This document shows, one piece after another, positions 1-64,000 of a stretch of DNA of 64,000 nt. Within the stretch, counting starts at the first letter, position 1. The number at the start of each line of letters is the position of its first letter. This DNA comes from Deroplatys truncata (taxonomy: Eukaryota > Arthropoda > Insecta > Mantodea > Mantidae), in assembly GCA_030765065.1 (NCBI GenBank), contig CM060978.1:54278421-54342420 (forward strand), written 5' to 3'. The translations under genes were made by a program, and so were the position numbers. The notes beneath the pieces are model-generated. The model was not told the DNA's origin and made no database searches. It saw nothing but the letters and a program-made list of their open reading frames with translations.

Positions 1-89
1 TAATGTACATAACTGTACTGTGAATAGATGAAACAAGTTACAAAATTAACACAATACAGTCAATAATAATTGTTAACAGAAGTCACCTG

Positions 90-1480
90 TTTCACTTGAT
101 TGTACATGTGGTCATTTTCTTTCAGTCTTTTAATTGGGGATCTGTTGTTCAGGTTGTAGGCTTGAGTTCCTGTAACGTTTAATTTACTGGAGAATGACTT
201 TGAGAGTTGTTTTATATGCTGTTGTATTTGAAAGAATGTTAAGTTCGTGATGCAGTCGAGTATTTCTTATAATATAAACCATGGAGCATTTGTAGCTCTC
301 TGAAGAAATTTGTTCTTTATAACTCGCAGACTAGGGATATTTGCTTCATTTCTTGTATACCATAGGGAGCTGTATAGTCAATAATGGTGAAATTAAAGAT
401 TTATAAAGGAGAGTAGAGCAGTCCAATCCACTCTTGGCGTACCCGTTTATTAATGGGTATACTTTGGTAAGTCTTTATCTAGCAAATATTGTTATATGTG
501 TAATATGATCATTTCATGTCAGTTTCTTGTGTCCAGAAATATGCCAAGCTATTTTACTGTAGTTTGGGATGGTAGCAAGGCTAGCTGTTTGCTCAGATGT
601 ATACAGCAAGAGATTTTATATGGTCTTAAAGAGAATATCTTTGCTTCTGTTTTGTGTATATTGAAAGAAATGCGCCAAGTTTAAGCCATTCTGTCAGTAA
701 TGAAAATACATGCTTGAAGGCAGCTAATTACTGCATTTAGTTTGAAGTGTGAATAAAATATGATAGTATCGTCTGCATACATGACTATAGAAGTTGGTTG
801 TAGCTCGGGAATATCATATGTGAATATATTAAACGATGCAGGAGCGAGAACTGATCCTTGAGGTACTCCTGCAGCAACTGTTCGTGTTGTTGATTTGAAG
901 GTATCAATGCGAACTAGAAAGTTTCGTCCTGATAGAAAACTTCTTATGATCTGAGTTAGATAACCTGCTAGTCCAATTCTATAAAGTTTCACAAGAAATC
1001 CCCCGTGCCATACTCGATCAAAGGCTTGAGCAACGTAGGAAGATTGTAACAGCTACTGCTTCTTTTCAAATTCTTTGATTCTTGAATTAATGATGCTTAA
1101 TAATTAATGTGTAGTAAAATGCTAGAACGAAAACCAAATTGAAAATCTGGAATTTTGTGATTGCTGACTAAGAATGTCGTGTGACATTTTTCAAGTAATT
1201 TAGATAACGTTGGTAGTAGAATAATCGGCCGATAACTTGATGGTGATGTTTTGGTTTATCTGGCTGTTGAAAACAATTTCTGCAGTTTCCAGGACTGTGG
1301 AAAGTAACCAAATTTCAGGGAGGCATTGTAAATTGTAGCTAAGTATGCCAGAGCTTTATTAGTGAGCTTTTTAAACACTATATTGGTGATTAGATTATGT
1401 CCTGGTGACTTAGAGCGAAAGTTTATTTAAAGGCTATTTTAATTCATTTGCAGACGGAGTAATTCTGTTTGAATTTAAGT
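90..1480 (-). pseudogene. Jockey-like non-LTR retrotransposon, reverse transcriptase remnant
   Basis: Read on the minus strand, this is a decayed reverse transcriptase of the jockey type. From about 1410 downward it matches the usual order: an SPGHNLIT segment before the fingers, GYFPQSWK near 1300, a SYRPI..LP..SKLLEK segment near 1220-1170, the palm motif GVPQGSVLAP near 870, and the catalytic YADDT near 770. Thumb-like sequence with NAPWF near 285 and further C-terminal sequence run to about 90. The longest intact piece is 103 codons (681-992). Frameshifts and stops break it elsewhere, and the stretch between the finger and palm blocks (about 1030-1110) is damaged. Endonuclease and gag parts are absent, so it is 5'-truncated as is usual for LINEs. 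The clade is inferred from motif style; R1 or CR1 are less likely alternatives. Confidence 0.8.
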
Positions 1481-1534
1481 AAGGTGTTTAATTTGGTGTT
1501 ACCCGACTGTTTACATTCTCTTACAATTATCTGT

Positions 1535-1660
1535 ACTAAGCAGCGGAAATATTGCATTCCACCCAAAAATTCGATACTGAGTTTTCACACGTTTGAGACT
1601 CGCTGAATCTCTTTACAAAAAGGCCCGTGTGTGTCTGTGTGTGAACATCACAATTAAAAA
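1535..1660 (-). repeat. RepA fragment (3' part)
   Basis: Only the 3' terminal portion is present, running from the AATATTGCATTCCACCC block through the TG-rich core to GAACATCAC. It lacks the outermost terminus and is among the more diverged copies. Confidence 0.7.
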
Positions 1661-2026
1661 TAAAATAGTATATTATGCAACGAGACTAAAATAGTAGTAA
1701 TTAAGATGCGAGTGGTAGCGAGTTTCATTATTTTCATACGAGCGTCGTAATTATCATCACAGTCAAGCTGCAAATGACTGTTTTGGTCGACCACACTATA
1801 ATTTCAAAACTTCGAGTTTTTACAAAAGATCCCACCTTGTTAATTATGGGTAATTAAATGCTTATCAGATGGCAGCACTGTGACAGGACCTTGAGTGCAT
1901 TTGTAAGTACTGTAGTAGATGGCAGAACTGTTTGGTCCACGCCGTATTTGATTTTTTGCAGGTAACGTGGAAGCATAATATATTTAAGTAAAGGAAACTA
2001 ACTCAATTTAATAGAATATGGCTTCC
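1661..2026. other. No gene recognised
   Basis: AT-rich sequence between a RepA scrap and a SINE. On the minus strand, the bases next to 2027 continue the small recombinase-like ORF described at 2744-2938 for about ten more codons. I see nothing else. Confidence 0.5.
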
Positions 2027-2039
2027 TTGATTTTTGCGG

Positions 2040-2829
2040 TCATCCTCCATGGGTAGTGGTTACCATGTTCCTCTAGTTCCAGAAGTCGGGTTTCAAACCC
2101 GGCGGAGAGCGATGGATTTATACTTTCTCTACTACGTGTAGTAAGTAGGGGAAGTATTGTATTCCACTCAAAAATTCGATACCGAGATTTCACAGGAAAT
2201 ACATGTTTTGAGGTGCACTGAATGCATACAAAGCATTTTTGGAAACATGTCCGTGTGTGTGTGTGTGTGTGTGTGAACAGCATAACTCAGAAACGAACAG
2301 TCGGACAAACACCAAACTTGGTATTTAGGTTCAGTATCTTCCAGAGATGCGACACAAAGGTTTTCAAGAAAATCCACCCACTCCAGATTACCCTTTACAT
2401 GGAACATTTTTCGAAAATTTTAATTTTCTAAAAAATGGCTCCAACGATTTTGATTAAAATATCATATGTTTAAGATATTTTCTTCACAAATGAAATGTAT
2501 ATCTCGAATTTTCTAGGAATGTCTCCAAAAGTATTCTTCGTTGTGAACGACTTTGCATAACTGGTAAACCATAAGAGATAGACAACATTTTACTACACAA
2601 AAAATGTAGATCGCGTTAAAATACACAATTTATGTTATATACATTTTTTTTGAGTGAGCCATTTTCGAGATATTGCTTGTTATTCCCTTAAATTTTCCAA
2701 TACTTAAAAGAACCTCAAGCCGATAAGGGGCCTCTGAGCAAAATTACCGTCTTTCACGCCCAATATAGAATTGGACGCTAAAGACCACAGGAGTTAAAGA
2801 GCGTCCATAAATAAAAACCTCAATTTCAA
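2040..2829 (+). mobile_element. tRNA-derived SINE (SINE-1) with 13-bp target duplication, split by RepA
   Basis: The head (2040-2119) has an RNA polymerase III A-box-like TGGGTAGTGGTTA and a B-box-like GGTTTCAAACCC. The body resumes at 2705 with AAAAGAACCTCAAG and ends in an A-rich tail near 2829. A perfect 13-bp direct repeat TTGATTTTTGCGG flanks it (2027-2039 and 2830-2842), the hallmark of LINE-assisted retroposition. A RepA copy occupies 2120-2704. About 75 bp of SINE body found in the minus-strand copy at 46905-47178 are missing here, so the RepA insertion came with a deletion or later loss. Confidence 0.85.
2120..2704 (-). repeat. RepA, 3' two-thirds, inside SINE-1
   Basis: It starts with TACTTTCTCTACTACGTG and includes the (TG)n core at about 2258-2275. 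It stops at the internal A-rich junction, the point where other copies have TTCTCAAATGGG. The missing 5' third ends at the same A-run where RepA copies are joined elsewhere in the window. Confidence 0.85.
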
Positions 2830-2938
2830 TTGATTTTTGCGGCAATAAGCTGTCGTAAATATTCAAAGCCTGTGTCTCAATTTCCGGAGATGCCAGATTT
2901 TCTAAATCAGCGTCGGTTTCAAAACTCACGCGTGCCAT
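2744..2938 (-). pseudogene. Small ORF start, possibly tyrosine-recombinase (Crypton)-like, disrupted by SINE-1
   Basis: A minus-strand ATG at 2938 opens an ORF whose first about 36 codons (to 2830) precede the SINE target duplication; the remaining codons of the 64-codon ORF are SINE sequence. The original reading ends LLPQKS, and if the SINE is removed it continues beyond 2027 as RKPY followed by a stop. The motif LLPQKSRKxY resembles the start of the core-binding region in Crypton-like tyrosine recombinases, and a similar LVPKKSRKQY occurs in the ORF at 59883. The similarity is short, so this may be chance. It could equally be the first exon of a host gene. Confidence 0.3.
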
Positions 2939-3113
2939 TGCTGCTCTCCTGGACTGCTGCTATGAAGATGCCTAAAAGTATGGGCGATAGGGGAGCTGCG
3001 CACGCCCCCGAGTAAGATAATGATTTGCTGAAGTATTATGATTGCTATAACAGTTTAGCTACATCACATATAATCAGAGTACTATAGCGTTGTCGCCCAA
3101 AAATTCTTAAATA

Positions 3114-3720
3114 CCAGGCGTGCTTTTATTTAAGTACTGTTTTAATATTTTGCCGCTGCAGTTTCGATCACGTTCTCCGTTCATTAAGAAGCGATCGTCG
3201 CTTTGTGTTTTCCTGTTGTTAGAATGTTTCGAAATGTTCAAAACATTCGAACGAACCGCCGACTGTGAAGTCAGATCGATGATTCGGTATTTTCGAATGC
3301 CAGAAATGTTACAACAGAAAACATTCATCGCCAATTATGCGAGATTTATGGGGAAACAATGAGCGACAATGACAGGTAACAAACTCAAAATGTGGTCGCA
3401 TCATTTGGTTGCGAACAATTACACCACCCTCCCGGATTTGCCACCAAGAGATTTTCATCTCTTTCTTCATCTGAAGAAATTCTTCGGTGGAAAACGTTTC
3501 AACGGTGATGTGAAACAAGAAATGCAGACATGGCTTTCATCACGGGCGGCATCATTCTTTGACGAAGGCAAACATAAGCTGGTTTCCCGTTACGACAAGT
3601 GCTTGAATAACGGCGGTGACTATGTGGAGAAGTAGTGTAAGGTAATGAATGACAGTAAAAGTATTTAAAAAATAATGTTTTGTTAGTTTTTAAAAAATTA
3701 TCGGAACTAAACACGCTTCG
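3114..3720 (+). mobile_element. Internally deleted mariner-like element
   Basis: A 607-bp element between TA dinucleotides (3112-3113 and 3721-3722) with imperfect inverted ends sharing a GCGTG core. One frame holds the N-terminal helix-turn-helix part of a mariner transposase (ADCEVRSMIRYF, about 3258) and, after an in-frame stop near 3360, the C-terminal part (DLPPRDFHLF, then NNGGDYVEK at 3635). The family normally has over 300 residues, and here the centre with the first catalytic residues is gone. The 3' half is an open frame of 88 codons (3369-3635). It would be a non-autonomous derivative that could only have moved with transposase supplied elsewhere. Confidence 0.8.
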
Positions 3721-3847
3721 TACCAACCTTGGAATTTTAAGTTCAGCATTTGGAAATTAACTATTTGTGAGATATTCCTTGTTATTTGGTTTTAATCTTC
3801 AAATAGTTCCATTTTTTTCAAATGAGTAGTCGTTTCCCCAAACCCTT

Positions 3848-3881
3848 CATGGTCTTGTAAACAGCATGGTCTTGTAAACAG
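3848..3881. repeat. Two exact 17-bp tandem repeats
   Basis: CATGGTCTTGTAAACAG occurs twice in a row, followed by a further CAT. It is a short tandem duplication in non-coding DNA next to a RepA insertion. Confidence 0.9.
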
Positions 3882-3897
3882 CATAGCGACACGCTCT

Positions 3898-4727
3898 ATA
3901 AAAATGTGATGTGTTACACTCACATGACTGTCTCTACTCTTGTACAAACTATTTTTACAATCGCTTATTCTCCATATGCTTCATGTTAATCGAGATGTTA
4001 ATCTTATTGCTCATTTTCTTGTAGATGCAAGGGGAATTGGTAGGCATTAAGCGATAGTGAAATATTTTAACAGCAGGTTGCTATGTTGAGTGTTCCATTC
4101 TCTTTTGCGTTACCAGGACAAAACAAATGAATAACGAATTCTCATTTGAGAAAAAGTATAAGTATTGGAAAATTTAAGGGAATAACAAGCAATATCTCGA
4201 AAATGGTTCACTCAACAAAAAATGTGTCACATAAATTGTATATTTTAACCCGATCTACGTTTTTTGTGTGATAAAATTTTGTCTATCTCTTATGGTTTAC
4301 CAGTTATGCAAAAGTCGTTCACAATGAAGAATACTTTTGGAGATTCCCAGAAAATTCAAGATATACATTTTATTTGTCATGAAAATATACGATATTTTAA
4401 TCAAAATCGTAAGAGCATTTCTAAAAAAATTAAAATTTTCGAAAAATGTTCCACGCAAAGGGTAATCTGGGGTGAGGGGATTTTATTGGAAACCTTCGTG
4501 TCGCATCTCTGGAAGATACTGAACCTAAATACCAAGTTCGGTGTTTATCCGACTGCTCGTTTGAGTTATACTGTTCACAGACACACACACACGGAATGTT
4601 TCCAAAAATGCCTTTTTTGGATTCAGGGGGTCTCAAAACATATATTTCCGGTGAAATCTCGGTATAGAAATTTTGGGTGGAATACAATACTTCCCCTACT
4701 TACTATAAGTCGTAGAGAAAGTAAAAA
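3898..4727 (+). repeat. RepA, near full length
   Basis: It runs from GTGATGTGTTACACTCACATG to GTAGAGAAAGTAAAAA and is preceded by TATAAAAA. The CA core is short (about six repeats). It abuts a second, 5'-truncated copy at an A-run. Confidence 0.9.
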
Positions 4728-5340
4728 TGAATAACGAATTCCCATTTGAGAAAAAGTATAAGTATTGGACAATTTAAGGGAATAACAAGCAATATCTCGA
4801 AAATAGTTCACTCAATAAAAAAAAAACAAATGTATATGACAAATTGTGTATTTTAACGCGATCTACAATTTTTGTGTAGTAAAATTTTATCTATCTCTTA
4901 TGGTTTACCAGTTATGCAAAAGTCGTCAAAATGAAGAATACTTTTGGAGAGATTTCCAGAAAATTCCAGATATACATTTCGTTTGTCATGAAAGTATCTT
5001 AAATATATGATATTTTAATCAAAATCGTTAGATCCGTTTTTGAGAAAATTAAAATTTTCGAAAACGTTACATGTAAAGGATAATCTGGGGTGGAGGGATT
5101 TTCTTGAAAACCTTCGTGTCGCATATCTGGAAGATTCTGAACCAAAATACCAACTTTGGTGTTTATCCGACTGTTCGTTTCTGAGTTATGCTGTTCACAG
5201 ACACACACACGGACATGTTTCCAAAAATGCAGTTTCCAGTGCACCTCAAAACATGTATTTCCTGTGAAATTTCGGTATAGAATTTTTGGGTGGAATGCAA
5301 TACTTCCCCTACTTACTACACGTAGTAGAGAAAGTAAAAA
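4728..5340 (+). repeat. RepA, 3' two-thirds, head-to-tail with the previous copy
   Basis: It begins exactly at the internal block AATGAATAACGAATTCCC, which follows the A-run in complete copies, and continues to a normal 3' end. The same junction occurs at 29483 and 56007. Confidence 0.9.
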
Positions 5341-6171
5341 TCTAATGCGATACATTCACATGACTTCCTCCACCCTCTATAGTTTATTAGTGGGTACACA
5401 AACTATTCTTAATAAATCTTATTTTTCTATTTACTACATTTTAATCCAAATAAACCTTTGCAGAAATAGCTACATTACACATTACGATATAGATACAAAG
5501 AGAACAGCGATAGTCAAATGTTTAAGAACTGGACGCTATATGCTGGCCTTAAAATTCCATACTGTTTCCATGCAAGTGTGAGAAACCACTGAACGCTACA
5601 AGGGCCAAGAAATGAACAATTCGAACCCTTAATAATGGTATCTCAGAAATGGCTTATGTCAGAAGAAAATTTGTTTAAAATAAATTGTATTTTTTAAAGA
5701 GATCTACATGTTTTGTGTAGTAATTTTCCGTTTATAGCTTACGTTTACCAGTTATACAAAATTATTAAAAATTCCCTCCGAATGAAGGGTTCATTAGGCT
5801 ATTCCCCGAAAATTCAAGATAACATTTTATTTATCATATAAATTCTTGAATATATGGTATTTTAATCAAAATCGTTAGATCCATGTTTTTAGAAAATAAA
5901 AAATTTCGAAAAATGTTCCATGTAAAGGGTAGTCCGGGGTAAGGAATTTTGTTGAAAAACTTCGTGTCGCATCTTTGGAAGATTTTAAAACCTAAATACT
6001 AAGTTTGGTATTTATCCGACTGTTCACAGATACACGGACATGTTTCCAAACACACTTTATTTGGATTCAGGGCGCCTCAAAATGTGTATTTCCGGTTAAA
6101 TAAGGGTAAGGAATTTTTGGGTGGAATACAATACTTCCCCAACTTGCTATACGCAGTAGAGAAAGTAAAAA
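5341..6171 (+). repeat. RepA subfamily II
   Basis: A diverged copy whose 5' third differs: ACATGACTTCCTCCACCCTC, CTACATTTTAATCCAAATAAACC, and GAACTGGACGCTATATGCTGG replace the usual blocks. The 3' half is the ordinary RepA with a much reduced CA core. Other subfamily II copies start at 9198, 26545, 38961, 54336 and 57998. Confidence 0.8.
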
Positions 6172-6268
6172 TTAGACAATATTAAGCTTTTGTATGAATT
6201 TTTGTGGAGGAGTGACTAGAGAAAGTCGTATGAATGCAACCATAAGAAATGTTTTTCTAATGCAGTGC

Positions 6269-7222
6269 TTTTTACTTTCTCTACTACGTATAGTAAGTAG
6301 GGGAAGTATTGTATTCCACTCAAAAATTCGATACCGAGATTTCACCGGAAATATATGTTTTGAGACCCCCTGAATCCATAAAAAAGCATTTTTGGAAACA
6401 TGTCCATGTGTGTGTCAGTGTGTCTGTCTGTGTGTGTGGGGGTGTGTCTGTGTGTGGGGGGGTGTGTCTGTGTGTGAACAGCATAACTCAGAAAGGAACA
6501 GTCGGATAAACATCAAACTTGGTATTTAGGTTCAGTATCTTCCAGAGATACGACACGAAGGTTTTCAAGAAAATCCCCCCATCCCAGATTACACTTTTCA
6601 TGGAAGATTTTTCGAAAATTTTAATTTTCTCAAAAATGGCTCTAACGATTTTGATTAAAATATCATATGTAAGATATTTTCATGACAAATAAAATGTATA
6701 CCTTGAATTTTCTGGGAATGTCTCCAAAAGTATTATTCATTGTGAACGTCTTTTGCATAACTGGTAAACCATAAGAGATAGACAGATTTTTACTACAAAA
6801 AAAAATGCACATCGCGTTAAAATACACAATTTATGTTATATACATCTTTGTTGTTGAGTGAACCATTTTAGAGATATTGCTTGTTATTCTCTTAAATTTT
6901 TCAATACTTATTTTCTCAAATGGGAATTCGTTATTCATTTTTTGTGTCTTGGATATGCAAAGAGTATTCATCTGTGGCAAAGGGAATAGTGCTGCACCTA
7001 GCAAGCAGCTATTAAGAGATATGTATGTGCTTAAAGGCTACTGCATTTCTGTATTGCCCTTGTAAATATATATTTCCCTTACATATGCAAGAAAATTAAC
7101 AATAAGATAGTGTCTGCAAATGTTTATCTCGATTAACATGAAGTAGATGGAGAATAAGCGTTTGTAAAAATAGTTTGTACAAGAGTAGAGAAAGTTATGT
7201 GAGGTAACTCATCAGATTTTTT
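6269..7222 (-). repeat. RepA, full length
   Basis: Both termini are present, from TTTACTTTCTCTACTACG to AACTCATCAGATTTTTTC. The TG core is expanded and contains G-runs. An open frame of 66 codons at 6309-6509 is just the core read through. Confidence 0.9.
6406..6476. repeat. Compound TG/TCTG/GGGG microsatellite in RepA core
   Basis: The usual (TG)n core has been replaced by two or more tandem units of about 19-20 bp, each a TG/CTG stretch ending in five or more G, flanked by plain TG repeats. Confidence 0.85.
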
Positions 7223-7810
7223 CTTACTCTGGTTAAGCAGTAGAGAAAACTTAAAATCAGGCATAAAGCATGTAGCATAAATCGATCATTACCTTTTTAA
7301 GTATTTGCTGTATACTCAATTTGATGGTGAATTGTATCGTTTGTAAAAGCTAGTAAAAGATTTCTATGCGCAGTTCATTTAAGGATCTGTCTTCTCCGGT
7401 TCGTAATCTTTATGTCACGTGCATGAGTACCTTGATAGAAGCGCTTCTTTGTGCCCCCCGGAGCCTTGATTCCCCAAAAGGAGATGCACGATCCAAGTAA
7501 ACGTAACCGCAATTACGTAGAGACCCATTATATGCGAGGTTTGTCCCACAACAGAAAATGCGTGAGATGAATTTTCCGAGTCAACTTAAGGTCACCTGGT
7601 GACGTCAAGATTACCACTTCGATAACCAGTTTACGTGTGAAGTGCGTGTATAAAACAGGTGTATTCTTGTTTGGTGTTTATTATGCTTTTGACTACATTA
7701 ACAATGCATAAAAAGCATTCCCAAGGCTGGACTACTTTTTTGGGGTGCGGGCTCAAAGATGATTATTTCTCTTCTGGTATTTGTAACGTCAGAACCAGCC
7801 TTACGCTAAA
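7223..7810. other. Single-copy stretch, no gene recognised
   Basis: About 590 bp without a recognisable repeat. A TATAAAA at 7649-7655 is the only promoter-like string; I see no convincing coding sequence downstream, as the 69-codon frame at 7659 runs into RepA. Confidence 0.4.
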
Positions 7811-8268
7811 GTATTTGCATTTCATTCAAAAATTCGATACAGAGATTTCACCTGGTATGCACATTTAGAGAATCGCTGAATCCAAAGAAAGAACTTTTTG
7901 GAGAAAGGCCCGCGTGTATGAACAGCATACCAAAAACGGAAACTCGGCTAAATACCAAACATGGTATTTAAGTTAAGTATCTTGTAAGGGTGTGACAGAT
8001 TTTCAAGAAATACTCCCACCCCAAATAAATTTTCCATGAACAATTTTCGAAAATTTTGAGTTTTCTCAAAAAGGTTATAACGATTTTGATTAAAATACCT
8101 CAAGTTATTTTTATGTCAAATTAAATGCATATCTTGAATTTTCTGAGAACGTCCCCAAAAGTCCTCTTCATTCTGAATAACTTTTGCATAACTGGTAAAC
8201 CGAAATGAGACAAAATTTTACTACACAAGAAATGTAGCTCGCGTTAAAACACACAGTTTATGTCATAC
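7811..8268 (-). repeat. RepA fragment, interrupted by the next copy
   Basis: The 3' half of a diverged RepA with a collapsed TG core. It breaks off at the ATGTCATAC block, where a second RepA begins. The remainder of this outer copy is not seen beyond 9118. Confidence 0.75.
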
Positions 8269-9118
8269 CTTTTTACTTTCTCTACTACGTATAGTAAGTA
8301 GGGAAAGTATTGTATTGCACCCAAAAATTCGATTTCGAGACTTCACCGGAAATATATGTTTTGAGACCCTCTGGTTCCAAAAAAGGCATTTTTGGAAACA
8401 TGTCCGTGTGGTATGTGTGTGTGTGTGTGTGTGTGAACAGCATTAACTCAGAAACGAACAGTCGGATAAACACCAAACCTGGTATTTAGGTTCAGTATCT
8501 TCCAGAAATGTGACACGAAGGTTTTCAAGAAAATCCCCCTCCAGATTACCCTTTACATAGAACATTTTTCGAAAATTTTAATTTTCTCAAAAACGGCTCT
8601 AATGATTTTGATTAAAATATCATACGTTTAAGATATTTTTATGGCAAATACAATGTATATCTTGAATTTTCCGGGAATGTCTCCAAAAGTATTCTTCATT
8701 GTGAACGACTTTTGTATAACTGGTAAACCATAAGAGATAGGCAAAATTTTACTACACAAAAATGTAGATCGCGTTAAAATACACAATTTTCTTTTGTTGA
8801 GTGAACCGTTTTCGAGATATTGCTTGTTATTCCCTTAAGTTTTCCAATATTTATACTTTTTCTGAAATGGGAATTTGTTATTCATTTTTTATGCCCTAGG
8901 CATGCAAAGAGAATGGAATGCTCCACATAGCAACCACCTCTTAAAATATTTGACTATCGCTTAAAATCTACCAATTCCCCTTGCATCTACAAGAAAAATA
9001 GCAATAAGATTAACATCTCGATATCTCGATTAACATGAAACATATGGTGAATAAGCATTTGTAAAAATAGTTTGTACAAAAGTAGAGAAAGACATGTGAG
9101 TGTAACACATCGAATTTT
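8269..9118 (-). repeat. RepA, full length
   Basis: It runs from TTTTTACTTTCTCTACTACG to the 5' end near TGTAACACATCGAATTTTC. The TG core has about 10 repeats, with one GTATG interruption. Confidence 0.88.
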
Positions 9119-9139
9119 CTAATGAAATCCCTCTATCGT

Positions 9140-9197
9140 ATTTTTGGGTGAAAAACGAAACGTTTCTACCTACTAGATATGTGGTAGAAGAAGTAAA
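9140..9197 (+). repeat. RepA 3'-terminal scrap
   Basis: Only the last block is left, TTTTTGGGTG through GTGGTAGAAGAAGTAAAC, directly followed by the 5' end of a subfamily II copy in the same orientation. Confidence 0.6.
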
Positions 9198-9847
9198 CAT
9201 TTGATGTGCTGCATTCACATAACTTTCTCTACCCTCTATCGTTTATAAGTGAATATACAAATTATTGTTACGAAACTTTATTTTTCTATCTACTTTATTT
9301 TAATCTAGATGAACTGAATTGCTCATTTCGTTATAAATACAAAGAGAACAGCTGTAGTCAAATGTTTATGAACTGGACGCTATATGCTAACCTTAAAATT
9401 CCATACAGTCAAAACGCAATCGCGAGAAACAAATGAAAATCGATGGGACTTGAAATGAATGACAAAGTGTTGAACAAATCGAACTATTAGTAACGCATAT
9501 CTCGGAAATATGGTGATGCCACAAAAAAGTTATTTGAACTCAAATGTGTGTTTTAAATAGATCTACATTTTTTGTGTAGTGCGTTTTGTCTATCGCTTAA
9601 CGTTTACCAGTTATAAAGATTATACAAAATTCCTTTCTAATAAAGAGGACTTCACAGCTATTCCCAGATATGCATTTTATTTGTTATGTAAGTACCGTTG
9701 TTATATGGTATTTAATAAAAATCATTAGAGCCATTGTCTAGAAAATAAAAAATTTCGAAAATGGTTCCATGTAAAGGGTAGATTGGGGCGGGGTATATTC
9801 TTGAAAATCTTTTGTGTCTTATCTTTGGAAGGTAGAGAAGCTTCATA
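9198..9847 (+). repeat. RepA subfamily II, left part of an LTR-split copy
   Basis: It starts TTGATGTGCTGCATTCACAT and reads normally to CTTTGGAAGG, where an LTR interrupts it. The copy continues at 10773 with AATACCACGTTTGG, the block that follows in intact copies. Confidence 0.75.
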
Positions 9848-10772
9848 TGAAGCAGTATTTTTATCACTTGAATGATTTTCAGTCTAATTATATAAATATT
9901 AATTCAATAACAGCCCGCCTTAAAGCAATATGTGTATGTAACAATATATAAAATTGTGTTTATTACAATCATTGTATATGTTTATATTATTGTATCCATG
10001 TGTAATAATGTTATGTGAATATATTATGTAATTTAATAGTGTAGGAGCTGTGAGAATAATAGGTTATAAGTTGCTAACAATGAGGTAACAATGAGATAAC
10101 CTTAAGTCAATAATGAATTAGTGAGTTTAAATGTTACTTGTGATTCTTGTAAGCAATAATGTAAATTTTGAGACAGTTTAAAAATAGCCAATCAATAACC
10201 AAAAAAGCTTTAGTTAAATGAAGGTATTCTATAGCCAATCAGAGACTTGAAATGCAGAAATTTACAAGTTTAGGCGGTTGTAATCAGTTCAGTTGGTTGC
10301 AGACAGTATTCCTAACCGGACGCGAGAGATGTCCTCGAGAAGTATAATACGTAGGCATGTAAGACGAAAAATATTTTACGTATTAAAAAGTGCAAATAAT
10401 TAATAAAAGAATCCCGCAGCTCTCTATCAGTGAAGTGTTATTTAAATCGTATCAAGCATAAATAAAAGGAGAAGTAAATTATAATCTGTGTAAGCCTACA
10501 TTCTTTGTCACACCACAACCCTGCTAAGAGAAACGTATCTCTAACAGTAATACTGACGCAGCCGAGGCAAACATAAATATATAATATTTAAAGCAGCAGT
10601 CAAATTACAAAGTTAATATTTTTAAAAATTGGCGCAAAGGCTACCGGGTACCATACGTGCGGTTGCAAATACTACAAGTTCGGCTCCCCAACAGTTGAAA
10701 TATAATACAACTCCTTCAATACAAAATACTTCAAATTTGCGTCCATACGTGGGGCCAATAAATACTATTTGA
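9848..10772 (+). mobile_element. Solo LTR, family 1
   Basis: About 925 bp inserted in a RepA copy. It starts TGAAGCAGTATTTTT and shows, in this orientation, a CCAAT-type AGCCAATCAGAGAC motif, then AATTAATAAAAG (a polyadenylation-like signal) and CAACCCTGCTAAGAGAAACG. That order is why I take this strand as sense. Four bases flanking each side are CATA and AATA, a decayed 4-bp target duplication. There is no internal gag or pol. Homologues lie at 17231, 30265, 31636, 35010, 51374 and 63933. The 4-bp duplication fits a Gypsy-type LTR but does not prove it. Confidence 0.7.
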
Positions 10773-10938
10773 AATACCACGTTTGGTATTTACTCCACAC
10801 ACACACACAAAGCGCGGACCCTTTTCTGAATGGTTTTTTTTTTTCCAGAGGGCCTCAGAATATTTATTTCCTGTGAAATTTCGGTTTCAAATTTTTGGGT
10901 GGAATAGAATACCTTTTCTACCTACTAGGCACGTGGTC
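10773..10938 (+). repeat. RepA subfamily II, right part of the LTR-split copy
   Basis: It holds the block around ACCACGTTTGGTATTT, a CA core, and the 3' end up to CTACTAGGCACGTGG. It completes the copy begun at 9198. Confidence 0.7.
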
Positions 10939-11421
10939 TTTTTAGTTGTGTAGTCAATGTATAACCTCTATGTGTTACCATAAAAGGTAAACCCTCAGAA
11001 AACTCTTGCATACCAAAGATTTAAAAAAATGATTCCGCTGATCTTTAATCTTGGTACGTAGGTACATCGTTATGTTTATGGGAGGGGCATTACTGGGGTT
11101 GTAGGTTGCGTGTTGCAATGGATGTTTTTCAAGACTTATTTCGAAATTTTTGTTGCGCTGTATTTATACATCTTATTCTGCCATTATCATGGCTCTGTCC
11201 TTAACACCGATTATGGGCGTGTGGTAATAAAATTTTATGGCTTTTATTACCCTGACATGCACCTCGTCTTTCTTGCAAAACAATATTAAAGCATTATCCC
11301 AATTTGAATAAGAAAATAATTCGTTAGAGGCTAATCTGGTAATGTATATAAATAAAATTAATATCCCCCCTAAATAAATTAATAATAATACATATGAAAA
11401 TCAAAATCTTAATGATATAAG
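10939..11421. other. No gene recognised
   Basis: AT-rich, apparently single-copy sequence. The last about 90 bp before 11422 may be eroded mitochondrial sequence belonging to the NUMT, but I cannot align it. Confidence 0.4.
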
Positions 11422-11583
11422 GCAGGAATAATAATTCATAGAATAAAAAATTTACAGGATATTCGTTTTATAGGAAATTTAGCAATATTTATGCCTTTTA
11501 CTTCATCTTGCTTTATAGTATCAAATTTTGCTTTATGTGGTATACCTTTTTTAGCAGGATTTTATTCAAAAGTTTTAATCATC
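11422..11583 (+). pseudogene. nad5: NUMT: nuclear copy of part of mitochondrial nad5
   Basis: A 54-codon stretch reads like an internal part of NADH dehydrogenase subunit 5 (complex I, mitochondrial inner membrane). Recognisable motifs in order are NLQDIRF, MPFTSSC near 11490, SNFALCG near 11525 and FLAGFYSK near 11552. Several ATA codons fall where insect nad5 has methionine, as expected of the invertebrate mitochondrial code. The flanks are nuclear-type sequence, and nad5 normally exceeds 550 residues, so this is a fragment transferred to the nucleus. One charged residue after FYSK, usually acidic, is valine here. It cannot be expressed as nad5. Confidence 0.88.
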
Positions 11584-11758
11584 AAATAAACTTACATGAA
11601 AATATAGAAAATAGAATAAATTTCATTTCCATACATTGCTTTACCATTCATTTTAAATCTGTACTAACAAACAGGAAATATAATAGCACTCATCTATTTT
11701 GAAGTAATGGTGGAAAACTAAAAGGCTTGTGCATGTATCGCTCTGTAAAAATATATTA

Positions 11759-13278
11759 AACTGGTGTGCAAAACCTAAGGACTAAAGTAATCTTTGCATG
11801 CGTGACACTGCAAAGTAACACTCGATGAAACTTGAATCATACATAGAGGGAACTACTGCGGTATGCTACAGTAGGCAACTAAACGAAATATACAATGAAA
11901 CGAACAGAAATGCCACTTTTATCTATAGACCATAAGCTACACTAAAGTCAATATGACATATGATGGCTGTCTAGATTTACAGAAACAGATACATGGTGCT
12001 TAAAAGGGTGTATGATCACCACGGACAGCAATGCATGCTCTGCATCGTGCTATGTTGGCCACAAGGTTGGCAAGCAGTTCTTGTGGTAGGGCGCTTCATT
12101 CCTCCACCAGCTGTTGACAACTGTTGGATGCATGTGGATGTGCTGCAATGCGTCTCCCCAAAGCATCCCACACGTGTTCGAAGGGATTTAAATCGGGGGA
12201 ACGGGCAGGCCAGTCCATTCGCCGAATACCCTCTCGTTCTAAGATATCCTCCACCTGCGCTGCTCGATGCGGTCGCATATTGTCATCCATAAAAATGAAG
12301 TCAGGGTGACTACACCCCTGAAAAGACGCACATGGGCAAGGAGTACAGTATCACAATTACGCTGACCAGTGACTTGTTCAAAGATTTGGAGGTCGGTGCG
12401 CCCATGCAACATTATGCCTCCCCAAACTATAACACCCGGACCAACAAAAAGATCATGATCAAGGATGTTCCTATGTTCATTACGTATTCCCACCTCTCGC
12501 CAGATGAGGTTACGTCTAGAATCACTACTTAGACTGAATATGCTCTCATACGAGAAGAGCACGCAACCCTATTCTTCGCTGGTCCAATTTTGATGCTCTT
12601 GGGACCATCGCAAACGGTGCAACCGATGTGCGGATGTCAATGAAACGCAACATATTGGCCGTCGGGCAGAGAGACCACCTCTGTGTAGTCGCCGTGCTAC
12701 TGTGTATCGTGAGATTGCGTGCCTAGCTTCCTGTTAAATGTGGTTGCAATTGCACCCGCTGTTTGGCGTGGGTCCATTCTTGCCTGTTGCACAATGTAGC
12801 GGTCATCTGCTGCTGTAGTTGAGCGTGGTCGACCACTACCTCTCCTTGGGACAGCAGCGCCTGTTGTTTGGAAGGTTCCCCGTGCACGTGAAACAATGCT
12901 GTGAGCAATTCCAAACTCCTGTGCAACACACGTCACACTTTGCCCTCCTTCCAGTTTCCCGATGATTCTTCCCTGTGCGAAGGCATCCAAATGGTGTCTA
13001 CGGGTCATGTTGCAATGAAGAACACCACTACAGTGTACCGTAACAGGTCGCTAATTTCCACACACTGTCTTGTCCTATTTCGTCAACTGCCCCGTGTTGC
13101 GGGACCAGACCCATTTGGCACTATAGGCTCGCTACACTCACGCCATGTGACGTCCAGCTTTCTGTGTACGTGTTAGAGACCTCTGGCAGCATGCTCCTGC
13201 ACCTTCATCTACTTCCACCAAGTAGTTCATTTGTTATGTTACTTTACACATCTCGTCCTTAAGTTTTACACACCAATG
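11759..13278 (-). mobile_element. Tc1-type transposon, complete ends
   Basis: A 1520-bp element bounded by TA dinucleotides (11757-11758 and 13279-13280). The ends form an inverted repeat sharing TGGTGTG(C/T)AAAAC(C/T)TAAGGAC over about 22 bp. Length, ends and TA target all fit Tc1. The transposase lies on the minus strand and is broken. The right-hand end adjoins a RepA copy. Confidence 0.92.
12096..13008 (-). pseudogene. Tc1-family transposase, frameshifted
   Basis: Cut-and-paste DDE transposase of the IS630/Tc1/mariner superfamily. The start at 13008 (MTRRHHLDAF) leads into a helix-turn-helix DNA-binding region with a basic GRPRST linker. The catalytic domain follows in two further frames (12239-12562 and 12096-12290). 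The second acidic residue sits in MDDN and the third in NPFEHVW, with 34 residues between by my count, which matches DD34E. The first catalytic aspartate, expected in FSDES, is tyrosine (FSYES, near 12545). With at least two frameshifts and that substitution the protein is inactive. The intact family is about 340 residues. Confidence 0.9.
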
Positions 13279-13308
13279 TATTTAAAGGCGAGTCTTTAAA
13301 TTAAAATA

Positions 13309-14083
13309 TTTTTACTATCTCTACTACGTATAGTAAGTAGGGGAAGTATTGCATTCCATCAAATATTCGATACTGAAATTTCACCGGGAATATATGTTTT
13401 GAGGCATCTTGAATCCAAATAAAGCATTTTTGAATACATGTCGGTTGTGTGTATCTATGAAAGCATAACTCAATGTCGATAAATACCAAAGTTGGTATTT
13501 GAGTTTAGTATCTCCCAAGGATGCGACAGAAAGATTTTCAAGAAAATCCTCCCACCCCAGACTACTTACATGGAATCTTTTTCGAAAATTTGGTTTTCTC
13601 AAAAATAGCTATAACGATTTTGATGGAAATACCATATGTATAAGATATTTTCATGGCAAATTAAATGTAAAACTTGAGTTTTCTGGGAATGTTCCCAAAA
13701 CTCCCTCATTCTGAATGACTTTTGCTTAACTGGTAAAGCGTAGGAGATAGAACAAATTTTTACTGCACAGAAAAGGTAGATGTCGTTAACACACAATTTA
13801 TGTCATATACATTGTTTGCCGTGTGAACCATTTCCGAGGTATTCCTTGTTATTTGTTTGAATTTTTGTATGTGCTGGACATGCAAAGAGAATGTAATGCT
13901 TCACATAGCAAGCAGTTCTTAAAATATTTGACTATCCCCTTGTACCCACAACAAAATTAGCAATAAGATAGTTTCTGCAAATGTTTATCTCGATTAACAT
14001 GAAGTAGATAGAGAATAAGCATCTGTAAAAATGGTTTTACAAGAGTAGGGAAAATCACGTGAGTGCAACACATCAGATTTTTC
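13309..14083 (-). repeat. RepA, nearly full length
   Basis: It runs from TTTTTACTATCTCTACTACG to GCAACACATCAGATTTTTC. The TG core has shrunk to a few repeats (about 13445). It lies 30 bp from the Tc1 element. Confidence 0.85.
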
Positions 14084-14649
14084 TCTTTTCCTTTAGGAGT
14101 GTCTTAGCTATACTAGGTACTTTGTATTATTCTGTCTTAGCTCAGTAGTACAGAAGTGCATATTGACGTCTTAATTCCTGATATCTTTTACAATACCGCC
14201 ACACTGCTCATAAATCTGTATTTGCATTTTATTCCTCTTAGTTACGCAGAGGATCTATAAATCTCAGTAAATTTATGATACCACACCGCTGCAATAAAAC
14301 GCTGAGTCAAGCATTACACATTCATTTTAAGTACAGAAATAGAGTGCATTAAGATGCAAAAATCTTAGGTGTGTTAAGTCATTGTGCAACATTTGCCTAG
14401 GTAGCTTTATTCATGCCTAGTGTGTTGCATTACACACATTTCTACAGGGTATAAATAAGTAAATGTAACAAGGCTCCGTGGTAGGTAGACGAGATTATAT
14501 TTTGTTAATAAACCCATGTCCATAAACGCTTAGTTTACGTGTTAGGGATTCTGAAAATGGAGGGGGGCGTGGGCAGTAAGAATCACAAAAGTTAAAGTAA
14601 AACAGAAAACTGAAATACTGAAAGTAAATATATAACGTTTTAATCATCT
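14084..14649. other. No gene recognised
   Basis: Single-copy AT-rich sequence with no long open frame and no repeat I can identify. Confidence 0.4.
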
Positions 14650-14975
14650 ACTGAAGTTAGTTCTCATGAAGGCTGCCGCTAATTTCCGATACATTTTGTG
14701 CATCATCTGTTATGAGATGACGAACTGTTGGCAAGAGTTCAAACCCTGGTGTTCGGCGTGTCCACAAACATTCATCGTTTGTTAGAACGAAAGCTGCTTG
14801 TTTCTCTTAATACCTGTCCAACCTGGAAACATGATATGGGCTGGGTGACGCCTGTTGGGGTAGCGTTGTTGATAGAACCGGCAAACCTCTCTTGCATTCC
14901 TTCGCGCTTCCCTGTAGATGAGAAGTATCTCTGTGTAACCCTGCATTTGTGCATAAGTTCGCCATTGTTCATTCC
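14650..14975 (-). pseudogene. Transposase N-terminal fragment (DUF4817-like helix-turn-helix)
   Basis: Across two minus-strand frames there is EQWRTYAQMQGYTEILLIYREARRN... with RFYQQRYPNRRHPAH near 14870, the typical helix-turn-helix start of an insect mariner-related transposase family. A 73-codon open frame (14772-14993) covers only part of it. The text after the frameshift (RTPGFELLP) fits the linker before the catalytic domain, which is missing. It is related in type to the remnants at 18205, 21880 and 61640, although not obviously the same subfamily. Confidence 0.65.
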
Positions 14976-17230
14976 CACTTGATAACCACGCAAATCCTAT
15001 AAAATATTAAACCTCTAAACAGAATAATGCCGTAAACATCACCGTTGGCTATAGGTATAGTGCGCATCACGTAACAGCTGATGCAGTAAACAACTCTTAA
15101 CTAATGAACGCAGTCTCTACTTTTTTGTGGAGTCTACTGTTTGTTTAGGTACCTACAGAGAAAAAACACGAATAGCAACTTAGCACTTGAACATATATAA
15201 AGTATTTGAAAGTTCAAAACATTAACTAAGAATATCCAGGAATAGTAAATGTGATAACAATTATTTAAGAAATTGTGTGTTTTAATGTTCCCTTTCTCCT
15301 AAGGAGGCTCTAGCAAGTAAACAAAGAGTTTCTGGAAATTGAATTATAAACACAATATGATCACATGGTACAAATCTATCTACCACCGAGGCTTTTTAAC
15401 ATTTTTACACCCTGTCCATGTTAAATTAATTGTATGTCGTCCATTCATTATGTGTTAATTGCCAGTCCCTGTCTCGAAGAATCTTTATGATAAACAAACA
15501 AATAAATACATCTGTATATATGGAACACCTTGCAAACCGTTACATTTTATATATAAGAGTTTGAAGAATATTTGTGAAACATTTTTAGACATGGTAAATA
15601 AGACACCAAATAAGAAAAGTCTATATGGAAATCTCTCTGGCATTTTGGATGAACTGTAGCAAAGTTGAGATTACGTAAACAAATTTAAAATTTTTAGGCT
15701 AAGTCATGCACATTTGTATTTCAATTTTTATATATAAAATCTGAAGTGGTGCATCCACACAACTTTCAAATTTATATTTACGTAACTATAGTTCAAATAC
15801 TTAGAAAAAAACCTTGGCAGGGGCCATTCACCTGTTCATGTATCCCCCCTCTCTAACATGCCTCTGAATCGCTGCTTAAGCATCATACGTCATGATTTCG
15901 CCTAGCCCGTGTTTTATTTTATTTTATCCTCACAAAATCATATATCGCTTAATCACACCACTGTTGTAACTATCCAATTGTAGAGGCAGGACTAAAGATA
16001 TAAGAGCATTGCAACAAAAATGCTATGTTTGTAGATTGCTATGACAGGCCACGCAAAGAGCAAGGTGCAGTGGTGTAAAAACAAATGTTTGCACATAACT
16101 AGCGATAGCATTTCACATACATGCGGTATTATCATAGGATATCTTCCAAAAGTTAATTCACACTTTTTAGAATATTTCATAGCCTTCACTCCCCCATCTA
16201 TCTCTTCAAGGAAAAAAGTTTCTTGCTGATTGATTTTCATAATAAAAATTATTTCAATTGACGTTTTACAAAGAAAACCAGCGGCTTTAATTTTTTCGCA
16301 GAGACACCAATCACACTCGTCTCGAAACTGTGTTGTTTAACACACTTCTTACAGAACTGGAATAAGGATTTTAGTTCTTGAGTTATTATGACGTAAAGAA
16401 GATCCTATTAAATTTTTCTAGACTATAAAATTGCTGTGCTCACAACAGCGACACTTGTTTCCCTCGTTATCATCCCACTTCCTCTTTAATACACCTCATT
16501 GAATAACTCGGTAGCTAAAGGCAAAAGACAAGTAGAGTGGGGGCGATTTATCCCTCCTGAATACTCGCGCAGTCCGTAGACGAGGGATTTTACTAATTTA
16601 TCATACTATACTTATTCTTCTATAAATGTTAGGTTATTCACGACACATTTTCTTTAGAAATGACTTCAAATAAAGCATTAAGTGCTTAGTTGTACAATCT
16701 TGCCCAAAACATTCGAATGTTCAATCAGAAACATAATGAAATAAATTCGAATTCTTAGTAAGGAGCTTTTGTAAAGTAAAACACAAAACCAGATGTGATA
16801 TGTCACAAGTTTTATCCACCCCTGACAAATTCACATTATATATTATACTATTCAAATAACTGTAAATATTTTATCCACGTTATACTATTCTCAATATACA
16901 TTTGCCAATGAATGATTTTTACATTAAGCAATAATTGCTTAGTTGCATACAGAATGCGAATACCATTCAAAAGTGAAGAATTATTCGTTCTCCAATTCCT
17001 TTTTTTTTTTTTTTTTTTTGCTTACGTAAATAGTATTACGTATATTTGCAAAACGTGTGTGTTGTTATGTAATTATTAAGCTCTACGTTGAGGAACACCA
17101 CTTTGAGAATGCTATTGAGCCTCGTATTTGTTGCCAACTTTAAAAAAGTTGTTTAGCTGGATGCTGGATATGAGACGTGAGAATTCCTGTGTATGTTCAT
17201 CACTTACGAAGAAGTATTTAACTTACGTAA
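14976..17230. other. Longest single-copy stretch; no gene recognised
   Basis: About 2.2 kb of AT-rich DNA without RepA. Open frames here are short (up to 82 codons at 15992-16240) and show no motif. The only feature I can point to is a poly-T tract at 17000-17019. This could be intronic or intergenic host DNA. Confidence 0.4.
17000..17019. repeat. Poly-T tract, 20 T
   Basis: An uninterrupted run of 20 T in single-copy sequence. It could be the remnant of a poly-A tail of a minus-strand retrocopy, but I see no retrocopy next to it. Confidence 0.95.
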
Positions 17231-18016
17231 TGAAGATACACTTTGATGTTGTTTGATGCTTGGGACGCCAAAACTTTATAGTGAAGATGATGCTTGTTTT
17301 TACGTACTATTATTAAAGTTATTTGCCTCGGCTGCTTTCAGTCGCACTATAGAAACACAAGTTCTTTTAAGGTTGTGATAAGACAAGAATTAAAATACGT
17401 CACAAAATTTACTTTTTAATTTCACTTCTTTTTATTTCTCTTTATACTTTCACATTTTTAAACACAACATTTTATAAATGAAAAACTGTGAGCACTTTAT
17501 ATATATTCTAGCGGAGAACACAATCTTACCCGCGACTTTCACGTCTGCTCTTTACATCTTGCCCGCGACTGAATAAATTCAACGGTAAAAATCTTATAGC
17601 TTCGGTAATGCCAGTCTCTTATTGGCTAATTCTAGTCCAATAGAATTTAAGTATTCAAACTAAAACTTTTCTTTACTGTTGATTGGCTAATTCCAAACTG
17701 TAAGCGAAATTACGTTATTACCGATCTTTTCATAACCAGTATTTTTTAAATTTTCAGACACATTGTCACCAAAATTACATTATTGCCTCATTATTAACAT
17801 CCTAAAACATATTATTCTCACTATTTTTGCACTATTAGAGTATATAAACATTTACTTAATATCAATAAATGCGTTTACAATAAAAATAAGTGTTTACAAT
17901 GACTTTACATACAATTTAAATAATTATATACATATTGTTTTTAAGGTGGGCTGTTATTGACTTTAATTATAATAAAAATACAATAAATATCATTTAGGCA
18001 TTAAAATACTGCCTCA
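17231..18016 (-). mobile_element. Solo LTR, family 1, diverged
   Basis: It begins TGAAGATACACTTTG and ends AAATACTGCCTCA, with the internal TTTGCCTCGGCTGC and CTTATTGGCTAATTC blocks of the family. It is shorter and more diverged than the copies near 31.6 and 51.4 kb. The flanking tetranucleotides do not match, so the target duplication has been lost or the left end is misplaced. Confidence 0.65.
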
Positions 18017-18204
18017 AATGTTTATTCATTGTACTGAGTGATCAACAAAGAGCAAACAGATTTCACGGTTCTTAGCCAGCTGGCGGTGAAACGCGAGGCT
18101 TCAGTGAGAGTTGAACTCTTGCAAACGTGGCAAGTGTTTGTTAGTTGACGCGATACAGTGAGCATTAAGTGAAATGGTCTATCGATTACCGGTATTCTGT
18201 TCCC

Positions 18205-18550
18205 CAAAAAGCATCATTTATCATTCATACGTCCGTACAGATCTACGAGTGCCGTAAGAGATTATTTCAAGAGAGATTCCCTGATTTCAAGTTCCAAGTC
18301 GAACTAAATTCATAGATTAGTAAATAAATTATGTAAAACGGGGAGACTTCTTGATAAGAAACATAAGAAACCACTTACAGTACTCAAGGAGCAGCTCTAG
18401 ATAAAATTGGACACACACTGGTAAGGTCTTCTAGAAGATCACTTGGACGTCTTTCCCAGCAAATGGAAATTTCTTATGCCTCTGTTCAAACGACCATAAA
18501 GTTACTCAAGTTAAAGCCCTATAAAATTACTGCAGTGCAATAACGTAAAC
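18205..18550 (+). pseudogene. Mariner-related transposase N-terminal fragment
   Basis: Spread over shifting frames I read ERFPDFKVPSRT-like sequence, then RLVNKLCKTGRLLDKKH (about 18318-18367), KKPLTVL, and RRLSQQMEISYASVQT with LKLKPYKITAVQ near 18535. This is the helix-turn-helix and linker pattern of DUF4817-type insect transposases. The catalytic domain is absent. It lies just downstream of the LTR at 17231-18016. Confidence 0.6.
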
Positions 18551-18865
18551 CAGGTGACCCTAAATTAAGGATGCGATTTTGTAAATAGGTTTTGAATCCG
18601 GTACAACCGTGGACAAAAAAGAATCAAGTCTTGAACGCCAAATTTTCTTAAGTCCTACACGGTACAACGCCTTATTTACATCATACACAATGCAGTTGTG
18701 TAGCAAGTTGTTGTATGCCACTATTAAATGTGTAACCTTCCACGTGTCTTTTCTTAAATGCTGTGGCAAAGCGAAGAGTACTTCTGCGGTTTGTGTTTAA
18801 GACCGCAGATGTAGCAAACACGTTTTTCCTTCTGTTAATAATATTTAATCAACAATAGTGACTAG

Positions 18866-19440
18866 TTACCCAGCGGGATAGCACAGGTGGCAACGTTGGG
18901 GCACGCATTCGGGAGGTCCCCGGATGATCCCCGGCGACCACCCACTCTGACCCAAGGGTTTTTGGGGGGCTTCCCGGGTCGTCAGGCGAATGCTGGAGGG
19001 GTTCTTTCACATCCTGAATTTCCTGTCCCTCAATTTCGTTCCATTTTTCATTTCAGTCATCTTTCATCCCGTTGGTCTCTTTCAGGGTCGAAAGCGTCGA
19101 CGATGGCGTTTCGGTACAGCGTGGCCGGGAAAGCGGATGCTCTTTGCGACTCTCTCCGTCGGCTTTCGGCTGGCTGCCGGGGTATCCGAACCCCTTGAGG
19201 GGCATTGGACCTCCCGTGTGTGGGGTGGGGACTCCAGTTTGCCTGTCCGTCTGCCGGGGTGTCTGTCTAGAAACTTAGGGACCCTGTAATTGCTGTGCCA
19301 TCGCTCCTGGTTCCTGCCGCCCGGTGTCTCCTCTCGCTTTCTACCTCCCGGGACGCCTACTCGTGGGACCTAGGTACAATATTCACACTAAATCGGTGCC
19401 GAGTCCCTCGTAGTCAATCAAATCCTATATTATCCTAGTG
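18866..19440 (+). repeat. GC-rich block with tRNA-like head (SINE or composite repeat)
   Basis: An abrupt GC-rich island in AT-rich surroundings. Its start resembles a tRNA-derived SINE head: CACGCATTCGGGAGGTCCCC followed by GATCCCCGGCGACCA (a damaged B box) and then TTTTTGGGGGGCTTCCCGGG. The remaining about 400 bp (TTTCGGTACAGCGTGGCCGG, GGTATCCGAACCCC and so on) looks like a LINE-derived or composite tail. Overlapping open frames here (18887-19289) are a by-product of high GC and I do not call them genes. Confidence 0.5.
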
Positions 19441-19868
19441 ACTACTTATTTTCCATATACAGCATTTCATACACGGCATTTGGTAAAGTTCACAATGGTA
19501 CAGTTATTGCGATGCAAAATACGTGCCCTCACAATTTCATCATGGTCGTATATCTGTATGTTGTTGAATAACAAGGGACGGTCTAGGTGTGTTGTGGCAG
19601 CTTGACGATACACTGAGCAGTGCGCAATACACGGCAATATTTGGGGAATACTTTGATTCCCTCGGTGAGGATAAGATATCCTAATGGAATCGTTGAATTC
19701 GTACAGATTCTGGGCACAAATTCAAGAAACCTGGGATGTTGTAGCTTCTTTTCCCCTTTAATATGTACACACAATGACATAAATCAATATCAAACAAGAA
19801 TTGTACATAATATAATTCAGCAAAAAAGATGTTAGAACATTTAGCAACCAAGAGATGTACAAAGCAGA

Positions 19869-20400
19869 TTGTAACTTAGCTAAGTAAGGGACGGGCGAGC
19901 TAGCTAATTCCAGGTAAAAGATAATTCTAGGCAGAAGTAAACCTCCTTTCACCAATCTAATGGGCACGGAACTTGAAGGAGACAGATATAGAAAGGAAAG
20001 AGACAGAGACCGAGTTTGCTTCCAGACGCGTCACTGGGGCGCTTGTGCGAAAAGTTTTGGAGTTGAATAAGGTAACGCGGTCTGAGGACCAATTAGAAAT
20101 GTCGTTACATCCTAAGGCGTGAAGTGAGTGTCCATAGGTTTGGGTATAAAAGGAGGAGCAGGCCCAAGATTTTCACTCTTATAGAATCTCTTTGAGAGTC
20201 AATTATACTCTCTGGAGTGTAACTGAGATGCACGTGTGTACATATGGATGGGGAAGCGTGTGCAGTTAGATTAGGTTCCTAATTTATTATGATGGAAATT
20301 GTTACAGATGGAAAAAGCTAGACGCCCATAAGTATGTTATTGATAATAAACCATATTTTAAGAGAAATGCAGTGTATTTTAATTTGCATCACCTACGAAA
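19869..20400 (+). mobile_element. Candidate solo LTR with Pol II promoter signals
   Basis: TGTAACTTAGCTAAGTAAGG could be a left end. A strong TATA box lies at 20145, a GATAATAAACC polyadenylation-like signal near 20340, and a possible end at TTTGCATCA. The spacing resembles the U3-R-U5 layout of an LTR. I see neither a target duplication nor a second copy in the window, so it might instead be the promoter of an unrecognised host gene. Confidence 0.3.
20145..20151 (+). promoter_or_regulatory. TATA box
   Basis: TATAAAA within GGGTATAAAAGGAGGAGCAG, in a locally less AT-rich context, which makes it stand out from the many A/T runs. Transcription would start about 30 bp downstream, near 20175. 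Confidence 0.4.
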
Positions 20401-20834
20401 ACTCTGAGATCAGTGAAATTAGTTACATAGGTAATTTATTAGGAATGGAGAAATCATCAGCCGCTGAGCAGAGGTAGCCAGAGACCAGAACACTGCAGGA
20501 GAGGGCATCAACCAAGAGGACTAACGATTTCCCGCTACAAAAGACGCCCAACGTCAACGTTTTCCCGCTACAACTACAGGGATTTAATTTCATCTCTAAT
20601 CCGAACATGAGGGGAGTTATACGTGCTCAGGGTTCATACACCCGATACTAATTGTTTATTTTTTGTGTTTAACTTTCGTAGGATAACTGTTTACTTGCAT
20701 CTATTTTAGTTATTTAAAACGAGTGTTTTAGTAGAATTGCGTTTTGTGTGGATATATATGCCTAATACTTAAAACGCTAAAGTTATATTAATGCAATATT
20801 ATGTTCTACACACCCAGTCAAAAAATTAAATATA

Positions 20835-21694
20835 AAAAATCTGATGTGTTACACTCACATGACTTTCTCTACTCTTGTACAAACTATTTTTACAAACGCT
20901 TAATCTCCATATGCTTCATGTTAATCGAGATATCGAAATGTCGATCTTATTGATAATTTTCTTGTAGATGCAAGGGGAACATGGTAAGTTTTAAGCGATA
21001 GTCAAATATTTTAACGCTGGTTGCTATGTGGCGCATTCCATTCTCTTTGCATGTCCAGGACATAAAAAAATGAATAACGAATTTGAGAAAAAGTATAAGT
21101 ATTGGAAAATTTAAGGTAATAACAAGCAATATCTCGCAAACGGTTCACTCAACAAAAGAAATGTATATGACATAAATTGTGTATTTTAACGCGATCTACA
21201 TTTTTCGTGTAGTAAACTTTTGTCTATCTCTTATGGTTTACCAGTTATGAAAAAGTCGTTCATAATGAAGAACACTTTTGGAGACATTGCCAGAAAATTC
21301 GAGATATACATTTTATTTGTCATGACAATATCTTAAACCTATGATAGTTTAATCAAAATCGTTAGAGCCGTTTTTGAGAAAATTAAAATTTTCGAAAAAA
21401 TGTTCCATGTAAAGGGTAGTCTGGGGTGGGGGGATTTTCTTGAAAACCTTCGTGTCGCATCTCTGGAAGATACTGAACCTAAATACCAAGTTTGGTGTTT
21501 ATCCGACTGTTCGTTTCTGAGTTATGCTGTTCACAGACACACAGACAGACCCACACACGGACATGTTTCCAAAAATGCTCTTTTTGGATTCAGGGGGTCT
21601 CAAAACATGTATTTCCGGTGAAATCTCGGTATCGAATTTTTGGGTGGAATACAATACTTCCCCTACTTACTATACGTAGTAGAGAAAGTAAAAA
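20835..21694 (+). repeat. RepA, full length; reference copy
   Basis: The best copy for describing the family. In order: AATCTGATGTGTTACACTCA (with the hairpin ATGTG...CACAT), ACTTTCTCTACTCTTG, GTTAATCGAGAT, TTTCTTGTAGATGCAAGG, GCATGTCCAGGACATA, an A-run, AATATCTCGCAAACGG, TATGGTTTACCAGTTATG, AATCAAAATCGTTAGAGCC, TTCCATGTAAAGGGTA, ACCAAGTTTGGTGTT, GTTCACAGA, a CA/CAGA core, GGACATGTTTCCAAAAATG, TTTTTGGGTGGAATACAATA, and the end hairpin CTACT...AGTAG followed by AGAAAGTAAAA. TAAAA flanks both sides. All three frames are open over parts of the 3' half, but indels and repeat-length changes between copies destroy every frame, so I treat it as non-coding. No transposase relative is seen. Confidence 0.9.
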
Positions 21695-21879
21695 TAACTA
21701 ATGCGAGATTTGAACCGAGGAGCTTATGAGCACAAGCGGTACCTTCTTAACCTCTTGGCAAACGAAACGTTCCCTCTCTGTTTTCAGTAGCTTATAAGCG
21801 TCACCACCTAGAAACACCGTTATACGAGACCATTGCGCTCACAGGACAGAGGCCAATTTACAGTTCCCGGATGTGGGTT

Positions 21880-22535
21880 GTAAACACAGCTGTCACGAAG
21901 GTACACGAAGCCCTCCGATCGTCACATGGAATCTTGGGATGACGTTTTTGTCCATGGGTGTACATGACGACCAAATGGATCCTAATTTAATTCTCTTTTC
22001 GGACGAATCGTGGTTCCACCTAAGTGGGTATATTAATACACAAAACAATGATATTGGAGTGTTGAAAAACCTAACCATCTTCACCAGGAACACCTGTATG
22101 TTCCAAAAATAGGAATATAATGCGCTATGAGCGGCCATTTTGTTTTCGGAAACGATTAATAGGGAGAGATATGCGCAAAACATTTTGCGGCCATTTCTTG
22201 GCGAATTATCCGAGAAGGAAAGAAGTTACGCGAATTTCCAGCACGACTCTGCGACGGCACATACAGCCAACTTCTCCTTACAAACACAAGTGTTTGAAGA
22301 CGAAAGTTATCACTACCATATGACACCCGCGTTCACCGATTGCACTCTGCGATTTTGATCTCTATGGGGGGATTAAGAGAGAAAGTTTACAAAACAAATT
22401 CACAACTTTAGAGGAACTTAAAAATAATATTGGTCAAGAAATTTCTGCCATTTTTCAGAAGGAACTGCAGCATGTAATGGGAAATTTCCTAAGCAGGTGC
22501 CAGAAATGCTTGAACAACGAAGGGAGGCAGTTCTA
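21880..22535 (+). pseudogene. Mariner-related DDE transposase, catalytic part
   Basis: The catalytic domain of an insect IS630/Tc1/mariner-type transposase with several frameshifts. MDPNLILFSDESWFHLSGY (about 21975) carries the first aspartate, INRERYAQNILRPFLGEL (about 22155) is the linker, and the second acidic block reads FQHDSATAHTANF near 22230. The third block (PRSPDLxxCDF-like) is broken near 22345, and a C-terminal EELKNNI-like helix runs to CLNNEGRQF near 22530. The N-terminal DNA-binding domain is missing and I find no terminal inverted repeats. The related C-terminus at 57519-57772 belongs to the same family. Confidence 0.8.
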
Positions 22536-22755
22536 ACATCTCCTGGCTTGATATATGTGCACTTTTTTAAGTGTTCACTTTGTGTTTCTTTGTTAGAAAT
22601 ACCTTATGCGACCATTCGTAGTGATTTACTGCGGACGTACTGTCACCCGCTCATGCACATAGCAAGCAACACCGCCGGCGGGCTAACAGCCGCGAAACCT
22701 GTTCTGCTCTATGCTGATCACTCGGTATAAAGCGCTTGCAATGGGGAAAAAAAGT

Positions 22756-23228
22756 AAAAAAAAATCCGATGTGTTGCACTCATATGACCTTCTCTACTCT
22801 TATACTTACCATTTTTATAAACGCTTATTCTCCATCTACTTCATGTTAATCGAGATAAACATTTACAGAAATTATCTTATTGCTAATTTTCTTGTAGATT
22901 CAAGGGGAATATGGTAGGCTTTAAGTGATAGTCAAATATTTTAAGAGCTGGTTGCTATGTGGAGCATTCCATTCTCTTTGCGTGTCCAGGACATAAAAAA
23001 TACAAAATGAATTCCCACTTGAAAAAAGTATAACTATTGAAAAATTCAAACAAAAAATGAATATCTCAGAAATCGTTTGATAAAAAAAGTATGACAAATT
23101 GTGTGTTTTAACGAGATTTACTATTTTTATGTAGTAAAATTTTGTTTATCTCTTACGGTTTACCAGTTATGCGAAAGTCATTCAGAATTAAGGACTTTTG
23201 CGAACATTCCCAGAAAATTCAAGATATA
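22756..23228 (+). repeat. RepA, left half of the pogo-split copy
   Basis: It starts AATCCGATGTGTTGCACTCA, preceded by GTAAAAA, and reads normally to TTCAAGATATA, where the pogo element begins. It continues without loss at 26162. Confidence 0.9.
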
Positions 23229-23587
23229 GGGGAGGCCGGGGCAAGTTAACGAGCGGGGCAAGATGACTGACTTAGTTCAGCTTTATATTATTAGGTAGCA
23301 CCACCTTACGAATACTACCAGCGCTCCAACTGCTAGACACTAAAAACTCGTACGCAAAGCCGCTGTCGCCATTTCGTTGTTTGTTAGATGACGTTCATGT
23401 ATTTTGTCTGAGGTGTAATTTTCAAGAACTTCGCCATAAGATCTCGTGGTCTAACAGGTAAGATATCTGGTTATTCTTTGCTATACATGGATACCTTAGA
23501 TAATATACTTTTCACAACCGCTATTTATTTATATTTAATTCTTGTTAATCCTACCACAACAATGAAAGACTTCTAACGTTCCCGATC

Positions 23588-23619
23588 GGGGCAAGTTGAC
23601 GATCTCGTCATCTTGCCCC
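23588..23619. repeat. Internal inverted pair of the pogo terminal motif
   Basis: GGGGCAAGTTGACGA meets TCGTCATCTTGCCCC head to head in a 32-bp near-palindrome about 360 bp inside the left end and upstream of the transposase start. A further CATCTTGCCCCG lies near 25957. These are likely binding sites for the transposase, and their position could also allow it to repress its own promoter (inference). Confidence 0.7.
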
Positions 23620-23794
23620 AAGTGCTTTTCACTGGCTTTTTTGTGTTTATATGCATTTTATTTCGTTTTGTGATTTTCTTGAGCTACATGATCCCCAAGC
23701 TGTTCCATAACGCGGTATATAGACACACACATAGTATTTTAATTCTCTCTTTTGGGCTATTTTAGTAATGTCTGGCGATTTTTAAGTTTCAGAT

Positions 23795-24080
23795 ATGGTT
23801 AGGAATTATAAAAAAGCGTCGTCTAGAGGGAGCTGGGACAGAAATGATATGGCTGCTGCTTTGTTAGAGGTAAAAGAGGGAAGAATGAGTTGCTTGGGTG
23901 CAGCAAATGCTTATCATATTCCTGAAGCAACACTTCGTCGCCGTTTGAAGAAAAATGATGATGTAAGATTTGAGGTTTTTACATACTTATGTGTCTGTGT
24001 GTAGGTGCGTGTCGTTGTGTCTTAATTATGTAGGCCCTATTGGCCCTCGTAATTAAAACTCTTAATTAAGAATTCATTAT

Positions 24081-24113
<33 letters not shown>

Positions 24114-25783
24114 TTTTATTACTTTATTTTTTATTAGGAAATGCCTATTCACGGTGGAAGATTTCGAGAAGTTTTCAATGAAGAGCAACTAGAAGATTTG
24201 AAGAACTATTTCACAGCAAAGGATAAAATGTTTTTTGGAATGACGAAGCAACAATGCAGGAGACTTGTGTTTGACTTTGCAGAACAATGTGAGATTTCTC
24301 ATCCGTTCAACACAGAGACTAGAATGGCAGGTGAGGATTGGCTGGCTAACTTCGTGAAAAAAATTAAATTCAGTGTACGGAAACCAGAGGCAACATCTAT
24401 TGCTAGAGCAATAGGCTTTAACAAGCCAAGTGTTGATAAGTTTTTCTCAATTTTGAAAGAAGTGCGGGAAAAAAATAAATTTCCTGCTTCTGCCATTTAC
24501 AATGCAGATGAATCTGGATTATCTATTGTGCCCAATAAGTTACCAAAGGTAGTTTCACCCACAGGAACTAAGAGTGTTTCCAAAATCGTATCAGCAGAGA
24601 GAGGAAGAAATGTTAGAATCATATGTTGCATTAACGCTACTGGATATTACCTGCCTCCTTTTCTGGTTTTCGCAAGAAAACGGATGCGACCTGAACTTTT
24701 GGAAGGAGCCCCACCAGGAACTGTTGGACATTGTAGTGATAATGGGTGGAGCAATGGAGAAATATTTGTGTTGTTTCTGAAACATTTCAATCTTCATGTA
24801 AAACCTACCCGTGAATCCCCTGTCCTGTTGCTTGTTGACAATCATAAAACACACATAACACTGGAGCCTATCAACTTTTGCTGGGAAAATCATATAATCA
24901 TGGTTGGATTTCCACCCCACACCACTCATCGCCTTCAACCGCTAGATGTTTCATTTTATTGAGCCTTTAAAGACCTATTACAGTCAAGCTTGTGACAACT
25001 TCATGGTTAGTCATCCAGGGCAAGTCATTACCGACAAAAACATTAGTGAGCTGTTGTGCACTGCTTATTTCAAATCAGCTACGGTCGGTAATGCAGTAAA
25101 TCGGTTTAAAGAATGTGGAATCCAGCCTTATGATCCCCTTGTGTTTAGCAAGGATGATTTTGCTGCTGCAAACACCACAGATCATATTCCCATTACGGAC
25201 AATGCTGCAAGTGAAAATACTACTGCCCAGGCTGCAGCACCCAAAGGACAACCCACAGAAACTTGTAATGAAGCACCTAATGATCATGTGCGAGAACAAA
25301 ATGAAGAACCAGGGCCTTCAAGAAATGCTGCTCCCGTTAACCCAAAACCTTGCCGAAGTATTTTTGATTTTAACCCATTGCCTAAGGAAAGACCATCAGT
25401 GAAAAAACGGAAGAGTCATAGGCAATGTGCAAGTGTTTTAACGAGCTCACCTATGAAAGAAATGTTGGTTCAGAAAGAAGCACAGAAGGTGGCACAAGAG
25501 AATTTAAGGCAACAAAGACAAGAGGCTCGGGATGCAAAAAAAAAGAACAGTTGCTACAAAGAAACAGAAGTTTGATTCCTACGAAAAAACTATGAAGCCC
25601 GAACTTCCGACTCCTATGACTTCAGCCCAGACTTCAAAAGAAATAGTGCAATGTCCTGCTTGTGATGAGATCTATGTTGATCCTCCATCAGAAGACTGGA
25701 TAGAATGTTGCAAATGCCACATATGGTGGCACGAGAACTGCTCAAACTTTGAAGGAGGAATATTTGTTTGCTACTTTTGTTAA
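23795..25783 (+). pseudogene. Pogo-type transposase with psq-like HTH, DDE domain and PHD-like finger
   Basis: Exon 1 (23795-23962, 56 codons, MVRNYKKASS...) is a psq/CENP-B-type helix-turn-helix with IPEATLRRRLKKN. A 175-bp intron follows, and exon 2 starts at 24138. Exon 2 continues the DNA-binding region and then the DDE domain: NADESGLS, LLVDNHKTH and THRLQPLDV hold the three aspartates, with 35 residues between the last two by my count. Within LDVSF (about 24950) a single extra base shifts the frame. A second shift occurs in a run of nine A near 25536. The third segment ends in a C4HC3 cysteine/histidine cluster from CPACDEIY to FVCYFC, a PHD-like zinc finger. Apart from two single-base changes all domains are present, so decay is recent. 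A tigger/jerky-like host gene is less likely given the terminal repeats. Confidence 0.92.
23963..24137 (+). other. Intron of the pogo transposase
   Basis: Donor GTAAGA at 23963 and acceptor TTTTTATTAG ending at 24137, with phase 0 on both sides. The pyrimidine-rich 3' part contains an ATT/ATC microsatellite (about 24077-24120). Splicing joins the helix-turn-helix exon to GAAATGCC in frame. Confidence 0.75.
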
Positions 25784-26161
25784 TGAAAAACCACAAATTA
25801 TGAGTTATATTAATTTATTATGACATAAAATGTTCAACATATTAACCATTTAATTGTCTGCTATTCAACATAAGATAATAACAATGTATAAAATAATTAC
25901 TGTGCTGTTATGCTTTCTAATAATAAAAATGTATTCAACTTGTATCAGAATAGTCATCTTGCCCCGAAAGATGACACTTTTGCCGATTTTTTAAATGGAT
26001 AAAATAATTCTGATTATATCAAAATAAAATTCTATCCAACTAGGTACAGAACAACAAAAGGCCATTCTAATAATACATGCAAAGGAAAAGAAATTACATT
26101 AAAAAATGAATTTATTAAAAATGACTATCTGTTAACATCGTCAACTTGCCCCGGTCTCCCC

Positions 26162-26544
26162 TACATTTCATTTGTCATGAAAATATCTTAAACATATGAT
26201 ATTTTAATCAGAATCGCTAGCCATTTTGAGAAAATCAGAATTTTGGAAAAGTTTTCTATGTAAAGGGTAGTCTGGAGTGGGGAATTTTCTAGAAAATCTT
26301 CGTGTCGCATCTTTGGAAACTGTCTAAACTCAAATACCAAGCTTGGTATTTATCCGACTTATCATTTTCGAGTTATGCTGTTCACAGATTGACAGACACG
26401 CATACACACGGACATGCTCTCAAAAATGCTTTATTTGTATCCAAAGCACTTCTAAACATGTATTTACGGTGAAATTTCAGTATCAAATTTTTGGGTGGAA
26501 CGCAATACTTCCCTTACTTACTATACGTAGTAGAGAAAGTAAAA
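26162..26544 (+). repeat. RepA, right half of the pogo-split copy
   Basis: It resumes at TACATTTCATTTGTCATG and runs to GTAGAGAAAGTAAAA. Its CA core has been replaced by GACAGACACGCATACACACG. Together with 22756-23228 it makes one full copy. Confidence 0.9.
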
Positions 26545-27095
26545 TTGCATCACTATATGCTAGCCTGGAATTTTCGTACTCTTTCCACATCAAGCGAATA
26601 GTGACAATACATTAAAAGATGAAAAAGTATTGCAAATTCAAACCAATAACAACGAATATCTCGGAAATGTTCGATGCCACAGAAAAGGTTATTTTAAATC
26701 AATTGTATATTTTGAAGAGATCTTTGTGTGGTAAATTTTGGTTTATTTCTTATGGTTTACCAGCAATACAAAATTCTTTCAGAATGAACGAGGACTTGAG
26801 AGCCTATTCTCAGAAATTCCTGATATATATTTTATTTGTCACGAAAATGTCTTAAACATTTGCTATTTTAATCAAAATCTTTAGAGGCGTTGTTGAGAAA
26901 ATCGAAATTTTAGAAAAATGTTCCATGTAAAACGTAGTTTGTTTTGAGGGAATTTTTATGTGTGGAAATTTTCTTGAAAATTCCCGTGTTGCATCTTAGA
27001 AAAACTTATACCAAGTTTGGTATTTATCCAACATTTAGTTTACGAGTTATGATGCCTTTTTCTAAAAATTCTTTTTTGGATTACAAACAGGGTGC
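26545..27095 (+). repeat. RepA subfamily II, internal part
   Basis: It begins inside the CTATATGCTAGCCTGGAATT block and runs through AATGTTCCATGTAAAACG to a CA-less core and TTTTTTGGATTACAAACAGG. The 3' end is replaced by a LINE. Confidence 0.65.
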
Positions 27096-28262
27096 TTAAA
27101 AACATTTCTGTTGGAATCCCCTCAGAAGTTATTAAAGCTATTGCGGAACATATACCTGATATATTTGTAAATGCAGTAAATGCGCTCCTACTTAAAGGAA
27201 ATTTCCCAATAGAATGGAAAATAGCTAGACTTATACTTATAGAAAGGCCCAAAAAGGAGACGGCACAAGGGCATATAGACCTTTGTGTCTAATAAATGTC
27301 ATAGGAAATGTTTTTGAGCAGATGATCAACAAACGACTCGTAAAAGAGAGGGTTAGCACAAGCAAGAACAACCACAATTTGGTTTCAGAAAGAGTTTATC
27401 GACGGTAGGAGCTGTGGAGTTTGTACAAATAACTGTAAAGGATGAAATCAAAGAAGGAAACAAATATGCCTTTATGGTCAATTTTGACGTCAAAAATGCT
27501 TTCAACTCAGCGCCATGGAAGGAATTATAAGAGAGTGACAAAGGAGAAAAATAACCCTATATTTAACTAGAGTTATTTGTAGCTACCTTGAAGATAGGTA
27601 TATATTAATAGGAAAAAGTACAAAGATCGCTGTGAGCTGCGGGGTACCCCAAGGCTCCATTTTGGGACCAACATTATGGAACTTTTATTATGATGGGGTT
27701 TTAAATTTGGAATTACCAGTAGGATCTAAAACGATTGCATATACTGATGATCTGGCATGACTAGTTTTTGGAAATACAAGAGAGGAAATAGAGGGGAAAA
27801 TTGCCTGGTCCATGAGTAAGAATGATATCTGAATGACCAAAAAAGATTAAGTTTGGCACCTGAAAAAAACCAAAATTGTTATCCTGGAGGGAAGAAGAAC
27901 GTTAAAAGAAATATATATAAATTTTAATAACCAGAAACTGAGCGCTAAGAGCTGCCTGAAATATCTAGGAGTCCAAATTGGGCATAATATGAGTATGTGA
28001 ACAAGCATAAAATATGTGACTAGTACGGCAGAAAAAACTGTTGCAGCACTGGGACGGCTTATGCCAAATATTCGGAGGACCGAAACAAGGGAAAAGGAAA
28101 GTACTTGGGAGCCTAATTAACTCCATAATCCTCTACTGTGCTCCAGTCTGGAAGGCCTGGATAGAAAAGCAAACATATAGAAGAAGAATTGGAAGCGTAC
28201 CGCGACAGATTGCCATAAGAATAGCAAGAATAAAACTAGAGTTCTCTCTACATGCTAAGTAG
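27096..28262 (+). pseudogene. R1-like non-LTR retrotransposon, reverse transcriptase remnant
   Basis: A frameshifted reverse transcriptase. GIPSEVIKAIAEHI (27110) and FPIEWKIARLILI (27205) open the domain, followed by YRPLCLINVIGN-like sequence near 27280, VKNAFNSAPW near 27490 (polymerase motif with the first aspartate), GVPQGSILGPT near 27645 and a YTDDLA motif near 27740 where the usual form is YADD, with a stop right after. YLGVQIGHNM near 27965 and ILYCAPVWKAW near 28130 complete the thumb. The endonuclease and the 3' end are missing. The style (KxRPLCLINVIGK, GVxxLELP) is that of R1-clade elements of insects, but clade assignment by eye is uncertain. It has replaced the end of a RepA copy. 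Confidence 0.85.
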
Positions 28263-28590
28263 TGGTAGAGAATGTAAATTTTCTATTTATTTAATAATTG
28301 GGTACTATTGACCAATATATAGCCAATTAGGTGTGGCGCTCTCTTCTAGCGCAATCATAATTCAGCCAGTGAACTGCTTATTCTACAGAAGAGAGCTGTT
28401 GGAATTAATTATATGCGAGGTATATCCGAGAACATTCTGCAAGCCACATTTTGTTGATCTGGGCATACTTTGCCATCAGTATACTTTACTGCACTGTCTG
28501 TTATACACTAGGACTAATTTAAAGGATAATATGAAGTGTTCATTATATCATAATTATTTAATGCGAAACAGAAACGATATTTGTATAATC
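28263..28590. other. No gene recognised
   Basis: AT-rich stretch between the LINE remnant and a SINE head. The 90-codon frame at 28333 shows no motif I recognise. Confidence 0.4.
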
Positions 28591-28591
28591 G

Positions 28592-28676
28592 AACAGGATG
28601 GATGAGGTGTAATGTCTAACACGCATTCGGGAGGTGTCGGGTTCAAATCCCGTGGGCCGACCAACCTGACTGGAGT
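28592..28676 (+). mobile_element. SINE-2 tRNA-like head, interrupted by RepA
   Basis: GTCGGGTTCAAATCCCG is a good B box and T arm, followed by GGGCCGACCAACCTGACTGG, the junction to the SINE-2 body. The sequence stops in the T-run GGAGTTTTT, where a minus-strand RepA starts. Related heads are at 33983 and 56960. Confidence 0.7.
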
Positions 28677-28813
28677 TTTTACTTTCTCTACTACGTATAG
28701 TAAATAGGGGAAGTATTGTATTCCACCCAAAAGTTCGATACCGAGATTTCACCGGAAATACATGTTTTGAGACATCCTGAATACAAAAAAAGTATTTTTG
28801 GAAACATGTCCGT

Positions 28814-28856
<43 letters not shown>

Positions 28857-29284
28857 CAGCATAACTCAGAAACGAACAGTCGGATAAACACCAAACTTGG
28901 TATATAGGTTCAGTATCTTCCAGAGATGCGACACGAAGGTTTTCAAGAAAATCCCCCCACCCCGTATTACCCTTTACAGGGAACATTTTTCGAACATTTT
29001 AATTTTCTCAAAAATGGCTATAACGATTTTGATTAAAATATCATGTTTAAGATATTTTCATGAAAAATAAAATCTATATGTTGAATTTTCTGAGAATGTC
29101 TCCAAAAGTAATCTTCATTGTGAACGACTTTTGCATAACTGGTAAACCATAAGAGATAGACAAAATGCTACTACACAAAAAATGTAGATCGCGTTAAAAT
29201 ACACAATTTATGTCATATACATTTTTTTTGTTGAGTGAACCATTTTCGAGATATTGCTTGTTATTCCTTTAAATTTTTCAATAA
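28676..29284 (-). repeat. RepA, 3' two-thirds
   Basis: From TTTTTACTTTCTCTACTACG through a long TG core to TTATTCCTTTAAATTTTTCA, ending just before the internal A-run. A 142-codon frame across it (28558-28986) exists only because the core is a multiple of three. Confidence 0.88.
28816..28854. repeat. (TG)n microsatellite, about 19 repeats, RepA core
   Basis: A nearly pure TG tract between GGACATGTTTCC and GTTCACAGA (read on the minus strand). Confidence 0.95.
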
Positions 29285-29483
29285 ATTTGGTGCTTATCCG
29301 ACTGATCGTTTCTGAGTTATGCTGTACACAGACACACACACGGACATGTTTCCAAAAATGCTTTTTTTATTCAGGGGGGTCTCAAAACATGTATTTCGGG
29401 TGAAATCTCGGTATCGAATATTTGGGATTTGGGTGGAATACAGTACTTACCCGAATTACTATACGTAGTAGAGAATGCAAAAA
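29285..29483 (+). repeat. RepA 3'-terminal third
   Basis: It begins at TTTGGTGCTTATCCGACTG and ends GTAGAGAATGCAAAAA. It faces the previous copy head to head (opposite orientation). Confidence 0.8.
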
Positions 29484-30072
29484 ACGAATAACAAATTCCC
29501 ATTTGAGAAAAAGTATAATTATTGGAAAATTCAAACAAACAACAAGGAATACTCGGAAATGGTTCAGAAATGTGTGTGACAAAATTGTGTACTTTAACGA
29601 GATCTACATTTTTTCTGAAGTAATATTTTGCCTATCTCTTACGATTTACCAGTTATGCAAAGGTCATTCAGAATGAAGGAAACTTTTGGAAACATTACCA
29701 GAAAATTCAACATATACATTTGATTTGGCATAAAAATATCTTAAACATATAAGTATTTTAATCAAAATCCTAGAACTATTTCTGGGAAATTAAAAATTTT
29801 CTAAAAATGTTCCATGTAAAGGGTAGTTTGGGGTGGAGGATTTTCTTGAAAATCTTCGTGTGGCATATTTGGAAGATATTAAACCTAAATACCAAGTTTG
29901 GTATTTATCAGATTTTTCGTTTGGGTTATTTTGTTCACAGACACACAAGTTTCCAAAAATGCTTTATTTGGATTCTGAGGGCTCTAAACTATTTCCGGCG
30001 ATATCCGGTATCGAATTTTTAGAGAAAAGCAATACTTTTCCTACTTACTATACGTAGTAGAGAAAGTAAAAA
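29484..30072 (+). repeat. RepA, 3' two-thirds, joined at the A-run
   Basis: It starts ACGAATAACAAATTCCC, the same internal block that begins the copies at 4728 and 56007. The core is reduced to ACACACAAG. It is closely similar to 34230-34818, and its end is joined to SINE-2 body in the same way. Confidence 0.85.
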
Positions 30073-30264
30073 TTAAAACTAGATGGTAATATCGACTACT
30101 ATGCTATCTATCCGCAGATAACTAGACGGCACCCTAAAGACAATCTAACCAGGACGTTTAGAAGCAGGGGTACAGTTGCTGTACACATGCCTCTGTGGCC
30201 ATGTGACGAAGAGCAAGATGGTATGGTACAGGGATGAGAACTGGAAGGCTAACCGAGCTACGAG
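30073..30264 (+). mobile_element. SINE-2 body (first of three in the mosaic)
   Basis: It opens ACTAGATGGTAATATCGAC and contains GATAACTAGACGGCACCC and GGGGTACAGTTGCTGTACAC. An LTR begins after CTACGAG at 30264. The uninterrupted version is at 57085-57365. Confidence 0.75.
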
Positions 30265-30465
30265 TGAAGAAGATGGTTGCTTCACGTATGGAAAGCCGAT
30301 TTGAAGTAGTTGCAACCGCACGTATGGTAAAAAATTTCCGGGAGCCTTCACCCCAAATGTACTTTCCGGTGGCCTTTGCTCCAAATGTTTAAAAAATATT
30401 AACTTTCTAATTTTTGACTGTTTCTTTAAATATTATATATTTATGTTTTTACTTTTTTACTATTA
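30265..30465 (-). mobile_element. LTR family 1, terminal 200 bp, truncated by an inversion breakpoint
   Basis: It begins TGAAGAAGATGGTTGC after CGAG, exactly as at 31636 and 35010, and breaks off at TACTATTATAG, where sequence in inverted orientation starts. Confidence 0.75.
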
Positions 30466-31235
30466 TAGAGCACTATTGCCTAACTATGTTTACATTTATT
30501 TATACAACTTTTTTCTCCATTTCAGTCACTTTAACTATGTATTCATATCGCGACGGATTTGTTAGGAGATATCTCGTGAGGGAGTATTTTTAACACTTAA
30601 ATGATTTCAGTCTAATTATATAATAGAAAATATAACAACAGCCTGCCTTAAAGCAATATGTGTAAGTAACAATATATAAAAAGTGTATATTACAGTCATT
30701 GTATATGTTTATATTATTGTATACATATAATAAAGTTATTTGAATGTATTACGTAATTTAATAATGTAGGAGCTGTGAGAATACTAGGTTAAAAGGTGGT
30801 AACAATGAGGTAACCTTGAGGCAATAATGAATTTGAAAGTTTAACAATGCCCCTAGTCATTGTTGGAGCAACAATAATTTAATTTTTGTGACAGTTTATA
30901 AAATAGCCAAACAAGAACTAGAAAAAAAGCTTAAGTTAAATAGAAGTATTCTATTGCTCTAGGATTAGCCAATCAGAGACTTGAAATACACAAATTTACA
31001 AATTTTAGCGGTAGAAATCAAGTCAGTTGCTTATAGACAGCGCTCATAAATGGACGCGTTGGTTGTAGACAATGTTCCTAACCGGACGCGAGATGCGTCC
31101 TCAAGAAATTTAATACGTATTCGTGTGAGACGAAAATAGTTTACGTGTTAAAAAGTGCAAGTAATTAATAAAAATCTCACAGCTCTCTATATCAGTGAAG
31201 TGTTATTGAAATTGTGTCAAGGATTAATAAAAGTA
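30466..31235. repeat. Left arm of a large inverted repeat (LTR plus flanking sequence)
   Basis: The reverse complement of 31866-32635 with only scattered differences. It contains the SINE tail (GATTTGTTAGGAGATATCTCG) and then family 1 LTR sequence in sense orientation up to ATTAATAAAAGTAGTGAAG. The spacer between the arms is about 630 bp. Confidence 0.88.
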
Positions 31236-31443
31236 GTGAAGTATTAAACCTAAATACCAAGTTTGGTATTTATCAGATTTTTCGTTTGGGTTATTTTTTT
31301 CACTGACACACACGGGTATGTTTCCAAAAATGCTTTATTTGGATTCTCAGACCTCAAAATTATTTCCGGCAATATCCGGTATCGAATTTTTAGAGAAAAG
31401 CAATACTTTTCCTACTTACTATATGTAGTAGAGAAAGTAAAAA
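31236..31443 (+). repeat. RepA 3'-terminal part
   Basis: It runs from TATTAAACCTAAATACCAAG to GTAGAGAAAGTAAAAA, with the core reduced to GACACACACGGGTATG. Its left edge is the inversion junction with the arm ending at 31235. Confidence 0.85.
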
Positions 31444-31635
31444 TTAAAACTATATGATAATATCGAATACTATGCTATCTATCCGCAGATAACTAGACGG
31501 CATCCTAACGCCAATCTTCCCAGGACGTTTAGAAGCAGGGGTACAGTTGCTGTACACATGTTTCTGTGGACATGTGACGAAGAGCAAGATGGTATGGTAC
31601 AGGGATGAGAACTAGAAGGCTCACCGAGCTACGAG
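31444..31635 (+). mobile_element. SINE-2 body, unit A
   Basis: Same block as 30073-30264. It ends in CGAG (31632-31635), the left copy of the LTR target duplication, and resumes after the LTR as CGAGATATCTCCTAAC. Confidence 0.8.
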
Positions 31636-32523
31636 TGAAGAAGTTGGTTGCTTCACGTATGGAAAGTCGATTTGAAGTAGGAGTTGTATTGTAGTTCAAC
31701 TGTTGGGGAGCCGAACTTGAAGTAGCTGCAACCGCACGTACGTATGGTAAAAAGTTTCCGGTAGCCTTCACCCCAAATGTACTTTCCGGTGGCCTTTGCC
31801 CCAAATGTTTAAAAAATATTAACTTCGTAATTTTTGACTGTTTCTTTAAATATTATATATTTAGGTTTTTTACTTCACTACTTTTATTAATCCTTGACAC
31901 AATTTAAATAACACTTCACTGATATAGAGAGCTGTGAGATTCTTTTATTAATTACTTGCACTTTTTAACACGTAAACTATTTTCGTCTCACACGAATACG
32001 TATTAAATTTCTCGAGGACGCATCTCGCGTCCGGTTAGGAACATTGACTACAACCAACGCGTCCAGTTATGAGCGCTGTCTATAAGCAACTGACTTGATT
32101 TCTACCGCTAAAATTTGTAAATTTCTGTATTTCAAGTCTCTGATTGGCTAATCCTACTCCAATAGAATACTTCTATTTAACTTAAGCTTTTTTATGGTGG
32201 TTGTTTGGCCATTTTATAAACATTATTGTTGCTCCAAGAAAGACTAGTAGCATTGTTAAACCTTCAAATTCATTATTGCCTCAAGGTTACCTCATTGTTA
32301 CCACCTTTTAACCTAGTATTCTCACAGCTCCTACATTATTAAATTCCGTAATACATTCAAATAACTTTATTATATGTATACAATAATATAAACATATACA
32401 ATGACTGTAATATACACTTTTTATATATTGTTACTTACACATATTGCTTTAAGGCAGGCTGTTGTTATATTTTCTATTATATAATTAGACTGAAATCATT
32501 TAAGTGTTAAAAATACTCCCTCA
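31636..32523 (-). mobile_element. Solo LTR family 1 with perfect 4-bp target duplication (unit A)
   Basis: An 888-bp LTR starting TGAAGAAGTTGG and ending AATACTCCCTCA, flanked on both sides by CGAG (31632-31635 and 32524-32527). The unoccupied SINE-2 at about 57335 reads TATGAGATATATCC, matching the reconstructed empty site. Compared with the copy at 51374, about 110 bp around the R/U5 region (the GGCTGCGTCAG block) are deleted. Sense is inferred to be the minus strand from AATAAA and CCAAT motifs. Confidence 0.88.
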
Positions 32524-32527
32524 CGAG

Positions 32528-33040
32528 ATATCTCCTAACAAATCCGTCGCGATATGAATACATAGTTAAAGTGACTGAAATGGAGAAAAAAGTTGTATAA
32601 ATAAATGTAAACATAGTTAGGCAATAGTGCTCTATATATGGTCTATAAATTCTATGATGGATCATCTAAGTTACTAAGTAGGACAGTGATATTAAATACT
32701 ATACATAATACTGATGAATTTTATAACATTGCTTTTAATGCAGTGAAAACCAACCTGGTTTCTTATAAGCTAATGACGTCACATTGTCACCTTACTCCAC
32801 CTCTTTCTTTTTTGTTAAACACTTCCCCTGACATTTCACTGACGCCAAGTCGCAAAGGCATGTTACAAGGTAACCAAAACATCTGAGTTTGGAAAACCCA
32901 TGACCACGTGGGTACGTCAATCTAGCTCCGTGAACAATGCCTGGGGGTAAATCCTCCCTCCCCTGTTTCGCTTAAGGTTGGCCATCACTGTTTTTAATGT
33001 ATAACTCTAATTTACTTGTATTGACGTTTATACTTTTCAC
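32528..33040. other. SINE tail and single-copy sequence, duplicated at 35905-36412
   Basis: It starts with the remaining SINE-2 tail (ATATCTCCTAACAAATCCG) and then about 400 bp without recognised repeat. GGTTGGCCATCACTG ending at 32990 resembles a hAT-type terminus. The 82-codon frame at 32638 is not conserved in unit B (64 codons, different end), so I do not call a gene. Confidence 0.5.
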
Positions 33041-33079
33041 TTATTACATTCACATGACATTCCTCACCCATTTATTATC

Positions 33080-33805
33080 TTTACTTTTTCTACTGCTTAG
33101 CTACAATAAGTAGGGGTAATACTGTATTCCACCCAAACATTCAGAAATAGCATAAATCAAAAACGAAACGAAATGTGGGTGAAATACCAAACTTAGTATT
33201 TAAGTTCAGTATCTTCTAATGATGTGACCCGAAGTTAAAAAAAATTCCTCCACCTCAAATTTCCGTTTCAAATTTTTTTATGTTTTCAAATGTTTAGGAT
33301 CAATACACGACAAATAACACTATATCCAGAATAGCCTGTGAAGTACACTTCATTCGGAAGGAATGTTGTATAATTTTTGTGTGACTGGTAAACTTTGACA
33401 CTAATTAAAACTTATTACACACAAAAAGGTAGATCTCCTTAAAACACACAATGTATTGCAAACAATGTTTTGTGGTATCAGCATTTTCGAAATATCCGTT
33501 AATATTAGTTTCAATTATTCAATGATTTGTAATATTATTAAGGTCCTCTCGCTATTCGCTTGTTACTCGCGATGCTATGGAAAGAAAATGGAATTTTAAA
33601 GTCTTAGCGAGGCTCTTGACTGTCGATTCGGTTTCCTCTATATCTGTTGTACTTGGAACGAAATGTCTAATGAAACTATATCCACAAATGCTATCTCCAT
33701 CAAGATGAAGCATATAGAAAAACAAGCCTGCGTAAGAATAGTTTGTAGAAGGTACATAAAAATAAATGATAGTGGGTAGAGAAAGTTATATGAATACATT
33801 TTTTT
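33080..33805 (-). repeat. RepA, diverged, minus
   Basis: TTTACTTTTTCTACTGCTTAG starts it. The TG core has been lost completely (ATTCAGAAATAGCATAAATC follows directly). It ends near GGTAGAGAAAGTTATATGAA. In unit B this copy is split by an LTR. Confidence 0.75.
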
Positions 33806-33897
33806 CTGTCTACATGAGTTAATCGAGATAGTTTGACTTCACATTTCGTTATAGCTGCAGAGAGGATACAGGAGGCTGAAGCTTTAAAAGGAAGAAT

Positions 33898-33982
33898 AAA
33901 AAGCGTAATACATTCACATGACTATCTACCCTTTATCGTTTATTAGTGGGTATATACAAGCTCTTTTTACTAAGTCCATTCG
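33898..33982 (+). repeat. RepA subfamily II 5' end
   Basis: GTAATACATTCACATGACTA through TTTTTACTAAGTCCATT, cut off by SINE-2. Confidence 0.65.
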
Positions 33983-34081
33983 GTCGACCAATCTGACTGG
34001 AGTTTTTTTTTTCGTAGTTTCTCTCAATCGCCAAATACTGGACTGGATATTTAATACCATGACCCGAAGTTCCAATAGTAA
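33983..34081 (+). mobile_element. SINE-2, front part, unit B side
   Basis: GGTCGACCAATCTGACTGG and a T-run, then TCGCCAAATACTGGACTGG and CCATGACCCGAAGTTCC, ending AGTAAAAG where a RepA begins. The body resumes at 34819, so RepA has split one SINE. Confidence 0.75.
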
Positions 34082-34818
34082 AAGTCTTATGTGTTGCACT
34101 CACATGACTTTCTCTATTCTTCTGCAAACTATTTTTACAAACGCTTATTCTCCATCTAGTTCATAATAATCGACTTTAACATTTGCAGAAACTATATTAT
34201 TGCTAATTTTCTTGTAGGTGCATGTCCAGGACGTAAAAAACACTAATAACGAATTACCATTTGAGAAAAAATATAAGAATTGGAAAATTCAAACAAATAA
34301 CAAGCAATACTTGGAAATGGTTCACTCGACAGAAAAAGTGTGACAAAATTGTGTGCTTTAACGAGATCTACATTTTTTTGTGTAGTAATATTTGGCCTAT
34401 CTCTTACGATTTACCAGTTATGCAAAGGTCATTCAGAATGAAGGAAACTTTTGGAAACATTACTAGAAAATTCAACATATACATTTCATTTGGCATAAAA
34501 ATATCTTAAACAAAAAGTATTTTAATCAAAATCTTAAGAGACATTTTTGGGAAATTCAAAACTTTCTAAAAATGTTCCAGTAAAGGGTAGTTTGGGGTGT
34601 TGCATCTTTGGAAGGTATTAAACCTAAACAGCAAGTTTGGTATTTATCAGATTTTTCGTTTGTGTTATTTTTTTCACTGACACACACGGGTATGTTTCCA
34701 AAAATGCTTTATTTGGATTCTCAGACCTCAAAATTATTTCCGGCGATATCCGGTATCGAATTTTTAGAGAAAAGCAATACTTTTCCTGCTTACTATATGT
34801 AGTAGAGAAAGTAAAAAT
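34082..34818 (+). repeat. RepA inserted in SINE-2
   Basis: It begins TCTTATGTGTTGCACTCAC after AGTAAAA and ends GAGAAAG before TAAAA. The intact SINE-2 at about 57128 has GTAGTAAAAATGAAATG at this point, giving a readable empty site. Some internal sequence is shortened, including the core. Confidence 0.88.
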
Positions 34819-35009
34819 TAAAACTATATGATAATATCGAATACTATGCTATCTATCCGCAGATAACTAGACGGCACCCTAATGACAATCTAACCAGGAC
34901 GTTTAGAAGCAGGGGTACAGTTGCTGTACACATGTTTCTGTGGCCATGTGACGAAGAGCAAGATGGTATGGTACAGGGATGAGAACTGGAAGGCTCACCG
35001 AGCTACGAG
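34819..35009 (+). mobile_element. SINE-2 body, unit B
   Basis: Same block as in unit A, again ending in CGAG at 35006-35009. Confidence 0.8.
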
Positions 35010-35900
35010 TGAAGAAGTTGGTTGCTTCACGTATGGAAAGCCGATTTGAAGTAGGAGTTGTATTGTAGTTCAACTGTTGGGGAGCCGAACTTGAAGTAGC
35101 TGCAACCGCACGTACGTATGGTAAAAAGTTTCCGGTAGCCTTCACCCCAAATGTACTTTCCGGTGGCCTTTGCCCCAAATGTTTAAAAAATATTAACTTC
35201 GTAATTTTTGACTGTTTCTTTAAATATTATATATTTAGGTTTTTTACTTCACTACTTTTATTAATCCTTGACACAATTTAAATAACACTTCACTGATATA
35301 GGAAGCCGTGAGATTCTTTTATTAATTACTTGCACTTTTTAACACGTAAACTATTTTCGTCTCACACGAATACGTATTAAATTTCTCGAGGACGCATCTC
35401 GCGTCCGGTTAGGAACATTGACTACAACCAACGCGTCCAGTTATGAGCGCTGTCTATAAGCAACTGACTTGATTTCTACCGCTAAAATTTGTAAATTTCT
35501 GTATTTCAAGTCTCTGATTGGCTAATCCTACTCCAATAGAATACTTCTATTTAACTTAAGCTTTTTTTTATGGTGGTTGTTTGACCATTTTATAAACATT
35601 ATTGTTGCTCCAAGAAAGACTAGTAGCATTGTTAAACCTTCAAATTCATTATTGCTTCAAAGTTACTTCATTGTTACCAACCTTTAACCTATTATTCTCA
35701 CACGCTCCTACATTATTAAATTACGTAATACATTCAAATAACTTTATTATATGTATACAACAATATAAACATATACAATGACTGTAATATACACCTTTTA
35801 TATATTGTTACTTACACATATTGCTTTAAGGCAGGCTGTTGTTATATTTTCTATTATATAATTAGACTGAAATCATTTAAGTGTTAAAAATACTGCCTCA
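35010..35900 (-). mobile_element. Solo LTR family 1 with CGAG target duplication (unit B)
   Basis: The duplicated copy of the LTR at 31636, 891 bp, with CGAG at 35006-35009 and 35901-35904. It has the family-typical TACTGCCTCA end, whereas unit A has TACTCCCTCA. Confidence 0.88.
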
Positions 35901-35904
35901 CGAG

Positions 35905-36412
35905 ATATCTCCTAACAAATCCGTCGCGATATGAATATGTAGTTAAAGTGACTAAAATGGAGAAAAAAGTTGTATAAATAAATGTAAACATAGTTAGGCA
36001 ATAGTGCTTTATATATGGTCTATAAATTCTATGATGCATCATCTAAGTTACTAAGTAGGACAGTGATATTAAATACTATACATAATACTGATGAATTTCA
36101 TAACATTGCTTTTAATGCAGTGAAAACCAACCTGGTTTCTTATAAGCTAATGACGTCACATTGTCACCTTACTCCACCTCTTTCGTTTTGTGTTAAACAC
36201 TTCCCCTGACATTTCACTGACGCCAAGTCGCAAAGGCATGTTACAAGGTAACCAAAACATCTGAGTTTGGAAAACCCATGACCACGTGGGTACGTCAATC
36301 TAGCTCCGTGAACAATGCGTGGGGGTAAATCCTCCCTCCCCTGATTCGCTTAAGGTTGGGCATCACTGTTTTTAATGTATAACTCTAATTGACTTGCATT
36401 GACGTTTCTACT
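35905..36412. other. Duplicate of the single-copy stretch at 32528-33040
   Basis: Same sequence as in unit A with few changes; the hAT-like terminus reads GGTTGGGCATCACTG here. No gene recognised. Confidence 0.5.
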
Positions 36413-36454
36413 TTTCACTTATTACATTCACATGACATTCTTCACCCATTTATA

Positions 36455-37946
36455 ATTTTTACTTTTTCTACTGCTTAGCTACAATAAGTAGGGGTAATAC
36501 TGTATTCCACCCAAACATTTAGATACAGCATAACTCAAAAACGAAACGAAATGTGGGTGAAATACCAAACTTAGTATTTAAGTTCAGTATCTTCTAATGA
36601 TGTGACACGAAGTAAAAAAAAATTCCTCTACCTCAAATTTCCGTTTCAAATTTTTTTATATTTTCAAATGTTTAGGTTCTATACACGACAAATAACACGT
36701 ATATCCAGAACAGTCTGTCAAGTACACTTCATTCGGAAGGAATTTTGTATAATTTTTGTGCGACTGATAAACTTAAACAGACACTAATTAAAAACTTATT
36801 ACACAAAAAAAATGTAGATCTTCTTAAAACACACAAAGTGCAAATAATGTTTTGTGGCATCAGCATTTTCGAAATGTCCGTTACTATTCGTTTCAATTAT
36901 TCAATGCTTTGTAATATTATGTCGCAGTTCTTTTGTTATCTTATTTTTTGGGCGCTTATTGTTTAATTATTTTTAAATTTGGATTCTTTGTCCCCCGGCT
37001 AGCTATTATAAACTCAGTCGAGCACGTGTCTCTAAGCAGGGCGTGTAAACGGAAAGGAGTTGTTGCTAAAAGATAACACTGTTAAAAGAAATTGAATCTA
37101 GACTTTTATTGCCGTCACGCCTAATTAATAATTGACATATTTAATCTTTATACACGCCTGACTGAAACTGTGATATTTCCGAATGTCGTTTTAGTAGCCG
37201 CGCACCAATTATTTCGCGTACTTTACATTTCTGTAACTAACTCTGCGACGTGCACCTCGTGAGAGATTCTTCAGAACTGTGTGACACTTGCTTATGGCTC
37301 GAGAATATATTATATCCTTCACCTCGAATTGCCTAAACATTATAATATATCTCCTATTGGTTACCAAATTGCGCCCACTTTAGCGTCTGTTTTGGTCAGC
37401 CAATCACTACTACTAACATATATACTCTAGGACAGATATTCCCTCCATTTCTAAAAAAAAGGCACGCTATCCTGACATGATTCTGTTTATCTCTTCTTAG
37501 TGATAAACAACTCACCCCCTCAGTTTATTGTTACCCACTTCTATTGTCAGTTTCAGTGAGGCCGTGTAAACTTATTTCCTAACAATACTTATGGCTAACA
37601 AACAACTAAAATCCTGTACATACAATAATATTAATTTACACTACAATCACTCTGGCATTCACAGCATGTTATGATGTAAAACATTGCCTCAATTATTAAA
37701 GTTCTCTTGCTATTCGCTTGTTTCCCGCGATGCCATGGAAAGAAAATGGAATTTTAAAATCTTAGCGAGGCTCTTGACTGTTGATTCGGTTTCCTCTATA
37801 TCTCTTATGCTTAGAACGATGTGTAATGAAACTATATCCACAAATGTTATCTCGATCAAGATGAAGTACGTAGAAAAACAAGCCTGCGTAAGAATAGTTT
37901 GCAGAAGGTACATAAAAATAAATGATAGTGGGCAGAGAAAGTGGTG
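36455..37946 (-). repeat. RepA, diverged, split by a solo LTR
   Basis: The parts 36455-36919 and 37692-37946 together correspond to the uninterrupted copy at 33080-33805. The break is within GTAATATTATTAAGG. Confidence 0.8.
36920..37691 (-). mobile_element. Solo LTR, family 2, with target duplication and paralogous empty site
   Basis: A 772-bp insertion starting TGTCGCAGTTC and ending CATTGCCTCA, flanked by ATTA (36916-36919 and 37692-37695). Unit A has the uninterrupted GTAATATTATTAAGG at the same place. In minus-strand sense it shows GTGTATAAAG (TATA), GGCAATAAAAG (polyadenylation signal) and CCCTGCTTAGAGACACG, the last resembling CCCTGCTAAGAGAAACG of family 1. Its terminus TGAGGCA is also shared, so the two LTR families are relatives. 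No internal coding region remains. Confidence 0.92.
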
Positions 37947-38125
37947 AATTTTTTTCTGTCTACCTCATGTTAACCGAGATAGTTTGACTTCACAAGGAAG
38001 GAGGAGGATACAGGAAGCTGAAGCTAGTCAAATCTGTAAAAGGAAGAATAAAAAGTGTAATACATTCACATGACTTTCTACCATCTATCGTTTATTAGTG
38101 GGTATACAATCTCTTCTTACTAAAG

Positions 38126-38958
38126 ATTACTTTCTCTACTAAGTATAGTAAGTAGGGGAAGTATTGCATTCCACCCAAAAACTCGATTCAAGATTTCACC
38201 GGAAATACATTTTTTGAGGTGCCCTGAGTCCAAATAAAGCATTTGAGGAAAACCTCCGTTTGTGTGTTTTTGTGTCTGAACAGTATAACTCAAAAACGAA
38301 AAGTCAGATAAATACCAAACTTGGTGTTTGAGTTTAGTATCTTCCAAAGATGCGACACAAAGATTTTCAAGAAAAATTCACCACCCCAGACTACCCTTTA
38401 CATGGTACACTTTTCGAAGATTTTTATTTTCTCAAAAATTGCTCTAACAGTTTTGATTAAAATATCGTATGTTTAAGATACTTTCATGGTAAATGAAATG
38501 TCTATCTTTAATTTTCTGGGTATGTCCTCAAAAGTCCTCTTTATTCTGAATAACTTTCGCATAACTGGTAACCGTAAGAGATCTCGTCAAAACATAAAAT
38601 TTATGTTATGTACCTTTTTTTGTCGAGTGAACTATTTCCAAGATATTCCTTTTTTTTTCTTTTTTTTTTGAATTTTCCAATACGTATAATGTTTCTCAAA
38701 TATTCGTTTTTTTTCTTATTATTTTATGTCCCGGGTATGCAAAGAGAATGAAATGCTCCACATAACAACCAGCTCTTAAAAGATTTGACTATCGCTTAAA
38801 GCCTACCATTTTCCCCTTGCACCTACAAGAAAACTAAGAATAATATAGTTTCTGCAAATGTTTATCTCCATTAACATGAAGTAGATGGAGAATAAGCGTT
38901 TGTAAAAATAGTTTGCACAGGAATAGAGAAAGTCATGTGAGAGTAACAGATCAGATGT
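38126..38958 (-). repeat. RepA, nearly full length
   Basis: From GATTACTTTCTCTACTAAG to GAGAGTAACAGATCAGATG. The TG core is short (TTTGTGTGTTTTTGTG), and a T-rich insertion lies near 38650. A 5' subfamily II scrap (38055-38125, plus) precedes it. Confidence 0.85.
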
Positions 38959-38960
38959 TT

Positions 38961-39730
38961 TCTGTCTACTACATTTTAATCCAAACAAACCTTTGTAGAA
39001 ATAGCTACATTATACATATCGTTATAGATACAAAGAGAACAGCGATAGTCAAATGTTTAAGAACTGGACTCTATATGCTGGCCTTGAAATTCTATACTCC
39101 TTTCATGCAATCGCGAGAAACAACTGAATGTTGTCAAGACTTCAAGAGAATGACGAAGAAATGAACAATTCGAACCTTTAATAACAGTTAACTCAGAAAT
39201 GACTTATGCAACAAAAAACTTATTTGAAATAAATTGTGTGTTTTAAACAGATGTACATTTTTTGTGTAGTACGTTTTCGTCTATGGCGTAAAGTTTACCG
39301 GTTATATAAGATAGTACAAAATTCCTTCTGAATAAACACTACTTCACAGGTTATTTTCATAAAATGCAAGATAGAATTTTGTTTGTATGTAGGTATATTT
39401 AATATATGGTATTTTAATCAAAATCGTTAGAGCCATTTTTGGGAATATAAATAATTTCGAAAAATTTTCCATGTAAAGGGTAGTTGGTGTGGGGGATTTT
39501 CTTGAAAATATTCATGTGGCATCCTTGAAAGATATTAAATCTAAATACCGAGTTTGGTATTTATCCGACCTTTCATTTTTCAGTTATGATGTTCACAGTC
39601 ACACATAGACATTTTCCTAAAAGTGCTTCTTTTTTATTCCGGGGTCCTCGAAACAGGTATTTCCGCTGAAATCTCAGTATAAAATGCAAGGCCTTCTCTA
39701 CCTTCTAGGTACGTGGTAGAGAAACTAAAA
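38961..39730 (+). repeat. RepA subfamily II
   Basis: It begins at CTACATTTTAATCCAAACAAACC without its own terminus and runs to TACGTGGTAGAGAAACTAAA. The core is down to CACAGTCACACATAGAC. Confidence 0.8.
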
Positions 39731-40249
39731 CGCTACTGATAATTCAACTAACCTTTTCATTTCCCAAGCACTTACGTGCAGTTGTTTGAATGATTAAAGA
39801 GGACATGTTTCTAATTATTATATTCTACACTCTCTCTTAGTAATGAAATAAGTTAAGAAATTCATGTTGCCACACTTTACCCTATGGATATCTGAATTCT
39901 CCGCAACGGACCTCGCTAATTACTCTTAGATATATAATATATAACATACAACACGTGTTTGCAAAAAGCCTGCTGACCCTTTTCGCCAAATGGTCGACCA
40001 TAACGTTATGAGTTAATGAGACATAGGGAATTTTTTAAGCTGTTGTGTGTCATTATCCACCGCCAGAGGCGCCGTTTTAAGCCTGTAATTGAACCACTAA
40101 AACACAATGTTTATAACGCTCATGAGGACATTGTGAGAGCAGTTTTCGCCTAACGGAATCATGGTTCAAGGCTGTGCAATATTTTAAGGAGGGTGGGGGC
40201 AGCATGCGGATTACAGTACTTCGACTCCAGAGAGTATTCGACTGCAGTT
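39731..40249. other. No gene recognised
   Basis: Single-copy sequence of about 500 bp; no open frame with a motif and no repeat identified. Confidence 0.4.
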
Positions 40250-40862
40250 TAAAAAGTCTGATGTGTCACATTCCTATCAATTTTTCTACCCAATATCGTT
40301 TATTTTCTCTGAGATTTCAGAGGAAATACATTTTTTGAGCTAACCTGTATCAAAAAGAGCATTTTACTTTACCTACTACGTATACAAGTAGAAGAAATAG
40401 TTATCGTATTCCACCCAAAAATTTGATATCGATATTTCACAGGACTGTGTCTGAACAGCATTACCGAAAAAGGAAAAGTCAGATAAATACCAAGTTTGAT
40501 ATTAAATTGAGTATCTTCCAAAGATTTAAGAAACTCCCCCACTCTAACTACCCTTTACACGGAACTTTTTCGAAATTTATTTTCTCAAAAATTGCTTTTA
40601 ACGATTTAGATTAAAATGCCTTATATTAAATACATTTACATGACAAATAGCATGTACACCCTGAACTTTTCTGGAATAGCTTGTGAAGTTTATTTCATAC
40701 GGAAGGAATTTTATATAATATTTTATAATTCATATGCGTTAAGAGATAGAAGAAAACGTACTACACAAAAATATAGATTTGTTTAAAATACACAATTTAC
40801 TTAAAGTAAATTTTTATGAAAACGCATTTCCAAGATATTCTTTATTAGCGGTTCAATTTTTT
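40250..40862 (-). repeat. RepA, diverged, rearranged
   Basis: A plus-strand 5' end (AAAAAGTCTGATGTGTCACA) is followed by a short minus-strand piece and then a longer minus-strand copy from TTTACTTTACCTACTACG to TTCCAAGATATTC. The core is ACTGTGTCTGAACAGC. Confidence 0.7.
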
Positions 40863-40891
40863 TAGCTCCATTTATACCCCGCCTTCAACTA

Positions 40892-42133
40892 TAAGCGTCA
40901 TTCAAATGACACCCGGTCACCTGTGTAAAGTAATGGTAACGATTTTATTAACCCAAAAATAGTCGCCAAAACTGTTGGCACATTCATCCCATTGCAACAC
41001 TAGCCGGTCGATTCCATCTTTGAAAAAGCTAGTAGGCTGCTGTCGGATCCAGACCTGGACCCATTCACACACTTCGTCGTCAGTTGTGAATCGATGTCTG
41101 AGAATAGCTTGTTTTAGAGGTCCATAAACATGAAAGTCACAAGATGAAAGGTCTGGACTGTGCGGTGGGTGTTCCAGCGTTTCCCATCGAGAATAATGCT
41201 ATTGGACAACATGCTTGGGCGTTTGGACTTGATGGCTCGTCTAAGGTTCTGTAAAGTGACTTGATAACGCTGGGCATTGATGGTGGTTCCCTGACCCAGG
41301 AACTCGACAAGCAGTGGGCCCTTGTGGTCAAAAAAGGACATCATGACCTTACCAGAACTGGTGTGCACGGCCTTTGATTTCTTTGGAGGTGGTGAAGTCG
41401 CATGTTTCAACTGCTTGCTCTGACGCTCGCTTTCCGGTTGTAAATGGTGGCACCATGTTTCGTGACAATATGCGACAGAAAGCCGTATTCCTCCTCATGA
41501 TAACGTTGCAGATTACTCAAAGACAGCGCCATTCGAGTATTGCGCTGTTCGGCGGTCAGCTGGTGGGGAACCCACTGCCACAAACTTTTTGAAATTTTAG
41601 ATGTTGATACATTATGGTGTGAATGGGGCCTACACTAGTACCCAGTAATCGATGGATCTCGTCCACGGTGATTCTGTGGTTGCCCAAGACTAAAGCATTC
41701 ACTTCCGCAATCATTTCAGGTGTGATGACACGATGAGCCTGTCCAGGACGAGCATCGTCTTCCAGTAACTCGCGCCCCTCAAGGAATCTTTTGCGTCATT
41801 CCACTACACTTGAACGACACAGACTGTACTCATCGTACACAGCCTTCATCCGTCGATACATTTCACAGCCTCCAACTCCCTCCCCCGCTAAAAAATCGAA
41901 TCACTCCTCGTTGTTCCTGTTTACTCGCCTTCATGTTCAGTAGTGGACTATAACTTCTGTGACCACCTTCTCTTCGGCGTGAAACTACACTGTCGCTATA
42001 CAACGTCAAACATTGCGCACACTGCAGTCGCTCTACCAATAGATGGTGCCACCATACACGCAGTTACGTGGTGCCACCTTACGTGTAATGCAAAGTTAGA
42101 CGCACTGACCAGGTTTCATTTGAATGCCGCTCA
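40892..42133 (-). mobile_element. Mariner-family transposon with 27-29 bp inverted ends
   Basis: A 1242-bp element between TA dinucleotides (40890-40891 and 42134-42135). The ends match as TA(A/G)GCG(T/G)CATTCAAATGA with about five differences over 29 bp. The length is typical of mariner. It encodes a decayed minus-strand transposase. Confidence 0.88.
40940..41935 (-). pseudogene. Mariner-like transposase, multiply frameshifted
   Basis: The minus-strand start MKASKQEQRGV near 41933 opens a helix-turn-helix region, followed by EDDARPGQAHRVITPEM-like sequence near 41750 and NHRITVDEIHRLLG near 41670. Then comes a palm segment SKAVHTSSGKVMMSFFDHKG (near 41370), which carries the first catalytic aspartate, and LVEFLGQGTTINAQRY near 41290. 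The second catalytic block (expected HDNAxxH) is split by a frameshift near 41190. The C-terminus VLQWDECANSFGDYF near 40955 is well preserved. At least three frameshifts and one stop make it inactive; intact relatives have about 345 residues. Confidence 0.85.
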
Positions 42134-42200
42134 TACATTGGTCTTATCAACGGGCTTTCCTTTGTAACTTATTGACTATTGGCAATGGTGATAACTTAAC

Positions 42201-42568
42201 TTTTTACTTTCTCTACTACGTATAGTAAGTAGGGGAAGTATTGCATTCCACCCAAAAATTCGATACCGAGATTTCACCGGAAATACATGTTTTGAGACCT
42301 CCTGAATCCAAAAAAAGCATTTTTGGAAACATGTCCGTGTGTGTGTCTGTGTGTGTGTGTGTGTGTCTGTGTGTGTGTGTGTCTGTGAACAGCATAACTC
42401 AAAAACGAACAGTCGGATAAACACCAAACTTGGTATTTAGGTTCAGTATCTTCCAGAGATGCTACACGAAGGTTTTCAAGAAAATCCCCCCACCCCAGAC
42501 TACCCTTTACATGGAACATTTTTCGAAAATTTTAATTTTCTCAAAAATGCCTCGAACGATTTTGATTA
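42201..42568 (-). repeat. RepA 3' part, left arm of a head-to-head pair
   Basis: From TTTTTACTTTCTCTACTACG to CGAACGATTTTGATT, where it meets a plus-strand copy. Its 3' end is well preserved. Confidence 0.9.
42336..42387. repeat. (TG)n/(TCTG) microsatellite, RepA core
   Basis: About 52 bp of TG repeats with two CTG interruptions at roughly regular distance. Confidence 0.95.
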
Positions 42569-43124
42569 ACTCAACAAAAGAAATGTACATGACATAAGTT
42601 GTGTATTTTAACGAGATCTACATTTTTTGTGTAGTAAAATTTTGTCTATCTCTTATGGTTTACCAGTTATGCAAAAGTCGTTCACAATGAATACTTTTGG
42701 AGACATTCCCAGAAAATTCGAGATATACATTTCATTTCTCATGACATTATCTTAAACATATGATATTTTAATCAAAATCGTTAGAGACACTTTTGAAAAA
42801 ATTAATCTTTTCGAAAAATCTCCCATGTAAAGGGTAATCTGGGGTGGGGGGATTTTCTTGAAAACCTTCGTGTCGCATCTCTGGAAGATACTGAACCTAA
42901 ATACCAAGTTTGGTGTTTATGCGACTGTTCGTTTCTGAGTTATGCTGTTCACAGACAGACAAACACACACACAGACAGATACACACAAGGACATGTTTCC
43001 AAAAAGGTTTTTTTGGATTCAGGGGGTCTCAAAACATGTATTTCCGGTGAAATCTCGGTATCGAATTTTTGTGTGGAATACAATACTTCCCCTACTTATT
43101 GTACGTAGTAGAGAAAGTAAAAAT
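42569..43124 (+). repeat. RepA, 3' two-thirds, right arm of a head-to-head pair
   Basis: It starts AACTCAACAAAAGAAATG and ends at GTAGAGAAAGTAAAAA. With the preceding copy it forms a natural inverted repeat whose outer parts are about 365 bp each. Confidence 0.9.
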
Positions 43125-43139
43125 AAACGACTCTATATA

Positions 43140-43705
43140 GAAAAGTCATGTGAATGTAGCAGTTCATTTTCTCTCTATTTTTTTTTGGTTTTACAAAATG
43201 CACTTACAATAAATTATTTTCCATCCACTTCATGTTAATTGATATAAAATAATTTCAGAAATGGTTTGGTTACATTTCGTTGCAGGTATAAGGGCAATAC
43301 GTAGTTAGGTAAAAACAGGCTGCTATAATTATTGCTGGTTTTGAAATCCCACTCTTTCCAGGACATCAAGAGAAACAAAACAATGGTGATTTAGTACTTC
43401 AAAAACTGTAAAAGTATGAAAATTTCAAACCATCAGCCAGGAGTATCTCGGAAATAATGAATACCACAAATATTATTTGACTTAAATTGTATATTTTAAT
43501 GAGATCTGCCTTGTTTGTGTGATCATTTTCTCTCTTATGGTTTATTACTTGTATCAAATTCGTAAAGAATGAAGCTGACTTCATAGGCTTTTCACAGAAA
43601 GCTCAAGATCTACATTTTGTCATCCAAACATGTAGTATTTTAATCAAAACAGTTATGTCTTTTTGGGAAAATCAAAAATAAGAAACGTTAGCGTAAAAGT
43701 AGTTA
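43140..43705 (+). repeat. RepA, old and diverged
   Basis: Recognisable by TCATGTTAATTGATATAAA, TCCAGGACATCAAGAG and TTTTAATCAAAACAGTTATG. The 3' half with the core is missing. Confidence 0.6.
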
Positions 43706-44213
43706 CAATCATCAGAAGTAAGGCTTTACACTAGTTCTGCGGTCCTGGCTGTTAATAGTCCAGTTTGCTAAATTAACAATTTCGGTGTTATTCGGAAAGG
43801 AGGTTTCTTTTGTTAGCTTGAATAAAACCTATGCCCAATATGTTTCAGTCGTAATTCACGGCTCATTAACTAGCATGTTGTGGATTTAAGGTTTCGGCGT
43901 TACGCAGTAAGAAGATGATCTTTGTGTTTAGGCTTCGGACTTGGCAATATTCATCCTAGCTCCCAGGGTACATCAGCAAATGTGGGATAAGGTTTAACAG
44001 CTTGTAAAACAGTAACAGTAACCTTAAGTTTAAATCGTAAAAATATTTGAACTATTTGTTTTATTATTATTACTTTATTTGCTCAGACATCCTATTTCTC
44101 TCCTAGTTTCCCTTTGGAAAGCATTAATGAGGGAAATGCGGTTCTAATTTTTGAGAAACCTTAAAATTTGACGAACATTTCCAAAAATGGACTTAGGAGC
44201 AAAGGCTATATAT
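43706..44213. other. No gene recognised
   Basis: About 500 bp of single-copy sequence. I see no coding or repeat signal. Confidence 0.4.
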
Positions 44214-45166
44214 TTAAAAATCTGATGTGTTACACTCACATGACTTTCTCTACTCTTGTACAAACTATTTATACAAACGCTTATTCTCCATCTACTTCAT
44301 GTTAATCGAGATAAACATTTGCAGAGTCTATCTTATTGCTAATTTTCTTGTAGATGTAAGGGGAATATATATTTACAAGGGCAATTTGGAAATACAGTAG
44401 CCTTTAAGCACATACATATCTCTTAATAGCTGGTTGCTAGGTGCAGCACCATTCCCTTTCCCACAGATTAATACACTTTGCATATCCAAGACAAAAATGA
44501 ATAACGAATTCCCATTTGAGAAAATAAGTATTGAAAAATTGAAGGGAATAACAAGGAATATCTTGAAAATGATTCACTCAAAAAAAAAATGTATGACATA
44601 AATTGTTTATTTTAACGCGATCTACATTTTTTGTGTAGTAAAATTTTGTCTATCTCTTATGGTTTACCAGTTATGCAAAAGTCGTTCACAATGAAGAATA
44701 CTTTTGGAGACATTTCCAGGAAATTCAAGATATACATTTTATTTGTCATAAAAATATCTTAAACATATGATATTTTAATCAAAATCGTTAGAGCCATTTT
44801 TGAGAAAATTAAAATTTTCGAAAAATCTTCCATGTAAAGGTAATCTGGGGTAGGGGGATTTTCTTGAAAACCTTCGTGTCGCATCGATACTGAACCTAAA
44901 TACCAAGTTTGGTGTTTATCCGACTGTTCGTTTCTGAGTTATGCTGTTCACAGACAGACACACACACACAGACAGACACACACACAGACAGACAGACAGA
45001 CAGACACACACACAGACACACAGACACACACACTGACATGTTTCCAAAAATGCTTTTTTGGATTCAGGGGTCTCAAAGCATGTATTACCGGTGAAATCTC
45101 GGTATCGAATTTTTGGGTGGAATACAATACTCCCCTACTTACTATACTAGTAGAGAAAGTAAAAAT
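44214..45166 (+). repeat. RepA, full length with the most complex core
   Basis: Both termini are intact, with TTTAAAAATCTGATG on the left and AGAAAGTAAAAATTTATT on the right. It is among the longest copies because of an extra ATATATATTTACAAGGGCAA segment near 44365 and a long core. Confidence 0.92.
44950..45033. repeat. CA/GACA compound microsatellite, RepA core
   Basis: 84 bp alternating (CA)n with (GACA)n blocks. Other copies have pure CA, so the core has changed its repeat unit within the same flanks. Confidence 0.95.
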
Positions 45167-45644
45167 TTATTACACATTTTGATGTTATGTTTACCTCTTT
45201 ATTAACAGTCATTTAAATTTCTGGATTTTAAATCCAAGTTTTTGAAGCTTTTTCCTACGCTCCTTCAAAATGGAGTTTTCGTCCAATTTTTGTGAAATTT
45301 TTCATACATATTAAAAGAAGGGCCACACGCAAACACATAATTGTAAAGGTGTTTTGAATTATTCCTTTATAAGGCAATAAGTAATTAACAACCTGGAGAA
45401 ATATAAATTCATATTTTAAAAAATTACTTGTTTTTAATTAAAACTAGCACGAAGAACAGACAAATCTGAGTACTATAGTAAAATAGTTTTAAAATTTTTT
45501 CGTGTGAAATGTTTGGTTTAGGATATTAACAGTAATTTTTGAAACTCAGCTTGTTGAAAACAGAGAGAAATATCAAAATTTAAAATCACTCAATGTTTAA
45601 ATAAAAGAAACTTAAGATTATATTTTCAGCCAAATGATACTTAC
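45167..45644 (-). other. Putative intron downstream of the ABCG exon
   Basis: AT-rich sequence beginning with the donor GTAAGTATC (minus strand, 45644 downward). I cannot find the next exon, which should continue after the Walker A segment, in this stretch; it is presumably further left among the repeats or outside the window. Confidence 0.5.
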
Positions 45645-45762
45645 TGAAAACCGGTGAGAATGTGGAGAAGGGACGATTTTCCAGCTCCTGAAGGACCCAT
45701 GATGGCGGTTAATTCACCAGACTTGAATTTGCCCGATACTCTCTTCAAGACCTGCTTTTTTC
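45645..45762 (-). CDS. Internal exon of an ABCG-family ABC transporter (Walker A exon)
   Basis: ABCG half-transporters use ATP hydrolysis to export lipids, sterols or pigments across membranes. This 118-nt minus-strand exon encodes 38 full codons. It reads [20 protein letters not shown] and then [18 protein letters not shown], which includes the Walker A nucleotide-binding loop GPSGAGKSS. The segment [21 protein letters not shown] is characteristic of ABCG1/ABCG4-type proteins near the start of the nucleotide-binding domain. It is bounded by an acceptor (TTTTGTTTTGCAG, ending 45763) and a donor (CA/GTAAGT). Two bases precede the first codon and two follow the last, so both introns interrupt codons. 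No stop and no frameshift are present, in contrast to everything around it. The rest of the gene is not recognised in the window. Confidence 0.93.
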
Positions 45763-46560
45763 CTGCAAAACAAAACAATCATCTCTAATTATACACCTGT
45801 TGCATGAACGGGCATCTCACTATATACTTTTTTTTAACCAAAAGAAAGTCTCAATCACACAGATTTTCAACAACAAAAGAAAAATGATTCCTTATTTATA
45901 CAGCTTCACTCGAGAAGAGCACCTGAGTATCTTATCAATTGTAAGGAGATGGATAAAACTAGGTAAACCATTTTTTTAACTATAAAGCAGAGGTGTAATT
46001 TTTTGCAGACATATATGAATATTCGGTTACTTTATATCAGTGCAATTTTGTATCTGTCTCTTCAGTTTGGAAGATATGAGCTTTTTAACACTGTTTTATT
46101 CACTTTACTTTCAAATCATTCAGATTATTTGATTTTAAATATATTAATTCAATGTTATGCCAATTTAAATTAATATTATAATTACAAAATGTGTAAGTAC
46201 ACTGATATGCATAAAAATTGCCCATTCCGTAGATTTTTCCCTCTGTAAGGCTTCTACCGTCAGATACAAACTAACTAATGAACGATGTTTATAACCTATA
46301 TGGAATGAAAGGGTGGTTCGGATACCATCTCTATGAAAGAGTTTCACTATGATTTGTATACAAGGAAAGAGTGAAACAATAGTTCGGGCTTTTAGAGGAA
46401 GAGTCAAGCAATCATTAAATGTGTAGTTAATCTGAAGATAACTACGACATTTATATATTTGACAGCGTTCATTGGCGACATGGAGACGAAGATTAAAATT
46501 GTTACCGCTACTACAGCAATAGCATAAGAAAAAGGTAGTGTAGCATCATAATACAAGATT
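45763..46560 (-). other. Putative intron upstream of the ABCG exon
   Basis: It ends (minus strand) in a T-rich tract and TTTTGCAG at 45763. The remainder is AT-rich with no recognised exon. The 80-codon frame at 46165-46407 has no motif. Confidence 0.5.
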
Positions 46561-46561
46561 T

Positions 46562-46795
46562 CAGTTATGTTACCCTTTGGAAGTTTTCCTCTGGATCCCG
46601 AGATCGCGTGTACAAACCCGGCGGAGGGATTCTTTCGAGCGTAAAAATCCTTAGCATGTCTTCTTTCGGAAGGAAAGCAAAGCCGGTGTTCTCGTGTCGT
46701 AGATTTAAGACACGTAAAAGAACCTCAAGCATGATAAAGAGGCCTCTGAGCAAAATTACTAATATTTCACGCCCAATATAGAAGGAACGCTAAGG
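46562..46795 (+). mobile_element. SINE-1 copy, plus strand
   Basis: A damaged B box (GTGTACAAACCC) followed by GGCGGAGGGATTCTTTCG, GTAAAAATCCTTAGCATG, TCGTAGATTTAAGACACG, AAAAGAACCTCAAGC and GCCTCTGAGCAAAATTAC. The A box region is missing or eroded. Confidence 0.8.
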
Positions 46796-46828
46796 ACTTT
46801 CCTTTGGAAGTTCGCGTCGGTCTGGGTG

Positions 46829-46893
46829 GCGTTTGTTAGGCGCTGGCCTTTTGATCTCAAGGTCGCGGGTTCAAATCCGGCCTAGACCGATGA
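46829..46893 (+). mobile_element. tRNA-like SINE head (or tRNA pseudogene)
   Basis: GGTCTGG at the start pairs with CTAGACC at the end (one G-T). GCGGG and CCGGC form a T arm around TTCAAAT, and CCTT/AAGG an anticodon-like stem. The anticodon loop has 8 rather than 7 bases and there are mismatches, so I favour a third SINE head over a working tRNA gene. No body follows that I can recognise. Confidence 0.5.
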
Positions 46894-46904
46894 TTTTTAA
46901 GTGT

Positions 46905-47178
46905 TACTTAAATTAAATCCTGTTTTATTTATGGATGCTCTTTAACTGCTGAGGTCCTTGGCGTCCCATTCTACGTATATTGGTTATGAAAGACCGGTAA
47001 TTTTGCTCAGGGGTCTCTTTATTACGCTTAAGGTTCTTTTACGTTCCGTAAATCTACGAAGGAAGCCATGCTAAGGATTTTTACGCCCGAAGAAAATCCA
47101 TCGCCCTCCGCTGGGTTTGAACCCGCGACCTCGGGAACTAGAGGCTAGCATGATAACCACTACATCACGGAGGACGAC
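46905..47178 (-). mobile_element. SINE-1 copy, minus strand, most complete
   Basis: Reading down from 47178: A-box-like GATGTAGTGGTTATC, B box GGTTCAAACCC, GGCGATGGATTTTC, TAAAAATCCTTAGCATGG, TCGTAGATTTACGG, AAAGAACCTTAAGC, CTGAGCAAAATTACCGG, and a tail CATAAATAAAAC. It serves as the reference for the copies at 2040 and 46562. Confidence 0.88.
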
Positions 47179-47759
47179 AAATGTGCTTAGAAGTGACAGC
47201 CCCATGGCAATAGATTTACTAGCATGTAAAAATACTCCTGCGGAACGAAATTAATTATTATTAATTATTATTCGGAAGTTCGGGCATACTTTGGGGGAGG
47301 TAAAGTACCTGTCAATTTTCTGGCCAGAATTATGCTCGAAAAACAGAGGTGCTCATGGGGCAGTGGGGCTAGATTTTGTCGTACCAACAAACAGCTCCGT
47401 TCCATTATAGGCTAATTTTATGCACGTAGTATACTTGTTAATTAGTACTGCCAGGAAATTTCACATCTTATAGTCTGGTTATTTCAGAAGTATTTGAATA
47501 TTACAGCTGTGCTATTTTTTCCTATCCTTGACACGCATTTCCTACTGCGGTTTTCCTAATCCTCGAAGAAAGTTTGTTACCCTTGTTAATAGGTAGGTAA
47601 TAATTATTAATGCGGCAAGAGAGCCACACTAATAACACTAATTACCTATTTGTTACCTTGAAAACATAACTTCATTATAAGTGAATGTGTATCCTGCAGA
47701 CATTCCTTGCGTGCAAATTATGTTTCACTTAATGGATAGAAAAATTTTACAGTACAATA
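47179..47759. other. No gene recognised
   Basis: Single-copy sequence; nothing identified except a short ATTATTAATTATTATTA repeat near 47252. Confidence 0.4.
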
Positions 47760-49035
47760 GCTGAACATAAAATGTTATATGGTACTGAGATATGGGGACT
47801 AGATGGAGGAGCGGAAATCGTGGTACACAGGGCGTTTTAGGTGTACCACGTGCAACCGCGAAGGAAGTAGCAGAAATAGAATGAGAAGAGTCTCTATAAT
47901 TATGGAAAGGGCCTTAAATAATGGTTTAGGATCTTGAATTTAGAAAGAAAGTAACATACTAAAACCATTTATAGAATATCAAGAGAAGAGCTTTAGAAAT
48001 TCTGGATGGAAATAATTTGGAGAATGAGTTAGAAGAAATTTGGAGTAGTAAGAGAATCACACCAGGTTTTTGAAAGTAGCAAGAAGGAGATTTGAGGATA
48101 TTGAAATTAAAAAAATCTGATGTGTTACACTCACATGACTTTCTCTACTCTTGTAAAACTATCTTTACAAACACTTATTCTCCATATGCTTCATGTTAAT
48201 CGAGATATCTCGAAAATGGTTCACTCAACAACAAAAAATGTATGACATAAATTGTGTATTTTAACGCGATCTACATTTTTTGTGTAGTAAAATTTTTCCT
48301 ATTTCTTATGGTTTACCAGTTATGCAAAAGTCGTTCACAATGAAGAATACTTTTGGAGACATTCCCAGAAAATTCAAAATATACATTTCATTTTTCATGA
48401 AAGTATGTTAAATATATGATATTTTAAACAAAATCATTAGAGCCATTGCTGAGAAAATTAAAATTTTCGAAAAATGTTCCATGTAAAGGGTACTCTAGGG
48501 TGAGGGGATTTTCTTGAAAACCTTCGTGTGGCATCTCTGGAAGATACTGAACCTAAATACCAAGTTTGGTGTTTATCCGACTGTTCGTTTCTGAGTTATG
48601 CTGTTCACAGACACACACGGACATGTTTCCAAAAATGCGTTTTTGGGATTCAGGGGTCTCAAAACATATATTTCCGTTGAAATCTCAGTATCGAGTTTTT
48701 GGGTGGAATACAATACTTCCCCTGCTTACTCTACATAGTAGAGAAAGTAAAAAAACGTTTACCGAATTAAGGGAAAAAAATGTCGAATACTTTATATTAA
48801 ATGAATAGCATTTGCGAAGAAGCATACACAAATGAAACAAATAAGGAACAAAGAGAATATATTGAATGGGTAAGAGCAGTATATGAAGATTAAAAGCAAT
48901 AAGAAACGATCTCCCACAGAACCAGTGCCATATTTGAGGAGGGAATAGAGAGATTGGACATAATATTTAAATACAGAGGGAATGATCTATGGAGAAAGGA
49001 GCTAATAAATCTGAAATGGTTTAAATTAGAAAAAT
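47760..49035 (+). pseudogene. Non-LTR retrotransposon C-terminal remnant, split by RepA
   Basis: The left part (47760-48112) contains KMLYGTEIWGLDGGAEIV, a thumb/C-terminal signature of insect non-LTR elements, with RILNL near 47930. The right part (48755-49035) continues in the same orientation: KTFTELREKNVEYFILNE, EYIEWVRAVYED, and IFEEGIERLDIIFKYRGNDLWRKEL near 48935. Both have many stops. Removing the RepA at 48113-48754 restores continuity from EDIEIK to TFTEL. The upstream polymerase core is absent. I cannot fix the clade. Confidence 0.7.
48113..48754 (+). repeat. RepA inserted in a LINE
   Basis: It lies between GAAATTAAAAA and TAAAAAAACG. About 200 bp are missing internally (GAGATATCTCGAAAATGG joins blocks that are normally separate), and the core is only GACACACACGG. 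Confidence 0.9.
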
Positions 49036-49099
49036 AGCCTGTTACAAATTTTTAAAAAAAGACAGTAAAAAAAATAGGTTAGTTTTTAAGTGAGAAAAC

Positions 49100-49689
49100 A
49101 TTGGAATTGATGTCAAAGGTGGCATGTGGATTATTCCATTTTCTTTGCATGTCCAGGACATAAAAAGAAATAACGAATTCGCATTTGAGAAAAAGTATAA
49201 GTATTGGAAAATCCAAACAAATAACAAGTAATATCTCGGAAATGGTAACTCGACAAAAAAGATTTATATGACGTAAATTGTGTGTTTAAACGAGATCTAA
49301 ACTTTTTGTGGAGTAAAATTTTGTCTTATCTGTTACGGTTTGCCAGAAAGCTATTCAGAAAGAACAGAACTTCTGGGAACATTCCAGAAACTTCAAGCTG
49401 TACATTTTATTTGTCATTAAAATATCTTAAATATATGATATTGTTAAGAGCCATTTTTGAGAATATTAAAATTTTCGAACAAATGTTCCATGTTAAGGGT
49501 AGTATCTTTGAAAGATACTGAACCCAAATAGAAAATTTGGCATTTATCCGACTTTCCATTTTGAGCTATATTGTTGCTTTACTTGGATTGAAGGTACCTC
49601 AAAACACGTATTTCCGGTGAAATATTGGTATTTGTAGGTGGAATGCAATACTTTCCGTAATTAATATACGTAGCAGAGAAAGTAAAAAT
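49100..49689 (+). repeat. RepA, diverged, internal and 3' parts
   Basis: It begins near GGCATGTGGATTATTCC and ends at CGTAGCAGAGAAAGTAAAA. The CA core is entirely lost between TTGAGCTATATTG and GGATTGAAGG. Confidence 0.75.
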
Positions 49690-50237
49690 AGTTTAAACAA
49701 ATTAGGAAAAACAATGCATCCTGTAGAGCATTTTGAGTATGAAAAAATTTTAAATTTATAGCTTCTCTTAACTGAAATTTAAATGCTTCAATTTCAAAAA
49801 AAGTATTATTTCTTGTTAGAATCCATATTGTTTTATTACGAAAAAAAATAATTTTTATATTTTTCACTTTTCTTTTTTGCAAATTTTACAGATACATTAC
49901 CTTAACAGAATATGATTTAACTTAATTAGAAAACGAACCGCTGTCTAAGTCGTAAGCAATATTAGCAGGAAAAACCCAAAGTTTATTGCGGTATTTCCGG
50001 ACAGATATTTATTGTGTGAAAGACCTTCGGGAATACTGTCTGCCCTTAGTCGACATTAACAATAAGGAGAGAATCATCAGCGGTTGAGCAGTTGGCAACA
50101 CCTATGTTGAAGGTTAAAAAGGTTGTATAAGAGAACATTAATCAAATCTCCTGAAGGTGCACCTACAGATTTTGAGAGAGTGGAAGTAAATTTATCATCT
50201 CCATAATGAACTGGCTTCTGTACAAGAGCTTTAGAAA
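49690..50237. other. No gene recognised
   Basis: AT-rich single-copy sequence. The minus-strand 73-codon frame ending here is rich in lysine, isoleucine and phenylalanine, and looks like chance AT-rich coding. Confidence 0.4.
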
Positions 50238-51087
50238 AAAAATCTGATGTGTTACACTCACATGAGTTTTTCTACTCTTGTATAAACTATTTTTACAAAC
50301 GCGTATTCTCCATATGCTTCATGTTAATCGAGATGTTAATCTTGTTGCTAATTTTCTTGTAGATGCAAGGGGAATTGGTAATATTTAAGTGATAGTCAAA
50401 TCTTTTAAGAGCTGGTTGCTATGTGGCGCATTCCATTCACTTTGTATGTCCAGGATATAAAAAAGAATGAATAACGAATTCCCATTTGAGAAAAACTATT
50501 GGAAAATTTAAGAGAATAACAAGCAATATCTCGAAAATGGTTCACTCAACAAAAAAAATGTATATGACATAAATTGTGTATTTTAACGCGATCTACATTT
50601 TTTGTGCAGTAAAATTTTGTCTACCTCTTATGGTTTACCAGTTATGCAAACGTCGTTCACAATGAAGAATACTTTTGGAGACATTTCCAGAAAATTCGAG
50701 ATATACATTTCATTTTTCATGAAAGTATCTTAAAAATATGATATTTTAATCAAAATCGTTAGGCCATTTTTGAGAAAATTAAAATTTTCGAAAAAAGTTC
50801 CATGTAAAGGGTAATCTGGGATGGGGGATTTTCTTTAAAACCTTCGTGTCCCATCTCTGGAAGATACTGAACCTAAGTACCAAGTTTGGTGTTTATCCGA
50901 CTGTTTTTTTCTGAGTTATGCTGTTCACAGACAGACACACACACACACACGGACATGTTTCTAAAAGTGCTTTTTTTGGATTCAGGGGGTCTCAAAACAT
51001 GTACTTCCGGTGAAATCTCGGTATCAAATTTTTGGGTGGAATACAATACTTCCCCTACTTACTATACGTAGTAGAGAAAGTAAAAAT
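50238..51087 (+). repeat. RepA, full length
   Basis: It starts AAAATCTGATGTGTTACACT and ends GTAGAGAAAGTAAAAATG. The core is (CA)9-10. The left flank is GAAAAAAA, so the TAAAA flank seen elsewhere is not exact here. Confidence 0.92.
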
Positions 51088-51189
51088 GTGATATTACTAC
51101 AGATACAAACGATACAGATACAATTCTTATAAATACATTTATATGAATTAATACAGAAATATTTCAGTTTACAATGAGATTGCAATTAA

Positions 51190-51373
51190 AAAAACCATGT
51201 TACATTCACGAGACTCTTTACTTACTCTTCTACAAACGATTTCTACAAGAGTGTATTCTTCCAGTTACGTCTTATTAATTCAGATAAACTTTCATTATAA
51301 ATTTCGTTGTAGAAATAAGGATATAGTAGGTAAAATAGATAAGAAGTGGTTAATCTGTGACGGCTTTGAAATC
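51190..51373 (+). repeat. RepA, diverged, left part of an LTR-split copy
   Basis: CCATGTTACATTCACGAGAC and CGTCTTATTAATTCAGATAAAC are 5' blocks. It resumes at 52260-52470 (CCACGAGAAAGAAAAAGC, AACGAGATCTACATTT). Confidence 0.65.
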
Positions 51374-52259
51374 TGAAGTAGTATTGTTATTATTTATTAG
51401 CACCACACTTTGGGCGTCAATTTGAAGTAGATAGCATCTTTACGTTGTTTGCACCACGCTTTGGGAGCCTTCGCCCCAAAAATTTTAAAAAAATATTAAC
51501 TTTCTAATTTGACTGCTTCTTTAAATATTATATATTTATGTTTGCCGCGGCTGCGTCAGTATTATTCTTAGAGACACGTTTCTCTTAGCAGGGTTGTGGT
51601 GAGACAAGAATGTAGGCTTATACAGATTATAATTTTACTTCACTCCTTTTATTAATGTTTGACACAATTTAAACAACACTTCACTGATATAGAGCTGTGA
51701 GATTTTTTAATTAATTACTTGCACTTTTTAACACGTAAACTATTTTTGTCTCGCACGAATATGTATTAAATTTCTCGAGGACACCTTTTGCGTCTGGTTA
51801 GTAACGCTGTCTGCAACCAACTGAATAGATTTCTACTGCCTGAAATTTGTAAATTTCTGCATTTCAAGTCTCTGATTGGCTATTCCTAATCCAATAGAAT
51901 ACCTTCGTTTAACTAAAGCTTTTTCTGGTTGTTGATTGGCTATTTTATAAACTGTCACTAAAATTATATTATTGCTTCCAAGAATAACAAGTAACATTAT
52001 TAAACTCTCAAAATCATTATTGCCTCAAGGTTACCTCATTGTTTGCAAGTTTTAACCTATTATTCTCACAGGTCCTACATTATTAAATTACGTAATATAT
52101 TCACATAACATTATTACACAATATAAACATATACAATGACTGTAATATACACTTTTTATATATTGTTAAATACACATATTGCTTTAAGGCGGGCTGTTAT
52201 TGAATTTACATATTATATAATTAGACTGAAACCATTTAAGTGTTAAAAATACTGCCTCA
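51374..52259 (-). mobile_element. Solo LTR family 1 with AATC target duplication
   Basis: 886 bp, starting TGAAGTAGTATTG and ending AATACTGCCTCA, with AATC on both sides (51370-51373 and 52260-52263). This is the least deleted copy: it keeps TTTGCCGCGGCTGCGTCAG and the CTCTTAGCAGGGTTGTGG block. In minus-strand sense, AATTAATTAAAA, CCAATCAGAGAC and CAACCCTGCTAAGAG mark U3 to U5. Near the left end, the element contains two versions of a TTGAAGTAG/GCACCAC segment, a local duplication. Confidence 0.9.
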
Positions 52260-52470
52260 AATCCGATGTTCTTGCATGGCCACGAGAAAGAAAAAGCATC
52301 TACCACCTGAATAAGGTATAAGTATGTAAAGATTCAAAACAATAACAAAGAATATTTCTGAAATAGTTAAAACCACGAAAGCTTCTATTTAACAAATTGT
52401 GTCCTTTAACGAGATCTACATTTTTAAAACAAGTTTTTGTCTATCGCTAGCGTTTATCAATTATACAGTC
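52260..52470 (+). repeat. RepA, diverged, right part of the LTR-split copy
   Basis: It continues the copy that starts at 51190, through ACAAATTGTGTCCTTTAACG to the TTTATCAATTATAC block. Confidence 0.6.
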
Positions 52471-52979
52471 GACTGTCTGCGCATGACGTCAATACTTTGA
52501 AGAGAATTCATCATCAGTGCCTCTGGCAGGGCTAGCGAAAGATGAGTGTAAGGGGTGGATGTAAACATTTTCGAGGCCACCTTAGTGAAATTACTTGTAT
52601 CGTACCTTTCCAGTATTTATATTTGAAACTTCTTTCGCTTGCGTCTCCTAAAGTAGAAATCTGATCATGTATGCTGATAGGTAACTCAAATAATTGGACG
52701 GTTTATGTAGCGTGGAGTGTCTCAATTTTAACAACACAACTTTTCCATTACAATGAAAAAAAAAACCTTGTTCATACTCTTTACAGCAGTAAGTAAAAAG
52801 TGACCTACAAAGAATGAAGTAATAAAGCAACACACAAAGAAATAAACTTGTTTGCAGTCGGAAACGCATGCGATTCAAGGTTCAATTCCAGCACCTCTCC
52901 TTTGAGAGAGGGGGCTGGTTGAACTCACGGCATCATTCATTTAAACCTACTGGTGGTAAAGGCCGAAAAAATCTAAGAC
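52471..52979. other. No gene recognised
   Basis: Single-copy sequence. GGTTCAATTCCAGCACC near 52878 resembles a B box and could be a SINE scrap, but I see no A box or body. Confidence 0.35.
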
Positions 52980-53175
52980 CCGTTTTAACAGTCATTCAAA
53001 ATACAAAAGGCATTGCAAGCTATTCCCAAAAAATTCAAGATAAACATTTTATTTACCACGCAAATATTTAAACATATGGCATTTCAATCAAAATCGTTAG
53101 AGCCATTTTTGAGAAAATAAAAATATTCATAACGTAAAGAGTAGTTTGGGATGGGGGAATACTCTTGAACTTAAC
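52980..53175 (+). repeat. RepA internal fragment
   Basis: AAAAAATTCAAGATAAACAT, AATCAAAATCGTTAGAGCC and GTAGTTTGGGATGGGGGAA are present; both ends are missing. Confidence 0.7.
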
Positions 53176-53183
53176 AGAATTTT

Positions 53184-54028
53184 CTTTCTACCTTCTCTAC
53201 TACGTAAAGAAAGTAGGGAAAGTATTGTATTCACCGAAAATACATGTTTTGAGGCCCCTGAATTAAAACAAAAGAATTTTCAGAAAAAGATCGTCTGCTT
53301 GTCCGTAAACAGCATAACTCAAAAATGAAAAGTCGGATCAACATCAAACTTGATATTTAAGTTCAGTACCTTCCAAAGATGCAACACGAAGATTTTCAAA
53401 AATCTTTGATTCGCAAAATCATCCCACTCCAGACTACTGTTTACATGGAAGCTTTTTAAAAATTTTGATTTTCTACAAAAATAGCTATAACGATATTGAT
53501 TAAAATACCGTTTATTAAAGATATTTACATGACAAATAAAACGCTTATCTTGAATTTTCTTGGAATAGCCTGTGAAGTACACTATTTTGAAGAAATGTTG
53601 TATAATCTAGTATAGCTAGTAAGCGATAAGTCACAGACGGAAATGTACTACACCAAAAAATGTAGATCTCTTTAAACTTCACAAATTATTTAAAAATAAG
53701 CTTTTTTGGCATAAACCGTTTCTGAGATATCCGTTATTAAAGGTTCGAATTGTTCATTTCTTGGCCATTCTCTTAAAATCCTTTCAATATTCAGTTGTTT
53801 CTGGTGATTGCGTGGAAACAGTTTGGAATTTTAAGGCCAGCATATAGCGTCCAGTTCTTAAACATTTCACTATCGCTGTTTTCTTTGTATTTATAACGAA
53901 ATATGCAATGTAGCTATTTCTGCAAAGATTTGTTTGGATTAAAATAGTAGACAGTGTAAAATAATTTGTACAGCTTCTAATAAAAGATAGAGGGTAGAGA
54001 AAGTCACGTGAATGCATCAAATCAGATT
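53184..54028 (-). repeat. RepA subfamily II, nearly full length
   Basis: It begins CTACCTTCTCTACTACG and ends GTCACGTGAATGCATCAAATC. The TG core is lost. It includes the minus-strand version of GAACTGGACGCTATATGCTGG. Confidence 0.8.
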
Positions 54029-54029
54029 T

Positions 54030-54185
54030 TTTTAGTTATGCTGGTCTCTCTCACCCACACACGCTTTCTAAAAATGGTGTTTTTGGTATTCAGGGGACCT
54101 CAAGGCATACGAAATCTCGTTATCGCATATTTTTGTTACAATACTACTACTGCTTACTATAGGCAAGTAGTAGGGACAGTAAAAA
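54030..54185 (+). repeat. RepA 3'-terminal fragment
   Basis: TTAGTTATGCTGGTCTC, a decayed CCCACACACG core, and the end GTAGTAGGGACAGTAAAAA. Confidence 0.65.
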
Positions 54186-54335
54186 TGTTCCTTCAGAATA
54201 TAAAATTAGAATTCTGTACATAAGAGCTTCGCTTAAGATACGCAACATTTTAAGATTTCGATAACCGACTTCAATCAAGGCAAAACAGATGTAAATACGA
54301 GCTTCACAGCAAAGATTAAACCTTAAACACATCGA

Positions 54336-54917
54336 AAAAAAAATCTGGTGTGCACATTCAGATGACTTCCTCTAGGCTCTATTGTTTATTGATGGATGTA
54401 CCAATTGTTCTTGCGAAAGTTTATTTTCCTATCTACTTCATTTTAATCCAGGTAAACATTTCTGGAAATAGCTCTATTGCATATTTCGTTATACATAAAA
54501 AGAGAACAGCCATAGTAAAATATTTAAGAACTGGACGCTATACGCTGGCCTTAAATTCCATACTGTTTCCACGACATCGCGACTATCGTTAAACCTTTAA
54601 CAGTTATACAAGATTATACAATTCCTTCTGAATGAAGTGGACCACAGACTATTCCCAGAAAATTCAAGAACGCATTTTATTCATCATGTAAAAATATTTA
54701 ATATATGGTTATTTAATTAAAATCGTTAGAGCCATGTTTTAGAAAATAAAATTTTTTGGATATGTTTCCATAAAAAGGGTAGCTTGGGGTGAGGGGATTT
54801 TCCCAAAAATCTTCGTGTCGCATCTTTGGAATGTACTGAACTTAAACACCAAGTTTGGTGCTTATCCGAATCTTCGTTTTTCAGTTATGCTGTTCACACA
54901 CACACACACACACACAC
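54336..54917 (+). repeat. RepA subfamily II, ending in its CA core
   Basis: It runs from AAATCTGGTGTGCACATTCA and stops within the (CA)n core, immediately followed by the next RepA. Confidence 0.8.
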
Positions 54918-55149
54918 GTGAAAGTTAAAAAAATCTGGTGTTACACTCACATGGCTTTCTCTACACTTGTATAAACTAATTTTACAAACGCTTATTCTGC
55001 TTCATGTTAATCGAGATATCGAGATGTTAATCTTATTCCTATTCTTGTAGATGCAAGGGGAATTGGTAGGCTTTAAGGGATAGTCAAATATTTTAACAGC
55101 TAGTTGCTATGTGGAGTATTCCATTCTCTTTGCATTACCAGAACAAAAA

Positions 55150-56006
55150 AAAATCTGATGTGTTACACTCACATGACTTTCTCTACTCTTGTACAAACTA
55201 TTTTTACATACGCTTAATCTCCATATCCTTCATGTTAATCGAGATATCGAGATGTCGATCTTATTGATAATTTTCTTGTAGATGCAAGGGGAATATGGTA
55301 AGTTTTAAGCGATAGTCAAATATTTTAACGCTGGTTGCTATGTGGCGCATTCCATTCTCTTTGCATGTCCAGGACATAAAAAATGAATAACGAATTTGAG
55401 AAAAAGTATAAGTATTGGAAAATTTAAGGTAATAACAAGCAATATCTCGCAAACGGTTCACTCGTCAAAAGAAATGTATATGACATAAATTGTGTATTTT
55501 AACGCGATCTACATTTTTCGTGTAGTAAACTTTTGTCTATCTCTTATGGTTTACCAGTTATGAAAAAGTCGTTCATAATGAAGAACACTTTTGGAGACAT
55601 TGCCAGAAAATTCGAGATATACATTTTATTTGTCATGACAATATCTTAAACATATGATAGTTTAATCAAAATCGTTAGAGCCGTTTTTGAGAAAATTAAA
55701 ATTTTCGAAAAATCTTCCATGTAAAGGGTAGTCTGGGGTGGGGGGATTTTCTTGAAAACCTTTGTGTCGCATCTTTGGAAGATACTGAACATAAATACCA
55801 AGTTTGGTGTTTATCCCACTGTTCGTTTCTGAGTTATGCTGTTCACAGACACACAGACAGACACACACACACGGACATGTTTCCAAAAATGCTCTTTTTG
55901 GATTCAGGGGGTCTCAAAACATGTATTTCCGGTGAAATCTCGGTATCGAATTTTTGGGTGGAATACAATACTTCCCCTACTTACTATACGTAGTAGAGAA
56001 AGTAAA
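55150..56006 (+). repeat. RepA inner copy, full length
   Basis: AAATCTGATGTGTTACACTC to GTAGAGAAAGTAAAAA, inserted in the internal A-run of the outer copy. It is very similar to the copy at 20835-21694, including the shared variant GAATTTGAGAAAAAG and the GACAGACA core, so these two are recent relatives. Confidence 0.92.
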
Positions 56007-56464
56007 AATGAAAAATGAATTTCCAGTTGAGAAATAGTATTAGAGAATTTAAGGGAATAACAAGCAATATCTCGAAAATGGTTCACTCAACAACAAAAAT
56101 GTATATCACATAAATTGTGTATTTTAACGCGATCTACATTTTTAGTGTAGTAAAATTTTGTCTCTCTCTTATGGTTTGCCAGTTATGCAAAAGTCGCTCA
56201 CAATGAAGAATACTTTTGGAGACATTCCCAGAAAATTCGGGATATATATTTCATTTGTCATGAAAATATCTTAAACATATGATATTTTAATATAAATAAT
56301 TAAAGCCATTTTTGAGAAAATTAAAATTTTCGAAAAATGTTCCATGTAAAGGGTAATCTGGGGTGGGGGGATTTTCTTGAAAACCTTCGTGTCGCATCTC
56401 TGGAAGATACTAAACCTAAATACCAAGTTTGGTGTTTATCCGACTGTATTTATGCTGTTCAAAG

Positions 56465-56465
<1 letters not shown>

Positions 56466-56511
<46 letters not shown>
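56466..56511. repeat. (CA)23 microsatellite, RepA core
   Basis: The longest pure CA tract in the window, directly after GTTCAAAGT and before AGGACATG. Confidence 0.97.
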
Positions 56512-56512
<1 letters not shown>

Positions 56513-56648
56513 GGACATGTTTCCAAAAATGATTTTTTTGGAATTCAGGGATGTCTCAAAACATATTTCCGATGAAATCTCGGTATCGAATTTTTGGGTG
56601 GAATACAATACTTTCTCTAGTTACTATACGTAGTAGAGAAAGTAAAAA

Positions 56649-56959
56649 GTGAGATTCAAAGGTTTTCAGATGTATATTCCAAATGTTTACGTAATATAAA
56701 AGGAATTAATTCTTCGCTTCTAACACCAGTCAGTGATGATACATCGTAGACCATAAATATAACGTAATAAGCAGGCATTGTAGTTACACAATTATGGGTC
56801 ATAAAAAGCTTATCCTTCAACATCTAATAGCAGCTCTATAAGACGAAAATGGTGTGACCAACCTAAACAAATGATGGTACCACTAGTTGGGCGTATAATG
56901 CACAAGAACCTACGAAAAGAAAAAGCTTATTTTTTATTACTTCAACCACGACTCAACAA
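56649..56959. other. No gene recognised
   Basis: Single-copy sequence of about 310 bp between RepA and SINE-2. Confidence 0.4.
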
Positions 56960-57365
56960 AAACAGACCGAGATGGGTAACGTCTGTGGCCAACAATCGGA
57001 GGTCCCGGTTCAAAACCTGTGGGTCGACCAATCTTTTTTTTCATGGTTTTTCTTAGTCGCCAAGTAAATACTGAATTTAGTATTTAATATTACGACCCAA
57101 AGCTCCACCTTAAATCTAAAACAGTAGTAAAAATGAAATGTAGATGGTAATAAACGAATGCTATGCCATCTGCCCACAGATAATAAAATCAGGTAGACTG
57201 GATAACACCCTAAAATCATCTGCCTGGCAGTGTAGAAGCATAGATACAGTTGCCTTGCACTAAGGCCCCTGTAGACATGTAGCGAAGTAAGATGTTATGG
57301 TACAAGTGTGAGACCTAGAAGGCTGTTAGCCACACACCGTACTATGAGATATATCCTAACACCGG
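56960..57365 (+). mobile_element. SINE-2, uninterrupted reference copy
   Basis: The tRNA-like head has a B box GGTTCAAAACCTGTGGG (about 57007), then GTCGACCAATC, a T-run and TTTCTTAGTCGCCAAG, TAATATTACGACCCAAAGC, GTAGTAAAAATGAAATG, GATGGTAATAAACG, GATACAGTTGCC, and ATGAGATATATCCTAACA. It shows in one piece what is split by RepA and an LTR at 33983-35904. Its 3' edge is the left end of the long-inverted-repeat element. Confidence 0.75.
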
Positions 57366-57927
57366 GAGAGCCAAAAGACTACAAACCGGCTACGCGGTGT
57401 TTTTCCTCTCCGCGTCCTCGGCGCTTGTTGCCGTCTGCCGCTATCATAGAAGGCGCGGATGAAACCATAAACATTTTAAAACTACTTTTAAAGGCTTTAC
57501 TTAACAACTTTATGAAAGTGTGTTTGAGGACAGAATTATTAATAGAAATTTATGGGCCCCCTCGTTCCCCCGACCTACCCCCCTGTGATTTCTGTCTCTA
57601 GGGTAACTTAAAACAAAGTAAGACAAACCCACACACCCTGGAAGAATTAAAACAAAATATCCGCCAGGAAATTGCCAGCATTTCTCAACGTGAACTACAG
57701 TGAGGGATGGGCAGTTTCCTAAAGATATGCCACAAATGTATAGGCAACGCCGGTGACCAGTTTCAGCATCTCCTTTCATAAAGTTGGTAAGTAAAGCCTT
57801 TAAAATAGTTTTAAAACTGTTGTATGGTTTCATCCGCGCCTTTCTTTGATAGCAGCAGACGGCAACGAGCGCCGAAACGGGGACGGGAAAAAACACCGCG
57901 CAACCGGTTCGTAGTTTTTTGGCTCTC
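57366..57927 (+). mobile_element. Short element with about 155-bp terminal inverted repeats
   Basis: The arms 57366-57518 and 57773-57927 are near-perfect reverse complements, beginning GAGAGCCAAAA(G/A)ACTAC and sharing CGCGGTGTTTTT, TTGCCGTCTGC and GGCGCGGATGAAACCATA. The 254-bp centre is the C-terminal end of a mariner-related transposase. It is an internally deleted derivative of a transposon with unusually long inverted termini. A TA lies just outside the right end; the matching left TA is offset by a few bases, so I do not claim a clean duplication. Open frames through the arms (such as 57510-57992 minus) are incidental. Confidence 0.88.
57519..57772 (+). pseudogene. C-terminal fragment of a mariner-related transposase
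   Basis: YGPPRSPDLPPCDFCL (about 57549) holds the last catalytic aspartate region, followed by a stop, NLKQ, and then THTLEELKQNIRQEIASIS (57630 onward) and CHKCIGNAGDQFQHLL up to 57772. This is the same family as the remnant at 21880-22535. Everything upstream of the third catalytic block has been deleted. Confidence 0.8.
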
Positions 57928-57997
57928 TGTAGATTGCGATAAAAAAACAAAGAACCAAACAAAAAGAAGTAGTAGTATTTTATCCCCCCCAAAAAAC

Positions 57998-58784
57998 TTT
58001 GATATTCTATATCCTTTATTGTTTATCAGTAGCTATGCAAACTATTCTAACGAAATCTTATTTTGCTATCAATTTCGTTTGTAGAAATAGTTACATTACA
58101 CATTCCGTTTTAGAAAAAGGTAATAGCGATAGTGAAAAGTTTAAGAACTGTAATCTATATGCTGGCCTTATAATTCCATTCTGATTCCATACAATCGCAA
58201 GAAACAACTGAATATCGACGGGACTGTTGAACAATTCGAACCATTAATAACGGATATCTCGGAAATGGCTAATGCTAAAAAAAGAATTATTTGAAATGGA
58301 ATTCTGTTTTAAAGAGATCTACATTTTTATTTAGTACGTTTGTGTCTATCGCTTAATGTTTAGCAGTTAAAGAATGTTTTACAAAATTCCTTCGGAATGA
58401 AGAGGATTTAAAAAGCTAATCACAGAAGATTCAGAAATATATTTTATATGTTTTGGAAATGTTTTAAATGTATAGCCTTTTAATAAAAATCGTTAGCCAT
58501 CTTTGCGAAAATCCAAAATTCGAAAAATGTTTCATATAAAGGGTAGTTTGGGGTGGGAAGATTTTGTTAAAATTCGTGTTGCATTCTTGGAAGACAAACT
58601 TTAACACCAAGTATTTATCCAACATTTTGTTTTTGAATTATGCTGTTCAGAGACAGACCGAACTTTTCCTAAAAATGCTTTTGGATTCAGGGTGTCTCAA
58701 AACGGTATTTATGCTGAAATGTTATCGAATCTTTGGGTGGCATGCAATGCTTTTACTTGCTATAGGTAAGTAGCAGTAAAAGTA
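57998..58784 (+). repeat. RepA subfamily II
   Basis: From CTTTGATATTCTATATCC through GAACTGTAATCTATATGC to the end TAGGTAAGTAGCAGTAAAA. The core has no CA repeats (AGAGACAGACCG). Confidence 0.75.
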
Positions 58785-58795
58785 ATAAACAATGG

Positions 58796-59370
58796 TGAAT
58801 AGAGAAAGTAATGTGAATGCAAAAAGAGATTTTTTAGAAAAAATCTATGTATGTGCCTTTCTTAGTGTATGTGGCCTAAAAAAGAAACAACATGTCGAAT
58901 AAACAGCTACTAAACTTGGCATTTAACTCCTGTATCTTCCGAATTTGCAACAGGAACATTTTCAAGAAATCTCCCCCAACCCAAACTACTGTGTATATGA
59001 AGAGCTTTTGTTATTGGTCATTTACTAAAGACATGTTTGACTTTTGATTAAACATATTTTGATCACTCAGAAAAGGTATGTAACGAATCTTCAGCGACTG
59101 GACTGAAGTACTCTTCATTCAGGATGAATTTTGTATAATTGGGAAACCATAAGATTTAGAAAAAGTTTACTGCACAAAAAAATGTATCTGCTTAAAGCAC
59201 ACGATTTACACCAAATACCAAAATACTGCTGCAATAACCATTTCCGTCATATATGTTTTATTTTGCAGTACCTAATCTAAGTCACCATTCTTTTGTTCCT
59301 CGTAATCGTATGTAAAGATTATGGAATTTCAAAGCCACTCGCGTTTTTAAAAATTTGACCATTACTTCAG
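58796..59370 (-). repeat. RepA, old and rearranged
   Basis: A 5' end in minus orientation (GAATAGAGAAAGTAATGTGAATG) is followed by a core-to-5' segment, also minus, starting AAATCTATGTATGTGCC. It is among the most diverged copies. Confidence 0.6.
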
Positions 59371-59880
59371 ACTCCTCTACTTCTTTACCTACAATGAAAG
59401 GTGTAGAAATTACTTCATTACAAACGGATACCTTAAAGCAGATACAAAGGCAATCAATAATTAACACGCCTCTGCCGCGCCTTCCATGTTTCATTCGGTT
59501 AATGCTTGAATGCCGAACTAATAAGAGCGGACTCATTCAGGAGCTGGTAGAGACAGTCTTTGGGAAGCATTCAGGTAGCATATACCGATTCTCCATCCCC
59601 TTCAAAGCTTAACTAGGCTGAACCTTTCTTCATAGGGAAACGCTAATATATCGGACTTCAACTAAAACCAATTAGAAGTTGTTTACGTTTTACTTTTCAT
59701 TATGTCTTTTTATGTGATTAATTTCTCATGGCGTTCGGATTATCTGTTGACAATACAAATCGTTATACTTCAATTTATCGCAGTTCGTTGTGGAGTTAAC
59801 ATATAGCTTATATTGGCAGTCTTGTGCTTTCTTTTGTCAAAAACGTTATTCTTTTATCTAGTATAATCTAAATAAAGATT
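59371..59880. other. Single-copy stretch upstream of a small ORF
   Basis: No repeat recognised. It could hold the promoter or 5' leader of the ORF at 59883, but I see no strong TATA box. Overlapping open frames at 59282-59612 show no motif. Confidence 0.35.
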
Positions 59881-59882
59881 AA

Positions 59883-60056
59883 ATGACAGCAATTATGGAT
59901 TCAGAAGAAACTGAAATGAAAGAGCTAGGTAAAAATACAGAAGCAGGAGAAAGAATAACACTAGAACTACTTGTCCCAAAAAAATCCAGAAAGCAATATG
60001 ATACAGCATTTAATCGTTTCATTAACTGGTGTAAGGCAAAGCATGCTTAAAATAAT
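59883..60056 (+). CDS. Small ORF resembling the N-terminus of a tyrosine recombinase (Crypton-like)
   Basis: A 57-codon ORF starting MTAIMDSEETEM and continuing through an acidic stretch to LVPKKSRKQYDTAFNRFINW, then CKAKHA and a stop. The motif (L/V)PKKSRKxYxxxFxxFxxWC is what I know from the start of the core-binding domain in insect Crypton or phage-integrase-like proteins. The catalytic R...HxxR...Y domain is not found downstream, where a RepA starts 150 bp later. It is either a truncated copy or a first exon whose splice signal I cannot identify. An LLPQKSRK motif also occurs in the SINE-disrupted ORF at 2744-2938. Confidence 0.45.
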
Positions 60057-60205
60057 TTAACTGAAGATGACTGCTAGCGGATCAACAGAACATCAGACAC
60101 AAGACTCTCTATGCACGAGAGTTGATCTTGTTCTAAATGTTATTTCTCTTAGTTTCAGGAATCACTATATTATTTTATTGATATTTCGCAAATTAGAGCG
60201 CTGTT

Positions 60206-61057
60206 TAAAAAATCTGATGTGTTACACTCACATGACCTTCTCTACTCTAGTACAAACTATTTTTACAAACGTTTATTCTCCATGTGCTTCATGTTAATCG
60301 AGATGTTAATGTTATTGCTAATTTTCTTGTAGGTGCAAGGGGAATTGGTAGGCTTTAAGCGATAGTCAAATATTTTAAGAGCTGGTTGCTATGTGGCGCA
60401 TTCCATTTTCTTTACATTACCAGGACAAAAAAAATGAATAACGAATTTCCATTTGAGAAAAAGTATAAGTACTGGAAATTTTAAGGGAATAACAAGCAAT
60501 ATCTCGAAAATGGTTCACTCAACAAAAAAATGTATATAACATAAATTGTGTATTTCAACGCGATCTACATTTTTCGTGTAGTAAACCTTTGTCTATCTCT
60601 TATGGTTTACCAGTTATGCAAACGTCGTTTACAAGAACACTTTTGGAGACATTCCCAAAAATTCAAGATATACATTTCATTTGTCATGAAAATATCTTAA
60701 ATATATGATACATTAATGAAAATCGTTATAGCAATTTTTGAGAAAATAAAAATTTTCGAAAAATGTTCCATATAAAGGGTAATCTGGGGTGGGAGGATTT
60801 TCTTGAAAACCTTCGTGTCTCATCTCTGGAGGATACTGAACCTAAATACCAAGTTTGGTTTATACTGTTCGTTTCTGAGTTATGCTGTTCACAGAGACAC
60901 ACACACACACACACACACACGGACATGTTTCCAAAAATGCTTTTTTGGATTCAGGGGGTCTCAAAACATGTATTTCCGGTGAAATCTCGGTATCGAATTT
61001 TTGGGTGCAATACAATACTTCCTCTACTTACTATACGTAGTAAAGAAAGTAAAAAAT
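60206..61057 (+). repeat. RepA, full length
   Basis: TTTAAAAAATCTGATGTG to GTAAAGAAAGTAAAAAATTG, with TAAAA on both flanks. The core is (CA)12. Confidence 0.93.
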
Positions 61058-61129
61058 TGTATATGTCACACGTGCTGAAGGTACTTCTATTTTGCTCGTA
61101 GAATTACGAAACGAAGGCCCTTCGCGTAC

Positions 61130-61308
61130 AGCGTTCTGTTCTTAAAAATTTGACTATCGCTATTCTCTTTGTATCTATTACAAAAGGTGTAATGTAGCTA
61201 TTAATGTAAAGATTTATTTGGATTAAAATGAAGCAGATAAGAAAATAAACGTTCTTAAGAATAATTTGTACAACCCACTAATAAGCGATAGAAGGTACAG
61301 ATAGTGTT
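61130..61308 (-). repeat. RepA subfamily II 5' part
   Basis: GTTCTTAAAAATTTGACTATCG to ACCCACTAATAAGCGATAG, the minus-strand version of the subfamily II front end. Confidence 0.65.
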
Positions 61309-61639
61309 AACTAAATTGAACGAAATAGGAAATAATAAAATATGAAAATCTCGGGTGAGAAAACTAAATCCATTGCTATGATAGGGGAAAAAACAAAGAA
61401 GAGTTAAAATAGTTATTGATGGAGAAATTACAGAACAAGTTTCAACGTTTCAATATCTGGGATCAAAAATATCAGTTATGAACACCAAGGTAGATGTCGA
61501 AGAGAATATAGAAACATATAATAGAACGGATGTATAAAACGACATTTTAGTAAAAACATGAGGAAGTAAATAAAGCAAAGAGTCCACAATATTATATATA
61601 TATAGGATCTTATAACAAGAGTGTCCTATCTTTGAACTT

Positions 61640-62790
61640 AAATAAAACACTTTCTATAAATGATAAGAGGTTTATTTATTTTTTTAATTTTGGAACATAA
61701 TTAATGTCATGACGTGTGGAAGAGAACATCAGTTAAGTGACCGCCTCGACTTCGTTGGGTTGCGCGTATGCGGTTGTAAATTAGGTCCAACTTCACGAAT
61801 AACACGCGTGATGTTATTCATAAGATCATTAACTGCTTCTGACTTAACATAAACTCGAGATTTAACATAACCCCACAAGAAGTAATCCAACGGCGTTAAA
61901 TCACATGACCTCGGGAGCCAGTTATCACCACCACGGGAAGTGATGAAATCTCTGAACTTCTCCTTCAAAAGATCGATTGTTTCAAGAGCTGTATGACATG
62001 TGGCACCATCTTGCTGGAACCAGATGTTTCTGAGATCCATACCATTCAATTGAGGCCAAAAATAGTCCCTTATAAGAGCCCGGTATCTTTCCCCATGACA
62101 GTTAGAGCTGCTCCATCTTCATCTTGGAAAAAATATGAACCAATGATTCCACCATACCAAAATCCACACAGTACCCTTTTGGAGATGAAGTGGTCGTTCT
62201 TGTATCTTCATTGGATTGTGATTGCTCCTATAACGTAATTTTGTTTCTCAATACAACCATCCATCCAAAAGTGGGCTTCGTCGCTGAAGATGATTTTTCG
62301 ACAAAAAACCGGGTCAGCTTCCAATCGTTCCACAGCCCAGTCAGCGAATACACGGCGCAACCTATGGTTCTTTGTCTTCAGTTCTTGAGTTAACACCATT
62401 TTGTAAGCGTGAAACTTCAAGTCTAGATGCAGAATTTGCCAAGTTGTGGTCGGCGAAAGCCACATTTCTTGCGCTCGACGAGCAATTGATTTGTTTCCAT
62501 TCTCGCGTACACTCTCACGAACAGCGCCTATGTTTTCGTTGGAGCGCTTACGTCGATTACGTACAGGCGTTCTTTGATCGCTGACAAAATCACTTCTTTC
62601 AAATTTATCGATCAAACGCCGAATCATTCCCTTGCAGGGACGATTATGCACACCGTAAGCTTCACGCAATACACGGAAGGTTTGGCGAATAGATGATCCA
62701 TTTTGATAATAAATTTTCACAATTTCTACGCGTTGCTGAATGCTGTAACGTTCCATGGCTATTTGTCAATAACAACTGTAACTACATGAA
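61640..62790 (-). mobile_element. Mariner-related transposon inserted in the RTE-like LINE
   Basis: It separates the two LINE halves. I cannot define its ends: candidates are GAGTGTCCTATC near 61618 on the left and somewhere between 62790 and 62830 on the right, with no clear inverted repeat. It carries a near-complete but broken transposase. Confidence 0.75.
61729..62756 (-). pseudogene. Mariner-related transposase (FSDEA.. / QQDGATCH type)
   Basis: The ATG at 62756 opens a 182-codon frame: MERYSIQQRVEIVKIYYQNG begins a helix-turn-helix domain, RTPVRNRRKRS is the linker, and IIFSDEAHFWMDG (near 62265) carries the first catalytic aspartate. A frameshift or gap follows near 62208. The rest (61729-62049 and just above) has IWFQQDGATCHTA with the second aspartate, then CDLTPLDYFLWGYVKS with the third, 40 residues after the second by my count. 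That is longer than the 34 of classic mariners and fits a mariner-related insect family. The C-terminus is intact to about 61729. Only one or two lesions separate it from a complete 340-residue protein. Confidence 0.9.
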
Positions 62791-63190
62791 AAAAATGACT
62801 GTTACTCAATAACGACGGCAGCTATCACATGTTAAAGATAAGAGATACTCGTGTGAAACTTGGACATTAAAAACTAGGGGAAAAACGAGGTTGGAAGCAG
62901 CCCAAATGAGATTCTTACGATCATTGTTGGGAATTAGTAGAAGAGATAGGGTTAGGAGTACTGTAACAAGAGAACAGCTAGTGGAAGAAAACATTAATGA
63001 AGAAATACAGGTGTACCAAAAACGTTGGAAAGAAATGTCTTACGAATGCCCCCTTCAAGGTACCCACACAAGCTTTATTTTGCAGACCTTCAGGAAGAAG
63101 CGTTGGACGACAACGGAGCAGATGGAGTGACCAGTTTAGTAGCTTCGGAACAGGTCGAAAGGCCTAAACCTTGAATGGAAGAAGAAGAGG

Positions 63191-63639
63191 AGGAGTTACA
63201 GATGGTGATATGAATGTAGCGCATCAGATTGTTTTTAAACTATAGAACCGGCTGTGTGCACCCGGCAATTAACTGTGTAAATCCCTGAGTGTGATTTACG
63301 TGCTCACATCGCTGTCAAGAAGGTGTTACAGAGCCGTATATCCGGCAGGTTTGTCTTAACTCCCATTTGGCATTGTCAGTTTGCGCCATAAATAACAGGC
63401 TACCAACTCTTGACTTTCAGAGAACAAGTTTTCAACCATTGGATGTGATCGTGTGCAAGGTCAGGTAGCCTTTTATTTTTCTGATAACATTGACCTTGAT
63501 GAGGCAGACTTAGAGAGTTTACTGGAATAATGTATTCACCTACGTCTCTGGAGCTTGCACGTAGCAAAACTGAAGTGGATTATTGCAGTGAGGAATAAAT
63601 ATAGACAAAGATGTAAAAATATTTCTTTTTTTTTAATTT
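63191..63639. other. No gene recognised
   Basis: Single-copy sequence following the LINE remnant. Confidence 0.4.
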
Positions 63640-63932
63640 TTTCGTTTCCGCTACTTGCCTATAGTAACTAGAGGAAATATTGCATTCTATAAAAAAAATT
63701 TATACCGAGATTTCACTGGTAATACACATTTTGAGGTCCTCGATATAAAATAAAGCATTTTAGAAAAAAAGATCCCGCGCGTGTGTGTATTGAAGTTCAA
63801 CATCTAAGGATGTGCCACTAAGATTTTCAAAACTAAAACATTTTAATTATTCCTTAATTTCCCACAAGTAGCTAATGATTTTGATTAAAATACTATATTC
63901 TTGAAATATACGAATCCAATAAAATTAAATGT
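63640..63932 (-). repeat. RepA, diverged, 3' half
   Basis: TTTCGTTTCCGCTACTTGCC through a short TG core (GCGCGTGTGTGTATTG) to GATTTTGATTAAAATAC, then cut by an LTR. Confidence 0.75.
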
Positions 63933-64000
63933 TGAAGTTATTTTGTTGTAGGAGTTTGCACCACGATTTGAGCGTCAATTTGAAGTAGGTTGTATTGAAG
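63933..64000 (-). mobile_element. LTR family 1, start of a copy running off the window
   Basis: TGAAGTTATTTTGTTG, GCACCACGATTTGAGCG and TTTGAAGTAGGTTGTATTG match the front of the LTR at 51374. The remainder lies beyond the window, so an adjacent internal region cannot be excluded. Confidence 0.7.

Follow-up and report, generated by a model that had tools for sequence, protein, structure and literature searches.

RepA, a dominant repeat of the mantis Deroplatys truncata, as a probable non-autonomous, DINE-1-like Helentron that forms a composite unit with an autonomous relative

What kind of element is the repeat that fills much of a 64,000-nucleotide stretch of the mantis Deroplatys truncata genome (4.29 Gb; the stretch lies on contig C4 and is hereafter, as a whole, the window), and which machinery could have moved it? 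An earlier note made from the sequence had described this repeat, RepA, as about 40 copies over about 26 kb, figures close to those obtained here. Indeed, a profile built on 10 full-length copies has 58 matches, which together span 26,886 of the 64,000 bp (42%), against none on five shuffled windows, and blastn with the 20840-21700 copy as query returned 55 pieces. The profile matches merge into 50 elements, 33 with a 5′ end, 18 with a 3′ end and 14 with both. The position first assigned to the reference copy, 20835-21694, agrees with the element plus its flanking A/T runs, the constant ends were found in register in an alignment of copies, and the ORF lists contain no long ORF common to RepA copies. 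As had been described, RepA is a single family, dominant, interspersed and non-coding, whose ends are fixed and which carries a microsatellite inside. The claim that the (CA)n core always lies between GTTCACAGA and GGACATGTTTCC was overstated: among matches spanning this region, and allowing one mismatch for GTTCACAGA and two for GGACATGTTTCC, both motifs are present in 14 of 30 matches in the window and 13 of 39 in sampled stretches of the genome. In 11 of these 14 window matches and in 11 of the 13 from the 20 sampled loci, both flanks come with an uninterrupted TG/GT run of 8 bp or more.

The ends had been listed in plus orientation and, once they are reversed, a DINE-1/HINE layout becomes recognizable (Table 1). 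Read on the minus strand, RepA has T-rich flanks and an 11-12 bp subterminal inverted repeat (subTIR) at both ends. The 5′ end consists of T5, ACTTTCTCTAC(T) and a partly complementary inverted repeat, with (TG)n about 130 bp in, and the 3′ end of GTAGAGAAAGT, the palindrome ATGTG-AGTGTAA-CACAT, AGA after a C, and a T-run. In the window, ACTTTCTCTAC or its complement has 28 exact occurrences (11 + 17), and TTTTT directly precedes ACTTTC in all eight genome copies read. DNA hairpins are predicted for the first 40 nt of the consensus (-5.6 kcal/mol) and for the 3′ palindrome (-2.9 kcal/mol).

Table 1. Coordinates of RepA copies, of the parts of the reference copy and of the autonomous partner (window positions unless a contig is given)
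Feature	Position	Strand	Basis
Reference full-length RepA (very probable HINE)	20833..21697	-	nhmmer, model 4-875, 1009 bits
5′ T-run (AAAAA on plus)	21690..21694	-	sequence
5′ subTIR ACTTTCTCTAC	21679..21689	-	sequence, copy alignment
Inverted repeat CTACT...AGTAG, overlapping the 5′ subTIR	21663..21682	-	sequence
Microsatellite core with flanks GTTCACAGA / GGACATGTTTCC (plus-strand spelling), 5′ block	21529..21570	-	
Internal T-run (A7 on plus), model ~641, self-insertion hot spot	21064..21070	-	
3′ subTIR GTAGAGAAAGT	20862..20872	-	
3′ palindrome ATGTG AGTGTAA CACAT, putative terminator	20844..20860	-	sequence
3′ T-run at insertion site (A6 on plus)	20834..20839	-	
Composite: RepA 5-642 (4724-5342) joined to full RepA (3899-4728)	3899..5342	-	
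Divergent full-length RepA; 3′ end abuts the 3899-5342 composite at a common T-run	5335..6173	-	
Full-length RepA, directly adjoined by other copies on both sides	8267..9120	+	
Full-length RepA	13307..14084	+	
Full-length RepA with long microsatellite	44215..45168	-	
Full-length RepA	50236..51089	-	
Nested site, 3′ part of host RepA (model 639-875)	54927..55152	-	
Nested site, full RepA inserted at host model ~641	55147..56010	-	
Nested site, 5′ part of host RepA (model 6-642)	56005..56649	-	
Full-length RepA	60206..61057	-	
Autonomous Helentron, 9.8 kb	C4:200.72-200.73 Mb		read whole

This architecture is shared with the HINE/DINE-1 elements (INE-1, DNAREP1, mini-me, SGM), as they are described in two accounts (PMC4067079, PMC2374699). 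Like HINEs, RepA is non-coding, with a palindrome beyond the 3′ subTIR and an inverted repeat beside the 5′ subTIR. It differs from the HINE/DINE-1 elements by its own subTIR, ACTTTCTCTAC(T), by (TG)n instead of a GTCY-rich microsatellite, by a consensus without visible central tandem-repeat array, by a shorter 3′ tail and by a strong insertion hot spot inside itself. Its 3′ subTIR is located about 22 nt from the end, whereas extracts of PMC4067079 place that of mite HINEs 38-60 bp from the 3′ end; as this spacing is given for mite HINEs, it is not taken here as defining for all HINEs. The oyster Cg_HINE has a similar two-module layout with subTIR, inverted repeat, microsatellite and palindrome (PMC7492417, in part), but RepA lacks its satellite-like central array. 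RepA, which had been thought to fit no recognised family, can therefore be placed in HINE/Helentron, and its possible resemblance to sequence in other invertebrates, also raised in the earlier note, is borne out in that this kind of element is known from them.

The short inverted repeats at both ends could also evoke a MITE, i.e., an element derived by deletion from a cut-and-paste transposon that bears terminal inverted repeats, all the more as DINE-1 itself was formerly called a MITE (PMC2374699, in extract). However, the ends of RepA are asymmetric, just one of them having a palindrome beyond its repeat, and the fixed-length target duplication of MITEs has no counterpart beyond the T-runs. 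Indeed, an insertion of RepA within a Helentron has a paralogous empty site, GTA-T8-CTATATT, to be compared with the filled GTA-T6-[ACTTTC..CAGA]-T7-CTATATT; the target is a T-run, and no target duplication is distinguishable beyond the T's. Moreover, an element with the ends of RepA encodes a Rep/helicase and not a DDE transposase, as described below. A MITE origin hence deserves very little credence.

No Helitron domain was found in the ten window ORFs that were scanned (304 non-RepA ORFs of at least 45 codons were listed). The window also contains transposase remnants at 24138-25575, 61729-62765, 12096-13050 and 40917-41494 (DDE_1, DUF4817 helix-turn-helix, HTH_32/DDE_3 and Transposase_1), which by eye appear mariner- and Tc1-like, and a reverse transcriptase fragment at 681-1052 on the minus strand (RVT_1, 4.9e-15). 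Rfam and tRNA searches found nothing.

The earlier note had proposed to look for a longer, protein-coding element with the same ends, and such an element exists in the genome. A genome search with Helitron_like_N (PF14214) gave 152 matches from the 150 candidates scored out of 291, and among the matches listed, 18 have frames that stay open for over 2,000 codons (2,108 to 2,543). One of these 18 elements was read whole (L029+L030), together with the ends of 15 more, giving 16 copies. The start of the whole element is 91.7% identical to RepA 7-723 over 739 bp and its end is 95% identical to RepA 834-873 over the last 40 bp; RepA ~736-833 has no counterpart in the Helentron read (the profile match reaches 752). 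Its open frame of 2,324 codons (protein P0001) contains Helitron_like_N (Rep, 1.2e-27) and PIF1 (3.1e-28) domains in one frame, the helicase resembling that of Helraiser (7lcc, 9.3e-22). At the C-terminus, an Exo_endo_phos_2 domain (PF14529) scored 28.3 bits against a cut-off of 27.4 when this domain was scanned alone, and the whole-protein scan returned no endonuclease among matches with E up to 0.05. P0001 also carries YYQRVEFQMRGSPHEH, the Helentron form of Rep motif 2 according to the consulted part of PMC4067079, with S between G and P in VEFQMRGSPHEH. The order Rep, PIF1 and Exo_endo_phos_2 in one frame, the S in motif 2 and the ends matching a non-autonomous element are all features of known Helentrons. 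In contrast with these, the partner has Herpes_teg_N-like (67-212) and DUF6570 (716-843) N-terminal domains, with a long lysine/glutamate-rich tandem repeat of the KESERKRNKEYMEQ type between them, and in 13 of 16 copies a RepA fragment as extra 5′ end.

The matching 5′ and 3′ ends assign RepA to the end family of this Helentron. Both elements share ACTTTCTCTAC / GTAGAGAAAGT, in agreement with the published family rule of at least 11 identical bp in the subTIR. Identity reaches 31/33 over the last 33 bases but 38/60 over the last 60, below the 80% at least over the last 60 bp that is asked of one subfamily, so that by the published rule RepA and this Helentron belong to one family and to different subfamilies. 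The direct mobilizer of RepA may therefore be another Helentron subfamily. Helentrons of this end family are present in at least dozens of copies, the exact Helentron 3′-end string occurring 47 times in the genome. Other PF14214 matches (e.g., C1:38.1, C13:170.3, C4:128.9 and C16:246.5 Mb) have higher scores and mostly internal stops, and are probably older, separate Helitron families. On contig C16, matches extend beyond 601 Mb, as compared to 155-339 Mb for the ten contigs with size shown; we presume that it may be a large sex chromosome.

These other, mostly broken Helitron_like_N lineages, along with the Rep/helicase architecture that Helentrons have in common with canonical Helitrons, could suggest that RepA derives from a canonical Helitron (5′-TC..CTRR-3′, A|T target). 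This is highly improbable, since RepA has no CTRR end, its target is a T-run, it possesses subTIRs, and the element with its ends bears a C-terminal fused endonuclease and the Helentron form of Rep motif 2. Collectively, these data support that RepA is a HINE, that is, a non-autonomous, DINE-1-like Helentron, most likely moved in trans by the Rep/helicase/endonuclease of Helentrons of the same end family (probability of about 0.92). As a whole, the interpretation given in the earlier note is thus partly supported. In the proposed mechanism, the Rep nuclease would nick the 5′ end of RepA at the T-run and ACTTTCTCTAC, one strand would be peeled off from 5′ to 3′ and then replaced, the palindrome after GTAGAGAAAGT would serve as stop mark, and the freed strand would be joined into a T-run without target duplication.

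Across the genome, RepA amounts to 16.7% (SE 2.8) of 200 kb sampled, with 33,453 of 200,000 bp matched by the profile. The sample was spread over six contigs as 20 stretches of 10 kb, placed at round coordinates before viewing, and the share per stretch ranged from 0 (3 of 20 stretches) to 41%. Three shuffled versions and one reversed version of these stretches gave no RepA profile match, and with matches of at least 200 bits only, the share was still 12.5%. Extrapolated to 4.29 Gb, RepA would represent about 0.7 Gb, the window (42%) being richer than average. Helitron shares known from published extracts include 28% for the house fly, 7% for a blow fly (PMC6327564) and 6-6.6% for a bat and a butterfly (PMC4067079); in grasshoppers they average 13% of the repeat content (PMC7486953). 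The share of RepA is accordingly high but no record.

This share could mainly reflect old, decayed copies of a family that is no longer mobile, and many of the sampled matches are indeed partial and diverged. Such a reading appears improbable, as a search with the reference copy gave 3,621 first-look candidates and the 40 that were scored (itself included) are 98-100% identical, practically full length and spread over many contigs; furthermore, Helentron 3′ ends are 98.5-100% alike. A shorter RepA derivative (model 6-109 joined to 546-875) was also observed twice in L027, at 4046-4434 and 8388-8776, and is perhaps an amplified deletion form.

RepA favours a T-run at its own model position ~641 as insertion site. 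One such nested site is intact in the window (Table 1), and the exact junction in which RepA-641 is followed by a 5′ end was found 18,247 times genome-wide (control, 0). Within the window, 15 of 51 true termini lie within 12 bp of another copy, to be compared with a mean of 0.75 and a maximum of 7 in 2,000 trials of random placement. A second T-run, near plus-strand query position 742, received an opposite-strand insertion in 3 of the 40 scored copies. In the composite at 3899-5342, the outer same-strand 3′ part is missing and an opposite-strand fragment (model 558-707) lies at 3759-3909.

Larger segments have also been copied. After each of three RepA 5′ ends in the window (30073-30432, 31444-31852 and 34818-35226) the same flank occurs, with the 28-bp tandem repeat TTTCCGGTAGCCTTCACCCCAAATGTAC, which indicates that a larger repeat including RepA was copied. 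Likewise, RepA-like 5′ ends at 33067-33142 and 36445-36519 are each preceded by the same reversed 3′-end remnant, again a copied larger unit. Elsewhere, L060 (G000:C1:26123400-26133100) is a 9.7-kb inverted duplication with arms 97% identical, chained RepA pieces and a centre of ~76-bp periodicity; two similar mirror-image junction pairs were found, at C1:13.83 and C1:22.03 Mb.

The internal hot spot is also where the autonomous partner is found. At C4:200.7 Mb, the Helentron sits in site 641 of a RepA, itself in site 641 of another RepA, and both 3′ remainders follow. In 13 of the 16 autonomous copies, a RepA 5-641 piece (hereafter x) is joined to the Helentron 5′ end, the joint being AAATGCGTTATTCATTTT then ACTTTC; the three copies without it are C5:31.1, C3:172.0 and C10:14.4. 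When one mismatch is allowed, the joint is present in 14 of 16, the additional case being C5:31.1 (L042), which has a different T-run and a piece outside the clade described next. In a tree of 42 RepA pieces, all but one of the 13 x pieces fall into a single clade (support 0.934), the exception being a shortened piece, L063. Genome-wide there are 30 occurrences of the strict joint, 14 of which have one of the 47 Helentron 3′ ends at a distance of 9.6-10.1 kb.

Seven of the 13 copies (C9:66.1, C13:170.85, C10:86.3, C13:75.8, C4:193.7, C1:248.3 and C4:69.4) differ in their 3′ flanks and lack an x remainder; at C13:170.85 and C4:69.4, a reversed RepA, of which both halves are present, hosts the whole x plus Helentron unit. 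The single clade and these seven copies argue that RepA-x and the Helentron move as one mobile unit. At C8:76.4, C5:94.8 and C13:112.4, one remainder is present, which was attributed to an outer host RepA that is also present but could be that of x. The x remainder is kept at C4:200.7 and C10:233.6, two cases that could correspond to terminator bypass or to the original nested site, and C1:33.2 has two remainders. C8:76.4 and C1:33.2 have an identical 40-base flank, hence some sites may be duplicates or parts of a still larger unit. The [RepA 5-641 + Helentron] unit thus has a single origin in 12 of 13 copies and occupies at least seven distinguishable sites, which implies one founding event copied many times and not 10 independent events. 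Its shape, from an outer 5′ end to an inner 3′ end, fits what rolling-circle movement predicts, and we infer that it could have arisen when a transposition started at the outer 5′ end and stopped at the first 3′ end. The mirror unit, with an inner 5′ end and an outer 3′ part but no outer 5′ part, was found in none of the 16 copies.

A related situation is Helraiser, for which the 3′ hairpin is described as a terminator that can be bypassed, with capture in ~11.7% of events (PMC4778049, in extract). Helraiser and the bat Helibat elements differ from the present system by canonical Helitron ends, an AT target and capture at the 3′ side. In the parts seen of the literature on nesting and terminators, which covered few subscription journals, no description was found of an autonomous Helentron that spreads together with a 5′ end captured from a non-autonomous element.

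Whether the polarity of this unit extends to RepA at large was addressed by junction counts. Genome-wide, openings outnumber closings (18,247 vs 8,358, i.e., 2.18:1), a raw ratio that was rejected as proof of polarity because unequal motif decay alone predicts ~2.6:1, from a calibration in which the motifs were intact in 18/66, 6/60, 21/59 and 17/45 matches. The calibrated counts therefore do not confirm polarity genome-wide. Pairing by coordinates in C1:14.3-31.0 Mb gave 93 openings (74 clusters) and 46 closings (41 clusters), with the same motif-decay weakness. A bias towards 3′ truncation was likewise discarded as proof, 5′ and 3′ ends numbering 33 and 18 in the window but 35 and 35 in the sampled stretches. 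Among scored RepA copies, of which ~50 bp of flank is visible, same-strand site-641 cases comprise three opening-only and one closing-only, and extra openings occur at the window composite 3899-5342, L008 and L061.

Chained copies, [5-641]n followed by a full element, might thus result from recombination or deletion between nested copies and not from directional rolling-circle movement. The calibrated counts are compatible with simple nesting plus decay, one closing-only case exists, and one chained array lies within the 9.7-kb inverted duplication. Against this, 12 of the 13 x pieces on Helentrons share a single origin, at least seven copies with different 3′ flanks and no x remainder identify the pair as a mobile unit, and the mirror unit is absent from the 16 copies. 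We consider recombination or deletion rather unlikely as the source of the chains.

Tandem Helitron arrays of plants were reportedly described by Xiong and coworkers in 2016. As in RepA chains, such plant arrays have several 5′ ends and one 3′ end per chain (review PMC12628747, in extract). The RepA joints are situated at the internal T-run hot spot, so that nesting explains them, whereas the plant model, in the same extract, invokes a terminator lost from a circle. Helitron clustering and tandem arrays have also been ascribed to missed terminators (PMC4067079, in part).

A literature search with the RepA end sequences returned no paper about RepA by title, and the text of a mantis paper (PMC10600911) contains neither "Helitron" nor "rolling". 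The RepA 3′-end pattern had no match in viral contigs nor, in a slightly stricter form, in a genome contig collection; the 5′-end pattern in viral contigs and a RepA blastn search in phages gave no matches either, the records of the mantis genome itself being possibly excluded from these searches.

In summary, a dominant unnamed repeat is now placed among known elements and tied to an autonomous relative with long open frames. Young RepA copies, together with this matching partner, constitute a good system for testing Helentron transposition, and the nested and composite copies form a natural record that might reveal in which direction Helentrons move and by which rules they stop. More tentatively, and with chances that we put slightly short of even, RepA could be a self-seeding parasite: the T-run at model ~641 would be preferred by its own machinery, so that each new copy would offer further landing sites, movement that starts at the outermost 5′ end and halts at the first 3′ end would turn nested copies into mobile composites that keep gaining 5′ ends, and the Helentron, having itself turned into such a composite, would spread mainly in this form. 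If true, such self-seeding feedback would help to account for the expansion of a gene-less family to about one sixth of a 4.3-Gb genome.
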